A stretch of DNA of 54,778 nucleotides, from the IMG/VR virus record IMGVR_UViG_3300028400_000008, positions 1 to 54,778 of that record; one strand, written 5' to 3'. This stretch comes from a virus. Positions within the stretch are counted from its first letter, which is position 1; each line of letters begins with the position of its first letter. The notes beneath the pieces were generated by a model. The model was not told where the DNA came from, did not search any database, and saw nothing but the letters and a program-made list of their open reading frames with translations. The position numbers and the translations under genes are program-made. Below, piece by piece: positions 1-54,778 of this stretch.

Positions 1-127
1 TGAAGCGAACCAATACTGGTGCAAGGACAATTAGAACCACAATACTTACTACATCGAACATCTCATACCCCTTCTTCATTTAATTTCACCCACCAACAAT
101 AGGTACTCCTGGAACCACAGGGGGGGG
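1..127. repeat. Direct terminal overlap, copy 1
   Basis: Bases 1-127 are identical to 54652-54778, including the run of eight G at the right edge. A 127-base exact overlap is what a de Bruijn assembler with k=127 leaves on a circular contig, so I read it as an assembly join. It could mean a circularly permuted or terminally redundant linear genome. It does not mark the true ends. The 3' coding part of the membrane-protein gene at 54578-54730 is duplicated here. Confidence 0.9.
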
Positions 128-195
128 TATCACCTTTGACGGTACTTGACACTTAGTGGAGTGGTTAAGCTCACACATTTTCACAATAAGCAATC

Positions 196-354
196 ATGTT
201 AGGCAGCATCTACAACAAACGCACTTGCGCATACGCCGTTGACTCAATCGAGCATCCGTATGTGTTGAATTACCAAACAGCAACTATTTATGCTATCAAG
301 CAATTGCGTCCATTGAGAACCAAATCATATCGGTTCAGGTGGTGGTTCAAATGA
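196..354 (+). CDS. Possible 52-aa basic protein upstream of the terminase
   Basis: An ATG-to-TGA frame of 53 codons lies in the otherwise empty leader before the packaging genes. The product ends in an Arg/Trp/Phe-rich basic tail. No convincing ribosome site precedes the ATG, and the only in-frame support is that the frame stays open through an octamer site at 341-348. It resembles nothing I recognise. It may be chance; the rest of 128-390 shows only the promoter described separately. Confidence 0.25.
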   Translation: MLGSIYNKRTCAYAVDSIEHPYVLNYQTATIYAIKQLRPLRTKSYRFRWWFK

Positions 355-363
355 TAAAATAGA

Positions 364-384
364 TATAATTCTTGCAAAAAAGGA
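364..384 (+). promoter_or_regulatory. -10 element and ribosome site before the late genes
   Basis: TATAAT at 364-369 is a good sigma70-type -10 box; no clear -35 is visible. AAGGA at 380-384 sits 6 nt before ATG 391 and decides the start of the first terminase gene, over an in-frame TTG at 385. The AT-rich string at 354-366 resembles part of the element repeated among the right-end cassettes. Confidence 0.45.
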
Positions 385-390
385 TTGACA

Positions 391-1080
391 ATGGGCAGAG
401 AGAGCTTGTTGAAAAAAGATGAGCTGAATGTCGATGACTTCATAAGTGCGCTACCGATAAAGGCAAGAGACAGAATAAGCAATGAGGATATGGAGGAGCT
501 TGACAGGCTGCAAAGGAAGTTTGGGTTCACAAGAAACGAACTTCTTGATAGCGTTGTAAAGTACTCATCTATCCTGGAGAAAAGAAAGACAAACTTCAAC
601 CATTTCGTGAACGCCATCATATTCATAAACTTCCTAAACCTTGGCGACAGCAAGAGCGATGCGTACAGGAAGACATTTCCAGAAAGACTAAAAAACAAAA
701 AAGGCGAATGGCTCACGCCAGACCAGATAGCGGTCAAGGCAAATAACTTCTATAACAACGATTTGGTGCAAAGCATGATAGAGATGCTACCGATGACGAA
801 CAATCTACTCTTTTTTAATGAGAGGATGAAGGCTATGAGGATAGCTGTTGATTTAATGGAAAACGCATCAAGCGACAAGGTAAAGATAGAAGCAGTAAAG
901 GTGGTTCTCGACAATACTAAGCCACCAGAAGAGATAAATGTAAATCTTAAAACCGATAGTAGGGCCGATGAACTGTTTGAGAAGTTGAGAACCACTGCTG
1001 AGCAGCAGGCAAGGCTGATAGAAAAAGGCCTTGATACGAATGAAATAATAAATGTGGAGTTGGATGATGAAACTGAATGA
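391..1080 (+). CDS. terS: Putative terminase small subunit
   Basis: This would be the DNA-recognition subunit of the packaging motor. The 229-aa product has a helical N-terminal part, a central segment of the form found in small terminases (a growing-family Ala/Tyr/Arg segment followed by helices around residues 75-130), then a segment around 150-180 with regularly spaced Met, Lys and Ala before a Pro-Pro, and a charged C-terminus. It lies directly upstream of, and overlaps, the large subunit gene, the usual order. ATG 391 is chosen because a good AAGGA lies six bases upstream. The assignment rests on general pattern and position; sequence similarity to any one family is not obvious by eye. 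Confidence 0.65.
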   Translation: MGRESLLKKDELNVDDFISALPIKARDRISNEDMEELDRLQRKFGFTRNELLDSVVKYSSILEKRKTNFNHFVNAIIFINFLNLGDSKSDAYRKTFPERLKNKKGEWLTPDQIAVKANNFYNNDLVQSMIEMLPMTNNLLFFNERMKAMRIAVDLMENASSDKVKIEAVKVVLDNTKPPEEINVNLKTDSRADELFEKLRTTAEQQARLIEKGLDTNEIINVELDDETE

Positions 1081-2581
1081 ATATCTTGAAAAAGTAGATT
1101 ATAGATGGGAGAAATATAAGCCTTCAGTTGAAGCGCTAATGTTTGCAAATTTTATAAATATGGTGAACGCAGATAGGGGCGGAGAAGAGAACAGAACCCC
1201 ATTGGCACATTTGCATCTATTGGATACTATATTTAGTAAGACAAAAAGACATGTGGTTTGTGCCCACAGAGGGTTTGCAAAGACTACGCTACTAATGGAG
1301 TATCTGTTTTTGTTTCTTGCCGTTATGGGAGGAAGGTTTCCTAAATTCAATAAAAGCGTAAATGTTCTTATGTTCGTTGTAAACGCAATGGAGAAGGGTG
1401 GTTCCGATATACGAAGAAACATAGAGCACAGATACAAAAACTCATCATTCTTGCAAGACGAGCTTATTAAATTCAGTGCTACAGAAGGAAGAATATATGC
1501 TATGAATAAAGATGGGATAGAGGTAGCCGCAAGAATATTCGGAGCAAGGACTGGAGTGAGGGGGTTCAAGGAGTTTGGAGAAAGACCTAAGCTTGCGATT
1601 ATAGACGACATTATAAAAGACAATGAATTAAGTGAACCTTTTATGAATAGAATGAACGACTTGCTTGACAAGGGAGTATCAAACGCATTGCATCCATCCG
1701 TAAAAAAGACGATTTTCATAGGAACGCCATTTATGGAGAGCGATCCGCTCGTTAAAAAGATAAGCAATCCACATTGGAAGGCAAGCGTGTATCCAGTGGC
1801 TGAGAAGTTTCCTTGCAAGAAGGAAGAATTCAGATCATCATGGCCAGATAGATTTACATTTGACTATGTGCTCGACCAGTACAAATCGTTAAAAGCGGAT
1901 GGAAACGAACACGCTTTTTTTCAAGAGCTAATGCTTAAAATAAACTCTGACGAGCAGAGGCTAATAGAGGATATATCATTTATAGAACCACCGAGCTACA
2001 AGGCTTGTAACATCTATTTTACTACGGACTTTGCCACTGGTGGTTCAAGCAAGAACGACTATTCCGTTATAAGCGTATGGGCTGCAACGAAAGATGAAAA
2101 GCTTGTACTGATAGACGGAATATGCAAAAGACAAACGATGGACAAAAACATAGACGATTTATTCTATCTCGCCGCCCAATATAAGCCAATTCAGATTGGA
2201 CTTGAAGTATCTGGAGCGCAGCAGGGGTTCTTGACCTGGATACAAAAAGAAATGATCAAAAAAGGTATATTTTTCCAGATAAAAGAAGTTAGACCGCTAA
2301 AAGACAAATTCAGCAGGTTTTATGATGCACTTCCTATGCTAAAGAGTGGCAAGGTTCAATTTTCGACAAAGCTTCCAAAAGAGTTTGTATTAGAATTGAA
2401 AAATGAAATAAGCAAAGTAACGATGAGAGGTTTTAGAAGTGAGCATGACGATGTGCTCGACACTATCTCAATGCTGCTAAATTTGGATGTAGTGTATCCA
2501 AGCATGGCACAAATAGATACTGAAAGTTCAGTTTACGATGATGATTTTGAATATGATGAGGTAGGCGATTTATATGATTGA
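1067..2581 (+). CDS. terL: Terminase large subunit (packaging ATPase-nuclease)
   Basis: Motor that pumps DNA into the prohead and cuts concatemers. A Walker A-like loop with the deviant form HRGFAKTT lies at residues 67-74, and a Walker B ending Asp-Asp at about 183. The C-terminal RNase H-like nuclease shows its three acidic clusters: Thr-Asp-Phe near 320, Gly-Leu-Glu near 385 and His-Asp-Asp near 461. The length, 504 aa, is typical of the family. Possible starts are ATG 1052, 1064 and 1067; GGAG at 1056-1059 is best placed for 1067. It overlaps the small-subunit gene by 14 bases and the next gene by 8. An octamer pair (1985 and 2039) lies inside. Confidence 0.92.
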   Translation: MKLNEYLEKVDYRWEKYKPSVEALMFANFINMVNADRGGEENRTPLAHLHLLDTIFSKTKRHVVCAHRGFAKTTLLMEYLFLFLAVMGGRFPKFNKSVNVLMFVVNAMEKGGSDIRRNIEHRYKNSSFLQDELIKFSATEGRIYAMNKDGIEVAARIFGARTGVRGFKEFGERPKLAIIDDIIKDNELSEPFMNRMNDLLDKGVSNALHPSVKKTIFIGTPFMESDPLVKKISNPHWKASVYPVAEKFPCKKEEFRSSWPDRFTFDYVLDQYKSLKADGNEHAFFQELMLKINSDEQRLIEDISFIEPPSYKACNIYFTTDFATGGSSKNDYSVISVWAATKDEKLVLIDGICKRQTMDKNIDDLFYLAAQYKPIQIGLEVSGAQQGFLTWIQKEMIKKGIFFQIKEVRPLKDKFSRFYDALPMLKSGKVQFSTKLPKEFVLELKNEISKVTMRGFRSEHDDVLDTISMLLNLDVVYPSMAQIDTESSVYDDDFEYDEVGDLYD

Positions 2582-3185
2582 TATAGTAAAAGACATAAAA
2601 GTTCTTGTGCCAAATACTTCATATAGCGATGAAGAGATAGCAAGAATAGTTGATATGGTATTCGATGAGATACAGGCTGAAGTAAAGCCGTTCAAATCCG
2701 CATTCAAGGTAACGCTTTATAAAGATACGGATGAATACGACTTGAATGAAATAGTGGAGGCTCAAGCGAATCTCGCTAACGAAAATCTGCATTTGCTTGA
2801 GATAACTCACATATCGGACCCACTTGGACTTGGAGCGAGACTTGTAAACAATGTCCTTGCGCAGGTGGTTCCAAAGAAGGATGGAGACTACATAATAGCA
2901 TTCGCCAATCTTGTGTTTGATTCATTTGACGCTATTCCAAGAAACGATAAATTCAAAATGAGACATGCGATTATATATGGAGCGACATCGAAGATAGTCG
3001 AGGCGCTTGGCCAGCAAGACCAAGAACAATATGCGAATCTTTTGTATCAGAGATTTTACAACGCAAAAAAGAAGCTTGCACAAATGGAACCACAATTCCT
3101 TGATTTCTCGATGCATATAGATAGTTGGCAATTCGATAACAAAGAGATATATTTTGATGGGAGATTGACAGATGTGGAATCTTAA
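2574..3185 (+). CDS. Putative head-tail connector / virion protein, 203 aa
   Basis: No family recognised with certainty. The product is mixed alpha/beta with many acidic residues and a Tyr/Phe-rich C-terminal third. It starts eight bases before the end of terL and overlaps the fibre gene by 14 bases, so translation of all three is probably coupled. Place and size fit a tail adaptor or the protein adjoining the terminase in N4-like phages. Assignment is from context only. Confidence 0.4.
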   Translation: MIDIVKDIKVLVPNTSYSDEEIARIVDMVFDEIQAEVKPFKSAFKVTLYKDTDEYDLNEIVEAQANLANENLHLLEITHISDPLGLGARLVNNVLAQVVPKKDGDYIIAFANLVFDSFDAIPRNDKFKMRHAIIYGATSKIVEALGQQDQEQYANLLYQRFYNAKKKLAQMEPQFLDFSMHIDSWQFDNKEIYFDGRLTDVES

Positions 3186-6100
3186 CGATGTAGATTTGCA
3201 GAAAAAATACATAGAAGACCAGATAGCTGCGATAGTAAAAAAAATAGAAGATACTCTTGGCTTCACGGAGCTTGATACGCTACTTCACAATGTGGACAAA
3301 GTCTATGAGATATCACAAAACTCTGCGACACTGATGGAGCTTGTAGACATTAAGACAGAGCTGACAAATTTAAGCAATCACATAAACGATATCATTGCCG
3401 TTGAGCCAGTAGCTGACAATATTGGTAAAATGGTAGATATAGCGAACAATCTATCAATACTATTGGATATCTTCAATAATCTATCACATATAGTCACAGA
3501 TTCACAAAATATAGGAAGTATAAAGACTGTATCGCAAAGCATAGACTCGGTAAATACGGTTGCAACAGATAAAGCAAACATCGATGCAGTAGCTTTAAAT
3601 AAAAGCAATATAGATAATGTCGCTGGGAATAAAGCTAATATAGATACTGTTGCAAACAACATAGCATCTATCGTTAATGTAGCGCTCGATCTGCTAAAAG
3701 TTGCAAATGTGAGCGACAATATAGATAGCGTAAACAATGTATCTGCAAATATGCAAAAAGTTGATGTCGTTAGCGCCAATATTGGCAAGGTGGTTCAGGT
3801 AGCCAACGACAAAGCCAATATCGATGCCGTATCATCAGATTTGCTAAACATTGACAATGTGGCATCTAATAAAACAAATATAGACAATGTAGCGTCGATT
3901 AAAGATGATGTTGTAACAGTATCGCAAAACAAAGATGATGTAGTAACTGTATCTCAGAATATTGACAATGTAAATGCAGTCGCTGGCGATAAAGCAAATA
4001 TAGATGCGGTGGTTCAAAACAAGCAAAATATAGATTCAGTTGCAACCAATATTGTAAATGTAAACAAAGTTGCACAAAACGAAGCGAACATAAACGCTGT
4101 AGCTGCAAACGAGCCTGATATAGATACAGTATCTCAAAATGTATCCGATGTGAATACTGTCGCTCAAAGCATTCAAGATGTTCAGAATGTATCAAGCAAT
4201 ATAAACGATGTGTACAATTATGCGGACACATACTTGGGAAGCAAAAATAGCGAGCCAAACACGAGAAACGATGGAAGCCAGTTAATTGTTGGAGATTTGT
4301 ATTTCAATACTCAAACTGGATTAATGAATGTGTGGGATGGGTCTCAGTGGAAAGCTGCATACGCTTCCGTAAATGCATACAACAAAGATGAGTCAGATGC
4401 GAGATATGAAAGACTTGCAAACAAACTAACATCGTTTCAAACGACACCAGACGACACGCACTACCCTACCGAAAAACTGGTAAAAGACAGTCTTGACTTA
4501 AAAGCTGATAAAGGCGATACATACACAAAAAGTGAAGTCGATAGCTCACTAGCATTGAAAGAGGATAAAGCCAACAAGGTTACATCATTTGGAACCACCC
4601 CATCTGACGATAAATATCCTTCTGAGAAATTGGTAAAAGACAGCCTTGATACGAAAGCTAATGCTGCTAATGTATATTCAAGAAGCACGATTGATGATAA
4701 GCTGAGCCTAAAAGCAGACCAAACATCACTTGATAGCCATACCTCAGATACAAACAATCCTCATCAAGTAACAAAAGAGCAAGTTGGACTTGGAAATGTG
4801 GACAATACATCTGATTTGGACAAGCCAATATCTACTGCTGCGCAAACAGCTTTAAACAATAAGGCAAATAAAAATCTTGATAATGTTGATGCTAGTGATG
4901 TTTTGAATAAGGTTAAGGCTGTTGATGGTAGTGGTTCTGGACTTGATGCAGAGCTATTGGTCGGTAAAAGCCTTGAGCAACTTGAGGGCCGTGTAATGTC
5001 TAAAGCTGAATTTGAAGCTTTAGCAGAGGTTAGAAGGAAGCAATATGCTGGTAGCGGATTTATGGAATGGGGCGGTATTAGACCAGGGTATGTCGGTATT
5101 AATAAAGGAATGTGGGTATACAACGCACCTACTCAGTACTGGGCTGAGGCTGGTAAATTGTTTATTGGTAATAATTCGTACACACCTGTTGTAAATATTA
5201 ACGGGTACAGGACGAGATTATTAGGTTTGCATACATATGGTGCGTTAGATGCGGCAGATAACTTAATAAAAACACCGCAACCACCTACATCTTTAGCAGC
5301 AATAACAGATAGTACTAATCTACCTGTAGATATGAAACAGGGTGATTTTGCTATCCTGAATGACTTGGATAGAAATCTTACTTCATTTTTAACATACAGG
5401 GGTTCTGATAGGATTTCTTCATATACATATGTTAATGGTAGTAATACCATTACGATAGAAGATGATTCTAATACAAGTAGTGGTTATGTTACATTGAATC
5501 TGAAATTGATTAAGGGATGTCGCTATGCTATATCAGTTACTGTCGATAAAGCATTTACTCAAGAAAGTGGATTTAACAACTTTGTTTACAATGGGCAAAC
5601 TGTTTTCAGTAAGACTGGAACAACTGGCTCAACTGATGAACAAGTATTTGAATTTATTGCTTCAGAATCGACATATATAGCACTATATGCTAATGATGTC
5701 ACAGTTACTTATACAGTAAATTATTTGAAACAGCTCGAACCAGCCCCTATCGTAGCGCTACAAGACATATCAGCAGGCACGGACATTTACCAAAATACAG
5801 ATAAATTCGAAGCCAGAGATTCAGTATCCAGACAAGATTTGGTATTCCTTGAATCTTGGCACGAAGATATTTCTGAAAAAGATGTCGTCTATCCTTATGG
5901 AAACATTCAGTATCGTGGTAATGATGTAGATGGACTATCGGGTATAACAGATACTACTTGGTTTAGTGGATATGATACTTATAGTTTATTTGGTAATTGG
6001 CAAGAACCAGGAGCATTAGTAGGTAAAGGTTATAGATGGAGTCAGTTATCTGAAGCCGATAAGATTAAATTGGCTTCTAACCCTGATAACAATATTTATA

Positions 6101-8370
6101 AAGATGGGGATAAATGGATACAGGTAAGATACAGGATTAGGGTTGCTAAAGGTTTAGGAAATGAGTGGAAAAATCCTGGCACAAGAAATGATTTACAACT
6201 AACATATAAAGGTTACTGGTGGGTTATAACAAAAGGAAAACAAGTAAGTATTGATTATGACTTTGATAGTGCAAATGGAAACAATAATGGTCACAGATTT
6301 TTACGATATTTACATGGTGGAGGTTCAACTGTTAATGGATGTCAAATAGGAACTTGGGGAATAGAAGATATTAATCAAGCAGGTTATGGTTTCGCTCTTC
6401 CAATAGCTCTCATCCAAAGACGAAACCAAGGTGCTTACCATCCTGTTTACAACCCAGAAGGCTCAGCTTTATTCGCTTACGATGATGGTTCAACAGGACC
6501 TGACGCAGTGGAATGGTGGCAATTGCCAGATGGGTATGTTGCTTCTATGTCTGATTGTTTCAACCCAGACAAAATCGCTTGTATTCGTCCTTCAGACAAT
6601 TCGGTTGAAACATTGGCAACCTATAATAACGATACCTCTGATGATAAAAATGGATTTAAGATTACAGGTCTTATTGAAAGCGGTAAATCAGGAAGACCAG
6701 ATGGATTGTATGCGGATGAAATCAATGAGAGAGATGTGGAAGACTTAAGAATATCTGCACATAAAAAGCCATTTAGAGAAATATTAGACGAATGGAACAG
6801 AAAGGCTATTATTGGTAAAGTTAGAGGTAAGGATGGTGAATGGCTATATGGAGGTCACAGCGTATTAAAAAAATCAATAGAATGGAGCGGGACAGGAACA
6901 AGATTATATCTTGGCAAAATAGATAAAAAAACTCAAGAAAAGCTAATTTCTATATTTTCCTATCAAGGTAATTACTTAAGCAGTGGGGAACATCTATATC
7001 TGACTGATAGAAATGGCAATAAGCATATTGTTAACTATCAAACATTGCTTGATATTGATTACAATGATGTATATCTTGATTTTTATCACAATACCGACAT
7101 TTATAACAATATAGAGGTTGGGGATAAAGTATGTTTCTTAATTTGGAAAAAAGCAGATGGAAGTGAAGTGATAGTGCCGATAGGTACATTTGAAAAATCA
7201 TATACCTACAACAACACCTTAACCCACACGGAAATCATCGGTGACCCAAGAAAACTAAAAGATAGGGTTGAATATACAGTAACCTCAACTGATGAAATAA
7301 TTTCATTACATAAAAATGAATACATCTTATGCCAAGATGCTACAAATAATGGTGGGGTAGCTGGGCATTATTACAGATGGAAAGGTGGTTCAATAAATTC
7401 AATTCATACCAACAGTAATGATACATCTTTGTCTGTAAACACTGAAGGTGGGAAAATTGATTTCAGCGATACAACTTTATGGATAGATTTAGGAACAGAT
7501 GGGAACAGAGGCGGGTATCCTGACGAATGGTTTGAAAAAGGTATAGAAGGAACACCACTTGTAGTAGGTGAAGAGGGTGAGAGTTTATTACCTCCTGATC
7601 TCACTTGGAATAATAGCAATGCAATTCAAGTAAAACTTAGTAGAAAAAACATAAATGCAGATAGATTTAAAAAATTATTAGTATCTAAAAAAGATGGTGC
7701 GTTTGTAGAATGTACATATGGTAGTGCCGATTATCCGTTAAAAGGTAATATTAATATAACACATAATACTTTAACATTTAATATCGTCCAATCTTACTCA
7801 GATTTAGGGTACTCTTCGAAAGAAGAGATGTTAGACCTAATGGTTGTGTTAGTAACTTATGAAACCAAAGCTAATTTCTTGGAATTAGCAGATGTTGGTG
7901 CAAGAGTATTGGTGCTGGATGAAGTCAACCATCTCAGAGGAGCTCGTGATTTTGAATGGGGGGCAGCAATTTGCAATAGTATATTGAACAAAGTTGGAAT
8001 AAACGGGGAAGGAGGCAGAGGAGTAACAAGATTTGGATATGTTTATCAATATTATTTACGACACGCTTTTAACAATGAGATTGGAGGATACCATTTACAA
8101 ACTCCAATACATAAAGAATTAACATATAATGTAAATGCCACAATCCCTATGGCAAAAACTTTGCCTTTTCTTACTGTTAGAAACAATAGAGCATATCTCC
8201 AATATGTATTTAAAGAACTAAAATACGATACGGATAACGGTACTTGGGGAGATGATAATAAGTTCCAAATTACCAATAAGGTATCTACAATTACAGATTT
8301 AAATGGCAATAGAGTTCTTTATGGACAAAAGAGATTTGCATTACCATATTTCATAGACGAGGAGCTATAA
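3172..8370 (+). CDS. Large tail fibre / receptor-binding protein, 1,732 aa
   Basis: Long modular fibre, likely for host attachment. In order: a short N-terminal anchoring region (1-80); about 26 tandem ten-residue repeats around Asn-Ile-Asp-x-Val-(Ala/Ser) (83-348); a module with Gly-Asp-Leu-Tyr-Phe-Asn common in phage fibres (350-410); two copies of a 47-residue module with KLVKDSL (420-515); a NNPHQVTKEQVGLGNVDNTS motif of the Phage_fiber_2 type (527-546); then a distal 1,150-residue part with an NQGAYHPVYNP segment seen in many phage tail proteins. From about 4,860 onward, codon choice shifts to GGT, GAT and TTA, and the genome octamer almost vanishes (one copy, 7384). That suggests a recently exchanged receptor-binding half. 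Confidence 0.8.
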   Translation: MWNLNDVDLQKKYIEDQIAAIVKKIEDTLGFTELDTLLHNVDKVYEISQNSATLMELVDIKTELTNLSNHINDIIAVEPVADNIGKMVDIANNLSILLDIFNNLSHIVTDSQNIGSIKTVSQSIDSVNTVATDKANIDAVALNKSNIDNVAGNKANIDTVANNIASIVNVALDLLKVANVSDNIDSVNNVSANMQKVDVVSANIGKVVQVANDKANIDAVSSDLLNIDNVASNKTNIDNVASIKDDVVTVSQNKDDVVTVSQNIDNVNAVAGDKANIDAVVQNKQNIDSVATNIVNVNKVAQNEANINAVAANEPDIDTVSQNVSDVNTVAQSIQDVQNVSSNINDVYNYADTYLGSKNSEPNTRNDGSQLIVGDLYFNTQTGLMNVWDGSQWKAAYASVNAYNKDESDARYERLANKLTSFQTTPDDTHYPTEKLVKDSLDLKADKGDTYTKSEVDSSLALKEDKANKVTSFGTTPSDDKYPSEKLVKDSLDTKANAANVYSRSTIDDKLSLKADQTSLDSHTSDTNNPHQVTKEQVGLGNVDNTSDLDKPISTAAQTALNNKANKNLDNVDASDVLNKVKAVDGSGSGLDAELLVGKSLEQLEGRVMSKAEFEALAEVRRKQYAGSGFMEWGGIRPGYVGINKGMWVYNAPTQYWAEAGKLFIGNNSYTPVVNINGYRTRLLGLHTYGALDAADNLIKTPQPPTSLAAITDSTNLPVDMKQGDFAILNDLDRNLTSFLTYRGSDRISSYTYVNGSNTITIEDDSNTSSGYVTLNLKLIKGCRYAISVTVDKAFTQESGFNNFVYNGQTVFSKTGTTGSTDEQVFEFIASESTYIALYANDVTVTYTVNYLKQLEPAPIVALQDISAGTDIYQNTDKFEARDSVSRQDLVFLESWHEDISEKDVVYPYGNIQYRGNDVDGLSGITDTTWFSGYDTYSLFGNWQEPGALVGKGYRWSQLSEADKIKLASNPDNNIYKDGDKWIQVRYRIRVAKGLGNEWKNPGTRNDLQLTYKGYWWVITKGKQVSIDYDFDSANGNNNGHRFLRYLHGGGSTVNGCQIGTWGIEDINQAGYGFALPIALIQRRNQGAYHPVYNPEGSALFAYDDGSTGPDAVEWWQLPDGYVASMSDCFNPDKIACIRPSDNSVETLATYNNDTSDDKNGFKITGLIESGKSGRPDGLYADEINERDVEDLRISAHKKPFREILDEWNRKAIIGKVRGKDGEWLYGGHSVLKKSIEWSGTGTRLYLGKIDKKTQEKLISIFSYQGNYLSSGEHLYLTDRNGNKHIVNYQTLLDIDYNDVYLDFYHNTDIYNNIEVGDKVCFLIWKKADGSEVIVPIGTFEKSYTYNNTLTHTEIIGDPRKLKDRVEYTVTSTDEIISLHKNEYILCQDATNNGGVAGHYYRWKGGSINSIHTNSNDTSLSVNTEGGKIDFSDTTLWIDLGTDGNRGGYPDEWFEKGIEGTPLVVGEEGESLLPPDLTWNNSNAIQVKLSRKNINADRFKKLLVSKKDGAFVECTYGSADYPLKGNINITHNTLTFNIVQSYSDLGYSSKEEMLDLMVVLVTYETKANFLELADVGARVLVLDEVNHLRGARDFEWGAAICNSILNKVGINGEGGRGVTRFGYVYQYYLRHAFNNEIGGYHLQTPIHKELTYNVNATIPMAKTLPFLTVRNNRAYLQYVFKELKYDTDNGTWGDDNKFQITNKVSTITDLNGNRVLYGQKRFALPYFIDEEL
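3418..4215 (+). repeat. Degenerate 30-bp tandem repeats in the fibre gene
   Basis: About 26 in-frame copies of a ten-residue unit (Asn-Ile-Asp-x-Val-Ala-x-Asn-Lys-x) give a 30-bp periodicity at DNA level. Copies differ mainly at third positions and at residues 4, 7 and 10, so they are old or are diversified under protein constraint. Such decapeptide arrays are expected to fold as an extended fibrous stalk. Confidence 0.8.
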
Positions 8371-9062
8371 TGAATAATTACGAACTTGCGATGAAGCAAA
8401 AGAAGCCAGTCAGAGTCGTGGCTCTTTTGCTTCAAGAATATCTTTACGAAAAAGCTAAAGTCGATAAGACAAAAGAGCTTGAAGAGCAATATGACGAAAT
8501 GATTTCTCAGCTAATCGAGGATGGATATAAATTAATAGTTTTTGATGAATATGAAGAAAAAATAAACGAAGAAACATTGGAAAATACCAAAGAACCGCTG
8601 CTTAGTGATGAACAGAAAGAAAAACTTGAACAATGCGATAAATGCAAGGTGGTTCCAAGTAAAGAGTTGTATATAAAAGAGAATTTTGAAGAGCCGATTT
8701 CTGAACCGATAGACGATTTTATTGATATGCTAAAAGAGTATGCGTTGAGCCTAATAAACAGCAAATTTGAAGAAGCTATGGATGATATAAGAAAAAAATA
8801 TCCTCAGCTTGAAATGTTATCTTGGGACAATCAGGAAAGAGAAGCAAGAGCATTTGTGGCAGATAACAATGCTTCAACTCCGCTCCTTGACCAAATTTCT
8901 GCAATTAGAAACATAGATAAAACGGAACTTGCAAATAGAATAATCGCAAAGGCTGATGCATACAAAACACTTGTCGGACAAGCAATTGGCAAGAGGCAAC
9001 TGCTTGAAGACATGATAGGCATGGCTGCAAGCGTAGATGAGCTTAAAGGCATAAAATGGTAA
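8370..9062 (+). CDS. Fibre-associated protein with DUF4376-like C-terminus
   Basis: 230 aa. The C-terminal 85 residues follow the DUF4376 pattern found in tail-fibre assembly or accessory proteins: Ser-Trp-Asp-x-Gln-x-x-Glu-Ala, then a Thr-Pro-Leu-Leu segment, then Gly-x-Arg-Gln-x-Leu near the end. The N-terminal part is acidic and predicted helical. The ATG overlaps the stop of the fibre gene (TAATG), which supports a coupled role as fibre chaperone or tip protein. One octamer at 8648 is read as Val-Val-Pro. Confidence 0.55.
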   Translation: MNNYELAMKQKKPVRVVALLLQEYLYEKAKVDKTKELEEQYDEMISQLIEDGYKLIVFDEYEEKINEETLENTKEPLLSDEQKEKLEQCDKCKVVPSKELYIKENFEEPISEPIDDFIDMLKEYALSLINSKFEEAMDDIRKKYPQLEMLSWDNQEREARAFVADNNASTPLLDQISAIRNIDKTELANRIIAKADAYKTLVGQAIGKRQLLEDMIGMAASVDELKGIKW

Positions 9063-9412
9063 AACATTTTGTATTGATGGTAATAGCGTTCATTGGGACC
9101 ACCTCGCTTAGCCCGATAGCATTTATAGTCAATGTAGCAAGAAAGCTATACAGAAACGATGATTTAGAAGACTACTTCAAAACGATAGCATTATCGTTCG
9201 ACCAAGCTGGTGGTTCTATTATTTATGGACAAGAAAACTTCACTATATCTTCATACACCTACTACTTATGCAAAAGCAAAAACAACAAATACGCATGCTC
9301 ATTTATGAAAATGATAGACGCTGTTTTCGGAAAAAACCACTGTAAAGAAAGCTATTACAATGAAATAAGAAGAGACCAAAAAGACATATATGAGATAAAG
9401 GAGTTGATATGA
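9056..9412 (+). CDS. Conserved phage inner-membrane protein of the lysis block
   Basis: 118 aa with an N-terminal membrane segment (residues 3-27). The rest follows a pattern common in small phage proteins beside lysis genes (DUF7338-like): an aspartate-glutamine before a Gly-Gly, a Thr-Ile-Ser-Ser stretch near 65, and a His-Cys pair near 98 before Lys-Glu-Ser. The function of that family is unknown to me. It overlaps both neighbours by a few bases, at the head of the lysis operon. Confidence 0.5.
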   Translation: MVKHFVLMVIAFIGTTSLSPIAFIVNVARKLYRNDDLEDYFKTIALSFDQAGGSIIYGQENFTISSYTYYLCKSKNNKYACSFMKMIDAVFGKNHCKESYYNEIRRDQKDIYEIKELI

Positions 9413-9756
9413 GAAAAAGCATAGAGCTGATAATTGAAACGATAATGATAGGACTATTCGGCATTGTAATGTTTGCTATGGTATCGAAGGGAGGTGAGCT
9501 TGAAGTCATCAATGACAATGTATCGCCTATAGGACACATATACAAGATAGACGGGTATTTTACACATTATGGAGATGGACCATTTGATTGGATGTATTTG
9601 AGCAATAAGACTGGAAATGCATACAAGCTTGAAGGAATGGATAGTAATACTGGATATTTGAAGTGGAGAAAATTTAACTTCAAGGATGCCAAAGCAATAC
9701 GAATAGACGATTTTATAGTGATCGACTACAAGGTGAATATAGATGTTCTTAGATAG
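9409..9756 (+). CDS. Single-pass membrane protein, 115 aa
   Basis: Not recognised. A hydrophobic segment at residues 8-26 is followed by a mixed, aromatic-rich soluble part that would be periplasmic if the N-terminus stays inside. The ATG overlaps the previous stop (ATGA), and the gene ends inside the i-spanin gene. Its place suggests a role in lysis or envelope modification. Confidence 0.5.
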   Translation: MRKSIELIIETIMIGLFGIVMFAMVSKGGELEVINDNVSPIGHIYKIDGYFTHYGDGPFDWMYLSNKTGNAYKLEGMDSNTGYLKWRKFNFKDAKAIRIDDFIVIDYKVNIDVLR

Positions 9757-10042
9757 GATTGTTGATAAGGCAGTAATTGTTGCAGCAATTATGGTTTTTG
9801 TGATTCTTGGCTGGGTGGTTCTATACTATATGCCTATGAAGGCGATGAAATCTGAAATATACAGGCTAAACAAGCAGATAGAGATAGAGCGTAAAAATGT
9901 GAAAGAAATGGAACTTAAAAGGAATATCGATAAGGTAGAGAAATTTGAAAAAAAATATGGGAACAGGAGCATAAGGCGAAATGAAGAATATTCGATTGAT
10001 ATTAACGACTCTATCGGCATTCATTCTATTGTTATCCATTAG
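9743..10042 (+). CDS. Putative i-spanin (Rz-like)
   Basis: Inner-membrane half of an outer-membrane disruption pair. The 99-aa product has one membrane segment (about 10-30) and then a highly charged Lys/Glu-rich coiled coil (35-70), the usual plan of i-spanins. A lipoprotein gene begins inside its 3' end in another frame, the nested arrangement typical of Rz/Rz1. The family has little sequence conservation, so the call rests on topology and nesting. Confidence 0.65.
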   Translation: MFLDRIVDKAVIVAAIMVFVILGWVVLYYMPMKAMKSEIYRLNKQIEIERKNVKEMELKRNIDKVEKFEKKYGNRSIRRNEEYSIDINDSIGIHSIVIH

Positions 10043-10208
10043 TGGATGCTGCGACAAGCAAAAAGAAATAGTTTATGTAAAGACAAAGTGTCCAAGATTG
10101 AAAGTTTTTGAAATAAACAAAACAGTAGATGAACCATTTATATTGGAGTACGAGATTGAAAAAGAAAGTCAATATGAAATTAGAAATTTTCAAGAGATTG
10201 ATAAATAG
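9981..10208 (+). CDS. Putative o-spanin lipoprotein (Rz1-like)
   Basis: 75 aa with a lipoprotein signal: basic start, hydrophobic core and the lipobox Ser-Ile-Ser-Gly-Cys with the modified Cys at 23. It would sit in the outer membrane and bind the i-spanin across the periplasm. It overlaps the i-spanin gene by 62 bases in a different frame. A lipoprotein nested in a coiled-coil membrane protein next to holin and endolysin makes this fairly secure. Confidence 0.7.
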   Translation: MKNIRLILTTLSAFILLLSISGCCDKQKEIVYVKTKCPRLKVFEINKTVDEPFILEYEIEKESQYEIRNFQEIDK

Positions 10209-10320
10209 GTACCTGAATTGTAAAAATAGAGTTCGATACCTTGAGAAGGTGGTTCACGAATATGAGAAAATGATAAGAGAGTACAATGATAAATTCACCA
10301 ATTTACAAGAGCCTTCTTGA
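10174..10320 (+). CDS. Small coiled-coil protein, 48 aa, nested in the lysis block
   Basis: Frame open from ATG 10174 (an in-frame ATG at 10129 is also possible). It overlaps the end of the o-spanin gene and runs 35 bases into the holin gene. The product is Lys/Arg/Glu-rich and predicted helical. No strong ribosome site is visible, but an unbroken chain of overlapping genes on both sides favours a real gene. Confidence 0.4.
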   Translation: MKLEIFKRLINRYLNCKNRVRYLEKVVHEYEKMIREYNDKFTNLQEPS

Positions 10321-10630
10321 TATACCAGCAGTTACGATAGCAATAGTTGGAGTATTGTCGATAACTGGTGGAGTATATAACTACATGAAGTCTGTAGATG
10401 GAAGAAAGAATCGCATCAGACTGTTTGCATTTAATACAGTAACATCGTTTGGAATAGGATGTATGGTATTTCTTGCATGTGCAGGATATGGCATAAATGA
10501 AGTGCTTAGTGCTGGAATAGCAAGCGCATCGGCATATGCAGGCGTAAGAACTTTTGCGATTGTAGAGCTTGTGGTGGCCAAAAAACTTGGCATAGAAGAG
10601 CTTGAAGAAAGAGCGAAGGACAGGCTATGA
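10286..10630 (+). CDS. Putative holin
   Basis: 114 aa with three hydrophobic segments (about 12-32, 45-68 and 70-92) and a charged C-terminal tail, the size and topology of phage holins such as the LydA type. It would form holes in the inner membrane and release the endolysin. It lies between spanins and the M15 peptidase and overlaps the latter by four bases (ATGA). Confidence 0.6.
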   Translation: MINSPIYKSLLDIPAVTIAIVGVLSITGGVYNYMKSVDGRKNRIRLFAFNTVTSFGIGCMVFLACAGYGINEVLSAGIASASAYAGVRTFAIVELVVAKKLGIEELEERAKDRL

Positions 10631-10977
10631 AATATTTCACGAAGGACGAGTTCCAATGCCACTGTTGTGGCGGGAACAACATAAAAAATGAACTGATAGA
10701 GAAACTTGAAACGGCAAGAGAAATTGCAGGAATACCATTCTACATAACATCTGGCTACAGATGCGAGAAGCACAACAAAGCTGTTGGAGGTGTTCCTAAT
10801 AGTGCGCATACGAGAGGATATGCAGCCGACATTAGAACCACATCGAGCAGAGAGAGGCTCGTGATAATGAAAGCTTTGCTTGACGCTGGATTCAACAGAA
10901 TCGGATGTTATGAGAATTTTATACATGCCGATATAGATCCAGAAAAAACACCAAGAGTTATGTGGAGAAAGAAATGA
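10627..10977 (+). CDS. M15-family peptidase endolysin
   Basis: Cuts peptidoglycan cross-links (D-Ala-D-Ala type carboxy/endopeptidase, peptidase M15A). The zinc motif Ser-x-His-x3-Gly-x-Ala-x-Asp is present, with His61 and Asp68, and the third ligand is His100 in FIHADID. SGYRC at 42-46 and the N-terminal FTKDEF are also typical. At 116 aa it is a bare catalytic domain without signal peptide or wall-binding domain, which fits holin-dependent release. Confidence 0.85.
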   Translation: MKYFTKDEFQCHCCGGNNIKNELIEKLETAREIAGIPFYITSGYRCEKHNKAVGGVPNSAHTRGYAADIRTTSSRERLVIMKALLDAGFNRIGCYENFIHADIDPEKTPRVMWRKK

Positions 10978-11294
10978 ACCAAACGATATACGCAGACGCT
11001 CCAACCAGAATAGAGCTTACGATACTTGACGATAGCAATCAGCCAAAAGATATGACTGGAAAAGTTATTCAATTCAATGTAACGAGAATGAGCGACGGAG
11101 AAAAAATGATACTTGGAGATTGCAGCGGTGGTTCTAATGGAAAGGTAGTAGTAACTATTCCTGAACCACCATCTGATTTCTTAGTGCCAGATGAAAAGGA
11201 CAAATTCCTTCAACCATCGTTTGGCTATGTTTCAACGCTGCTTGTAGATGGTTTCCCATTGGTAAGATTTCCAACGAGGGTGGTTCTACTGTGA
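10974..11294 (+). CDS. Small beta-rich tail/baseplate-like protein
   Basis: 106 aa, not assigned to a family. Alternating hydrophobic residues suggest a beta sandwich. ATG 10974 has GGAG eight bases upstream and overlaps the endolysin stop. The next gene, a fibre, starts with a GTG that overlaps this stop (GTGA). The context suggests a fibre-attachment or upper-baseplate protein. Confidence 0.4.
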   Translation: MNQTIYADAPTRIELTILDDSNQPKDMTGKVIQFNVTRMSDGEKMILGDCSGGSNGKVVVTIPEPPSDFLVPDEKDKFLQPSFGYVSTLLVDGFPLVRFPTRVVLL

Positions 11295-13816
11295 AGATAA
11301 AAGAGAAAAAGAATATTATATCAGTCGATCCAAGAAATATACTTATAAATAAGAACTATGTAGTCGAAAGTGTACAGAACTTCAATTTAGGACTGTTGCA
11401 AAATAACGATTTTTCGCTTCTTGCGGACCAGGTTGAACAATTGAGAGGTTTGCTCAATTCTCTTGGAATTAAAGACTATGACGAGGTAATTGAGCAGATA
11501 CTACAAAGACTTAACTTATTGGAAACAAAATCTATAGACAAATCAGATATAGAGCAACAGGTCAAGGAAATAGTTGAGCTAAGCGGGTATGCAAAAAAAA
11601 CATATGTGGATAGCGAAATATTAAAGCTTAGAAATGAAATTATGGCTTTGATAAATGATATTAGAGCTGATATCGATTCGCTGATAAGCCAAAAGATAAG
11701 CAATGAAACAACGATAATAAACAACAATACAACGGTAACGATAAACAATATCATCAATCAACTAAAGCAGGAAATAGGCGATACATACGCAAAGCAAGAA
11801 TTGGTTACAAGCTTGCATCTGCAATGGGAGAGCGACATAGCTACAGCTATCGCAAATTATGACCACACGATAAAAGAATATGTCTCCAATGAGCTTGCAT
11901 ATGTTGTCGATGAAACAAAGTTGCAAGCATCACTTGAGACTGCAAAAACTCAAGCAGTTTCAGAGGCTGTATCAAGAACATTGACGGAAGTATCTACCAC
12001 ATATGCAAAAGCCGAAGACATCACAAATCTAAGAACGGAATTTCATACAGACTACTCAAAAGCAATTGCCAATGTTAAATCAGGACTGACTACTTTAACG
12101 AATGACCATCAGGCATTAACTACATCGTTCCTGGCTTTGAAATCTGAATATAACCAATCAAAATCATACTACGATAATAAAATAATAACGCTATCTGACG
12201 AAACACAGGCGCTATCTCAAAGAGTAGAAACATTTGAATCTACATGGACACCAGAGGATAAGAGTAAATACGATGCTGCGTACCAGACTTCGTCCGAGCT
12301 AAAACAATGGAAGGAGGCTTTTGCTGGAGAAAATGGCACATATGCAAATGACAAAGAACAACTGAGAAGTGAATTCAGAACAGCGGATAAAGAACTAAAA
12401 ATAGAACTCATAAAAGAGTCATACACGAAGATTGGATATGGGAATAAATACACAGGAAGTGGTTCACTTGAAGTAGGTGACTACAGGGTGAATAATGGAA
12501 TAGTTGAGATATATGTTGGTGACCAGCAATGGACATCGACTGGTTTGAGTGAAAATGAGTTCCTCAACAAGAACAAGATGAAACAGGTTGATGACAAAGC
12601 TGAACAGGCAGATAGCAAGGCTGAAAAAAATAAAAATAGCATAATAAAGATTGCTGGTGATAAAAGCCTTGTGGTTGATGGAAATGGGATTGTGGCTGGA
12701 TGGAAATATTATAGCATAGCGACAGATGGAGAATTTCAAGAGATACAAAATTCTGTGTTTGATATTTATGCAACGAACTTTTCTGTTGTCGATCCGTATG
12801 ACACAACACGCAGAGTTACACCATTTAGTGTATCAAATGGAATAGTTAGAATTGGAAGCGACATAGATTTAGGCAATGGAAAGATAAATGGAAAATCTCT
12901 GTCTCAGAAGATATACGAAATAGAAAACGAAAGTTCGAGGTCTCCATTTTCAATATATGTGGATAGAACATATGACTGGAATTACGCAAGAATGACAGGA
13001 AGTGGCACATGGCATAGCACGAATGGAAACATAGACGATAACTTTATTAAGCCAAAAATTGGAGTATCTGAATTTATAAATGGAGATACAATTGTTTACA
13101 CTATATATTCAAACAATAAGACATCGATAATAGAGAAAGTTGCAAGAGTATATTATGAAGGCTCATGGCTGGAAAATGTCAAGCTTTATATAAATGGAGA
13201 TGCGATAATAGATGGAACGCTCAGAGCAGATAAGATCGTTGCTGGTACAATAGTAGCTGATAAGATAGCAAATAATCAGCTATCTGTAACCATAAATAAA
13301 AAAGCGATGAACAGCGATATGTATATCCCAGTTAATGGAAGTGACTATGTGACTGGTATGTTGAGCACAGGCGCTAATTATTATGGAAAAATAAACCTTT
13401 TATCTCTAATCAATAACGCAACATCATGGAACCTGCCAAATTTATCATATATTAAAATAAATGTTACGCTCACGATGACTATATCATCTATAAGAAATAT
13501 TCCAAGTGGAAGGACTTTGACATCGCATGACACCAATTGTCAAAAAGACACTGCTGGTTTCGTAAAACTTTTTATAACAGATCCAAACGGAAATGAAGTT
13601 GTGCTTGGTAAGCAAGAATTTACTGTCGGCACAAGTGGAGGAGATACAAGAATAGTTCTTCCGCTATCTGTGAGCGGTTCTTTTGACTACCATGAAAGCG
13701 ATACATACAAATACATGCTTGCAGCAAAAGCAGAATCTGGGAAAAATCCAGCAAACGACTACAAAGACTTCTTTGTGGTCGATCCATCATTATCAATAAT
13801 AGTAACAAGGAAATGA
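11291..13816 (+). CDS. Fibre / tail-tip protein with gpJ-like (DUF1983-type) C-terminal region
   Basis: 841 aa. Residues 25-430 are mostly coiled coil with repeated Thr-Tyr-Ala-Lys and Tyr-Val-Asp units. Around 455-535 is a segment of the type at the end of lambda gpJ-family proteins: an Ala-Gly-Trp-Lys, then Phe-Asp-Ile-Tyr-Ala-Thr-Asn-Phe, then Pro-Phe-Ser-Val. It is followed by Asp-Gly-Thr-Leu-Arg-Ala-Asp-Lys-Ile near 645 and a beta-rich C-terminal domain. GTG start overlapping the preceding stop. No genome octamer occurs from 11287 to 14866, unlike the neighbours. A second receptor-binding protein is likely. Confidence 0.6.
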   Translation: MKIKEKKNIISVDPRNILINKNYVVESVQNFNLGLLQNNDFSLLADQVEQLRGLLNSLGIKDYDEVIEQILQRLNLLETKSIDKSDIEQQVKEIVELSGYAKKTYVDSEILKLRNEIMALINDIRADIDSLISQKISNETTIINNNTTVTINNIINQLKQEIGDTYAKQELVTSLHLQWESDIATAIANYDHTIKEYVSNELAYVVDETKLQASLETAKTQAVSEAVSRTLTEVSTTYAKAEDITNLRTEFHTDYSKAIANVKSGLTTLTNDHQALTTSFLALKSEYNQSKSYYDNKIITLSDETQALSQRVETFESTWTPEDKSKYDAAYQTSSELKQWKEAFAGENGTYANDKEQLRSEFRTADKELKIELIKESYTKIGYGNKYTGSGSLEVGDYRVNNGIVEIYVGDQQWTSTGLSENEFLNKNKMKQVDDKAEQADSKAEKNKNSIIKIAGDKSLVVDGNGIVAGWKYYSIATDGEFQEIQNSVFDIYATNFSVVDPYDTTRRVTPFSVSNGIVRIGSDIDLGNGKINGKSLSQKIYEIENESSRSPFSIYVDRTYDWNYARMTGSGTWHSTNGNIDDNFIKPKIGVSEFINGDTIVYTIYSNNKTSIIEKVARVYYEGSWLENVKLYINGDAIIDGTLRADKIVAGTIVADKIANNQLSVTINKKAMNSDMYIPVNGSDYVTGMLSTGANYYGKINLLSLINNATSWNLPNLSYIKINVTLTMTISSIRNIPSGRTLTSHDTNCQKDTAGFVKLFITDPNGNEVVLGKQEFTVGTSGGDTRIVLPLSVSGSFDYHESDTYKYMLAAKAESGKNPANDYKDFFVVDPSLSIIVTRK

Positions 13817-14263
13817 ATGTATGCAGTATATGAAATTGCAAGCGGAGAAATAAAATATATAACAAGCGTGCAAGAAAGCGTCAGTGATGGGTTTGGGATA
13901 ATAGAGATAATAAATGAGGCTGGTATAGTTAATAAAAAAGTAGTTGACGGTAATCTTGTAGAAAAAGATATGCCAGCATTCAGCATAACAAAAGAGATTG
14001 CAGAGTACATCATACAAGAACACTTGAACAATATTGCACGGTCTTATGGGTACGACAACATCCTAAGCGCTTGCAGCTATGCAGGATACGAAAATCCGTA
14101 TCAGGATGAGTCTAAGCGATTTATCAAGTGGCGTGGTTCAGTGTGGTACACTGCGTATCAAGTGTTGCAAGAGGTAGAAAACGGAGACAGAGAGCCACCG
14201 AGTAGCAAAGAAGAACTAATAGCGCTATTGCCGAAATTTGAAGATATAACACTGGAGGAATAA
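13817..14263 (+). CDS. Tail-fibre assembly-like protein, 148 aa
   Basis: The last third contains a Trp-Arg-Gly-Ser-Val-Trp motif, a short helix and a Pro-Pro-Ser stretch before Leu-Pro-x-Phe, a C-terminal signature seen in phage proteins encoded just after fibres. It starts right after the fibre stop. Likely a fibre chaperone or cap; the family is not named with certainty. Confidence 0.45.
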   Translation: MYAVYEIASGEIKYITSVQESVSDGFGIIEIINEAGIVNKKVVDGNLVEKDMPAFSITKEIAEYIIQEHLNNIARSYGYDNILSACSYAGYENPYQDESKRFIKWRGSVWYTAYQVLQEVENGDREPPSSKEELIALLPKFEDITLEE

Positions 14264-14264
14264 T

Positions 14265-15443
14265 ATGTACGACATAAGCAGAGTAGAAGAGACTTTTAGA
14301 AGATTGATGCTTCAGGTGAGGGATGAGCTTGAGTATCATCACGAAAAAAAATTTATAGATACAAAGTCAATGGCACAAGTTCTTGAGTCATTGATGGACG
14401 ATGCTCTAAAGCTTGCATTTGAAGTACCGCTTAGAGAGCAGCAGCTTGCGCTTGAGAAAGCAAAGCAAGAAGAAGAGATAGCGATATTGAGAATAAAGGC
14501 GTCTATGGCGCAAGAAGAGCTTGACAGAATGAAAATAGACGGGCCAAAAAAATCATTGCAACTGGACAAACAGAATGAACTCCTTGCCAAGCAGGCGCTG
14601 AAAGAAAGTGCAGACATTTCACTGATAAATGCAAGAACCACTACTGAAACAAATCAATCGCTTCTTGTATCTGAGCAAATTAACAAAATCAAGAAAGAAG
14701 AGAGTTTGGTTGATAGCGAAATATCTATGAATAGCAAAAAGGTCAATGCAATAGATTCTGAGATTTCACTAAACAACGAAAAAATATTAGATATGCAGCA
14801 AAGAAGGCCAAAAGAACTCGAATTGCTTGATGAACAAAAACGACTTGAATGTGCAAAAGCTGCTGAGGTGGTTCAAAACGCTAATCTGATAAAACAAAAA
14901 AAGCGTATTGCAATAGAAGAGGTAAGAGTTCAGCAAGCAAATGTAGAAAAAATCAAAAAAGATATTGTCGCTACTGACGCACAAATAACGAGTATCAAGA
15001 ACAAAGAAAAAATAGACAAGGCAATAGCTAACGCAAATATAGCAAAATCTGAATCAGAAGCAAAAGCTATATTGTCAAAAATAGCGACAGACGATATGCA
15101 AAGAAAAGTACTTGGTGCACAAGCTGGACTCATAGAAGAGCAAGCGAGAGGCATTCCAGTAGCGTCTCAGATAAGAGCGGCTGAGGTGAGAGCGAAAGTG
15201 TATGCGGCGCACATCGCAGCAAATGGAATAGATAATCTTGAGGCAAGCTGGAGAACGGCACCATCTATTCCAAATGTTTCATCCGTTCAAACATATGTTC
15301 CAAATTCAATAGATTTCAGCACGCTATCATTCTCAGCGGTGGAAGCACTTGACGATATAAGTACAAGCGGAACGATCTCGATAGATGACGGGGTTGGAGC
15401 GGGAACAACGGATGTATCGATAGCTTGCGGTGGCTCACAATGA
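14265..15443 (+). CDS. Long coiled-coil virion protein, 392 aa
   Basis: Residues 30-300 are almost entirely helical, rich in Ala, Glu, Lys and Gln. The last 80 residues are Ser/Thr/Gly-rich. No enzymatic motif is seen. It lies between fibre genes and the portal region, where N4-like phages encode tail and appendage proteins. The ATG follows the previous stop after one base. Confidence 0.45.
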   Translation: MYDISRVEETFRRLMLQVRDELEYHHEKKFIDTKSMAQVLESLMDDALKLAFEVPLREQQLALEKAKQEEEIAILRIKASMAQEELDRMKIDGPKKSLQLDKQNELLAKQALKESADISLINARTTTETNQSLLVSEQINKIKKEESLVDSEISMNSKKVNAIDSEISLNNEKILDMQQRRPKELELLDEQKRLECAKAAEVVQNANLIKQKKRIAIEEVRVQQANVEKIKKDIVATDAQITSIKNKEKIDKAIANANIAKSESEAKAILSKIATDDMQRKVLGAQAGLIEEQARGIPVASQIRAAEVRAKVYAAHIAANGIDNLEASWRTAPSIPNVSSVQTYVPNSIDFSTLSFSAVEALDDISTSGTISIDDGVGAGTTDVSIACGGSQ

Positions 15444-15658
15444 CAAAAGAAATTCACAATCTCGGCTTCATAGCATACCTTATTGTGTTTGAGAATAAAG
15501 AGCCAGTAGGCTCTATAACAAAAAAGAATGGAGCCAAATTTGAATTCAAAGACACAAAAGAGCTGAAAGAGATGAAAGCGAAATATTACAAAAACGGATT
15601 CAAAAGATATAATGACAAGTTGAGAGAACTCGCACCAATATTTAAGGCCACAAAGTGA
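15440..15658 (+). CDS. DUF5659-like small protein, 72 aa
   Basis: The pattern Ile-Ala-Tyr-Leu near the start, Phe-Glu-Phe-Lys-Asp in the middle and a Tyr-Tyr before the C-terminal Lys/Arg-rich helix matches the small DUF5659 family of phage proteins, function unknown. ATG 15440 overlaps the previous stop (ATGA), and the following gene's GTG overlaps this stop. Confidence 0.45.
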   Translation: MTKEIHNLGFIAYLIVFENKEPVGSITKKNGAKFEFKDTKELKEMKAKYYKNGFKRYNDKLRELAPIFKATK

Positions 15659-17625
15659 GTTTTCTTGGTATTGTCGGGAAAAAGACTGAAACCATAGAAA
15701 GCACTGGATTCGCACCACTGCTTGGAGAACCAAAAGATACATTCAAAAGCATAGTGGTAAATGCCGTAATAAACGATATAGATATAGACGAAGCGATTAC
15801 GGATGCTATGGACTTGAAGCATCCAGTGAGCGATAAGAATTGGCAATACATTTCAAAGCTGCAATTCAAAGCGATAAATAGAGCCACCATAGAGAAGGCT
15901 CTCCAAAGAGCGGGGGTGGTTCCAGATAGAGATGAAAACGGAAATCCGATATACCAAGAAGGCAATCCACTTTTGCTTCCAGAAGCTATGCATGACATAA
16001 TGTCAAGAATATATCCAGATATAAATTGGGTCGGGAAAGTAGCAAGACTGCAATACATGGGGCAAGAGTATGATTTCAAAATAGTCGGACAAATACCAGT
16101 AGAAGTAAAAATAGATGGAAAAAGCGCAAAAATATACATAGGATATCAGGTCTATTATGAATCTGTAGAAGAGATACCAGCATTTAAAGGACCACCAAAA
16201 AAGATTCATCAAACAAGACTTGTGTACACATATTTAATGGAGCCACCAGAAGGGTTTGCTGAAATTTCATTCTTTGTGAAATCTAACGGACATTGGCTAA
16301 TTTTCGATAGCGAAGAATTTTTCGAAGACTTGCAAGATACGGATAAGTTCGTGATAGACAAGGTGGTTCCATTAAAAGTAGGCGGAGAATGGATCGCAAA
16401 GAGAAGTCTGCTGCAAAGATGTGGGATAATGAACGCTGATGAACTACAAGAACAACTTGGAAAAAACAAAGACGTTCAGATAGAATATGGAATACTTGGA
16501 ACATTTTTGCAATGGAAGATAGACACTGAAGAAGATAGATTTAAAAAATTGTTCGATAAATTGTGGTTCAAGGTTATAGATTATTACGCCCCAGATATTG
16601 GAATGAATACGATATATAAAATAGAATATGATGCCCCAGGTGGACAGAAGTTGCTATATGAGATAGAAGCAAAAACTGAAAACGACAACTTTGCAAACGA
16701 ATACTATAGGGAGATAAAAGATATATGGATAAAGAAAAACGGAATAGATCATTTCTACGGCAAAGCATTTATTGTCAAAGGAGAAAAAAGAAAAATCACT
16801 TTTATACCAAGAGCAATAACGATAGTCCTAACTGACGAAGAAAAAAAACTTTTGGACAAAGCTACTGCGCTTAGCGATACATATGTCGTGCAAAGCGGAC
16901 TTGTTGATGTTGGACCAAAAAAGTTTTTATCGAATGACGAAGCAACAGGAAGAAGATATACTACAGAAGACATAGAGAAAAGATTTTTTATTCCTATACC
17001 ATCATTGATAACAAGAGAGTTCAAATTTAAAGAATATGTTGATCTTTATCCAGCGATGTTCGGGCTTTTGTATCACACTAAACAAAAGATAACATATACA
17101 ACAATATTCGGAATAAAACAGTCAAAATTCTTCAAAGCCCTCGGGGTGGTTCTGACATTCGTATCAGCTGGAACGCTAAGCCCAGCAGCGGCTTTCGTAA
17201 TGAGTGCGACATCGATGGCGATACAAGCTGGCGTTGGAAGCGATAAAGTTAGAATGGTTGCGCAGATAGCAATGACAATATACGGACTATATCAAGGCTA
17301 TCAAGCAAGCGGACTAAATGTAAAAAACATATTCGATACACTTCAGGCCGCAATGAAGCTATACGATATATATTTGCAATATGAGCTTCAAAGTGAGCTA
17401 TCGGATTTCAGGAAATTTAAGGATGAGATAGAACAAAAGATAAAAGAGTACAAAAATGTTAGAGACATAGATGTGATGATAATAGACGATATGCTAAAAG
17501 GAAATTACGAAACATACTATTCATTCGCCACGGATATAATGTATCTCCAAGATATAATTTGGAATCAACTATTTCAAGAACAAGGAATGCCAGATGAAGA
17601 AATTGTTAGACAATTTGAAAGCTGA
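15655..17625 (+). CDS. Large virion protein with C-terminal hydrophobic region, 656 aa
   Basis: Not recognised. The soluble N-terminal 480 residues are mixed alpha/beta. Residues 490-560 hold two hydrophobic Ala/Gly-rich segments that could enter a membrane, and the C-terminus is helical and acidic. GTG start in a GTGA overlap with the upstream gene; the end overlaps the portal start by 32 bases. By position it could be a tail tube or sheath protein next to the portal, as in N4-like virions. Confidence 0.45.
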   Translation: MSFLGIVGKKTETIESTGFAPLLGEPKDTFKSIVVNAVINDIDIDEAITDAMDLKHPVSDKNWQYISKLQFKAINRATIEKALQRAGVVPDRDENGNPIYQEGNPLLLPEAMHDIMSRIYPDINWVGKVARLQYMGQEYDFKIVGQIPVEVKIDGKSAKIYIGYQVYYESVEEIPAFKGPPKKIHQTRLVYTYLMEPPEGFAEISFFVKSNGHWLIFDSEEFFEDLQDTDKFVIDKVVPLKVGGEWIAKRSLLQRCGIMNADELQEQLGKNKDVQIEYGILGTFLQWKIDTEEDRFKKLFDKLWFKVIDYYAPDIGMNTIYKIEYDAPGGQKLLYEIEAKTENDNFANEYYREIKDIWIKKNGIDHFYGKAFIVKGEKRKITFIPRAITIVLTDEEKKLLDKATALSDTYVVQSGLVDVGPKKFLSNDEATGRRYTTEDIEKRFFIPIPSLITREFKFKEYVDLYPAMFGLLYHTKQKITYTTIFGIKQSKFFKALGVVLTFVSAGTLSPAAAFVMSATSMAIQAGVGSDKVRMVAQIAMTIYGLYQGYQASGLNVKNIFDTLQAAMKLYDIYLQYELQSELSDFRKFKDEIEQKIKEYKNVRDIDVMIIDDMLKGNYETYYSFATDIMYLQDIIWNQLFQEQGMPDEEIVRQFES

Positions 17626-19480
17626 TTACGAATCCGCCAAAAGTGCGAGAAGAGATTGGGAACAGTACATAAAAACGATGCGCACATATTACAATGGTGC
17701 AACAAAACCAAGAAAAGACGGCAAAAGCAACTATGTATCAAGAGAGGTGCTAAGGGCGGTTCTATGGATAAAGCCACTGATTAAAAATCCTTTTACAAAA
17801 AATACAAAAATAATAAGAGCGAACCCAATAACACAAGATGATACCTTGATAGCTGCGCAATCAGAAAGGCTTGTAAATTATTTCTATACAAAGAAATTCA
17901 AAAGAGCGAAGTTCTTTGAGGAGCTTGCTGTAACATACGCAGTTGATGGAACCACTTTCGTTAAAACTGGATGGGAATACAAAAGCGTAAAAAAAGAGGT
18001 TGAGATTGATATAGTCGATGACAATACTGGTCAGATCATAGGACAAAAGAAGCAGGAGGTCGAGATACCAATAAGAAGTCATCCTACCGCAATAGTATGT
18101 AACAACGAAGATATTTTTATCGATCCGAATGCAAGAAGCATAGACGAAGCGAATTTCATAATCCATAGAAGAGAAGTTTCACTGTCTCAACTGCGAGAAG
18201 AGGGCATATACGAAAATCTCGACAAGATACAGATAGATGACGGTGATTCAGCATTTCCGATGAATTATGAAGACAAGGCAAGAAAAAAATTCTATATGTA
18301 TGAGTATTGGGGTAAATACGACAAGAATGGAGACGGAATTGCTGAGCCAATAGTGTGTTGTTGGGTAGATGATGTGGTGGTTCGACTTGACGATAATCCA
18401 TTCCCCGATGGAGAACCACCGTTTGTGACCGACAAGTTTGAAACAAAACTTGGAAGCAAATATGGTATGAGTATGGCCGACATTATATCAGACTTTCAGG
18501 TGGCAAAAACGAATATACTAAGGGGGATATTCAATGACATCAAGACAAGCAACTCACAACAGAAGGGGGTTCTAAAAGGAAACCTTGATAGCGTAAACTT
18601 CAGGCGATGGAAGAATGGAGAGCCATTTGAATTCAATCTATCTCCAAATGGATTCTATCAAGGAAGCTATACACAGATACCATCATATGTGTTCAATGTA
18701 TTGCAATTGGTAGATATGGACGAAAAAGCTTTGGCGAACATAAATCAAGAAGCTGGCTACGGTGCACAGGCCACATATGGGTCGAAGGCATCTAAAAGCG
18801 GACAGATGACCCCAGAGATGCTTAGAGAGTCAGACATCATAAACAATGTATCTGAGAACATCGTAAAGCCGATGATACGAAAATGGATAGCCTACGCATA
18901 TGAATTTATGGAGCCAGAGGATATCCAAAGAATAACTGGAATGCCATATCAAGATGTTCCAATAGAGTTCATAGACGGCAGAATGGATTTCGATATAACA
19001 ATATCAACTGAGCAAACAGACAATGTGAAAGCATCGAATTTGTCATTTCTGCTACAAACGCTTGGGAACAATCTCCCATTCGAACTTACAAAAACGATAA
19101 TGGCTGAAATAGCTGAACTTCAAAAAATGGATGCATTAGCTGAACAGATAAGAGGATATGAACCACAGCCAAGTGAAATAGAAATGAAAGAAAAAATGCT
19201 TGAGTTGAAACTCCTTGAGGCCTCAATTATGGAAAGATACTCAAGAGTCAAAGAGAATGAAGCCGATTACGCAATGAAGATGTCAAAGGCGAAAGAAAAC
19301 GATAGTAAAGCAAAAATGATAGACCTTGAAACGATAAGGAAAAAATACGGATTGGATTTTAAGGAGGAGCTTGCGAAGAAGGTGGTTCCAGAAAAGCTAA
19401 AAATTGACAACTATGGGCACAAGATGGCAAAATCGATACTTGGCCACGGAAAGTCAATAAGTGACACTATAACAGAATAA
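17594..19480 (+). CDS. Portal protein
   Basis: Dodecameric ring through which DNA enters and leaves the head. 628 aa, typical for podovirus portals. The N-terminus carries Trp-Glu-Gln-Tyr-Ile and a Tyr-Tyr-Asn-Gly segment as in P22/N4-like portals. The middle has Asp-Gly-Thr-Thr-Phe-Val-Lys-Thr-Gly-Trp near 116-125 and an Ile-Phe-Ile-Asp-Pro-Asn-Ala motif near 174. The C-terminal 120 residues form a charged coiled coil. It sits immediately before scaffold and capsid. ATG 17594 overlaps the preceding gene. Confidence 0.82.
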   Translation: MKKLLDNLKADYESAKSARRDWEQYIKTMRTYYNGATKPRKDGKSNYVSREVLRAVLWIKPLIKNPFTKNTKIIRANPITQDDTLIAAQSERLVNYFYTKKFKRAKFFEELAVTYAVDGTTFVKTGWEYKSVKKEVEIDIVDDNTGQIIGQKKQEVEIPIRSHPTAIVCNNEDIFIDPNARSIDEANFIIHRREVSLSQLREEGIYENLDKIQIDDGDSAFPMNYEDKARKKFYMYEYWGKYDKNGDGIAEPIVCCWVDDVVVRLDDNPFPDGEPPFVTDKFETKLGSKYGMSMADIISDFQVAKTNILRGIFNDIKTSNSQQKGVLKGNLDSVNFRRWKNGEPFEFNLSPNGFYQGSYTQIPSYVFNVLQLVDMDEKALANINQEAGYGAQATYGSKASKSGQMTPEMLRESDIINNVSENIVKPMIRKWIAYAYEFMEPEDIQRITGMPYQDVPIEFIDGRMDFDITISTEQTDNVKASNLSFLLQTLGNNLPFELTKTIMAEIAELQKMDALAEQIRGYEPQPSEIEMKEKMLELKLLEASIMERYSRVKENEADYAMKMSKAKENDSKAKMIDLETIRKKYGLDFKEELAKKVVPEKLKIDNYGHKMAKSILGHGKSISDTITE

Positions 19481-19490
19481 AGGAGTTGGC

Positions 19491-19757
19491 ATGGGAAACA
19501 GACTAAAACCTAAAGCCGTAGAAGCGGCAATGGCATATGAAAGAATCAAGGACAACGAAGATTTCAAGAAGGTAGTAGAATTTTATACGCAAGATGTGGC
19601 GATGGATTTCGCTGAAATGTATGCATTCAACGGAATTGATGAAACAATGCGAAAAGAGGCTGGTGAGAAGATGAGTTCTTGTTTCAATTTCAAAGCCTAC
19701 CTGCAAGAGCTTGAAAACGCAATGCAAGACTTGAGAAATGGAGAAGATGATGAGTGA
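19491..19757 (+). CDS. Small helical protein between portal and scaffold, 88 aa
   Basis: No known motif. Predicted all-helical and acidic at the C-terminus. AAGGAG lies six bases before the ATG, a good start. Its place between portal and scaffold matches the small gene between the N4 portal and its capsid-assembly gene. It overlaps the scaffold start by eight bases. Confidence 0.5.
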   Translation: MGNRLKPKAVEAAMAYERIKDNEDFKKVVEFYTQDVAMDFAEMYAFNGIDETMRKEAGEKMSSCFNFKAYLQELENAMQDLRNGEDDE

Positions 19758-20730
19758 AGAGTACAAAGATATAAATCAAGAAGCGTGGGACCTGATAGAT
19801 GAAGAGGAGCCAACGACTACTGAAGATGAAGAACAAGAAGAGGTTGTAGAAGAAGAAACTGAGGATGAAGCAGAAGAAGCTCCAGAGGGAGAGATTGAGG
19901 AAGTAACTGAATCTGAAAAAGCCAAAGAGGCAGCAGAGCTTGGGGTGGTTCCAAACCAGGAGCTAAAACCTCTCAATGCAAATGGTAGAGAAATAGCGAT
20001 AGAAAGCATTGATGAGCTATATAGAATCGCCGAAGAAGGTATCAAGTATAAGCAAATGTACGACGACTATAAAGAAGACATTGGGCTTATTGAGGCTCTA
20101 AAAGAAAATGATGTAAGCGAAGACGAAATCAATTTGCTTATCGACGCTAAATCTGGGAAGAAAGAAGCAATATCTACGCTATTAAAAAAACTTGGTGTAG
20201 ACAACCCTATGGATATCGAAGAGTCGGAAGGTGAATACACACCGCAGAACCACCGTGTGCCAGTAAGCGATATAGAGCTTAAGAAATTCGTTGAAGAAGC
20301 TCAAAGTACCGATCCAGTGGCATATACGAAATTTACAAACTTCGTAGCGAAAGAGCTTGATGATGAGAGTAAGAGAGAAATATTTTCTGACATGTCACTG
20401 CTTAGAGAGCTTTATGACAATGTGCGAAACGGCCTGATGGAAGCTGTGGCTCCAATCTTCATGAAGAAGAAATTGCTCAACGATAGCAGAAGGGCAATTG
20501 ACATTTATGCCGAAAGTGTCAAAGAATACATTGAGAAGATCAAAGCCCAAAAAGAGAGGCAGATCGAAGAGGAAGCCGAAAAGAAAAAGCAAAAAGCTAA
20601 AAAAATCAAAAAGGCTTCCATAGGAAAGTCGGCTAACACGACTTCTCAGCCAGAAGATGTCAATGACATCGACTTTATGTCGTTATCGGACGAAGAGTTC
20701 GAGAAATATTACCGACAAATTGTCGGATAG
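19750..20730 (+). CDS. Putative scaffolding protein
   Basis: 326 aa. The first 60 residues are extremely Glu/Asp-rich, the middle is helical, a Lys-rich coiled coil spans about 255-300, and the C-terminus has Asp-Ile-Asp-Phe-Met-Ser-Leu-Ser before an acidic helix. This charge layout and the position directly before the major capsid gene are typical of phage scaffolds. ATG 19750 is preferred over 19738 and 19747 because GGAG is then six bases upstream. Confidence 0.65.
   Translation: MSEEYKDINQEAWDLIDEEEPTTTEDEEQEEVVEEETEDEAEEAPEGEIEEVTESEKAKEAAELGVVPNQELKPLNANGREIAIESIDELYRIAEEGIKYKQMYDDYKEDIGLIEALKENDVSEDEINLLIDAKSGKKEAISTLLKKLGVDNPMDIEESEGEYTPQNHRVPVSDIELKKFVEEAQSTDPVAYTKFTNFVAKELDDESKREIFSDMSLLRELYDNVRNGLMEAVAPIFMKKKLLNDSRRAIDIYAESVKEYIEKIKAQKERQIEEEAEKKKQKAKKIKKASIGKSANTTSQPEDVNDIDFMSLSDEEFEKYYRQIVG
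20712..20726 (+). terminator. Weak hairpin at the scaffold stop
   Basis: CCGAC-AAATT-GTCGG lies over the last codons of the scaffold gene, followed by ATAGTTTTC. The stem is short and the T-tract weak. It may only lower read-through or serve as an mRNA processing site before the highly expressed capsid gene. Confidence 0.25.
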
Positions 20731-20764
20731 TTTTCAATAGAAAAACATTCAAAGAGGTACTACA

Positions 20765-21952
20765 ATGGTAGAGTACAACAATGGTAACACCACTATCGGT
20801 GTTCAAAACCAGACATTCTTCCTGAGAACAGCTCTCAAGGCAGTAGACGAGAATTTCTCTTTTGCAAAGTTTGCAGACAGAAGAGAAATGATGAAGCAAA
20901 AAAGTGGGAATGAGTTTAGAGTCCCTGTGTATTACTATGGTATTACAAGAGATGTAGTCGATAACAACGGAAATTACAATCCTACTGCAAACGGCTATAT
21001 GGCCGAAAGAAATGCAGCCGATGTTCAAGCGCAACTGAACAACCTTTTCCTTACTCAAGAGGGAACCACCACTGGAATTACAGAAATTCCTTCTTTGAGA
21101 AAAGTCACATTTAAAACAACCCTGAAGAAGATTGCTGGTATCAGCTATCTTACAGAAGACGCTGAAACATATATGGAAGACAACATTCGTACTTTGGAAA
21201 TCGAGAACCTATCAGTTGACATGAACCAAAGAAACGATGACCTAATTCAGATGGATTTGCTCTCAAGCACATTCAGAGTGTATGGTGGAGATGCTACGGC
21301 AAGAGGCGAGCTTGGTGGTTCCGATGATGCTCAAGCGACAAAATACAGCCTAAGCAAAAAGCTACTCAGCAAGCTCTATACAGTGCTAATCAAAAACAGA
21401 GCGAAGCCTGTCGCATCGATGATTACTGGAACTACACGAATCGGTACGAAGCCTATTCCTGCTGGATTCTATATCGCAGTAGGCGCAGACCTCGCTGGAG
21501 CACTTAGAGATGATAGCCTCTTCCCTGATTTTGTTCCAGTAGAGCAATATCCAGATCAAAGCAATATCTTCAAGATGGAAGGCGCAGAGGAGATCGGAAC
21601 TCTCGGAAACTTCAGATTCATCTATGTAGAGAAAATGGTAAACTACGGAAATACTGGTGCATTAGTTGGAGGGACTGGGGCTAATCCATCAGAAACTTGT
21701 CAAAGCGGCGATGATGGAAGCGGCAAATATCGATACACAGTATATCCGTTCATCACAATCTCAAGAGATGCCTTCGCAACAGTCGGCCTGATGGGTAAAA
21801 ACAAGTTCAACATCTTCACAAGATGGCCTGATCAAATCGACAGCGGCAACCCAATTGGCGAAAAAGGATATGTGGCATACAAGTTTAGATATGCAAGCGT
21901 AATCACACGACCAGAAACATTGGCTGTAGGCGAAGTAGTCTGCCCAATCTAA
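20765..21952 (+). CDS. Major capsid protein, N4 gp56 family
   Basis: Builds the icosahedral shell. 395 aa, the size of the N4-gp56 family. The N-terminal part has Phe-Ala-Asp-Arg-Arg before a Lys-Ser-Gly segment. A long E-loop/spine region with Glu-Ile-Pro-Ser-Leu-Arg near 113 is followed by Tyr-Leu-Thr-Glu-Asp-Ala, and the C-terminal third has Gly-Phe-Tyr-Ile-Ala-Val-Gly and the Pro-Phe-Ile-Thr-Ile-Ser segment usual there. A leader of 34 bases with AGAGG precedes it, and a strong octamer-pair hairpin follows. A cleaved propeptide is not evident. Confidence 0.8.
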   Translation: MVEYNNGNTTIGVQNQTFFLRTALKAVDENFSFAKFADRREMMKQKSGNEFRVPVYYYGITRDVVDNNGNYNPTANGYMAERNAADVQAQLNNLFLTQEGTTTGITEIPSLRKVTFKTTLKKIAGISYLTEDAETYMEDNIRTLEIENLSVDMNQRNDDLIQMDLLSSTFRVYGGDATARGELGGSDDAQATKYSLSKKLLSKLYTVLIKNRAKPVASMITGTTRIGTKPIPAGFYIAVGADLAGALRDDSLFPDFVPVEQYPDQSNIFKMEGAEEIGTLGNFRFIYVEKMVNYGNTGALVGGTGANPSETCQSGDDGSGKYRYTVYPFITISRDAFATVGLMGKNKFNIFTRWPDQIDSGNPIGEKGYVAYKFRYASVITRPETLAVGEVVCPI

Positions 21953-21956
21953 CATA

Positions 21957-21977
21957 GAACCACCCTTGTGGTGGTTC
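21957..21977 (+). terminator. Octamer inverted pair after the capsid gene
   Basis: GAACCACC, a five-base loop CTTGT, and GGTGGTTC form a perfect eight-pair stem four bases after the capsid stop. The T-tract is poor, so it may be a partial terminator or an mRNA stabiliser. It is made from two copies of the genome-wide octamer. Confidence 0.6.
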
Positions 21978-21999
21978 AGAATAATCAAAAAGGAGAAAT

Positions 22000-22371
22000 A
22001 TGAATTGGCAAGAAATGAAGAAACTAGCGTCACACTATGGAATCAACGCTCAAGGAATGAAAAAAGAGGAGCTTGAAAAAGCTTTGAAAGAAGCTGGAGC
22101 TTTCGATGAGCCTAAGAAAAAAGGCATGGTGAAAATCAAAGTAATAAACAATGATTCAGAAGACAATAGAGATAGCGCATATGTGGCTGTTGTAAACGAG
22201 CGTATTCAAGTAGCTGCGGTGGTTCCATTTGGTAAAGAAGTGGAAGTACCAGAACCAATCGTGAGAAATCTTGAAGCAACAATGATGCAAAAATTCGTGC
22301 CTCAAAATACTGAGGTTGGCGTAGTGGATAAAGAGGTTAGCGTTCCAAAATACACTGTAGTAAGGATTTGA
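22000..22371 (+). CDS. Virion protein with N-terminal SAP/HeH-like helix pair, 123 aa
   Basis: Residues 1-33 fit the helix-extended-helix pattern (SAP/HeH/Rho-N type) often found in phage head proteins, a small nucleic-acid-binding fold. A beta-rich Val-rich part follows. AAGGAG lies well placed before the ATG, and the gene stands between capsid and ejection-protein genes. Possibly a head decoration or completion protein. Confidence 0.5.
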   Translation: MNWQEMKKLASHYGINAQGMKKEELEKALKEAGAFDEPKKKGMVKIKVINNDSEDNRDSAYVAVVNERIQVAAVVPFGKEVEVPEPIVRNLEATMMQKFVPQNTEVGVVDKEVSVPKYTVVRI

Positions 22372-22372
22372 T

Positions 22373-22843
22373 ATGGCGATGTGGCAAGGGAACGATGTAT
22401 TTGCCAGACAAGATGATGCGACAAAACTGCTTGACAGCATAGGCGGCTTTAACAAAATAGACAACGAAACATTCAGTATAGACAACTTTCAAGATTGGGG
22501 TGCGAAAAATGCATCGCTTCTCAATGTACTGTCTGAAAAAGGTTACAAGCTTGATGTTGATCCGTCTGGAAACAATGCAGTTCTGTTCAGAGAAGGCAAC
22601 TGGTTTCAAAAGAATGCAGGCTGGCTGAAGCCAACTATGGACCTGACCAACTTTGGAGTAGGGCTATTCAATACATGGCAAAATTACCTTAACGCCAAAA
22701 CAGCAAGGTCATATATGAAAGACCAAAAGAAAGCGCTACTTGAACAATTGAGAATGGCAAAAGAAGAGTGGGAGCTTAGAAAGAAAGCTTCTGGATTTAG
22801 CGACAAAGACCTGCAAGACGCAGCAAACAAGGCAAAGGTGTAA
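22373..22843 (+). CDS. Putative internal virion protein, 156 aa
   Basis: An N-terminal soluble part is followed by a mildly hydrophobic stretch (about 85-105) and a Lys/Arg-rich helix with many Gln and Glu. In N4- and T7-like phages, proteins at this point before the large ejected proteins are internal core proteins. Not recognised by sequence; assigned by place. Confidence 0.45.
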   Translation: MAMWQGNDVFARQDDATKLLDSIGGFNKIDNETFSIDNFQDWGAKNASLLNVLSEKGYKLDVDPSGNNAVLFREGNWFQKNAGWLKPTMDLTNFGVGLFNTWQNYLNAKTARSYMKDQKKALLEQLRMAKEEWELRKKASGFSDKDLQDAANKAKV

Positions 22844-22846
22844 GAT

Positions 22847-24402
22847 ATGGCTAAGATAAATAAAGTGAGAATAGGCAGTCCAGTATCGCTGCCAGATATG
22901 AATTCCGATACTTTGCTGAGGACGGCAAAGGACGCTTTTGCCAAAGACATAGAACCACCGAAAGATGACACAATAGACAATCTCATAAAAGAAAAAAAAA
23001 AGAAGACATACTTAAACTAAATATAGTCATAGACCAGATAGACGACCCCGACAAACTCAAACAACTAAAACCAAAGATAATACAAAAAGCATCCCAAATA
23101 GACCCATCAATAGCGGCTGGAATAGTAAATAATTGGGACGAACTTGAGAAGAAAAAAAAGATAAGCAAGTTCGACAAAGACTTTACGGATTTCGTCCTTC
23201 CTATTGCCTCCACGGTATATAACGAAAATAATCCAGTAAAGCGTGCAAAAGCTATTGACCAGGCAAAACTTACAATAATGAGTAATGATATGTTTTCTCC
23301 AGAAGAAAAAATGTTTCATCTGAAAAAACTAAAAGCTCTTGGTATAGAAAGAGACGCTATTGGCGATATTCAAGAGATGCACTCAAACTATGCATTCAAC
23401 AGGACAGTACAAAATGAAAACGACAAGAAAACTGGAATAAAATTTGCATACGATATTGCTAATTATGTAAAACCAGACAATTATCTTGATGAGATACTAA
23501 AAACAGAAAAACTCACTCCAAAACAAAAATCATACGCACTATCAGAAGCTATGAGATTGTACAACCTGGAGGACAAGATAAGAAGAAACCAACAAGCAAA
23601 AGAGCTACTAAAGCTTCAAAGCGATATAGACGAAGCAACAAATAGCGATGGTGGTTCAATAGTCATAAATGCGACAGAAGACCTAAGAGATAAAACACTG
23701 TACAATATAGGTAAAGCGTATAAAGACGCAATCGATAAAAATGAAACGCAAAGAGCTGAATCGATTAAAAAAAGCCTTCAAGAGAACCAGGAAAATATAC
23801 TAAATCTGCCAGTACTCAAAAAGACATACAAGATAGACGATGAGTATGGGGCTGCATCGGCAATTAGCAAATTGTTCAAAATAAAAGAGGGACTGAAAAA
23901 CAAAAGCCCAGAGGTTGCATTGAGAGTGATGCCGCAGATAGACAAGAAAATAAATCAAGCGTCAAAAATATTTGTTAAGGAACTTATGAACTCAAAAGGG
24001 AACTTGCCGCCATATTCCGTACTTCCAAAGTCAATACAGAAAGTCTTAAAGAAAGATATCTATAGCCAGGTAGTTACTGGTAGGATAACCAAGAAGAATG
24101 AAAGTGGCTTGATCAATCCGTACAAAATAGACAAAGATGAAGCCATAAAAGTATTTTCAAACGCAGTTCAGTCATTCCCAATGGTCATAAATAGAAACAA
24201 AGATGAATTGGGCTATGACGCAAACAAACTACTACACAACATAACGCCAGAAATTGTAACCACGGCAATAAAAGATTTCGCACAAAATAAACTTGGAATT
24301 CCAGTTGGCGAAAAAATAAAATTTGGTCCAAAGACACAAAAGGCGTTCCTTGATTACCTAATCAAGAACTGGAGTAACATAGAAGAACTATCAGGAGAAT
24401 AA
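22847..24402 (+). CDS. Internal virion protein probably made by -1 frameshift, about 518 aa
   Basis: The first frame starts at ATG 22847 and runs to TAA 23018. The second frame is open from 22969 to 24402 but holds no ATG, GTG or TTG before the ATG at 23278, leaving 100 codons of good coding character without a start. The two overlap at an A10 run, where a -1 shift on A AAA AAG (22996-23002) would join 52 residues to 466 more. The product is helical, Lys-rich and soluble. It lies directly before the virion RNA polymerase gene, so it is probably ejected. Alternatives are a one-base homopolymer error or internal initiation at 23278. Confidence 0.6.
22996..23002 (+). other. Candidate programmed -1 frameshift site
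   Basis: The heptamer A AAA AAG lies in the zero frame of the short upstream frame, inside an A10 run (22992-23001). This is the slippery heptamer of E. coli dnaX. A clear stimulatory stem or upstream Shine-Dalgarno was not found by eye. Confidence 0.5.
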
Positions 24403-24404
24403 TA

Positions 24405-27400
24405 ATGGATTTGTTTGATATCTACAAAAGAACAAAAAAGCAAAGAAGCGCAATAAGCCAGGATGTAAAGAAATCAATAGACTCAAATAATGACTTGATG
24501 AGCCTATTCGCAACATTTAGTGGAGCGAAAGAAGAAGGTACTTCGGCAAACGACAGCGCATTGTTTGACGATGGAATGATGCTCAGAACCACCGCAGGAG
24601 TTGCACCAGAAATACTTGAAAAAGTAAATGACCGTGAAGAGAGCAGACAGCTTGCAGAGCAAGCGTATCAAGAGCTTGTGGATAAGTATGGTGACAGCAT
24701 AGACGATATACCAGAGCTGAAGATACAGAAAGACGCTCTTGAAACTATCATCAAAAATCCAGATTTAGAACCTAACGAAAACTATGCAAAAGCTCTTGAT
24801 GAGCTTGTGAATATGGCTGTCGGTGGTTCTAGCAAGGAAGAGCTTGCAAGCGAAGGTCTTGTCGTAGGAGATAAAGAGGCCTATCAGGAAGGAAAAGGGT
24901 TCTTCGATTACAGCCTTGGGGAAAGTACTCCTATGACTGAGTTACAAGAAGCACAGGCTGGAATGGACACTGGAAACTTGATAGATGCGCTATGGCAAGG
25001 TACTAATGCGTTGGCCGATACAGTGCTTGCGCCATGGAGAGAGAACGATAAAGAGAGAAAAGAAGAGAGGATAGAGACCTCAAGGATGCATCAAGCGTCA
25101 AGACCTACTCAATTTGTAGAAGAAAAAAGCAAAGAGTATTACGACAAGTATGGTGTAGTAGGCGGCATCAAAGAGATGGCGAAAGACCTGTTTGAGAATT
25201 ACGGAGTAAGCGGAGTCGTACGAATGGTATCTGAGGCTACCGTTGAATCTCTGCCAGCCATGATTGCTGCCGTAGGAGCTTTGGCAGCAACGAAGAACCC
25301 GTCAACTGCGATTTCTTTATTGGGATCCGCTGGGCTTGGCGACTATCTTGCTGGCAAGTCGAGAGAAATCTACGACGAGCAAAAAGAGAAGGACTGGACT
25401 AAGGCTATAACTGGAGGGGTTCTAAGCGGTGCGCTCGATGTAGTAGGAGCGGAGGCTCTTGCTGGTGGAACCATTCTAAGAAGAATACTTGGGAAGAGGG
25501 CTGGTGAAGAAGTAGCCAAAAAACTTGGAGAGAAAGGTGCAGCCGAAACAGCGGCACTGTTCGGTGCTGGAGTCTTAGGTGACGCTGGAATAGAAGTGAC
25601 CACAGAGAACCTTCAAAACTTCCTCGAAGAATATGGCAAGACAGGCAATATAGAAGAGGCGATACAAAAAGCAAAAGAGCAAGCCGTTGGGACTACAATA
25701 GAAACGGCAGGTATGTCAGTTCCACTGGCAGCCATGTCGCCAGAAGGAGCAAGAAAATTCCATAGTGAAAAAATGGATATGATAGGCACGGCTAAGAAAG
25801 AGCAAGAACAAGAAAAAATAAATCAATATAAAAATGCCGTAGAGGGAATAGAACCACCTCAGAGCATAGAAGAGATAAAAATTGCCGAAAGGAAAGTCGC
25901 TCCAACGATTCAATACATTAGAGCGAATCCAGAAGGCAAAGAAGAGGCGATATCTCATCTTGAGAGCCACCTCAAGGAAATCGGGAAAAATGACGATGAA
26001 ATTGAATATACGATAAACAGCGTATTGGATGCAGCTGAAAAGCTGGGACCTATTTACAAAGATGAGAATGGTGGTTCGGTAAACAATATAGAAATGCCAG
26101 AAACTGAAGAGGCCGAAGAAGAAGATGTCGATATAAACGACCTTGAAGCAAGAATAAAGTCTGATACTGGGATTATAGGAACTCACGAGCTTGAGCACGC
26201 TATGAAGCTTGTCGATGAAGGCAAATACACACCCGAGGAGGTGGTTCAGAAAATTGCAAATGAGAATGATAAAGAAGTATTCAAAGAAGTGTATGCAATT
26301 GAACCACCAAAGCAGAGCGGTTCAGTTCCCACTGACGAAGTAGCACAAAACATAAAGAACGATCTACTAAGAAGATGGAATAAATTTAAAACGGCCCAGA
26401 ATGCACAAGACAAAGCAAAAAGATTGTTCGATGTAGCGTTTAGAATGCCTACAATAGCATTCAAAAAAATCGATCCAAAGTTCGTTCCAAGCATAGATAC
26501 AAAACTTGTTAAAAGAATAGTATCTCAAGCAAAAAATACCAATGAAGCAAAAGCGCTTGTAGAAAAACACAATATAAAAAATCCAGTGCTTAGAAACATA
26601 ATAATCGAACTTACAGCTGAAAAAGCCATTAGAGATAGAATGCTGTCCGAGCTTAAGAAAGAAAAAGAGAACGGAACAATTGATATAAGCGATGACGATA
26701 TAGTCAATATCAGAAAAGACTCCAACAAGGTCATCGAGCACATCATAGACAATTTGCACAATCCAATGAAATCTGAACATACAGATTTCGAGAACCACAC
26801 AAGAGAGATACTTGCAAAAATATACAAGCAGAAAAAAGGCGAAATAGGTAGAGGGATAGCGAAAGTATCTGAAATCGCAAAACTGAAGAAGCCGAAACAG
26901 GATATTGATCAGGAAATAGCGGACATAGAGAATGATATAAAAACACTTAAAAAAGTTGGAATGATAGATGAAGCCAAAAAGCTTGAGGTAAAGAAACAGA
27001 GGCTATTGAAAGAAATAGAACAAAAAAACAAAGCTCCAAAGCTGCAACAAGAAATAGGGAAGCTCAAAGAAATAGAAAAAAGTTTAAAACACAAAGAAGC
27101 AAAACAGGAGATACGAAAAAAAATAGAGCAGCTTGAAGCACAATTTAGTGAACCAAAGCAAGCTGCGACAAAAGATGCGACAAAAACTGAGAATAAGAAA
27201 AGAAGATATAGACTTGAGAGCGGCCATATAGTATCTGTAGATGACAGCAAGGTGGTTCTAAATATTGACGGAAAAAACATAAACCTCAACGATGAAAAAG
27301 AGCTTATAGGGAATAAAAAGCACCTGGAGAAAGCTGGATTGGTAAAAAAACTGAACGAAGACGAAGAACATATATATACAATAACTCAATCTGGATTAAT

Positions 27401-30400
27401 GAAAAAAGTATTGACGAGAAAAGGCGAACACTATTCAAGAGCTGGTGAGACTGATGAAAACAAAGCTAAAAAGCAAGAAAAAGCCTTCGTGTCCAGCAAG
27501 ATAAAGAGAATAAACGAAAAAGGTGAAGCCGCAAAAATAGACGATATAGAGGTAACAAATAAAGAGATAAAAAGGATAATGTCTGACTGGGATGTGAGGC
27601 CAACGATAGGAAAAGCAGAAGATAGAATTATTATGAGACTGTCTTCTAAGAATTTGAAAACAAAATATGGAGAAATAAGGATACAAAACCCAATTGCAGA
27701 CCTTTTGTCTATAAAGAACAAAAACGGAGAACCAGCCATAGGCAATCTGGATAAACCACTAAAAGACGCAATGGCTCTTGTCTATAGGAAAATAGCTACA
27801 TTCAACCCAGACTATAAAAGGCTTGTAGATGTTTTTGGAGACGGGGCGAGACCAGTATTCGAAGCCATACTTGAAAATGGAGTACCGCTATTCGCAATAA
27901 AAGAAGAAGCGAAAAATATTGTTGGTAAAGTTAAATTTGAAAATGGATTGAGCCTGTTCGACATATCAAAAAAAGTAGTATCCGATACTGATTACCTTGA
28001 CGACTCTTTTGCCCAGCATCTCACATCGATAGCCGTAAAAGCATTAGTACACAAAGGTTTTGTCAGGGAATCGAAAGTCGAAATAAATGGCAAACAGCAA
28101 GCGTTTTACGAGATAATGGAAAACAGATCAGAGTTATTGGACAGGGCAAACGAGCTATTTGACGAATTGAGGATAGAAAGCGAAATAAGGGAACCTGAAC
28201 CGCCTGGGATGGGCAGAGCTTCAAGCAAAACCGAAATTGGAAAAGTTGAAAAAGGAACTGCGCAAGAAGAGATTTTTACCGCTATCAAAAATATGTCAAG
28301 AGTCAAGTTTAAATTCAACGACGAAATTGGAAGCGAATCAAACAAATACGCAAAGATGTTTTTCGAACATATAAAAGACAAAGATATAGCCGATATGTTC
28401 GTAGACGAAGCACCGACCCTTACTACAAGAGTAAACAAAGAAATTGCAAGAGAAAATATAGAAAGAATGTACAAAAGGATAAAAGAGACATATTCAAAGC
28501 AAAAAGAGATGAGCTTTAGCTGGAAGATATACTCAAACTGGAGAGCTGGAATAACATCGAACACGATAAACTATCAGCTTGAGAAAATTTCAAGAGGATT
28601 GGTAAGTCCAGAAAAATCTATCACATACATCAATGGAACCACCGAACGAGAACTCAAAAAAAATATGGAAAAGTTCCTATTCGACAGAAATGGAAATTTG
28701 AAAGATGTACCACTAAAGGTGCTTGCGTTCAATATGGGTATCAAGATAGATAGGCTGGACAATGATACGATAAGAGAACAATTTTCAAAGATGTTTGAAA
28801 TCACTCCAGATGGGGTGGTTCCAAGAAAAGGCTTCAAGCAAGCATTCAGATTTGCCAAAAATGGACTTGTGCTTGGTATGGATATGTGGAAAAGCAAATC
28901 ATCAGATAAAGCAGCATTGAAGAAGATAGCAAAAGAGCACGAAAAAGTTATGACAATAACTGCGCTGAGAGACATAGCTCTCATGGATGCAGTACTAAGA
29001 GGAGAAATAAAACCATATAAAGTAAAAGGCAATGTGGCTCTATATGCAAAGATGGAAATAGACGCAAGCACATCGGCAAGCATACTGTCAAGACTGCTAA
29101 ACGGAACAACATACGCAAAATCGAAAGATATCATGATGGCTGGAGGCGTGGTTCTTGACATCAAGTCGATACCAGAAGCCTTAAAAGGCTCAGGATTGCT
29201 ATTGAAGGGCACAAAAAAAATAACTGACATTTATATACTTGCCAATGAAAAGCTTGCAAGAATAATAGAGAAAGACAATAGCCTTGCGGCAAGGCTGATA
29301 AGACAATTCAATAGAGACAATATGAAAAAAGCCATTCAGGAGATAGAGTATGGTGCTGGAGAAAAAGAGTTTAAGCATCAACTTGCAAGAGAAGCGTTCA
29401 AGATTTTAGAGAAGTACATAGGAGAGTCGAAAAGCAAAGCATTTGCAACTCTTATGGCGCTGAAGCCATATTTTCCAGACGCAAGAATAGTGTACATAAG
29501 GAATGGAAAAGAGGAGAGCAAAAAATTAAAAGACATCACATCTTTGGATGGAATAGACAATAAAGATATAAGTATAGAGAACTTACATGCTCCGCTACTC
29601 AAACTGTTTGAAAAAACAATCACAAAAAAACAGTTTGAGCAATTCGTAAGAGAGATAATGCCAACAAGATTGGTGCTTCAAGAATTGACGAACATAATAG
29701 GCAAAATAGTTGAAGCTAAAAGAAAGAATGCAAATCCAAAATGGAAAACTATCAAAGACCTGAAAGAATCTGCTAAAAAAGAGATAGGATATATAGGGTT
29801 CTATAATCTTGGAGTGTTTCCATTCAGAATATCTAATGAAGATGCTGCAAAAACATCTTTCGTGCTTCCTGTCGTAGATAAGAGTGAGATAAAATTTGCA
29901 AAAAAAACCGTTCCGTATATTGAAGACAGAGCATCGAAATTACTTGCATCAATGACTCACTCAATAGATTCACTTGTCTTTTTCAGATCGCTAAACAACA
30001 CAAAAGCATACGACAGGCTTCAATACATATATGATGCTGCAATCATAGGATATGACGAGCAGACTCTAAATGATTTCTCAATGGAATACAACAAGAATGT
30101 CATAGAGGAAACGGCTAAAAACTCACATATAGTCGAATTTTCAAAATACATACTTGAAAACTACAACAAGGAGCTTTTGAGCAAAAACGACCTGATGAAA
30201 GTGAAGAAAGCACTATTGTGGTCAAAAAAAGCGAAAACTAAGCTATTTGAGAAAATAGACGCAATGCAGCATTTTGTCTATTCTCCTCTTGGCAAAAACG
30301 ATGAACTGTTCGCATACAAGCCAGATGACAAAAAGAAGTTGATTGAAGATATAGGAAAGTCATATGATCAGGTGTTGAACCACCAGTTGCTCAAAGACAT

Positions 30401-33400
30401 AGATATTGCCGAAAAGAAAAAGAATACAGAAAAAGATGTCAGATCGAAATCTATCGAACTTGGAGAGAGCATAAGAAAGACTCTACTTGGTGAAGAGATT
30501 TTGGATAATGATGGTTTAGCTAAGTATCTAAGACAAATGGTAAGCGAAAAAGATGAATATGCGAACCACCTTATTGACATAGTTGAGACGCTTGAGGACA
30601 ACCTGATAGGAAATGAAGTTATAAAACTTGTAAAGTACAAAGGAGACAAATTTAGCTTAGGCTCAATTCAGAAAGATGGAGACATGTACACTATCGAGGT
30701 GGTTCTATCCGACAAAGACATAGTAACATCGGATATAGAAGTATTCACGCACGAGCTATTGCACATAGTCATAGACAATACGCTCCCCCTCAGTCAAGAG
30801 CACAAACTAAAAATCAAGAAAGCAATAAACACCACAATAAAGGCTCTACAGGAAAAATATGGCAAAGGAAACGAATGGATGGCATTTCTGCCAAAACAAT
30901 ACAACGATGAAGATGTAGAAGTGGCAAAATCCGTTGCAGCTTACGCCTTGTTCGGAGAAGGAACCACCAAGCACGAACACGAATTTTTAATCTATGCTTT
31001 GACAAACAAAAACTTTATAGAGAACATCAAGGATATAGACATAGATTTGAGACTGTTCAAAAAGGATAAATCGTCATCATATCTTGACGATTTGATAAAC
31101 ATCGTAAAAGAACTTCTAAACAAGCTGATAGGGCTTGTAAGAAAAAACAATATGAAGGCAAACGAGTATGCAGTCAAACTATATAACGAACTTGCCGATG
31201 CATATTATAGAATAGGGAATGGAGCGTCTACAAGATATGCGTTTATGCCCAAAGCCGCAAGAATAGTCGCAAAAATAGATTCCATAACATCGCTTATGAG
31301 AAAAGAGAGCGACAAATACGCAAAACCGTTAATGAATCTTGCAACGAAACTTGCAGTAGAGCCAGCCGTTAAAGTCATGGAACAGATATGGAAAGAGACG
31401 GAAATATATCGTGATATGATAGACAACGAGCAATCAAGGGCATTCTTCCAGATATTCAAACTGAATAAAGATGTGATGGAGAAGGATTTCTACAGAATAA
31501 AATCCATAGCGCAGGCAGCAAAGGAATCGGCAAAAGAAAAAGTCGATGCGGTATATGGAACAAGACTGAAAGAACTCCTAAAGAACTTCACGCCAAAAGA
31601 GAGAGAAGCACTCAATATGATAATAGCTTCAAGCGGGTTGTATGGTCTTGATTTAAAAGATAAAGATGAACTTGTCGAGTTGATAAAAAACAGAAAAAGT
31701 GAGATTGAAAAACTTGAGTCGGTTATAAACGACGATGGTGTAAAATCCCAAATAGAAGGTTTGGTGGTTCTAAAGACCGAAGGGAAGGTTGTGAACCACC
31801 GCCAAATGCTGAATGCCTACGCTATTCACAAACAACTGTTCAGGGACAAAACAAAGAGCAAAATTCCAGAAGCGATAATCTACAAGCTCATAACATTAAA
31901 AATCCTTGATAGGATTGACGATATCGAAAGAATAGTCGAAAAGGATGCAGGCGCAATATTCAGGACATACAAGTTCTATAAAAATATGGAAAAAATATTC
32001 AGAAAGAAAAACGAACTTAACCCGCTGCACGAAATACACGGATACATAAAGACAAAACCAAAACCATTCGAAACGGTTGCATGGGTCAAGACAAATGAAA
32101 TACCTAAGGGTGCGACTGTGCTGGGTGGTTCTGTGAGGGTAAAAGGCGAAAACTATGTTAGGGTAAAAATAAAGGACTATACTCAAAGCTATACACAGGG
32201 AGCATTAGGCATAAAAAACCTATCGCATATGGGAACCACCTTCAGTGCAGACGAGATAGTAACGGCAAAAGACCACTATCAGGGCGAAGGCTATGCGCTC
32301 CTCCCAATATTGAGCGACAAAGGAAAGATAATAGGCTGGAGGTTGAACGACATAGGCAGGCCAAAAGGCGACATAACAGAGAATATGGCATACACGATAT
32401 CAGATATGTTCCTAAGAGACAAAACGAGCGAATACAACAAAAAGGTAATCGATCTTCTATTCAGAGACTACTTGATAAATGAAGGGAAAAGGAAATATAT
32501 AGAGATATCACCAGAATCGCATTCTGAGCTTTGGATGATGATACCGAAGCAGACAAGAAACTACCTTGCAAGTAAATATGGAGAAAGAAAGCTGTTCGTA
32601 AGGCCAGAGCTTATGTATGACATATTCGGCTATCAAGACCCATATCTATTCAAGAACCACCGTGCGTTGGCATGGATGCAAAAGATAGTGAAAGATATAG
32701 TAGAAATGGCCAAAATGAAGATGACGGTACTGAATGTTGATACAATTATGTCAAATGCACAATCTAATTACGATACTCTCATCAAGTATGGAATGGATCC
32801 GATAGATGCGGCAAGAAGAATGAAAGAGGCGTGGTTCCTTGCTGACCAATATGAAGAGGATTATCTTGAGAGCTTAAATATGTATTTCGATATGGCATCT
32901 GGAAAGCCTATAAATCTGAAAGAGTATAAGTATAGGCTTAGAAGCAAAGAGGAGAACCCCATATCGATAATATACAAAGAAGGGATGATGACTCCAGTCA
33001 TAGACGATATCAATGTAATAGAAGCCGATAACAAAAACGAGATAAGAAGAATGATAGAGGATAAATTCCTGACTAAGCTAAACGAAAAGATGAGAAAAGC
33101 GGTAAAAAGCGCATATCCAACGGAAGAAACACAAGCTTTCAAAATTGGAATGAAGCTGTTTCAGCGTGGAGATATGGTCGCTAAGTATGCACTATATACT
33201 TGGCTAAGAGAGCAAGGGATTCCATATAGAGAGGCGATAGAGACCGCTGACGAAGCGTTCGTAAACTACTCTATCACTGAACATCCAGTGCTTAAGTATG
33301 CATCTGATGTGGGTGCATTGATTTTCAATAAGTATCTATTCCTTGCCTGGAAAGGTATGGCTAGAATGATGAAGCTTGCTCCTGGAAGATTTATAGGAAC

Positions 33401-33545
33401 GGAAGCTGCACAGGGCTTCAAAAAAGGATATGAAGAGGCTACGGACCTATATCTACACAGAAGCTTGCAAGACATAGTTGAACCACGCATTCTATCGCCA
33501 ATGGAAGCTGGGAAAACGCTGTTTCAACCAGTTTTTATGGCATAA
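24405..33545 (+). CDS. Giant virion protein with T7/N4-type RNA polymerase and zinc peptidase regions
   Basis: 3,046 aa. An Ala/Gly-rich hydrophobic region lies at about 265-455, and a HELEH motif at 594-598. The polymerase region is defined by WRAG near 1380 (T/DxxGR-like), Asp1553 in an Asp-Ala-Ser-Thr-Ser context (motif A), Arg1637-x3-Lys1641-x7-Tyr1649-Gly (motif B, exact spacing of T7), His-Ser-Ile-Asp at 1852-1855 and Asp1877 (motif C, preceded by Tyr where T7 has His). A second HELLH (2116-2120), followed by a Glu-Phe-Leu segment, looks like a zincin. The last 450 residues resemble large polyvalent-protein domains. As I recall, N4 gp50 also carries a central polymerase in an injected protein of 3,500 aa. 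Role inferred: ejected RNA polymerase for early genes. Confidence 0.75.
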   Translation: MDLFDIYKRTKKQRSAISQDVKKSIDSNNDLMSLFATFSGAKEEGTSANDSALFDDGMMLRTTAGVAPEILEKVNDREESRQLAEQAYQELVDKYGDSIDDIPELKIQKDALETIIKNPDLEPNENYAKALDELVNMAVGGSSKEELASEGLVVGDKEAYQEGKGFFDYSLGESTPMTELQEAQAGMDTGNLIDALWQGTNALADTVLAPWRENDKERKEERIETSRMHQASRPTQFVEEKSKEYYDKYGVVGGIKEMAKDLFENYGVSGVVRMVSEATVESLPAMIAAVGALAATKNPSTAISLLGSAGLGDYLAGKSREIYDEQKEKDWTKAITGGVLSGALDVVGAEALAGGTILRRILGKRAGEEVAKKLGEKGAAETAALFGAGVLGDAGIEVTTENLQNFLEEYGKTGNIEEAIQKAKEQAVGTTIETAGMSVPLAAMSPEGARKFHSEKMDMIGTAKKEQEQEKINQYKNAVEGIEPPQSIEEIKIAERKVAPTIQYIRANPEGKEEAISHLESHLKEIGKNDDEIEYTINSVLDAAEKLGPIYKDENGGSVNNIEMPETEEAEEEDVDINDLEARIKSDTGIIGTHELEHAMKLVDEGKYTPEEVVQKIANENDKEVFKEVYAIEPPKQSGSVPTDEVAQNIKNDLLRRWNKFKTAQNAQDKAKRLFDVAFRMPTIAFKKIDPKFVPSIDTKLVKRIVSQAKNTNEAKALVEKHNIKNPVLRNIIIELTAEKAIRDRMLSELKKEKENGTIDISDDDIVNIRKDSNKVIEHIIDNLHNPMKSEHTDFENHTREILAKIYKQKKGEIGRGIAKVSEIAKLKKPKQDIDQEIADIENDIKTLKKVGMIDEAKKLEVKKQRLLKEIEQKNKAPKLQQEIGKLKEIEKSLKHKEAKQEIRKKIEQLEAQFSEPKQAATKDATKTENKKRRYRLESGHIVSVDDSKVVLNIDGKNINLNDEKELIGNKKHLEKAGLVKKLNEDEEHIYTITQSGLMKKVLTRKGEHYSRAGETDENKAKKQEKAFVSSKIKRINEKGEAAKIDDIEVTNKEIKRIMSDWDVRPTIGKAEDRIIMRLSSKNLKTKYGEIRIQNPIADLLSIKNKNGEPAIGNLDKPLKDAMALVYRKIATFNPDYKRLVDVFGDGARPVFEAILENGVPLFAIKEEAKNIVGKVKFENGLSLFDISKKVVSDTDYLDDSFAQHLTSIAVKALVHKGFVRESKVEINGKQQAFYEIMENRSELLDRANELFDELRIESEIREPEPPGMGRASSKTEIGKVEKGTAQEEIFTAIKNMSRVKFKFNDEIGSESNKYAKMFFEHIKDKDIADMFVDEAPTLTTRVNKEIARENIERMYKRIKETYSKQKEMSFSWKIYSNWRAGITSNTINYQLEKISRGLVSPEKSITYINGTTERELKKNMEKFLFDRNGNLKDVPLKVLAFNMGIKIDRLDNDTIREQFSKMFEITPDGVVPRKGFKQAFRFAKNGLVLGMDMWKSKSSDKAALKKIAKEHEKVMTITALRDIALMDAVLRGEIKPYKVKGNVALYAKMEIDASTSASILSRLLNGTTYAKSKDIMMAGGVVLDIKSIPEALKGSGLLLKGTKKITDIYILANEKLARIIEKDNSLAARLIRQFNRDNMKKAIQEIEYGAGEKEFKHQLAREAFKILEKYIGESKSKAFATLMALKPYFPDARIVYIRNGKEESKKLKDITSLDGIDNKDISIENLHAPLLKLFEKTITKKQFEQFVREIMPTRLVLQELTNIIGKIVEAKRKNANPKWKTIKDLKESAKKEIGYIGFYNLGVFPFRISNEDAAKTSFVLPVVDKSEIKFAKKTVPYIEDRASKLLASMTHSIDSLVFFRSLNNTKAYDRLQYIYDAAIIGYDEQTLNDFSMEYNKNVIEETAKNSHIVEFSKYILENYNKELLSKNDLMKVKKALLWSKKAKTKLFEKIDAMQHFVYSPLGKNDELFAYKPDDKKKLIEDIGKSYDQVLNHQLLKDIDIAEKKKNTEKDVRSKSIELGESIRKTLLGEEILDNDGLAKYLRQMVSEKDEYANHLIDIVETLEDNLIGNEVIKLVKYKGDKFSLGSIQKDGDMYTIEVVLSDKDIVTSDIEVFTHELLHIVIDNTLPLSQEHKLKIKKAINTTIKALQEKYGKGNEWMAFLPKQYNDEDVEVAKSVAAYALFGEGTTKHEHEFLIYALTNKNFIENIKDIDIDLRLFKKDKSSSYLDDLINIVKELLNKLIGLVRKNNMKANEYAVKLYNELADAYYRIGNGASTRYAFMPKAARIVAKIDSITSLMRKESDKYAKPLMNLATKLAVEPAVKVMEQIWKETEIYRDMIDNEQSRAFFQIFKLNKDVMEKDFYRIKSIAQAAKESAKEKVDAVYGTRLKELLKNFTPKEREALNMIIASSGLYGLDLKDKDELVELIKNRKSEIEKLESVINDDGVKSQIEGLVVLKTEGKVVNHRQMLNAYAIHKQLFRDKTKSKIPEAIIYKLITLKILDRIDDIERIVEKDAGAIFRTYKFYKNMEKIFRKKNELNPLHEIHGYIKTKPKPFETVAWVKTNEIPKGATVLGGSVRVKGENYVRVKIKDYTQSYTQGALGIKNLSHMGTTFSADEIVTAKDHYQGEGYALLPILSDKGKIIGWRLNDIGRPKGDITENMAYTISDMFLRDKTSEYNKKVIDLLFRDYLINEGKRKYIEISPESHSELWMMIPKQTRNYLASKYGERKLFVRPELMYDIFGYQDPYLFKNHRALAWMQKIVKDIVEMAKMKMTVLNVDTIMSNAQSNYDTLIKYGMDPIDAARRMKEAWFLADQYEEDYLESLNMYFDMASGKPINLKEYKYRLRSKEENPISIIYKEGMMTPVIDDINVIEADNKNEIRRMIEDKFLTKLNEKMRKAVKSAYPTEETQAFKIGMKLFQRGDMVAKYALYTWLREQGIPYREAIETADEAFVNYSITEHPVLKYASDVGALIFNKYLFLAWKGMARMMKLAPGRFIGTEAAQGFKKGYEEATDLYLHRSLQDIVEPRILSPMEAGKTLFQPVFMA

Positions 33546-33569
33546 TGACGAACGGGAAGGAGGTGACAT

Positions 33570-33764
33570 ATGGCAAAGGCCAAAAAAAAGATAGAGATAA
33601 AGCCTGAGAACAAAGGTAAGTTTACGCAATATTGCAAGCGTAAAGGGTATAAAGGCGTAACGAAAAAGTGTATCGAGGAGGGCAAAAAAAGCCCGAATCC
33701 AAAAACAAGAAAGCGTGCAACATTTGCAGCAAATTTCGCAAAAAAAGGAGGAAAAAAGAAATGA
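33570..33764 (+). CDS. Small very basic protein, 64 aa
   Basis: Lys/Arg/Gly-rich, with a Tyr-Cys-x-Arg-x-Gly-Tyr segment, a conserved-looking Cys-Ile-Glu-Glu-Gly and an Arg-Lys-Arg-Ala-x-Phe-Ala near the end. Similar short basic proteins occur in many large viruses; nucleic-acid binding in the virion is likely but not shown. The ribosome site is close to a full anti-16S match (AAGGAGGTGA), suggesting abundant product. It overlaps the HU-like gene by four bases. Confidence 0.55.
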   Translation: MAKAKKKIEIKPENKGKFTQYCKRKGYKGVTKKCIEEGKKSPNPKTRKRATFAANFAKKGGKKK

Positions 33765-34012
33765 GAAAACTATTCATCGAAGCGTGTCAAGAGGTAGGCG
33801 TATCAAAAGGGAAAGCTGAAGCAGCATATAGGTTTTTTCTTGAGAATATGAAAAAAGAACTTGCCGAAGGTGGTTCCGTTGTAATCAGAGGCGTAGGTAC
33901 GCTAAAGAAAGAAAAAAGACAAGGAAGAAAAATCTACAGTCCATCGCTTGATAAAGTCATCGATGTTCCTGATAGAGAACTCATAGTATTCAAGCGTAGT
34001 AAAGCGAAGTAG
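33761..34012 (+). CDS. HU/IHF-family DNA-binding protein
   Basis: 83 aa, the normal HU size. It has the helical dimerisation half with Val-Ser-Lys-Gly-Lys-Ala-Glu-Ala and Phe-Leu-Glu-Asn, the turn Val-Val-Ile-Arg-Gly-Val-Gly-Thr-Leu that matches the HU GFGTF region, and a basic beta arm. It would bend or compact DNA, in the virion or at replication. It is the last + strand gene and overlaps the convergent - strand gene by 23 bases. Confidence 0.82.
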   Translation: MRKLFIEACQEVGVSKGKAEAAYRFFLENMKKELAEGGSVVIRGVGTLKKEKRQGRKIYSPSLDKVIDVPDRELIVFKRSKAK

Positions 34013-34373
34013 AGAGCAGGAGCTTCTCCGCTCTCTCTATGAACTTCAAAACCATATCATCTATTTCAAGCTCCAAATCTTTCAGTGTGAATGGAGCAAA
34101 AAGCTTTATTTTTAAAAATCTCAACCAAGCCCTGTCATCATGCTCACTTCCTAAAGCCAATATCTTTGCCATCGATGGATCGTCCATATATTCCGATAGT
34201 TTATAATACAGCTCATGAGCATAATTGACAGTGTTGACTTTGCTGTTATGAAGGTCATAGATAAGCTTATAATTTACTTTTCCGTCTTTGAAGATTTTGT
34301 CGTTTTTGCCAAATTTATTGTAGATCGTGTTTGGGTCTATGCCGTGAAGTCTGCTAAACTCCAATACGGTCAT
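33990..34373 (-). CDS. HTH-like protein, paralogue of the gene at 38618
   Basis: About 127 aa. An N-terminal segment of helix-turn-helix character (residues 1-30, Ile-Asp-Pro-Asn-Thr-Ile-Tyr) precedes a block containing Asn-Tyr-Ala-His-Glu-Leu-Tyr, which recurs in the protein at 38618-39052. Function unknown. ATG 34373 is chosen because GGAG lies five bases upstream; GTG 34379 is the alternative. Confidence 0.5.
   Translation of the reverse strand: MTVLEFSRLHGIDPNTIYNKFGKNDKIFKDGKVNYKLIYDLHNSKVNTVNYAHELYYKLSEYMDDPSMAKILALGSEHDDRAWLRFLKIKLFAPFTLKDLELEIDDMVLKFIERAEKLLLSTSLYYA
34011..34038. terminator. Hairpin between the convergent arms
   Basis: AGAGAGC, a bulged A, GGAG, loop CTT, CTCC, GCTCTCT: eleven pairs with one bulge at the meeting point of the two arms, overlapping the final codons of both converging genes. 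There is no long T-tract on either side. It could block transcription from both directions. Confidence 0.5.
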
Positions 34374-34375
34374 TG

Positions 34376-34831
34376 TCACTCCAGTAGTTTATAGTAGAGT
34401 TTATATGCAAAATCTATAGTCCTATCTATATCTTTTTTTGGATAGTGTCCATAGTGTCTTTTTACATCCTCTATTGTTTCGCCAATTATATCGAATAGCT
34501 CATCTACATTTGTTATGCCTCTGCCTATTTTTTTGTTATTGAAATCGACTTTGTATAGCTCAAGTATTGTCAGGGCAAATATAGGCAAAATGTATTCTCC
34601 GTACCTGCTTTTCTCATCTATTCCTTTATAACTCTTCATAAAGTGTAATCTTGCTAATTCGGCATATCTGTCTGCGTATATTCTTAACACATTGCCGACT
34701 TTATTTTTCAGTCTGTACAATTGAACCACCCACTGAGGTGGTTCGCTATCTACATTTTCAAATTCAAGATTCTGGTAGAATGTGTAAAGTATTGCATATT
34801 CTTTTATTATCCTTTTATCCAGCTTTTTCAC
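34376..34831 (-). CDS. Hypothetical helical protein, 151 aa
   Basis: Not recognised. Predicted helical, with many Tyr and Lys; the end carries a Phe-Ala-Tyr-Lys-Leu-Tyr-Tyr-Lys segment reminiscent of the His-Glu-Leu-Tyr block of its downstream neighbour, so the two may be distantly related. GTG 34831 is favoured by AAGGAG five bases upstream. An inverted octamer pair (34723-34744) lies within the frame and encodes Glu-Pro-Pro and Val-Val-Gln. Confidence 0.5.
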   Translation of the reverse strand: MKKLDKRIIKEYAILYTFYQNLEFENVDSEPPQWVVQLYRLKNKVGNVLRIYADRYAELARLHFMKSYKGIDEKSRYGEYILPIFALTILELYKVDFNNKKIGRGITNVDELFDIIGETIEDVKRHYGHYPKKDIDRTIDFAYKLYYKLLE

Positions 34832-35027
34832 ATCTTCTCCTTGCAAGATGTTTTGCACGATCGATTTTTCCTCTCTTGATTAGCTGATAAATGTATTCAT
34901 CTATCGCCTCATTGTCAGTAATGACATCATCATCAAATAAGAAACTATAGTTATCACCTATTTTAAAAGTAGCTTTATGCATCGTTAGCTCTGGAATGCC
35001 ATTTCTCCAGTCGATTCTTTTCTTCAT
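34815..35027 (-). CDS. Hypothetical acidic-basic protein, 70 aa
   Basis: No known motif. The first half is mixed, the middle acidic with Phe-Asp-Asp-Asp, and the C-terminus an Arg/Lys helix. The gene overlaps the HNH gene upstream by 53 bases and the next gene by 17. It belongs to the dense early or middle operon. Confidence 0.45.
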   Translation of the reverse strand: MKKRIDWRNGIPELTMHKATFKIGDNYSFLFDDDVITDNEAIDEYIYQLIKRGKIDRAKHLARRRCEKAG

Positions 35028-35307
35028 TCTCGATCCTTTCTATTAACTTCAAGAACCTCTCAAAGTCTTTCTTCGTACACTTTTTTCTTGAGCTGCCGAT
35101 GAACAGGTAATGAAACATTGCATGGTGGTTCTTGCATAAAGTAATGCCGTTATTTATGTCAAATCTTTCGTCTTTGAAGTACGATGCGTGGTTCAAGTGA
35201 TGAGCTTCCCTATGTTTAATTGAACCACACGCTACACATCGCTTATCTCTTCTGATTGCCTTCGCTCTCCATATTCGATAAGCTCTGCTATTCCGCCAGT
35301 TCTTCAC
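34975..35307 (-). CDS. HNH endonuclease
   Basis: 110 aa. A Cys-x2-Cys (residues 24-27) precedes Glu-Ala-His-His-Leu-Asn-His, then Asn-Gly-Ile-Thr-Leu-Cys-x2-His-His, the full zinc-braced HNH signature. HNH genes of this size either take part in packaging (next to terminase) or act as homing enzymes; here it is far from terS in linear order and in the early arm, so homing or DNA processing is possible. GTG start in a GTGA overlap with the membrane-peptide gene upstream. Confidence 0.85.
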   Translation of the reverse strand: MKNWRNSRAYRIWRAKAIRRDKRCVACGSIKHREAHHLNHASYFKDERFDINNGITLCKNHHAMFHYLFIGSSRKKCTKKDFERFLKLIERIENEEKNRLEKWHSRANDA

Positions 35308-35432
35308 TTGTCACCAAACAATCCATATATAGCGCCAATCACGAATGCAACAATGAGAAGAATCAAATTGAACACAATAGGTGCCAAAATCAAACCAATA
35401 CCAACGCAAAGACCAATTATTATCCATTCCAT
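35304..35432 (-). CDS. Membrane micropeptide, 42 aa
   Basis: Almost entirely hydrophobic, with two Gly-rich membrane segments and a short charged end. Its stop overlaps the HNH start, and its own start lies inside the end of the next membrane-peptide gene. Function unknown; one of several tiny membrane proteins in this arm. Confidence 0.55.
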   Translation of the reverse strand: MEWIIIGLCVGIGLILAPIVFNLILLIVAFVIGAIYGLFGDK

Positions 35433-35557
35433 TTCAATACCCTTTTAATGATTCTTAGTATATCGCTCATTAGCGAGTTATACAAATCTATTCCCATAGA
35501 AACTCCAAATCCGACAAAAATAGAAATTAGCAGAATTGTTATGATTGCTTCAACCAT
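35420..35557 (-). CDS. Membrane micropeptide, 45 aa
   Basis: One membrane segment (about residues 4-24) followed by a basic amphipathic tail. AAGGAAAG precedes the ATG at a suitable distance. It starts nine bases after the thyX stop and overlaps the next micropeptide gene by 13 bases, so all are probably co-translated. Function unknown. Confidence 0.55.
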   Translation of the reverse strand: MVEAIITILLISIFVGFGVSMGIDLYNSLMSDILRIIKRVLKWNG

Positions 35558-35565
35558 TTCTTTCC

Positions 35566-36465
35566 TTATTCTTTTTTATATTCATCAACACCATTGGTGT
35601 CCCTTCCCTGTTTGCATTCTCCCACAAATTCATCATATAGATATCTATGCTCATCTGGCAATTTATCGAATACTGTGCAGGCAAGCTTCCTGATTTCCCA
35701 AAGAGCATCACGACTTGAGCGCAACTCAAGAAAATTCTGCAAATTCCTTCCGTCAATCTGCCACTGCAATTTTGTTTTGAACGCCTCTGGCAGCGAATAT
35801 TTTGCAATATCATTTCCTATTCCAAGAGATAGATTCTCCTTGAGGCTAATGAGCGACATTACAGAATTTAAATCAACTTTTTTATTGCCAGTGAATACGA
35901 GATATTTCTCGATTGCACTCTTTTTGTAAGCTGAATATCTACTACCAGTCAAACACAAATTTTCATTTGTGAATACCTCAAATCCAAGTTTCTCCATTTC
36001 ATGTCCGTCAGTCATGCTTTTTACCTTGTGCAGGACAATATCATTATCGTTTTTTAATTGCTTCAATGTATAGCGTGTGCTCTTGACGACCATTCTTGCA
36101 GTTCTGTGTCTTGCAAGTTCTTGCAGGCATGCCCTGCTGATACCGTCTATCTCAAACCAATAGACAAGTTGCTCAAGTACACTCTTATGTTTTAGCTTAT
36201 TTCCAATTCTTTCTAATAGTTCTTTGTCTTTTTTGCCAATGTGGTAAGCTACATCAATTACACCATATCCGCACTCTGCGCACAGTATCGAATCATATTC
36301 ATCTGCTTTAACTGAGCTTCCGCATTCTGGGCAGCTTATATTGCAGTTTGCGACACCATTACAAGCTACATAGTATGTATCACTCTTATCAAAGCTATCA
36401 TGGCTCATTCTTATTCCATTTACACAAACCCATAGCGGTGAATAGTAAATAAGATTAACTCTCAT
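35566..36465 (-). CDS. thyX: Flavin-dependent thymidylate synthase with zinc-ribbon insertion
   Basis: Makes dTMP from dUMP with FAD and methylene-folate, supplying phage DNA synthesis. The ThyX signature is present at 119-132: Arg-His-Arg, two residues, (Arg instead of Ser), then Ser129 and Arg-Tyr. A later Trp-Gln-Ile-Asp-Gly-Arg-Asn-Leu segment and an Arg-x2-Arg with Glu-Ile-Arg also fit. Unusually, two Cys-x2-Cys pairs (45/48 and 62/65) form a probable zinc ribbon near the N-terminus, outside the usual 220-250 aa core; total length is 299 aa. It lies with MazG-like and recombination genes. Confidence 0.85.
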   Translation of the reverse strand: MRVNLIYYSPLWVCVNGIRMSHDSFDKSDTYYVACNGVANCNISCPECGSSVKADEYDSILCAECGYGVIDVAYHIGKKDKELLERIGNKLKHKSVLEQLVYWFEIDGISRACLQELARHRTARMVVKSTRYTLKQLKNDNDIVLHKVKSMTDGHEMEKLGFEVFTNENLCLTGSRYSAYKKSAIEKYLVFTGNKKVDLNSVMSLISLKENLSLGIGNDIAKYSLPEAFKTKLQWQIDGRNLQNFLELRSSRDALWEIRKLACTVFDKLPDEHRYLYDEFVGECKQGRDTNGVDEYKKE

Positions 36466-36476
36466 ATCAGGTTACC

Positions 36477-36689
36477 TCACTTGCTTATCTTTTTCAAAAC
36501 AGCTACAAGATCTTTTTTTATTTTTTCAAGATCACCGACACATTCCTTAACATTATCGCTAATAGATAGCACGACAGCGGGATTAGCACCATTGAGTTTA
36601 AATCTGGCAGCTTCAATGCCAATTTCAGATATAGCGCCATCAAGTGCGTTTATCGCAACATCTATTTTCTCAATTGCTTCTTCTATCAT
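36477..36689 (-). CDS. Hypothetical helical protein, 70 aa
   Basis: Two amphipathic helices with regular Ile/Leu/Val spacing, probably a coiled coil. ATG 36689 has AAAGGAAG seven bases upstream; longer starts lack this. The stop lies 11 bases before thyX. No function is suggested. Confidence 0.45.
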   Translation of the reverse strand: MIEEAIEKIDVAINALDGAISEIGIEAARFKLNGANPAVVLSISDNVKECVGDLEKIKKDLVAVLKKISK

Positions 36690-36702
36690 TCTCTTCCTTT
36701 CA

Positions 36703-36801
36703 TTATAAATCATTGAAATGCCTATAGTCCATATGCACAAGTGCGATTAGCACACATAGCAATAGAACCACCAAGCCTATCATAAGCGCTTGCTCAATCA
36801 T
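36703..36801 (-). CDS. Membrane micropeptide, 32 aa
   Basis: One hydrophobic helix (residues 6-23) with a charged tail. AAGGAAGGAAAG lies just before the ATG. It overlaps the end of the RepL-like gene by eight bases. The frame includes an octamer site, read as Val-Val-Leu within the membrane helix. Confidence 0.5.
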   Translation of the reverse strand: MIEQALMIGLVVLLLCVLIALVHMDYRHFNDL

Positions 36802-37276
36802 CTTTCCTTCCTTTCATCTTTTCTAACCATTGTGCATACTTTTCATCAAGCTCCCATGTCGGGTGGTTCTTTTGAAGCAACTCCGCAATAGCGTTAGATG
36901 TCCCTTTTGATAGAAAAACATATGGATTAATGAGGTATTTACCTCTCCCAGTTCTTTTCCACATTCCACATTCAATACCTCTTTTGATCAATGGCGCAAT
37001 TCTTTTGTCGTAATCTGCGCCAATTTCACTAGCTATTTCAGTTGGTCGTTCGAATATATTATCTTTCGATTTGTTAAGTATCCACCAAAAAGCCATTATG
37101 TCTTTTGCGCCCTTACAAATATATGCCTGTTTCTCCATTATGCTCATGATATTGCCTTTAAAGTTCATTTTCTTTATGCTATAATACTTGACAGATGTGG
37201 CAATTGGGACATCAAAAAGCTCACCAGTTGCTTTGTCCACAATTGTCACTTTTCCAATCTTGCTTTCTTTTCTCAA
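36794..37276 (-). CDS. RepL-like winged-helix replication protein
   Basis: 160 aa. An early Asp-Lys-Ala-Thr-Gly-Glu segment, a central helix-turn-helix and a Gly-Lys-Tyr-Leu-Ile-Asn-Pro-Tyr strand-turn match the plan of RepL/plasmid replication initiators. It could start replication or act as a regulator. TTG start with AAGGAG seven bases upstream. A good extended -10 promoter stands just before it, making it the first gene of its operon. Confidence 0.55.
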   Translation of the reverse strand: MRKESKIGKVTIVDKATGELFDVPIATSVKYYSIKKMNFKGNIMSIMEKQAYICKGAKDIMAFWWILNKSKDNIFERPTEIASEIGADYDKRIAPLIKRGIECGMWKRTGRGKYLINPYVFLSKGTSNAIAELLQKNHPTWELDEKYAQWLEKMKGRKDD

Positions 37277-37304
37277 AAATGACTCCTTGATATACCCTAA
37301 TATT

Positions 37305-37378
37305 CTTCAGTATTATAGCACAAAATGTTACAGTATATGATATTGCTTTGTAAGTACCGTAAAATCGTGGTTTGTAAG
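37305..37378 (-). promoter_or_regulatory. Extended -10 promoter and repeats before the RepL-like gene
   Basis: On the - strand, TGCTATAAT (-10 at 37312-37317) is an extended -10 box; transcription would start about 30 bases before the TTG. Upstream lie two direct copies of TTTGTAAG 27 bases apart (37342 and 37369 regions) and the pair TTACAGTA / TACCGTAA in opposite orientation, a plausible operator. A GGTAT-rich dyad follows at 37399-37412. Confidence 0.55.
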
Positions 37379-37415
37379 CTTTTTGAGAGCGGTAGGGTAT
37401 ATATATAATACCTTG

Positions 37416-37616
37416 CTACTTGAAAATCCAGGCATCTATCTTGTAGAAAATGAACGCTCCAATAATTTGAACCACCAGCAGGTGGATGTATTCCATATAT
37501 CTATGCCCGTAGCAGCACTTGATTTTGATCAAGAACCACAAGGGCAACATCATTACGAAGCTAGACGCAATCCATCTAAAGAGATATATAATAAACTGAG
37601 TACTGAAGTAATCCAT
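37416..37616 (-). CDS. Membrane protein, 66 aa
   Basis: Two hydrophobic segments (about 6-28 and 42-60) joined by a basic loop with Cys-Cys. ATG 37616 has AAAGGAA six bases upstream. It lies between the RepL-like promoter and a small dyad (ACGCTAAGCGT at 37641-37651). Function unknown; an exclusion or anti-host role is possible. Confidence 0.45.
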   Translation of the reverse strand: MDYFSTQFIIYLFRWIASSFVMMLPLWFLIKIKCCYGHRYMEYIHLLVVQIIGAFIFYKIDAWIFK

Positions 37617-37673
37617 CTCTATTCCTTTCATATTTGAACGCTAAGCGTCTTTTGAAGTTATTTTGATCATTGG

Positions 37674-38153
37674 TCAAGGTAGATTCAAAAAGCCGTTAGA
37701 ATCGAAATATGGACTTATGAGGTCGACAAAAATCTTTCTCTTTTTCGAATAGATCAGATTGTATGGTGCCTGGTTTAAAGGTATTGTATAAACATCATCG
37801 TGTATAAATATCGACCAAGATATTTTCGTATATTCCGTTTTGTCTGCAAGATATGAAACAACTTTTGCCTTTGTCCCCCTCTCCATGGAGTCTATTTTGT
37901 ACATCAAATCGATAGAATCCTTGTTGTATCTTCTTTTTACTAAATTAAATTGGTCAAGTATGCCAGCGTTTACAGTTCTTGTTCTATATTTTCCATTGAC
38001 AAGCGGAGTGCCTTGATATGTTTTGCAAAACACATATATACCACGAGGTGGTTCACCATAGCGCTCCATAAATGCTTTCGGATTCTCCCATTTTCTTACG
38101 GATGTATCGACTCCAAAGAAGCTGAGATAGCTTTCGATTTTTTTCCATTCCAT
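37674..38153 (-). CDS. Hypothetical protein, 159 aa
   Basis: Not recognised. Mixed alpha/beta, rich in Tyr and Lys, with Pro-Pro-Arg-Gly-Ile-Tyr-Val-Phe in the middle. It overlaps the upstream gene by 58 bases. No enzymatic motif was seen. Confidence 0.45.
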   Translation of the reverse strand: MEWKKIESYLSFFGVDTSVRKWENPKAFMERYGEPPRGIYVFCKTYQGTPLVNGKYRTRTVNAGILDQFNLVKRRYNKDSIDLMYKIDSMERGTKAKVVSYLADKTEYTKISWSIFIHDDVYTIPLNQAPYNLIYSKKRKIFVDLISPYFDSNGFLNLP

Positions 38154-38416
38154 TCTCTCAACCTTTTAAGATGTTTTATTTTTTTGTCCTTTAGCTTTTG
38201 TATTTGTGAAGCAAGATACTCTTCCCTGTCGTTGAGTTCATGGTTTCTGTTTGCATAATTTTTAATATAGTTTTGGTGAAGCATATTTGCCTCAGCACTG
38301 ACTATTTGAGGAATTATCTCTTTTGCGCTTTTTGAAAAATCAACTGATTGATCCAGTACATTATAGTATGTGTCAAGATCCACACCATAAAGCTCCTCAT
38401 ATGTTGGCTTCATCAT
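38096..38416 (-). CDS. Hypothetical coiled-coil protein, 106 aa
   Basis: The second half is a Lys/Arg/Glu-rich coiled coil. The double ATG overlaps the stop of the previous gene (ATGATGA). The long 3' overlap with the next gene (58 bases) is unusual but both frames look coding at their outer parts. Confidence 0.45.
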   Translation of the reverse strand: MMKPTYEELYGVDLDTYYNVLDQSVDFSKSAKEIIPQIVSAEANMLHQNYIKNYANRNHELNDREEYLASQIQKLKDKKIKHLKRLREWNGKKSKAISASLESIHP

Positions 38417-38646
38417 TTAGCTTCCTTTATTGTTGCAACTATATCCACTCTCATTTTGTCGATAGAAGGTATATAATTTATAAATATATCCCGAATATCA
38501 GCTTCATCTTTTTTACTCTTTTTGAAATATACATCCAATGTCCAAGTCCTAAAACTTTCTATGATAGATGGCAATTTTTCGTCGGAAGGATGAAATGATG
38601 TATATGAGATATACTTCTTACTTCCATTGATGCTGATTGGTTTCAT
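38413..38646 (-). CDS. Hypothetical protein, 77 aa
   Basis: No motif recognised. Mixed beta then helix. It overlaps the paralogous HTH gene upstream by 29 bases and the next gene by four. Confidence 0.4.
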   Translation of the reverse strand: MKPISINGSKKYISYTSFHPSDEKLPSIIESFRTWTLDVYFKKSKKDEADIRDIFINYIPSIDKMRVDIVATIKEAK

Positions 38647-39052
38647 TCTGTTTCTCCCTTGTATAAATCCAAATCAATCGTGAGCCAAATAGGATAAATT
38701 CCATGAGCGCTTTTGACATTTTATAATATATTTCGTCTTGATGGAAAACCCACATTGATTTTCCAATATATTGGTTCCAAGCATCGACGGTTCTATGTCC
38801 GTATACTGCAAGTCGTTTTGATAAGTCTCTTTCAGTTTCAAATATATCCATAAGAAGCCAATAAAGCTCATGTGCATAGTTAAGGGCCTCTTTTTTTCTT
38901 TTTCCAAACCTCTTTATTTTGTCTATGTCTACATATGGCTTTCCGTCGATGGTGGTTCCAATTTCCTTATGCTGGCTATAGTACTGGAAAGCCCAATTGT
39001 ATGGCTTTCCATACATATCAGCGAACTTCTCTATCGTAACGAGCTTTTTCAT
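38618..39052 (-). CDS. HTH-like protein, paralogue of the gene at 33990
   Basis: 144 aa. The start has a helix-turn-helix-like segment (Thr-Ile-Glu-Lys-Phe-Ala-x-Met-Tyr-Gly), then Asn-Tyr-Ala-His-Glu-Leu-Tyr near 58-64 and a later Trp, shared with the 33990-34373 product. The C-terminus is aromatic-rich. Probably a duplicated small DNA-binding protein; function unknown. Confidence 0.5.
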   Translation of the reverse strand: MKKLVTIEKFADMYGKPYNWAFQYYSQHKEIGTTIDGKPYVDIDKIKRFGKRKKEALNYAHELYWLLMDIFETERDLSKRLAVYGHRTVDAWNQYIGKSMWVFHQDEIYYKMSKALMEFILFGSRLIWIYTREKQNETNQHQWK

Positions 39053-39377
39053 AGTTCGCCTTGTACCATTTTTTTTGAGCTTCTTCGCTTTTATCCTTTT
39101 CCCATTTTCCAGTTGCAGGATTGAATTTGCCTCTTCTACTATGAATTTCTCTCAATGTTTCAAACATAGCCTCTTCTGGATCGTATCCAAGCTTGTGAGT
39201 AGCTCCTGTGGCTATTACTCTTAAGTCGCATAGTGCGTCAATAATCTCATCTTCAGTCTTTGCGTTTTCAAGCTCTTCAAGCTCTTCTCTTAGCATCGCA
39301 ACCTCAGCCTGAAGGTCAAAATCCTTAAGTCCTCTTTCCTCATTCCAATCGATAATGGAATCAACTATTTTACACAT
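39018..39377 (-). CDS. MazG-like nucleotide pyrophosphohydrolase
   Basis: 119 aa. Glu-Glu-Leu-Glu-Glu-Leu-Glu followed after a short gap by Asp-Glu-Ile-Ile-Asp-Ala-Leu-Cys-Asp is the metal-binding four-helix pattern of all-alpha NTP pyrophosphatases. A Tyr-Asp-Pro-Glu-Glu-Ala and Arg-Arg-Gly-Lys-Phe end follows. It would clean the nucleotide pool or lower alarmones. ATG 39377 is preferred to 39398 because AAAGGA lies upstream. Confidence 0.75.
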   Translation of the reverse strand: MCKIVDSIIDWNEERGLKDFDLQAEVAMLREELEELENAKTEDEIIDALCDLRVIATGATHKLGYDPEEAMFETLREIHSRRGKFNPATGKWEKDKSEEAQKKWYKANYEKARYDREVR

Positions 39378-39690
39378 TGCCAATCCTTTCATATTCATCT
39401 TGTATTAGTTTAGAATATCCTTGCAAATCAACAACCGTGTCTATGTGCTTGGAACCACCCCCGCCATTTACAAGCCTTGCAATCTTATGCAATATCATAT
39501 CTATTGCTTCTTTTTCGTATGGTTGAAGTTTTTGCCAATTGCCTTGATTTCGCACATCGTCTTTCAACAATTGGCATAAATCCGCTTGCGTTCTAAAGTC
39601 TCCATAAACAGATCCACGCTCACTTAGAACATTGTCTATAGTTGTCTTAACTGAGGACACTGTTTTTTCACAAATTCTATCTTTTTCCAT
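39370..39690 (-). CDS. DUF6378-like phage protein, 106 aa
   Basis: Matches the pattern of DUF6378: Arg-Gly-x-Val-Tyr-Gly-Asp-Phe near 26-33, His-Lys-Ile-Ala-Arg-Leu near 68-73, and an Asp-x2-Val-Asp-Leu-Gln-Gly-Tyr near the end. The family is common next to nucleotide-metabolism genes in phages; function unknown. It overlaps the MazG-like gene by eight bases. Confidence 0.6.
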   Translation of the reverse strand: MEKDRICEKTVSSVKTTIDNVLSERGSVYGDFRTQADLCQLLKDDVRNQGNWQKLQPYEKEAIDMILHKIARLVNGGGGSKHIDTVVDLQGYSKLIQDEYERIGNV

Positions 39691-39806
39691 AGTTCACTTC
39701 CTGATATTTTTGATTCTTTCAAAACTTCCAAATACTGCTTGATACTATATCCGCAACCAGTTTTATATCCGTTTAAATATAGATTTACTTTTTCATTAAT
39801 CTCCAA
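39636..39806 (-). CDS. Hypothetical protein, 56 aa
   Basis: TTG 39806 is placed ideally after AGGAGG, and an in-frame ATG at 39827 lacks a ribosome site. The product is short, helical and Lys/Glu-rich with a Gly-Cys-Gly-Tyr loop. It overlaps both neighbours. Confidence 0.4.
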   Translation of the reverse strand: MEINEKVNLYLNGYKTGCGYSIKQYLEVLKESKISGSELWKKIEFVKKQCPQLRQL

Positions 39807-39981
39807 ATTCGCCTCCTGTAGTTCCATAAAGTCCACGAATCGGGTCTTTTGTATTCATGCTTTTTAGAACATAATATGATATTTTTTCTCCACCTTTAGA
39901 TGTCTTCGCAATTACCGAAATTACGACATATTTTGTATTATCTATCGTTACAACATCTCCTACATTTTTCAAGTAGTTCAT
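39796..39981 (-). CDS. Hypothetical SH3-like small protein, 61 aa
   Basis: An all-beta pattern with Gly-Asp-Val-Val near residue 8 and Tyr-Val-Val-Ile suggests a small barrel. AAGGAGG precedes the ATG. No function can be given. Confidence 0.45.
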   Translation of the reverse strand: MNYLKNVGDVVTIDNTKYVVISVIAKTSKGGEKISYYVLKSMNTKDPIRGLYGTTGGEFGD

Positions 39982-40312
39982 AGAAATCCTCCTTCTTCAT
40001 CACTACATATTCGCCTCTTGGCATAAATCTACCATTCACATTTTTGGTTCTTTTCCAAAAAAGGATATTTGGATAACCTTCGTCCGTTACAAAATTTATA
40101 CCGTCAAGTTTTGGAAAATTGACAGTGTTCTTACACTGAACACTGAACCACCCTTTGCCGTTTATATCTATAAGGTCTATACCCTTTGCATCTTTAAATC
40201 TTGAAACTTCACGGGTGGTTCTATAATCTGAACCATTGAACAATTTGTTCAGTTCGTTTTTTATTTTCCGCTCATAGCTGTTTCCAGCGTTTCTATTTCT
40301 TTTACCACTCAC
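39938..40312 (-). CDS. PD-(D/E)XK nuclease, Holliday-junction-resolvase-like
   Basis: 124 aa. Gly-Asn-Ser-Tyr-Glu (Glu14) at the start, then Gly-Ile-Asp (Asp46) and a strand ending Val-Gln-Cys-Lys (Gln59, Lys61) fit the archaeal Hjc / phage resolvase pattern of the PD-(D/E)XK fold. It would cut branched DNA before packaging or in recombination. It is followed and preceded by RecB-type nuclease genes. Confidence 0.65.
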   Translation of the reverse strand: MSGKRNRNAGNSYERKIKNELNKLFNGSDYRTTREVSRFKDAKGIDLIDINGKGWFSVQCKNTVNFPKLDGINFVTDEGYPNILFWKRTKNVNGRFMPRGEYVVMKKEDFYELLEKCRRCCNDR

Positions 40313-40893
40313 CAGTTCACCTCACATCTTTTGTAATATGGACAAACATCCTTTACTATGCAATAGCTGTTGCATTTGGTCGGTGTATTCCTTCCATATC
40401 TGTCTTTTTTCACCCACCTATCCTCACACATAGGCGGGACTGCACCAGTATTGTATAAAAGACTCAGTCTTGAAGTAAAAGCATCAACTAAATGCTTAAC
40501 TTCCACTTGAGGCAATGTTACAGTATCAGAACCACCATCGCAAAAGAGAGCCATAAGCTTCATATTTTTCTCTTTTCCATATATCCATTTTAGGATATTT
40601 ATTTGGATAACATACGGGTGTTCTGAATTATATGATATGTGTGGTGTGTACGCATTGCCATAGATAGCATTTCTCTTAGGCATTTTGACTATATAAATGT
40701 TTTCATCGTCTTCGGCTTCTATCGTTCCGTTCACATCAATGCCATTGATGACTTTAGATACTTTTATATTTTTCGTATCGAAATCAAGTCCTTTGATAGC
40801 AAATTCTAACAACTTATGGCGTGGTGGTTCTATGTTGTGTTTTAGATAGAGCCACGCTGGAAGTATCTCTTTATGGCTTATGAAATTTATCAT
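40309..40893 (-). CDS. Degenerate RecB-type nuclease paralogue
   Basis: 194 aa from ATG 40893, where AAGGAAAGG precedes. It aligns by eye with the next-but-one gene upstream: the C-terminal Cys pattern (C-x17-C-x3-C-x5-C), the Gln-Ile-Asn helix and flanking strands are shared. But Gly-x2-Asp has become Gly-Thr-Ile-Glu and Asp-x-Lys has become Ile-Val-Lys, so catalysis is probably lost. It may keep a structural, DNA-binding or regulatory role with its active partner. ATGA overlaps join it to both neighbours. Confidence 0.6.
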   Translation of the reverse strand: MINFISHKEILPAWLYLKHNIEPPRHKLLEFAIKGLDFDTKNIKVSKVINGIDVNGTIEAEDDENIYIVKMPKRNAIYGNAYTPHISYNSEHPYVIQINILKWIYGKEKNMKLMALFCDGGSDTVTLPQVEVKHLVDAFTSRLSLLYNTGAVPPMCEDRWVKKDRYGRNTPTKCNSYCIVKDVCPYYKRCEVNW

Positions 40894-41012
40894 TTGCACC
40901 TTTCCTTCGCCCTTCTCAAAGCCGTTTCGTAGTTGGGTGCATATACGCTTATTTCGTTTCCGTTGCATACAAAGAACCAAATATTGTTCTTTTCGCCTAA
41001 GAAATGAATCAT
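40890..41012 (-). CDS. Small protein between the two nuclease paralogues, 40 aa
   Basis: Begins in a TAATG overlap with the active nuclease and ends in an ATGA overlap with the degenerate one. The product has two strands with Trp-Phe-Phe-Val-Cys and a basic helix. Tight coupling on both sides supports expression. Function unknown. Confidence 0.55.
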   Translation of the reverse strand: MIHFLGEKNNIWFFVCNGNEISVYAPNYETALRRAKERCK

Positions 41013-41752
41013 TACCACATCTCCATTGTTGTCGTATGTTTTGGATTGAAGTATTTGCACTTGTCACTATATGCGCAATATTGCATACATCTTACTGGAA
41101 TAGACTTTCCTCTCACTTTCCTGAACCACAAATCTTTGCATTGAGGTGGTTCTATTCCTAATGTTTCAAATTGTTCTATCTGTGAAGTTATTTCGTAAAA
41201 TTTCTTTTCTATCTCATCATTAGATACGAGCGGTATTTGAATTACTTTCAGAGATGGCTTATTTTCCATTTTCCTAAAATCATATCCTCCATCTTTGAGA
41301 AACGCTATGAGGTACATACTCATTTCTTTGTCATGAAGTTTTTCATACAGATAGCGATATACATTGAGTTGCCACACATATTGATGGTCTGGCTCTTTTT
41401 CAACTCTTTCTATCGTATAGCTTTTTGTCACTTTTATATCGCATATTGCATCTTGCAAAACGATGTCTGCCATACCTGTAAGCTTCCAGCCATTTGGCAT
41501 CTCAAGCTCCATCGAAACCTCTGTTTCAGCCTCGTCTTTCAGTATCTGCTCCATACCGAAATGAACCACCGTACCCAATGTATCTTGGCCTATTTCCGTT
41601 TTTTCAGGCACTCCATATTTGTATCTAAGCCATATTTGCAAAATATCGTTACCAAAATCTGATGCAGATATGGCTTTAATTCCAGCCTCAGTATTCCCTT
41701 GATATTGCGTTTTCTCAAGTATTTTTTCCGTAATCCATTTTTCAAGATTCAT
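41012..41752 (-). CDS. RecB/Cas4-type PD-(D/E)XK exonuclease
   Basis: 246 aa. His64 in Val-Val-His-Phe, Gly-Met-Ala-Asp96, Asp105-Ile-Lys107 and Gln128 in Gln-Leu-Asn-Val-Tyr are the RecB-family active-site residues in order. Four Cys near the C-terminus (C-x16-C-x3-C-x5-C) could hold an iron-sulphur or zinc cluster. It likely resects DNA ends to feed the Sak4-type annealing system encoded upstream. Confidence 0.75.
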   Translation of the reverse strand: MNLEKWITEKILEKTQYQGNTEAGIKAISASDFGNDILQIWLRYKYGVPEKTEIGQDTLGTVVHFGMEQILKDEAETEVSMELEMPNGWKLTGMADIVLQDAICDIKVTKSYTIERVEKEPDHQYVWQLNVYRYLYEKLHDKEMSMYLIAFLKDGGYDFRKMENKPSLKVIQIPLVSNDEIEKKFYEITSQIEQFETLGIEPPQCKDLWFRKVRGKSIPVRCMQYCAYSDKCKYFNPKHTTTMEMW

Positions 41753-41913
41753 CTTATATCCTTAATCAAGTCGTATATACATAACCCAGCTATATAACCA
41801 GCAGGATATGACCAACATATTACTGCTGCTTGCTTATTGCCAACAAAAAGGAACATAATTCCAAGAATCCAAAATATTACTATTCCAATTTCATTGAGTT
41901 TTTCAAGATCCAC
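41749..41913 (-). CDS. Membrane protein, 54 aa
   Basis: Two hydrophobic segments (about 10-28 and 30-48). GTG 41913 with AAAGGA seven bases upstream is preferred over a start at 41937, which would run into the hairpin. Function unknown. Confidence 0.45.
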   Translation of the reverse strand: MDLEKLNEIGIVIFWILGIMFLFVGNKQAAVICWSYPAGYIAGLCIYDLIKDIR

Positions 41914-41930
41914 TTTGACTTCCTTTATTT

Positions 41931-41954
41931 GAACCACCCCATGCGAGGTGGTTC
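41931..41954 (-). terminator. Octamer inverted pair after the ssDNA-binding-like gene
   Basis: GAACCACC, loop CCATGCGA, GGTGGTTC, a perfect eight-pair stem in the short gap between two genes. Terminator or mRNA-stability hairpin; the downstream T-tract is short (TTATTT region on the - strand is weak). Confidence 0.5.
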
Positions 41955-41957
41955 TAT

Positions 41958-42575
41958 TTAGATTTCGATGTCTTCAGCAGTTTGCTTTGGTTCTTCTTTT
42001 TTCTTTCGAAGTTTTCTCAATGGATTCTTTGCAAGGAATTTTTCCCATTTATCTTTTTTCTCAGAATCGTTGCATTTAAAGAAATCCTTCACATCAATTT
42101 TTGTATTTATTTCTCCATTATATTCATTTTCGTATTGCTGAATAGCTACGCAAACCTCTTTGCCTTCAAGTTCCTGGAAAGCTTTTGCGTCAACCACTTT
42201 CCCATAATGTTCTACCTTTACAGGCTTAGGTTTAACATTCAATGGAACTCCAACTGCATCGAACAAATGTTTAACCATGATAGTTCCTGGCAGCGGATAT
42301 TCTTTGCCATCTCTTGTATATGTGGCTTTATTACCTTTTGCGTCTCCACTTCTAACGGCAGTACTCCAAAAGATATGACGACCTCCAATAGGATTGTCAT
42401 CAGTAACCTCTACCATATCGATATTGAACATTGTTGCGCCACCGCTTGATGTTGTAAGATATGCTTTATCGACTTTCACTTTATAAACGCCTGATTCAAT
42501 CTGTTTGAACTCAGGCACATCGATATTGTCATGTTCCTCAAGCAAGCTTTCGTCAATTCCCAACCAATTTTCCAT
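41958..42575 (-). CDS. Putative ssDNA-binding protein (DUF669/SSB-like)
   Basis: 205 aa. A beta-rich core with Gly-Val-Tyr-Lys-Val-Lys-Val, Gly-Ala-Thr-Met-Phe-Asn-Ile and a Gly-Arg-x-Ile-Phe-Trp segment, followed by a Lys-rich stretch and an acidic tail ending Glu-Asp-Ile-Glu-Ile, as in many phage SSBs. Its place between Sak4-like ATPase and exonuclease genes fits a recombination partner. The exact family is not certain. Confidence 0.55.
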   Translation of the reverse strand: MENWLGIDESLLEEHDNIDVPEFKQIESGVYKVKVDKAYLTTSSGGATMFNIDMVEVTDDNPIGGRHIFWSTAVRSGDAKGNKATYTRDGKEYPLPGTIMVKHLFDAVGVPLNVKPKPVKVEHYGKVVDAKAFQELEGKEVCVAIQQYENEYNGEINTKIDVKDFFKCNDSEKKDKWEKFLAKNPLRKLRKKKEEPKQTAEDIEI

Positions 42576-42576
42576 A

Positions 42577-42792
42577 TTATTCTCCTTTTTCGTATTTTAG
42601 CTCTTCTTTGATTGTTTTTTTGATAGACTCGTGCAAATCATAACTGAAACTCTTACTACCATCATTCTTGTATGCAATAGAGTGTTTTTCATACAGGTCT
42701 TGTTTCTCTACTATTTCGACCTCCTTTAATTCAAGATTTGTATACTCTTTGAGAACCTCGAACAGTTCTTTTACCGTTAGTGCCAGCTTCAT
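42577..42792 (-). CDS. Hypothetical protein, 71 aa
   Basis: Helical, Lys/Glu-rich, no motif. It stands exactly between the SSB-like and Sak4-like genes with one-base gaps, so it is probably co-expressed and may assist them. Confidence 0.45.
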   Translation of the reverse strand: MKLALTVKELFEVLKEYTNLELKEVEIVEKQDLYEKHSIAYKNDGSKSFSYDLHESIKKTIKEELKYEKGE

Positions 42793-42793
42793 T

Positions 42794-43465
42794 TTATTCT
42801 CCTATTCCATAATATTCGCAAATCTGTTTATCGACATAGGCCAAATCGTTTGGTATTCTAATATCTGGAAACATATCCTCTGGACTTTTTGCTACATCAT
42901 TGTCGCTCCTTTTGTTTGTAATAAACCAATACCCATCATCGTCTTTTTCCGCTTGAAGAACCACCGTCATCATCGCTGGAATATCGACTTTTTCACTTAT
43001 GAGCTTTCCAATCGTTTTGAAAGTCAATCTTCCATACTGTGTTTCGTCAAGGTGGTTCACAATATATACTCTCGCATCTTCGCTTGTAGCTTCCCCTGCT
43101 TTTAAAATGTCGTAATATTGTTTTGCAAGGTCCGTGAATTTATCGAACCCCCTTTCTTTTGCGGTGTCCATAAAGTACTTAACCATTGTGAATGTGCTAT
43201 CGTCTACAATGATTCTTTTTTTGCCGTACTTATCGAATGCTTCAATCGCTTTTGCGATCATAGAGCCATTCTCAAGATATATGTAATCGCCTTGCTTCTT
43301 GTCTTTATCCCATTGTCTTAGTTTATTTCTAAACGGCAATGGCTTTTTCAGAACCCTGATCAAAATCGTGTCATCTGGAAATTGTAGCTCAGATGTCAAT
43401 AAGCTCTTCAAAGACCTCGATTTTCCCGTTCCGCTGAACCCTACTACGCTTGTCAGTATTCCCAT
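42794..43465 (-). CDS. Sak4-like RecA-fold recombination ATPase
   Basis: 223 aa. Walker A GFSGTGKS at 9-16, Walker B Arg-Ile-Ile-Val-Asp-Asp-Ser near 85-91, and a later Val-Asn-His motif. A small RecA core without extra domains, next to an SSB-like gene, is typical of Sak4 single-strand annealing proteins of phages. ATG 43465 has AAGGAG six bases upstream. It would act with the SSB and RecB-type exonuclease in genome recombination. Confidence 0.7.
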   Translation of the reverse strand: MGILTSVVGFSGTGKSRSLKSLLTSELQFPDDTILIRVLKKPLPFRNKLRQWDKDKKQGDYIYLENGSMIAKAIEAFDKYGKKRIIVDDSTFTMVKYFMDTAKERGFDKFTDLAKQYYDILKAGEATSEDARVYIVNHLDETQYGRLTFKTIGKLISEKVDIPAMMTVVLQAEKDDDGYWFITNKRSDNDVAKSPEDMFPDIRIPNDLAYVDKQICEYYGIGE

Positions 43466-43694
43466 TTGTTCTCCTTGTTTCATTTAGTTTCAAAACCAAT
43501 TCCAGACAATCTTCTGGAAAACCATAATAGTGATACACGACAGAACCACCTTTGTTGAATAAAGACAATTCAGCCATATCATCGCTAAAAAAGCTTACAC
43601 TATATTCTGGATTTGGCATCGTTTTAAAAAGCTCCAAAATCCTTTCTTTGTTTTTTGGCAGATGGATCACATTTGATTCCGTTGTCTGTAACAT
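43389..43694 (-). CDS. Hypothetical protein overlapping the Sak4-like gene, 101 aa
   Basis: The first 70 residues look coding (Ser-Phe-Phe-Ser-Asp-Asp-Met-Ala-Glu-Leu). The last 25, inside the Sak4 frame, are basic and may be translated read-on. A 77-base overlap is long for this genome. Alternatively a frameshift shortened or lengthened the end. Confidence 0.4.
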   Translation of the reverse strand: MLQTTESNVIHLPKNKERILELFKTMPNPEYSVSFFSDDMAELSLFNKGGSVVYHYYGFPEDCLELVLKLNETRRTNGNTDKRSRVQRNGKIEVFEELIDI

Positions 43695-43827
43695 AATATC
43701 CTTCCTCCTCTAAAAGCTCTATAAGTTGGATTCTTTTGTTCAATAATGCCTCTTTTTCTTTCAGCACCTTTTTGAGCTTTTTTTCGTTCTTTGCCAAATC
43801 TGCAATTAGTTGAACTATCCTATTCAT
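43624..43827 (-). CDS. Coiled-coil protein, 67 aa
   Basis: Heptad-rich Lys/Leu/Glu helix over most of its length. AAGGAGAAGAG before ATG 43827 fixes the start. It overlaps the next gene. Function unknown. Confidence 0.45.
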   Translation of the reverse strand: MNRIVQLIADLAKNEKKLKKVLKEKEALLNKRIQLIELLEEEGYYVTDNGIKCDPSAKKQRKDFGAF

Positions 43828-44006
43828 CTCTTCTCCTTTTTTAGATACCCGATCCATTGGTTATTTATTTTGTTAAAAACCTCTTCACGCTTAGACCACA
43901 ATGGTTTTATCGTTTTGATTATGTGGTTCTCCCTGTCGTAAATTCTTATCACACATTTTCCATATATGTGGTCTTCGAACTCTATTTTTCCAACTTTTGA
44001 CCACAC
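43824..44006 (-). CDS. Hypothetical basic protein, 60 aa
   Basis: Strand-rich first half with Tyr-Gly-Lys-Cys-Val-Ile-Arg-Ile-Tyr, then a basic Trp-containing helix. Overlaps neighbours by one to four bases, so part of the same polycistron. No function recognised. Confidence 0.45.
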   Translation of the reverse strand: MWSKVGKIEFEDHIYGKCVIRIYDRENHIIKTIKPLWSKREEVFNKINNQWIGYLKKEKR

Positions 44007-44245
44007 TACTCAACCTTTGGATAAAGTATAAGATAGTCGTAACCATCTAAATTGAAATACACTAAATCTTGAAGCTTTGATATTTGCTCTTCATCAAGAT
44101 TTGTTAGACATATTCTGTATTCAATCTCTTGTCTACTCTCCCATTTTTCATAATCTATATCATACAGATGCTTTAAGCCAGCCACTATCAAGCCAACATT
44201 TTCAATAGGCTGAAAACCTGCTTCAATTATACTTCTATCTTCCAT
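44006..44245 (-). CDS. Hypothetical protein, 79 aa
   Basis: Acidic, mixed alpha/beta, with Asp-Gly-Tyr-Asp-Tyr near the end. No motif. Shares single-base overlaps with the surrounding genes. Confidence 0.45.
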   Translation of the reverse strand: MEDRSIIEAGFQPIENVGLIVAGLKHLYDIDYEKWESRQEIEYRICLTNLDEEQISKLQDLVYFNLDGYDYLILYPKVE

Positions 44246-44516
44246 ATTTTCTCCTCAAGGCCTCAATTTCATTTTCGTTGAACCAATCGCTTGTTTCCAC
44301 TTCAAAGTCAAAGTGCCTGTCGGCAATTTTGCAGTATATTGTTACATTTACTTTCTCCAGATAATCCTCAGCATCTTTCATAGAATCAAGAATTTGCTCT
44401 CTTACTTCATCTCTATCATCTTCTGTCAATTCGCACCACCATTGTCTGTAACCGTGTGATGGGAACAAGTCGTCTACCCCGTAATGCGTCTCTGGAGATT
44501 CATAATAACATTCCAT
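44235..44516 (-). CDS. Hypothetical acidic protein, 93 aa
   Basis: Very Asp/Glu-rich, aromatic N-terminus (Cys-Tyr-Tyr), Trp-Trp-Cys-Glu-Leu-Thr at about 27. The negative charge could mimic DNA or bind a host enzyme, but nothing specific is visible. Confidence 0.45.
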   Translation of the reverse strand: MECYYESPETHYGVDDLFPSHGYRQWWCELTEDDRDEVREQILDSMKDAEDYLEKVNVTIYCKIADRHFDFEVETSDWFNENEIEALRRKYGR

Positions 44517-44519
44517 TTT

Positions 44520-44858
44520 CTACTCCTTTACAATTTCTTTTTCTACAGCTTCTTCGATAATCTCATCAATAATATCTTCGTTGCCCAAAATTAGAATTTC
44601 CCAGGCAAACCATGCCAAATCATTTAGAGATAGTCTGTCCGATGGGATATAATTTCCGTACACATCTTGCATCATCTCTATAATTTCATCATGATGCTCA
44701 CATGCGATTGGTTCTGTTTCATTGTAATAAATTAATCCGCCTACTGAGCCACTTGCTGGATGCGCTTCATTCATGAGATAGTTCCTCGCTTCCTCCTCCG
44801 ACATTCCTTCGATATTGTCAAATGCTATTTTTTTCAGTTTGCCAATTAGACTCATCAT
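44520..44858 (-). CDS. DUF7222-like phage protein, 112 aa
   Basis: The middle carries Pro-Ala-Ser-Gly-Ser-Val-Gly-Gly-Leu-Ile-Tyr-Tyr, the pattern I associate with DUF7222 in phages, followed by a His-His-Asp-Glu-Ile helix. ATG 44858 (or 44855) has AAGGAG upstream; longer starts do not. Function unknown. Confidence 0.5.
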   Translation of the reverse strand: MMSLIGKLKKIAFDNIEGMSEEEARNYLMNEAHPASGSVGGLIYYNETEPIACEHHDEIIEMMQDVYGNYIPSDRLSLNDLAWFAWEILILGNEDIIDEIIEEAVEKEIVKE

Positions 44859-45033
44859 CTTTCTCCTTTTCAATAATTTCAGAAAGGCACAATGAGTATT
44901 CAGATAAAAATATATCTCTTGCAATGTCTTCAGCTTCATTTTCATCTTTTGCAAGCGTTTCTATCTCCACGCTCCCAGCAACTGCTTTCAAACCAGGAAA
45001 ACAAATATTAAAGTAAACTTTATATAGTTGCAC
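44818..45033 (-). CDS. Hypothetical protein, 71 aa
   Basis: Starts with two strands containing Cys-Phe-Pro-Gly and ends in an acidic helix. Its ATG overlaps the stop of the helicase-primase gene by one base. No motif. Confidence 0.45.
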   Translation of the reverse strand: MQLYKVYFNICFPGLKAVAGSVEIETLAKDENEAEDIARDIFLSEYSLCLSEIIEKEKDDESNWQTEKNSI

Positions 45034-47093
45034 TATATCCTCCTTAGCAATTTTTGAATCTCTTTTTCACTGAGTGGTTCTTGAAGCATAGCGTTTGTTC
45101 TGTATGTAACTTCTCTTGCTTCATCACTGGGACCACTGATGTCCTCTACGAACTTCATCAAACGATACAAAGATATGTTTCTGTTTCCTTTGTATCCGTT
45201 TGCAAGCGTCCATCTCACCATTCCTTGAATGCGCTTATCTTTCGTTATATCATCTATATCTTCGCTTTCTGCTTTTGCTATAAACTTCTCAGAATTTGTT
45301 TCTGGGATACAGCAAAGAACATCAAGCAATTCCGACTCATTCTTTAGAACCACCGTATTTGGATTTGTAAACCACAATCTTGATATGTTTCTTGTCGATA
45401 CATCATATGATGGCAGATTGAGCAATTTTGCAATGTTCTCTATCAACCCTTTATGCTGTTCTGGATTAACATAGAATTTATGTTTAGTTGGCAAAATCAC
45501 TCTGAATCGGTGGTTCTCTTCTGTATGTGATTTTGTCGTATAGAGAATGTATGTGAATGGCCTCAATATTTCTTGTGCTTGTTCAATTGTGAAACCTTCA
45601 TCAAAATCAAACGCAATCGCATTTTGTCCTTCAATCGTATTTTTATCCGCTCTCTTTCCATCATAGTGTACAAGGCTGAACGCTTCGTAATTTTCGCTTC
45701 TGACAAGTTTTTCAATGGAATTCCTTTCTCCAAAGAATGGCAATTCAAGATTTCTGAATATGACTGATTTTGCACCCTTACCGTCTGTAGCTACCGATAC
45801 AATTATTTTGTTCAAATCAGTCTGCGGCAGTGGTTCTATCGCATATCTTTTAATCTTGGAACCACGCTCCACCAAAACCTCATTATTTCGATATGCAAGC
45901 TCGTGGACAAGCTCTATATCCTCGTTGAATGTGTTTCTCTGGAATATATCCTTTTCAAGGATTTCGCTTTTGGTAAGCTCACCATACTGTTTGATGAGCT
46001 TATATATTCTTTTATGCTGTGGTTCTGTATTGAATAAGTCCTGAACCGTATTCCTGCATTGTTTGTAGAAGTCATATGCATAGTCGACATCATCATCAGT
46101 TACATTAAGAGAACCACCTGCTATTGCGTGCAATGCTGCAAGTTTTACTATTTTGTCAAATGAGCCTAGCTCGGCATTGAATCTCTCATCGTCTATATGC
46201 TGATTTGAGAACTCAAGTAATTCCTTATTAATATCTTCATATTTTCCATCGCTGATTGATATATCGATAACAATGCTTTCACCCTCAAGCCTTTTGTCAA
46301 TGTTACTTTTAATAAAACTCTTGATGTTGCTAACGACAAATTCGATGATATCTTTATCATACTCTTCCTTTTTTGTCTTGAATTGTCTCTCTTGAGGTGG
46401 TTCATAGTAGATAAAGCTTCTACGATAAATACCTGAGTTTAATGCGTTGCTGAACATTTGATAAGTCGATAAGCTTCTCTTTAGTCCAATGCTTGAGCCA
46501 AAGATAAGCATATTAGAGTTGATGCCTTCTATGTTTCTATTTACATTGCTCTTGATTATTTTTGCATTGAATTTTCCATCATACAACTCTTTCATTCTAT
46601 TGAGATTTGAATCTTTGACAATATCAAGTATTTCCTCGTTAATCACATTTAGTGAACCGCACCAGCTATGTGATAGCGCTAATGCTCTAAGATACAATCC
46701 TTCTGGTGTTCCTTCTATGTTGATAGTGAAATCCAATGGAAGGAAGTTTTTCAATGGCACCTTTGAGCCATCTATAATGATTTCACCTTCTTCGTCATCG
46801 AATGGTAGTGCCATATTCGCTTTTTGAAACCCTTGGATTATTGCGTTTTTGTACCCTTTCATATTTGGGTTCAAAAGTTCTATTGTTTTATCAAGACTAA
46901 AAGATTTTCCTGCGCTCGAAGACGCTATTGTGATGCCAAAGTAGTTCAAAGGAAGATTTTTGTATGAGATTTTTGGCTGTAGTAGCCCTAAAAGAGAGCT
47001 TACTGAGAACCACCACGCGTTCTCAATAATTTCTCTTGATGTTTCAAATCTTCCTTGACTGTTTATATAATTGATGATATGATTTATATACAT
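45033..47093 (-). CDS. ATPase-primase fusion (helicase N-terminus, AEP-type primase C-terminus)
   Basis: 686 aa. The N-terminal 370 residues form a DUF3987-like P-loop ATPase with Ser-Ser-Ser-Ala-Gly-Lys-Ser at about 58-64. Around 494-500 is Phe-Asp-Phe-Asp-Glu-Gly and at about 524-537 Ser-His-Thr-Glu-Glu-Asn-His-Arg-Phe-Arg-Val, the acidic and His/Arg motifs of archaeo-eukaryotic-type primases. The C-terminal 100 residues are helical. It would unwind and prime phage DNA. The order is the reverse of the common primase-then-helicase fusion. No DNA polymerase is encoded nearby. Confidence 0.65.
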   Translation of the reverse strand: MYINHIINYINSQGRFETSREIIENAWWFSVSSLLGLLQPKISYKNLPLNYFGITIASSSAGKSFSLDKTIELLNPNMKGYKNAIIQGFQKANMALPFDDEEGEIIIDGSKVPLKNFLPLDFTINIEGTPEGLYLRALALSHSWCGSLNVINEEILDIVKDSNLNRMKELYDGKFNAKIIKSNVNRNIEGINSNMLIFGSSIGLKRSLSTYQMFSNALNSGIYRRSFIYYEPPQERQFKTKKEEYDKDIIEFVVSNIKSFIKSNIDKRLEGESIVIDISISDGKYEDINKELLEFSNQHIDDERFNAELGSFDKIVKLAALHAIAGGSLNVTDDDVDYAYDFYKQCRNTVQDLFNTEPQHKRIYKLIKQYGELTKSEILEKDIFQRNTFNEDIELVHELAYRNNEVLVERGSKIKRYAIEPLPQTDLNKIIVSVATDGKGAKSVIFRNLELPFFGERNSIEKLVRSENYEAFSLVHYDGKRADKNTIEGQNAIAFDFDEGFTIEQAQEILRPFTYILYTTKSHTEENHRFRVILPTKHKFYVNPEQHKGLIENIAKLLNLPSYDVSTRNISRLWFTNPNTVVLKNESELLDVLCCIPETNSEKFIAKAESEDIDDITKDKRIQGMVRWTLANGYKGNRNISLYRLMKFVEDISGPSDEAREVTYRTNAMLQEPLSEKEIQKLLRRI

Positions 47094-47112
47094 ATAGTCT
47101 CCTTTGGCATTT

Positions 47113-47134
47113 GAACCACCTCTCTTGGTGGTTC
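47113..47134 (-). terminator. Octamer inverted pair upstream of the helicase-primase gene
   Basis: GAACCACC, loop TCTCTT, GGTGGTTC, a perfect eight-pair stem between the micropeptide stop (47157) and the helicase-primase start (47093). It would terminate or attenuate transcription entering the helicase-primase gene. Confidence 0.55.
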
Positions 47135-47156
47135 TGTATTGTGCATCGTATTTGGA

Positions 47157-47258
47157 TTAGCTATCGTTGAATGTGTAGTATATAACCATTATCATAGCTA
47201 ATAAGCTTAGTGTCCCGACTGAGAATATTGTTAATCCATTCCAATCTATATCGCACAT
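47157..47258 (-). CDS. Membrane micropeptide, 33 aa
   Basis: One hydrophobic helix (residues 9-28) with an acidic N-terminus containing Asp-Ile-Asp-Trp. ATAGGAAAA precedes the ATG. It ends before the octamer hairpin. Function unknown. Confidence 0.5.
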   Translation of the reverse strand: MCDIDWNGLTIFSVGTLSLLAMIMVIYYTFNDS

Positions 47259-47266
47259 TATTTTTC

Positions 47267-47917
47267 CTATTCAAATGGTATAGTAGGATTCTCTCCTACT
47301 ATTTCAATCCATTTGTCGTGAAACTTTTGCCAGAAACCAAATCCTTCTTTTGTATTTTTCCAATAAAATGCTTCTTGAATGAAATCGTATGGGTCTAACT
47401 TTTTTATTTCGTCTAATGTTTTATAGTTTTCTTTAAAAGGCCATCTTTGATTTTCGGTTCTTGTGTTATACATATATTCATTATAAACACCTTCTTGTAT
47501 CAAAAAATCAACGAATGATGTTATTTTGCTTAGTGGTTTTGATAAAACATATGAGTCATTTGTGGCCTTGAAAGGCATAAGTGTATTTGGTCTATAACAC
47601 AAGAAAATATCCTTTTTCCATGTTTCACCATCATCTGAAAATAGTGCATCTTCTCCTGGCGTTGGTACCCATTTTTCATTTCCCGCTGATACGATGAATG
47701 AATAAGCATCAATTTCTTCAAATTCGTGCTCTTTGTAAAAATCTTCATTATCATATATCATTGAAATTTTTTTATCTTCATTTATAAAAAGATATTTATA
47801 GTCAATATACTTTATTTCTCGTTTTCCATTTGGCCAAGAACCACCATTTGCAAATACAATTTCTTGCACTCTTTCAGACAACTCTGGCGTTACTTTCATT
47901 TTTACTTCCGTAAGCAT
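47267..47917 (-). CDS. Hypothetical protein, 216 aa
   Basis: Not recognised. Rich in Trp, Tyr, Lys and Glu; begins with Leu-Thr-Glu-Val-Lys and has a Gly-Gly-Ser-Trp-Pro near 25. The last third is helical with Phe-Trp-Gln-Lys-Phe. Sits between helicase-primase and SF2 helicase, so a replication accessory is possible. Confidence 0.45.
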   Translation of the reverse strand: MLTEVKMKVTPELSERVQEIVFANGGSWPNGKREIKYIDYKYLFINEDKKISMIYDNEDFYKEHEFEEIDAYSFIVSAGNEKWVPTPGEDALFSDDGETWKKDIFLCYRPNTLMPFKATNDSYVLSKPLSKITSFVDFLIQEGVYNEYMYNTRTENQRWPFKENYKTLDEIKKLDPYDFIQEAFYWKNTKEGFGFWQKFHDKWIEIVGENPTIPFE

Positions 47918-47941
47918 TTTTTCTCCTTTTTATATTTTATT

Positions 47942-49483
47942 TTAAAATACTTCATCTGCTTCTTTCATTTCTTCTTTCCACCATGGGTGGTTCTCATACA
48001 TTTTTTCTAACCACCAATCTGGAAAATAAATCATTGATGCAAGTTTTTTGTTTTGATTGAGTATGTTTCTTAGTCTTGTTTTGTATGCTTTCAGTGTTGC
48101 ATTGCCCTTGCCATAGGCATCAAGTATCGTATACACTCTTGCCATATTCTCTTTCATTGCTGCCATAGCATTTGCAGATAATCTCCATTTATGTTTCCTG
48201 TAATGGAATTCATTCGCAATGTCTGCAAGTTTCGTAACGCTTTGAGTAGCATCGAACAGAACCACCAGCTCTTTTGTTGATAGTTCAGATAGTTTTCTTT
48301 TTTCTCTTTTTTCAATCTCTTTGATGAATACTTCAACATCCTGTTTTGTTACTTGAACCACCTCATCGTCCGATTGCTTCACATAGCTGTCAATATATTT
48401 TCTATATCTTGGCTGTTGTGATGGTGGTTCTAATGGATTATATTCATCTTCTACAAAACCTAAATTTTGAATACATTTTCCGAAGTCATATAGCTCTCCA
48501 TATTCATCAATGCCATTCGAACGAAGATGCCTTGCTCCAAACTGTTTCCATAGCCTCAAGATTTTCGTTGGTCTAAGGTTAATGAGTGTATTTGCAATCG
48601 GAGCATCAAAACCAATGGCTATTTTCGATACTGATACAAGAAACCTGAGATCTCCATTTTTGAACATATCGATAGCTCTCTCATTGAACTCGTCTGGTTT
48701 CTTTGAATGAACTATTGCACCATCTGCCAAATCTTTTATTGCTTCATATGTCTTTTCGGCTTGCTCTATGCTTGAACATATAAACAATGTGTATCGTCTG
48801 TTTAAATCTATTTGTTTGCAAGTAGCTCTAACTGCATTTAGGATTTCGTCTTGAGATAATAGCTCTCCAGCTTCTTTCTGATTGTAGTCGTTGCCACTAT
48901 CCTTTAACTTGTCTGTATCTATTGTTTGGATCACTTTTGGAATAAAATATTTTGGTTTTTTCAAATAGCCTCTATCGATTAGTTCTTGCATAGAGATGCC
49001 ATTTATATATTCCCAATCTTTGTAAGGTTTTGCTTTTTCATTGTATGGAGTTCCGCTCAATCCAATGATTTTCTGTGGCTCAAGGAAATCTACAATCTCT
49101 TTGAATCTTTTACCCTCTATACCTTTTTGGAGCTCATCTCTTAGTATTATACATCCTTTTAGATGCTCAAATTCCTTTCTTTTATTTAAATGAAAACTTT
49201 GTTCCATGATGAGATATATATTGGAACCCCCCTGCCTGTGTTTACCAGATTTGATGATATGTGGTGGTTCTTTATCAAGTTTTAAGTGGTGGTCAAGTTG
49301 GTCCACTAGCGCTGATGTTTCCGTTAGAACCGCCACAGGAGCCTGATTTGAATAATATTCTGCTAGCTTAGAGATTATCAAACTTTTACCGCCTCCCATG
49401 GGCAAATTAACGATAATCTGCTTGCTGTTTGACTCAAGAACCTTGTCTATAACTTCCTTTTGATAATCTCTAAGTTGCATCAT
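47942..49483 (-). CDS. SF2 DEAD-like helicase
   Basis: 513 aa. Gln-Ile-Ile-Val-Asn-Leu-Pro-Met-Gly-Gly-Gly-Lys-Ser at 22-34 is motif I; Arg-Asp-Glu-Leu near 113 is a DEAD-box variant; Ser-Gly-Thr-Pro near 140 is motif III; and Gln-Phe-Gly-Ala-Arg-His-Leu-Arg near 310 is motif VI. It would unwind DNA or remodel replication forks. AAGGAG before the double ATG gives a firm start. It is divided from the helicase-primase by one unknown gene. Confidence 0.85.
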   Translation of the reverse strand: MMQLRDYQKEVIDKVLESNSKQIIVNLPMGGGKSLIISKLAEYYSNQAPVAVLTETSALVDQLDHHLKLDKEPPHIIKSGKHRQGGSNIYLIMEQSFHLNKRKEFEHLKGCIILRDELQKGIEGKRFKEIVDFLEPQKIIGLSGTPYNEKAKPYKDWEYINGISMQELIDRGYLKKPKYFIPKVIQTIDTDKLKDSGNDYNQKEAGELLSQDEILNAVRATCKQIDLNRRYTLFICSSIEQAEKTYEAIKDLADGAIVHSKKPDEFNERAIDMFKNGDLRFLVSVSKIAIGFDAPIANTLINLRPTKILRLWKQFGARHLRSNGIDEYGELYDFGKCIQNLGFVEDEYNPLEPPSQQPRYRKYIDSYVKQSDDEVVQVTKQDVEVFIKEIEKREKRKLSELSTKELVVLFDATQSVTKLADIANEFHYRKHKWRLSANAMAAMKENMARVYTILDAYGKGNATLKAYKTRLRNILNQNKKLASMIYFPDWWLEKMYENHPWWKEEMKEADEVF

Positions 49484-49822
49484 CTACTCCTTACAATTAA
49501 ATGCTTCTTGTATTTCTTCTTCAGCAAAACATATTTTTCTAATTGAAATCCAAACTTCGAAATACATATTTTTTCCAGTCCTGTAGTCTTTCGTATATGT
49601 TTTAGTAATGACACCTGATATGATTGGCCTATCTTTTCCATCGATATATTCGTATTGAAACTTGAACCTTTTGTTCAATGCGCCGTTCTGCCATAAATGT
49701 TCAATAATTTCTGCTCTAAGCTCTTTTGGATTTTCAATGTTTATCGTAAGATGTGGTATGTCCCAATGCGCACTTTTGTTTCTTTTTGATGATATTGCAT
49801 CAAAACTAATTTCGAATACCAT
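49484..49822 (-). CDS. Hypothetical beta-rich protein, 112 aa
   Basis: Alternating hydrophobic residues and a Lys-Thr-Tyr-Thr-Lys-Asp-Tyr segment; no family. ATG 49822 has AAAGGA six bases upstream, so the TTG at 49828 is not used. It directly precedes the SF2 helicase gene. Confidence 0.45.
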   Translation of the reverse strand: MVFEISFDAISSKRNKSAHWDIPHLTINIENPKELRAEIIEHLWQNGALNKRFKFQYEYIDGKDRPIISGVITKTYTKDYRTGKNMYFEVWISIRKICFAEEEIQEAFNCKE

Positions 49823-49824
49823 TT

Positions 49825-49962
49825 TCAATCCTTTCCGTTTTGTGTCTCGTCGTGATGCTCAAATAAGTCACATGTAAATGGCTTGCTATAGTCTATCCAC
49901 GCTGCTGCGTGGAATACCCACTGCGTTGTTGGGTGGTGGCGGCCTACCTTGTCCGCCAACAA
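49825..49962 (-). CDS. Possible 45-aa protein with GC-rich 5' end
   Basis: From TTG 49962 the frame reads through to a TGA that overlaps the ribosome site of the next gene, as real genes do here. The C-terminal 30 residues (Trp-Val-Phe-His, Asp-Tyr-Ser-Lys-Pro-Phe) look coding and use AT-rich codons, but the first part lies in a GC-rich hairpin cluster and no good ribosome site is seen. It may be the 3' remnant of a gene whose front was replaced. Confidence 0.3.
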   Translation of the reverse strand: MLADKVGRHHPTTQWVFHAAAWIDYSKPFTCDLFEHHDETQNGKD

Positions 49963-49996
49963 GGTAGGCTCTTCGGCTGTGGCGGCAGCCTTATTC
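49897..49996 (-). other. GC-rich structured island
   Basis: A 100-base stretch far richer in GC than its surroundings. It holds CCACGC-TGCT-GCGTGG, a ten-pair stem CCTACCTTGT / ACAAGGTAGG around a six-base loop, and several GCC/GGC repeats that could pair further. It may be a structured RNA leader, a transposed palindromic element or a termination region. No known RNA family was recognised. Confidence 0.45.
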
Positions 49997-50054
49997 GTGC
50001 ATTAAATGAACCACCACAATGGAACCACCTTGCTTGAGTGGCTCTATGTAGTGG

Positions 50055-50486
50055 TTATATCTCTATTTCACTAATATCTATTTCTTGCTTTTCTTTTGCT
50101 TGATCTTTTTTGCCATAGAATTTGAATTTATCTTTTAATTCATCTGGTAGATGCAATATATATTTGTTTTTTCCTTTTATTTTAGAACCACCGTGTTCAA
50201 GATACGATATTTCTTTTTTTAACAATCCTTTTTCTTGTAGAGATTTAATGTGTTTGCTTACAGTAGCCTTACTAATACCAAAATCTGAATAAGAAAGATA
50301 ACAATATCTGTTTCCGTATCTAAATGACATTTCTGCAATAATATCTATTATTGCTATTTCTATCATGCTCAAATCTTGTATTCCTCTTTTTTGGTACAGC
50401 CATTTCTTCCACTCACTTATTATCCAATCGCCTGATTTTACGATTTTTTGCGTAGGCTTCCAATTCTTGTTCAGTGTATCCTTCAC
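50055..50486 (-). CDS. Winged-helix DNA-binding protein, putative replication or transcription regulator
   Basis: 143 aa. A helix-turn-helix of MarR/DnaD-N type lies at about 70-95 (Ile-Ser-Lys-Ala-Thr-Val-Ser-Lys-His-Ile), followed by a wing and Leu-Pro-Asp-Glu-Leu. GTG 50486 with AGGGAG about ten bases upstream. It overlaps the RHH gene by 74 bases, and the two lie immediately downstream of the spaced repeats, so it probably binds them. Confidence 0.6.
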   Translation of the reverse strand: MKDTLNKNWKPTQKIVKSGDWIISEWKKWLYQKRGIQDLSMIEIAIIDIIAEMSFRYGNRYCYLSYSDFGISKATVSKHIKSLQEKGLLKKEISYLEHGGSKIKGKNKYILHLPDELKDKFKFYGKKDQAKEKQEIDISEIEI

Positions 50487-50622
50487 GCTTTTGTATCTCC
50501 CTTGCTATCGACCGAACCACTTGAGATACATTAGCTGAACCTAAAATATCTTCAGCATATCTCTGCAATATGGTTATGGTCTTGCTATCAAGAAGCAATG
50601 TCATTGGTTTTCTTTTATTCAC
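50413..50622 (-). CDS. Ribbon-helix-helix (CopG/Arc-type) regulator
   Basis: 69 aa. A strand Met-Thr-Leu-Leu-Leu-Asp followed by two helices, the second with Asn-Val-Ser-Gln-Val-Val-Arg, is the RHH layout. GTG 50622 has AAGGAG five bases upstream, just downstream of a TATAAT promoter and the repeat region. Probably an autoregulated repressor or an origin-binding protein. Confidence 0.6.
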   Translation of the reverse strand: MNKRKPMTLLLDSKTITILQRYAEDILGSANVSQVVRSIAREIQKREGYTEQELEAYAKNRKIRRLDNK

Positions 50623-50650
50623 ATTGTCTCCTTGATGCTAATATAAATAC

Positions 50651-50656
50651 ATTATA
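50651..50656 (-). promoter_or_regulatory. -10 element for the RHH-wHTH genes
   Basis: TATAAT on the - strand, 29 bases before the GTG of the RHH gene. No clear -35 is present. The four spaced dyads lie upstream of it, where a repressor or activator would bind. Confidence 0.5.
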
Positions 50657-50703
50657 CATATTTTTCCCTTAAGATATGCTTATTTAAGCTTACTTTAAGC
50701 AGA

Positions 50704-50795
50704 GTTCAAAAAATGAACTTAGGTAGTTCAAAAAATGAACCACTAAATATAAGTTCAAAATTTGAACCACTAAGATCGATGTTCAAAAAATGAAC
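50704..50795 (-). repeat. Four iteron-like dyads
   Basis: GTTCAAAAAATGAAC at 50704, 50726 and 50781, and GTTCAAAATTTGAAC at 50753. The spacing is 22, 27 and 28 bases. Copies 2-4 are followed by CCACTAA, so the unit is about 25 bases and includes a seven-base match to the genome octamer. This could be a replication origin, an operator array, or hairpin promoters for the injected RNA polymerase. Confidence 0.65.
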
Positions 50796-50810
50796 CACTA
50801 AATATTTGTA

Positions 50811-50837
50811 TAAACCAGTGGATAAACCACTGGTTTA
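50811..50837. other. Long hairpin next to the dyads
   Basis: TAAACCAGTGG, loop ATAAA, CCACTGGTTTA: eleven perfect pairs. Outer bases can pair further. It may be part of an origin or a transcription barrier. Confidence 0.5.
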
Positions 50838-50853
50838 TATACAAAGCATTGAG

Positions 50854-50883
50854 GAACCACCTATCGCTGCGCTTCGGTGGTTC
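50854..50883. terminator. Octamer inverted pair with 14-base loop
   Basis: GAACCACC and GGTGGTTC around a GC-rich loop (TATCGCTGCGCTTC) form another octamer hairpin in the regulatory region. No T-tract follows on either side. Confidence 0.4.
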
Positions 50884-50901
50884 ACAAAAACATATCGGAA
50901 A

Positions 50902-50928
50902 GTGTAAAAAATACACTCACGAAGTGTA
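50902..50928. other. Two mutually exclusive small hairpins
   Basis: GTGTA-AAAAA-TACAC (50902-50916) and TACACT-CACGA-AGTGTA (50912-50928) share their middle arm, so only one can form at a time. The first has the same 5-pair stem and A5 loop as the upstream dyads but different bases in the stem. Confidence 0.45.
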
Positions 50929-50947
50929 GCTAATATAAGAACCACTA

Positions 50948-50991
50948 CCTCAATCTCCACCACCACTTAGCGTGGTGGTTCTCGATTGAGG
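50948..50991 (-). terminator. Nested hairpin after the 51.0-52.2 kb operon
   Basis: Outer stem CCTCAATC / GATTGAGG and inner stem CCACCAC / GTGGTGG enclose TTAGC. The outer arms flank an octamer (50974). A stable structure that likely ends the operon coming from 52.3 kb; no T-tract follows. Confidence 0.5.
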
Positions 50992-51024
50992 AATTATTCG
51001 GTATGGTGGCCATTCATTTTTCAT
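50950..51024 (-). CDS. 24-aa peptide with strong ribosome site
   Basis: AAGGAG six to seven bases before the ATG, directly after the stop of the 51035 gene. The short product contains Trp-Pro-Pro-Tyr and Thr-Thr-Thr, and its last codons form one arm of a large hairpin. It could be a leader peptide whose translation affects that hairpin, or a true micropeptide. Confidence 0.4.
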   Translation of the reverse strand: MKNEWPPYRIIPQSRTTTLSGGGD

Positions 51025-51034
51025 TTTATGCTCC

Positions 51035-51595
51035 TTAGCATTTTGTTTCATATAACTTGATTTGTTCAAGCTCTTCCTCAATAGATTCATACTCTTTCCG
51101 CATCTCATATGCTTTCTTAAACAGGTTTCTGTACCTATCTAATTCTTCAAGCATTTGCTTGATTTCATTTTCTGTGAACGAATATGATAAGTAATTGCAT
51201 TTTATCGAAATGTCTCCAGTGGCCTCATCTATAACGATTTTGGCTTTTTGGTCAAGTATTTGCTTTACTGGCTCTTGTCCAATAAATCCATAGTATGTCA
51301 ATTCATTATCTTTTACAAACTTGTTGAACTCTTCTCTTTTTTCTTTTGCCTTTTTAGACATTTCAATATATTGTCTTAGTTTTTCTTCGTATTTGTTTAC
51401 AAAATCTTCGATTTTTGAAATTATGATACTTCTTTCTTCGTTTGTTAGCCTTTTTGGCGATTCATCAACTATGATCGATACATTCTTACCACATTCAGTT
51501 ACTATGTATAGTGTGGTTCCATTTCTTCTTATTCTAAAATCATCAAGCCCCTTATCTTCAAATAGCTTGGCTGCCATCGCTTCAAGTCTAATCAT
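51035..51595 (-). CDS. Hypothetical coiled-coil protein, 186 aa
   Basis: The middle 50 residues are a Lys/Glu coiled coil and the C-terminus another. An N-terminal alpha/beta part has Tyr-Ile-Val-Thr-Glu-Cys-Gly. No family seen. First large gene upstream of the regulatory region; AAGGAG-type site present. Confidence 0.45.
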   Translation of the reverse strand: MIRLEAMAAKLFEDKGLDDFRIRRNGTTLYIVTECGKNVSIIVDESPKRLTNEERSIIISKIEDFVNKYEEKLRQYIEMSKKAKEKREEFNKFVKDNELTYYGFIGQEPVKQILDQKAKIVIDEATGDISIKCNYLSYSFTENEIKQMLEELDRYRNLFKKAYEMRKEYESIEEELEQIKLYETKC

Positions 51596-51942
51596 TTTCT
51601 CTCCTTTTTTATAGATTGTAGTATCTCATTTGGAACAAAAGATAGTTTTGATTTTATTGTTCTTTCTAAATCTTTTTTTATCGCATTTATTGTTTCATCG
51701 CTTAATCCATCAATTATTGCAACTGGTGGTATTAGTTTCTTGCAAGAACCATAGGCATATAATTCAAGAATTATTCCAGATGCAACAAATTTTCCCATGA
51801 GCTCGTCCAACTTTTTATATGCAGTTGAAGCGTTTATTAATGTTGATGCCTCTGATGATTTAACCCTGCATTCAAGATTTTCTACTCCATCAATGAAATC
51901 TCCATCGTCCATGCATTTTGTATAATATTGCTTCTCTTTCAT
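51592..51942 (-). CDS. Hypothetical protein, 116 aa
   Basis: Mixed alpha/beta with a Cys-Met-Asp-Asp-Gly-Asp start and Ile-Pro-Pro-Val-Ala-Ile-Ile-Asp-Gly later. No catalytic motif. ATGA overlap with the downstream coiled-coil gene. Confidence 0.45.
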   Translation of the reverse strand: MKEKQYYTKCMDDGDFIDGVENLECRVKSSEASTLINASTAYKKLDELMGKFVASGIILELYAYGSCKKLIPPVAIIDGLSDETINAIKKDLERTIKSKLSFVPNEILQSIKKERK

Positions 51943-51955
51943 CTCTTTCCCCCTT

Positions 51956-52207
51956 TCATAGATACAATAGCTCTTTTGGCATAAACATTTTTACTAAAAT
52001 ACATTTAGCTTTCAGTCCTGTGACTTCATCCGTGCAAAGTTCACAAATCTTATCAGTTGTCTCAAATACTGGACTGTACATTGAGAATTGCGATTCCCAT
52101 TCTTTTATCTGACCATATTCCTCATCGGTCAAACTACTTGGATCGTTATCGATGAGATATGGCAGCCATTTTTCAGCTACCCAATAATCAAACCTCTCGA
52201 AATTCAT
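51956..52207 (-). CDS. Hypothetical protein, 83 aa
   Basis: The segment Leu-Ile-Asp-Asn-Asp-Pro-Ser-Ser-Leu-Thr-Asp-Glu-Glu resembles a short motif found in several phage and plasmid proteins of unknown role. A Cys-Glu-Leu-Cys pair follows. AAAAGGG lies before the ATG, inside the end of the upstream gene. Confidence 0.45.
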   Translation of the reverse strand: MNFERFDYWVAEKWLPYLIDNDPSSLTDEEYGQIKEWESQFSMYSPVFETTDKICELCTDEVTGLKAKCILVKMFMPKELLYL

Positions 52208-52209
52208 TT

Positions 52210-52341
52210 CTAAGCCCTTTTTATTTGAAACGATAGATTCATCAAGTGAACCACCAATCGTTCAATAGCGTTGAAGCTGGGCGGTTCTATGAGCCTAATT
52301 GAATAAATCTTGTATCTCATTCTTGGATATTTTCCTTCCAT
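52210..52341 (-). CDS. Small basic protein, 43 aa
   Basis: Not recognised. AAAGGAG about nine bases before ATG 52341, and its last codons supply the ribosome site of the next gene. One octamer (52248) is read as Val-Val-His and an imperfect partner as Glu-Pro-Pro. Confidence 0.5.
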   Translation of the reverse strand: MEGKYPRMRYKIYSIRLIEPPSFNAIERLVVHLMNLSFQIKRA

Positions 52342-52356
52342 TCAAGTTTTCTCCTT

Positions 52357-52629
52357 TTACTTTAGTTTATTACATTTCAATATCATAAGCTTACCTTCTC
52401 TAATTGGAACAACCAATGTCTTGCCATTAAAAGTAAATCCTCCTTTCTGATTTCTATATATTTTTCTATTCCAAAAATACTCAGCAAAATACTTATACTC
52501 TTTTCCATTAAGCTTCGCAGTGGTTCCATTGACATACAAGGACATCACATAGTGGTTGTCCCTGCATACATAGCTTGAACCTGCAAACAATGAGGAGATA
52601 AATAGGATAAGTAACAAGGTGGTTCTCAT
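52357..52629 (-). CDS. Secreted small protein, possibly MliC-like
   Basis: 90 aa with an N-terminal signal peptide (about 17 residues, ending Ala-Gly-Ser-Ser). The mature part has Tyr-x-Cys near the start and Lys-Cys near the end, with Tyr-Val-Asn-Gly, Lys-Leu-Asn-Gly and Thr-Phe-Asn-Gly beta turns between. That outline resembles MliC-type lysozyme inhibitors but the match is loose. It would act in the periplasm, perhaps in exclusion of other phages. Confidence 0.4.
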   Translation of the reverse strand: MRTTLLLILFISSLFAGSSYVCRDNHYVMSLYVNGTTAKLNGKEYKYFAEYFWNRKIYRNQKGGFTFNGKTLVVPIREGKLMILKCNKLK

Positions 52630-52760
52630 TTGAAAACCTTTAACAAATGTGCATATAACACCTTATATCCTTTGCCAAGATATTCTTTTATTTTTTCTTT
52701 TGACGCAATAATGAGTAAGCTTGAATAGCCTTTTGATAATTTAACTTGATAGAGATACAT
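52626..52760 (-). CDS. Small protein, 44 aa
   Basis: AAAGGAT precedes the ATG and the stop overlaps the start of the secreted-protein gene (ATGA). The product is mixed with Ile-Ile-Ala-Ser-Lys-Glu and a Gly-Tyr-Lys turn. Function unknown. Confidence 0.5.
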   Translation of the reverse strand: MYLYQVKLSKGYSSLLIIASKEKIKEYLGKGYKVLYAHLLKVFK

Positions 52761-52872
52761 AATATCATCCTTTTTGTGCATCTTTTATACTTCTATGAAT
52801 CTTCGTGTCTAAAAACCATTTTTTTTAACCACTGGCCCATTTGGCTGTGGTTCATCAACACTTATACGCTTG

Positions 52873-53004
52873 CTAAAATGAGAACCACTCTTTACGAATA
52901 GCTTTCTTTTCCTGTTTTCTATTATATTTCTTTTTATTTTTTACCCTTCTCTCTTTCATATTTACCAATTTTTTATAACTCATAAGCACATTTATATCCC
53001 TCAT
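52873..53004 (-). CDS. Small highly basic protein, 43 aa
   Basis: Lys/Arg in nearly half of the positions after residue 18. AGGGG lies six bases before ATG 53004. It could bind RNA or DNA. The 112 bases after its stop contain no further convincing gene, only a possible 20-codon frame. Confidence 0.45.
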   Translation of the reverse strand: MRDINVLMSYKKLVNMKERRVKNKKKYNRKQEKKAIRKEWFSF

Positions 53005-53063
53005 TTTGTACCCCTATGAATAATTTACGAAAAGAACCACGAATATCTATTTTATAGGTGATG

Positions 53064-53104
53064 AAAAAAAAGAGCTAAAGAGGGAATCAATCCCTCAATA
53101 GCTC
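53064..53104 (-). terminator. Intrinsic terminator of the 223-aa gene
   Basis: GAGCTA, two bases, GAGGGA, loop, TCCCTC, two bases, TAGCTC, with eight T following on the - strand. It overlaps the last five codons of the gene. Confidence 0.9.
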
Positions 53105-53758
53105 CTTGATTTCTTGAAGCTTTTGGGCCACCTCAGGGTGGCCTGATTGCTTGGCAATAGCAATTAGGTCTGAAGCCTTTTCCAATTGCTCCAAGAGGTT
53201 TTCTACATAGAGCCACCCTAAGCTTGCCTCGCTATCCCCATAAGCCTCGTGGCTTATTTCTGGGACTTGAATGCCATTGTCGGTGGTTCTGGCTGCTTCG
53301 AAGTCCTCACGATAGGACATTTCGGTAGCCATTCTTTCAATTGCATCCTTAGACGCAATGAATGAAAGCCCCTCGCTACTAAAACAGAAATAAAGCTCTT
53401 TGCCATTGAGCAAGCCCACCTCAACTTCATACTTGCCCAACTTTCCAACATAGGAAGTGGGCTTACAAAGCTGGAATAGCACTGAAATCAATGCTTGTCT
53501 TGCACTCCCTCTAATGAGGGATTTGCCTACCATAAAGTAGACAAACCCTTTCTTGCTGAAACGAATAAGGACTCTCTCACCTGCAAGATACAGATGCACT
53601 TTATTTTCCACCTCTTTAACGCTGAGGTGGTTCACAATGAACTCTGGAGCCATAAGACTCCATTCTTTATTGATGTCGATGTTACCTTCGATACTAGGAG
53701 CCATTTCAGCTCCACCCTTGATACCTTCAACTTCAAGAGCATTTTGGATACTTTCCAT
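53087..53758 (-). CDS. Hypothetical protein, 223 aa, single-gene cassette
   Basis: No family recognised. An alpha/beta protein with a C-terminal coiled coil (about 185-220). It carries its own intrinsic terminator and stands apart from the tightly packed operons. Codon choice looks richer in GC than most of the right arm. This suggests a recently gained moron-like gene. Confidence 0.5.
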   Translation of the reverse strand: MESIQNALEVEGIKGGAEMAPSIEGNIDINKEWSLMAPEFIVNHLSVKEVENKVHLYLAGERVLIRFSKKGFVYFMVGKSLIRGSARQALISVLFQLCKPTSYVGKLGKYEVEVGLLNGKELYFCFSSEGLSFIASKDAIERMATEMSYREDFEAARTTDNGIQVPEISHEAYGDSEASLGWLYVENLLEQLEKASDLIAIAKQSGHPEVAQKLQEIKELLRD

Positions 53759-53785
53759 TTTTTATTCCTTTCAAATATTTTTTTT

Positions 53786-53809
53786 AAAAAAAAAGCGGGA
53801 CAAGCCCGC
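53786..53809 (-). terminator. Intrinsic terminator of the 66-aa gene
   Basis: GCGGG-CTTGT-CCCGC followed by nine T on the - strand, a textbook rho-independent terminator just after the stop. Confidence 0.9.
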
Positions 53810-53812
53810 AAC

Positions 53813-54013
53813 TTAGATACTGGAGTCTTCTTGGGACTCTTTATAGGCCGTAATTCTGGCTGATTCGATCATCTCATCGCACTCGATGAGCTTTAACAAG
53901 AGATCGATATCTCCACCGCTAAGCTCTTTAAAGATCTCTCTTTTGATGTGCTTAATGGCATCATAGTCCTTGCTCTTATAAGCTTGAATCAAGGCTTCTT
54001 TGAACTTTTGCAT
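53813..54013 (-). CDS. Hypothetical helical protein, 66 aa, single-gene cassette
   Basis: ATG 54013 with AAGGAG seven bases upstream; a longer frame to 54046 lacks this. All-helical, charged, with repeated Ile-Lys-x-Ile patterns. Own terminator. Function unknown. Confidence 0.5.
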   Translation of the reverse strand: MQKFKEALIQAYKSKDYDAIKHIKREIFKELSGGDIDLLLKLIECDEMIESARITAYKESQEDSSI

Positions 54014-54071
54014 TGGTTGCTCCTTTTGATAAGATTTAAAATTCACTCACTAACTTCTATTTTTTGGTGAT

Positions 54072-54102
54072 AAAAAGAAGAGTTGGTGGATTAACCCACC
54101 AA
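54072..54102 (-). terminator. Intrinsic terminator of the 51-aa gene
   Basis: TTGGTGG, a short loop, CCACCAA, then CTCTTCTTTTT on the - strand. The stem starts inside the last codons of the 51-aa gene. Confidence 0.75.
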
Positions 54103-54246
54103 TTCGTATTGAGCATCAAGAATTGCAACTATTTCGGCAATCTTGACACCCATTTCGCCCAATCTTTCCCAAAGGTTATCTTCGCTGGATGCCCAAACTT
54201 CAATCTCTTTACCCCCTTCAAGGACAACAATATAAAGATTTTCCAT
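54091..54246 (-). CDS. Small acidic protein, 51 aa, single-gene cassette
   Basis: AAAGGAG is placed seven bases before ATG 54246. The product has Val-Val-Leu-Glu-Gly-Gly-Lys-Glu and two amphipathic helices. It has its own terminator. No function recognised. Confidence 0.55.
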   Translation of the reverse strand: MENLYIVVLEGGKEIEVWASSEDNLWERLGEMGVKIAEIVAILDAQYELVG

Positions 54247-54356
54247 TTTCGACTCCTTTCAATTTATTTTTCATCTACCAACTATGATGGTGGTTCATAT
54301 ATGCAAAGTATATGTTGTGGTTCTATTTTGTGGTGATAGAAAAAGAACCAACGGCA

Positions 54357-54437
54357 TTAAACCTTCAATTCTTTGCAGTTGTCCTGAAACCTTTTGGGGC
54401 GTAAATTTTTGGCTTCAGGAAGATATTCTCCCGTGAG
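54357..54437 (-). pseudogene. Possible 3' remnant of a lost cassette gene
   Basis: 27 codons with coding character (Gly-Glu-Tyr-Leu-Pro-Glu-Ala, Lys-Arg-Phe-Gln) end at TAA 54357, but there is no start codon. A TTCTTTTTC tract and the third ATCACC element follow, as after intact cassettes. The flanking 54247-54577 otherwise shows one octamer (54289), a CCTGAA/TTCAGG dyad and no gene I can support. Confidence 0.35.
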
Positions 54438-54560
54438 CTAACTTCAATGATAGGCTAAAAATCGGTTGTTCAAATAAGCACAATGGTGTAATAGTTGAAT
54501 ATCAGATGTGGTTCATATAGTTGGAGTGCTGGTTCACTTCTATTCCTAAGTGAAATAAAC

Positions 54561-54585
54561 AAAAAAAAAGAAGAACGCTAAGCGT
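54561..54585 (-). terminator. Intrinsic terminator of the last membrane-protein gene
   Basis: ACGC-TTA-GCGT with the stop codon in the loop, followed by TCTTCT and eight or more T on the - strand. The same ACGCTAAGCGT dyad recurs at 37641-37651. Confidence 0.7.
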
Positions 54586-54730
54586 CCTTCAGAACCTTCT
54601 CTAAATCCTTTCCCAATTTGGTTTTCTTGCTTGCCACATAGGCTCTATCAATGAAGCGAACCAATACTGGTGCAAGGACAATTAGAACCACAATACTTAC
54701 TACATCGAACATCTCATACCCCTTCTTCAT
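54578..54730 (-). CDS. Membrane protein, 44-50 aa, crossing the circular join
   Basis: One Val/Leu/Ile-rich membrane helix followed by a Lys-rich tail. ATG 54712 has AGGGG seven bases upstream and may be the true start; 54730 gives 50 aa. The gene is complete here and its start region is repeated at window bases 1-79. Function unknown. Confidence 0.55.
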   Translation of the reverse strand: MKKGYEMFDVVSIVVLIVLAPVLVRFIDRAYVASKKTKLGKDLEKVLKDA

Positions 54731-54778
54731 TTAATTTCACCCACCAACAATAGGTACTCCTGGAACCACAGGGGGGGG
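54652..54778. repeat. Direct terminal overlap, copy 2
   Basis: Exact copy of bases 1-127; see the first entry. The unique genome is 1-54651. Confidence 0.9.

What the first reader, a model, noticed from the sequence alone, without database searches (positions are those of the whole stretch)
24405..33545. N4-type virion RNA polymerase hidden in a 3,046-aa protein
Motif B Arg-x3-Lys-x7-Tyr-Gly has exactly the T7 spacing; motif A Asp1553, His-Ser-x-Asp 1852 and motif C Asp1877 follow in the right order, with 25 residues between the last two (28 in T7). The polymerase lies in the same region of the chain as in N4 gp50, as I recall it. Motif C has Tyr in place of the usual His. The gene neighbourhood also matches N4. 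A 54-kb phage with vRNAP but without recognisable N4 RNAPII or DNA polymerase would be a reduced N4-like lineage.
Basis: partly seen in the sequence, partly recalled or inferred. Interest (0 to 1): 0.85.

Follow-up and report, generated by a model that had tools for sequence, protein, structure and literature searches.

The report
Virion RNA polymerase of pared-down phage
The 3,046-residue protein is a very divergent relative of the RNA polymerase that phage N4 carries in its virion and injects into its host, here in an apparently complete 54.65-kb phage genome that has none of the other polymerase genes such phages normally carry.

Summary
Window 24405-33545 (+) is one 3,046-aa ORF. Its C-terminal part matches the virion RNA polymerase (vRNAP) family directly; its middle matches the catalytic domain of N4 gp50 (hhalign E = 6e-9, shuffles far lower). 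Motifs A, B and C and six further residues invariant in 42 other vRNAPs are present. A model of residues 980-2015 has N4 mini-vRNAP as its best PDB match (Foldseek E 4e-17). The N4 C1-domain HExxH is kept.

The first and last 127 bases are identical, the mark of a closed assembly, so the genome is probably complete at 54,651 bp. It has no family-A DNA polymerase and no RNAP1/RNAP2, which 23 of 25 other vRNAP records have. A closed 61.5-kb relative also lacks the DNA polymerase but keeps RNAP1/2. This is a new, deeply branching variant of a known kind; it fails two published Schitoviridae criteria (three RNA polymerases, 59-80 kb). Activity, virion location and promoters are untested; no N4-type promoter hairpin was found. 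A lineage-specific octamer (GGTGGTTC, 96 copies, about 1 expected) is unexplained.

The parts
24405..33545 (+). Virion RNA polymerase (N4 gp50-like), 3,046 aa, one ORF
   Evidence: phrog_2206 E 1.6e-49; hhalign to 11 vRNAPs E 9e-38 and 6e-9; gene order as in N4-like phages
24405..27254 (+). N-terminal region (aa 1-950); aa about 275-445 resembles the membrane-associated N-terminal domain of N4 gp50 only weakly
   Evidence: hhalign aa 300-445 E 0.005, 0.028 in a variant run; low confidence
27342..30449 (+). RNA polymerase domain as modelled (aa 980-2015); well-predicted core about aa 1300-2015
   Evidence: AlphaFold2 pTM 0.72; Foldseek best PDB hit N4 mini-vRNAP 3c46, E 4.4e-17
29055..29084 (+). 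Motif A, E1551-I-D1553-A-S-T-S-A-S (Gly to Ala at 1554 and 1558)
   Evidence: D1553 aligned with N4 D1556 and invariant in 42 others
29313..29354 (+). Motif B, R1637-x3-K1641-x7-Y1649-G1650
   Evidence: R and K invariant in 42 others, Y/F at 1649
29958..29969 (+). H1852-S-I-D1855, 25 residues before the motif C Asp
   Evidence: H in 27 of 42 others, Q in 13
30024..30041 (+). Motif C, Y-I-Y1876-D1877-A-A
   Evidence: D1877 invariant in 42 others and aligned with N4 D1948
30750..30764 (+). HExxH (H2116-E-L-L-H2120) of the C1 domain
   Evidence: Aligned with N4 IHELVH; conserved HExxH in N4 C1 reported in PMC12633501
31212..33524 (+). C2 part of the C-terminal domain (aa 2270-3040), the best conserved part
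   Evidence: phrog_2206 E 2.4e-33 for 32682-33401; tblastn to 271 phage records
22847..24402 (+). Gene just upstream, at the place of N4 gp51 (ejection protein); reads as 22847-23020 plus 23278-24402 in another frame, joined across an A10 run at 22992-23001
   Evidence: Frames read; identity with gp51 by position only
20765..21952 (+). Major capsid protein (N4 gp56-like)
   Evidence: phrog_1357 E 9e-48; N4 MCP tblastn 2e-23
19738..20730 (+). N4 gp57-like protein (annotated tape measure)
   Evidence: phrog_2120 E 6e-36
17594..19480 (+). Portal protein (N4 gp59-like)
   Evidence: phrog_1216 E 2e-119; tree
1052..2581 (+). Large terminase (N4 gp68-like)
   Evidence: tblastn with N4 gp68 E 2e-107, 41%
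385..1080 (+). N4 gp69-like protein (small terminase in PMC10654107)
   Evidence: phrog_2109 E 1e-33; tblastn with N4 gp69 E 2e-17
45033..47093 (-). Primase (N4 gp43-like)
   Evidence: phrog_2135 E 1e-62; N4 gp43 tblastn 4e-28
42794..43483 (-). Sak4-like protein (N4 gp44-like)
   Evidence: phrog_2872 E 3e-59
41958..42575 (-). Single-strand DNA-binding protein (N4 gp45-like)
   Evidence: phrog_378 E 4e-14; N4 SSB tblastn 2e-6
41012..41752 (-). PD-(D/E)XK exonuclease (N4 gp42-like)
   Evidence: PF12705 E 1e-7; N4 gp42 tblastn 2e-5
47942..49483 (-). DEAD/ResIII-type helicase; separated from the primase only by a 216-aa gene, so there is no DNA polymerase gene between helicase and primase, where N4 has it
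   Evidence: PF04851 E 2e-18
1..127 (.). Left copy of the exact terminal direct repeat (closure of the assembly)
54652..54778 (.). Right copy of the exact terminal direct repeat

Best explanation
The protein is a virion-associated single-subunit RNA polymerase homologous to N4 gp50. It has an N-terminal region, a T7-like right-hand polymerase domain (about aa 980-2015), a small HExxH-bearing C1 part (about 2050-2250) and a large helical C2 part (about 2270-3040). By homology with N4 (inferred, not shown here), a few copies are packaged, ejected with the DNA, and start early transcription in the cell before any phage gene is expressed; the C-terminal part holds the polymerase in check until it is released. 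Specific to this phage: its probably complete 54.65-kb genome codes for no RNAP1/RNAP2 and no DNA polymerase of a known family, so vRNAP is its only recognisable RNA or replicative DNA polymerase. Its later genes must be read by vRNAP or the host RNA polymerase. Its DNA is most likely copied by the host replicase, with the phage's own primase (gp43-like), helicase, SSB and Sak4-like protein directing it. Shown: homology, catalytic residues, predicted fold, gene order, end repeat, missing genes. Inferred: packaging, ejection, early transcription, use of host polymerases.
For: phrog_2206 E 1.6e-49. hhalign to 11 vRNAPs E 9e-38 and 6e-9 with all catalytic residues aligned, controls far lower. 10 of 11 universally invariant columns kept. 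Predicted structure matches N4 mini-vRNAP first and vRNAPs of other phages in BFVD. HExxH aligned with the N4 C1 domain (PMC12633501). N4-type neighbourhood. Exact 127-b terminal repeat; the relative G025 is closed by 127 b as well. No DNA_pol_A in window, G025 or G026, present in 22 other vRNAP contigs, phage PT11-V19 and sister G028. No RNAP2 in the window, present in G025, G028, weakly G026, and 23 of 25 other vRNAP records; no tblastn hit of DNAP or RNAP1/2 from the window's own kin. The portal tree puts the window in a clade with L290-L293 (100/99), apart from N4/DSS3phi2 and the Alteromonas phages.
Against: The polymerase domain has the lowest profile score of all compared (23.5 bits; PT11-V19 29, G026 35, G025 52, the other complete IMG/VR vRNAPs at least 86), and both motif A glycines are alanines, so activity is not certain. 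No N4-type hairpin promoter was found in the last 2.1 kb plus the first 0.4 kb (2 hairpins, 1.2 expected). The structure model used an alignment of other vRNAPs, so it is not wholly independent of the homology. The N-terminal match is weak. Proteins too divergent for profile search could hide a DNA polymerase, though no unassigned early-strand ORF is larger than 252 aa.
Confidence: 0.88

Rival explanations
1. The genome is incomplete or falsely closed: a segment of 5-15 kb with RNAP1/RNAP2 and DNA polymerase is missing, and the phage is an ordinary though divergent schitovirus.
For: The contig ends lie in the early region, where N4 and relative G025 carry RNAP1/2; the window has about 5.6 kb between helicase and gp69, G025 about 13.8 kb. 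All IMG/VR contigs are assemblies.
Against: First and last 127 b are identical and occur only there; an exact overlap of one assembly word (127) marks a simple cycle, and a longer repeat would not give equal ends. The closed relative G025 also lacks DNA polymerase. The helicase-primase interval, where N4 has its DNA polymerase, is intact and holds only a 216-aa gene.
Confidence: 0.1
2. The domain is a degenerate polymerase kept as an ejection or structural protein, no longer able to make RNA.
For: Lowest profile score of the set; motif A D-G-x-T-N-G is D-A-S-T-S-A; no promoter hairpin found.
Against: The catalytic Asp residues, motif B Arg and Lys, and 10 of 11 universally invariant columns are intact; relatives G025 and PT11-V19 also have Ala after the motif A Asp; the fold is predicted intact.
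Confidence: 0.06
3. A T7-like RNA polymerase unrelated to N4 gp50 was inserted into a different giant virion protein.
For: Single-subunit RNA polymerases share motifs A to C; the hmmscan matches to the vRNAP family that were located lie outside the catalytic core.
Against: Domain order, the specific vRNAP residues (R1380, R1397, D1608-x-Y1610, N1896) and the C1/C2 domains all match gp50; the best structural hits are vRNAPs, not T7.
Confidence: 0.02
4. Replication does not use the host replicase: a PrimPol-like activity of the gp43-like primase, or an unrecognised phage polymerase, copies the genome. (This concerns the second half of the best explanation only.)
For: Primase, SSB, Sak4-like protein and exonuclease are kept and well conserved (59-79% to L157) while DNA polymerase is not found in three genomes.
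Against: The primase has about the N4 gp43 length, with no extra polymerase domain; many phages without their own polymerase use host Pol III (established knowledge).
Confidence: 0.1

Closest known systems
N4 gp50 vRNAP (Escherichia phage N4; PDB 3c46, 2po4, 9pnr)
   Same: Domain order, catalytic residues, HExxH in C1, C2 domain, place in the gene order
   Different: 3,046 instead of 3,500 aa; about 17% identity; motif A Gly to Ala; no N4-type hairpin promoter found; no partner RNAP1/2
Schitoviridae (Wittmann et al. 2020, PMC7650795)
   Same: Terminase, portal, MCP, gp57, gp42, gp43, gp44, gp69 and vRNAP relatives
   Different: 54.65 kb instead of 59-80 kb; one RNA polymerase gene instead of three; no DNA polymerase, gp24 or gp25 detected
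Alteromonas phages PT11-V19, R22Y, AD45 (best portal hits among phage records)
   Same: Best portal identity among phage records (up to 39.5%); PT11-V19 has the same order terminase-portal-gp57-MCP-RNA polymerase
   Different: 68-104 kb; PT11-V19 has DNA polymerase, a second RNA polymerase and a 2,082-aa vRNAP preceded by a separate 1,000-aa ORF
Uncultivated IMG/VR contigs L290-L293, L297 (G027), L302 (G025), L303 (G026)
   Same: Portal 40-46%, MCP 50-57%; G025 shares the replication genes, lacks DNA polymerase and is closed by 127 b
   Different: G025 and G028 keep RNAP1/2, G026 a fused form, G028 a DNA polymerase; in G025 and G027 the polymerase ORF is preceded by a separate large ORF

Membership tests
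N4 gp50-type virion RNA polymerase | Single-subunit right-hand RNA polymerase domain with motifs A, B and C | tested here: met
N4 gp50-type virion RNA polymerase | C-terminal C1 with HExxH and large C2 domain | tested here: met
   feature described in PMC12633501
N4 gp50-type virion RNA polymerase | N-terminal membrane-associated domain | tested here: inconclusive
   hhalign E 0.005-0.03 only
N4 gp50-type virion RNA polymerase | Recognition of hairpin promoters on ssDNA | tested here: inconclusive
   no N4-type hairpin in the early region; the recognition sequence may differ
N4 gp50-type virion RNA polymerase | Packaged in the virion and ejected | not testable with these tools
   needs virions
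Schitoviridae (PMC7650795) | Three RNA polymerase genes | tested here: not met
   only vRNAP; RNAP1/2 not found
Schitoviridae (PMC7650795) | Genome of 59-80 kb | tested here: not met
   54,651 bp, ends overlapping by 127 b
Schitoviridae (PMC7650795) | Seventeen conserved proteins | tested here: not met
   gp42, 43, 44, 50, 56, 57, 59, 68, 69 found; gp15, 16, 24, 25, 39 not found; gp52, 54, 67 without significant sequence match
Schitoviridae (PMC7650795) | Podovirus morphology | not testable with these tools
   uncultivated
Schitoviridae (PMC7650795) | Linear genome with defined ends | tested here: inconclusive
   the assembly is closed; physical ends unknown
T7-like single-subunit RNA polymerases | Asp in motif A, Arg/Lys/Tyr in motif B, Asp in motif C | tested here: met
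   structural matches to T7 and mitochondrial RNAP

The most novel reading that the evidence does not exclude
A lineage of N4-type phages is giving up its own polymerases step by step: DNA polymerase is gone in at least two closed genomes (54.65 and 61.5 kb), and in the window RNAP1/2 too, leaving the injected vRNAP as the only phage RNA polymerase for the whole infection, with the host replicase recruited by the phage primase-helicase-SSB set. The iterated, lineage-specific octamer (GGTGGTTC, TTGGTACT, GTTGGTTC, GTTGGATC) would be a recognition site of that phage-encoded machinery.
Probability: 0.2. Interest if true: 0.72.

Novelty: new variant of a known kind. Interest (0 to 1): 0.52.

Why it matters
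A vRNAP together with RNAP1/2 and an own DNA polymerase has been taken as the defining set of N4-like phages; a metagenome survey used the DNA polymerase as a hallmark and counted only genomes with all seven hallmark genes as high quality (PMC10654107). Closed genomes with vRNAP but without DNA polymerase, one also without RNAP1/2, suggest that vRNAP plus the virion genes is the persistent core and the rest can be lost, and that such surveys would leave this group out. It makes a direct question testable: can a single injected RNA polymerase, with the host's, run a whole infection?

Tried and rejected
Close relatives by sequence alone: megablast and tblastn of the polymerase domain in phage records gave nothing, nor did a one-sequence scan of IMG/VR with the vRNAP or the portal; profile and octamer routes worked. 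PDB by sequence gave only chance hits. PT11-V19 'RNA polymerase' does not match the window's polymerase region by BLAST but does match the vRNAP profile (E 5.7e-9). DNA_pol_A and RNA_pol Pfam models on the window: none (the RNA_pol control was empty, so RNAP2 was tested again with phrog_2051, and tblastn). N4-type hairpin promoters: not found. Sigma-70 scan: no more than in shuffles. Host search by inverted octamer pairs in bacterial genomes: scattered hits at chance level. Literature: no paper found on N4-like phages without DNA polymerase or on the octamer.

Full report
What was claimed.

The observation. The ORF and every residue named are there. The C-terminal third is recognised directly: PHROG family 2206, virion RNA polymerase, E = 1.6e-49, with the best stretch at 32682-33401, and 271 phage records match by tblastn. 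The polymerase part is much more diverged: no tblastn hit in 50,697 phage records. A profile of 11 known vRNAPs aligns with the single window sequence at E = 9e-38 (aa 2050-3030) and E = 6e-9 (aa 1350-2247), and in the second alignment D1553, Y1649-G1650 and D1877 fall on the catalytic residues of N4, with R1637 and K1641 at the N4 spacing (D559, R666, K670, Y678, D951 of mini-vRNAP); MAFFT alignments put all of them in the same columns. The residue numbers of N4 are from my own knowledge and were checked against the fetched sequence. Controls: score 55.0 for aa 1250-2000 against at most 22.7 in 30 shuffles and 23.6 for the reversed sequence. Against 42 non-redundant IMG/VR vRNAPs, 11 columns are invariant and the window agrees in 10. 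The exception is the glycine after the motif A aspartate (alanine here, as in G025 and PT11-V19). Tyr before the motif C aspartate has precedents: N4 itself has Phe.

Structure. AlphaFold2 on aa 980-2015 with those 42 homologues gave pTM 0.72, with a confident core from about aa 1300 on. Foldseek against the PDB ranks ten N4 vRNAP chains first (3c46, E 4.4e-17), then yeast and human mitochondrial and T7 RNA polymerases; BFVD gives vRNAPs first. The model was built with an alignment of vRNAPs, so it supports but does not independently prove the homology.

Domain plan. The cryo-EM study of N4 gp50 (PMC12633501) describes an N-terminal domain, RNAP (1007-2101), C1 (2124-2375) with HExxH, and C2 (2376-3500), whose C-terminal domain inhibits the polymerase. 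The window keeps the order, and H2116-E-L-L-H2120 aligns with the N4 motif. The N-terminal match is weak (E 0.005-0.03).

Neighbourhood. Relatives of N4 gp69, gp68, gp59, gp57, gp56, gp50 on one strand and gp42, gp45, gp44, gp43 on the other are present in N4-like order. Portal best hits among phage records are Alteromonas phages PT11-V19, R22Y and AD45 at 36-40%.

Is the genome complete? The first 127 bases equal the last 127 exactly and occur nowhere else. 127 is a usual largest word of metagenome assemblers (own knowledge), and a relative found later, G025 (61,649 b), is closed by 127 bases too. A repeat longer than the word would not give identical ends, so false closure is unlikely. Unique length is 54,651 bp, GC 37.3%.

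What is missing. No DNA_pol_A, no RNAP2 by profile, and no hit with DNA polymerases of G028, PT11-V19, AD45 and N4 or RNAP1/2 of G025, G028, G026, PT11-V19 and N4; N4 gp24, gp25 and gp37 gave nothing. Of 25 other vRNAP records, 23 have RNAP2 and 23 have DNA polymerase; the exceptions by RNAP2 are contigs of 46.0 and 62.6 kb and by DNA polymerase contigs of 49.8 and 50.9 kb, possibly fragments. No unassigned ORF on the early strand exceeds 252 aa, so a polymerase of usual size cannot hide there. In N4 the DNA polymerase lies between helicase and primase; here that interval holds one 216-aa gene.

The lineage. The octamer described below led to IMG/VR relatives that protein scans had missed: L157 (replication genes 59-79% identical) and L108 (portal 27%). 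Portal and MCP profiles then gave L290-L293 and L296-L303. The portal tree groups the window with L290-L293 (100/99) apart from N4/DSS3phi2 and from AD45/PT11/R22Y. G025, closed, has vRNAP and RNAP1/2 but no DNA polymerase; G026 (73.5 kb, its two ends lie in the vRNAP gene) has a fused RNAP-like ORF and no DNA polymerase; G028 (36 kb, a fragment) has both. So the window is the most reduced of these, and absence of DNA polymerase is shared by three.

How it most likely works. By homology: packaged, ejected, transcribing early genes. What follows is inference: without RNAP1/2, later genes need vRNAP or the host enzyme; without DNA polymerase, the host replicase is most likely used, directed by phage primase, helicase and SSB. 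No N4-type hairpin promoter was found in the early region, although the same scan does find a hairpin of the N4 promoter type (AAGAAGC-TCC-GCTTCTT) in N4; a divergent polymerase may use other hairpins.

Relation to known families. Works like N4 gp50: very likely. Member of the gp50 family: yes by the polymerase and C-terminal features tested. Member of Schitoviridae as defined in 2020 (PMC7650795): two stated criteria, three RNA polymerases and 59-80 kb, are not met, nor is the full core set. It is better called a related lineage. The survey PMC10654107 kept only genomes with all seven hallmarks, DNA polymerase among them, as high quality, so this group would be left out.

An unexplained by-product. 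GGTGGTTC occurs 96 times against 1.03 expected from trinucleotides, on both strands, 3.5 per kb between genes and 1.6 per kb inside them. Relatives have their own version: TTGGTACT 128 times in G026 (4.7 expected), GTTGGTTC 60 in G027 (1.5), GTTGGATC 52 in G025 (1.9), TCTGGTTC in L292/L293. N4 has a milder ACTGGTTC excess (48 against 7). The shared shape is TGG-[TA]-[TA]-C. A primase or other phage-factor site is a guess; a host property (Chi- or uptake-like) is not excluded.

Noticed in passing
whole window, e.g. 21957/21970, 41931/41947, 47113/47127: Octamer GGTGGTTC/GAACCACC occurs 96 times against about 1 expected, on both strands, in genes and between them, with some close inverted pairs; relatives carry other versions (TTGGTACT 128 times in G026, GTTGGTTC 60 in G027, GTTGGATC 52 in G025, TCTGGTTC in L292/L293). 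Function unknown.
   Followed up: partly
L007 and L101 (phage N4): N4 itself has a milder excess of ACTGGTTC (48 against 7 expected), so an iterated TGGTTC-type word may be wider than this lineage; codon effects not excluded.
   Followed up: partly
L310:881-6178 and L310:6190-13584 (G025); L317 (G027, contig 30971-35161 and 35165-37513); L005:29487-38741 (PT11-V19): In these relatives the vRNAP appears as two adjacent ORFs, one upstream without recognisable domain and one with the polymerase domain; the window has a single ORF. That the upstream ORF is the N-terminal domain is inferred from size and position.
   Followed up: partly
22847-24402, A10 run at 22992-23001: The gene upstream of vRNAP (place of N4 gp51) reads in two frames joined at a run of ten A: assembly error or transcriptional slippage.
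   Followed up: partly
G025 (L308-L311), 61,649 b: Second closed genome (127-b end repeat) with vRNAP, RNAP1 and RNAP2 but no family-A DNA polymerase.
   Followed up: yes
35566-36465 (-): ThyX-like flavin-dependent thymidylate synthase with a zinc-ribbon-like N-terminal stretch.
   Followed up: no
10627-10977 (+): Peptidase M15-type endolysin of only 116 aa.
   Followed up: no
39018-39398 (-): MazG-like nucleotide pyrophosphohydrolase.
   Followed up: no
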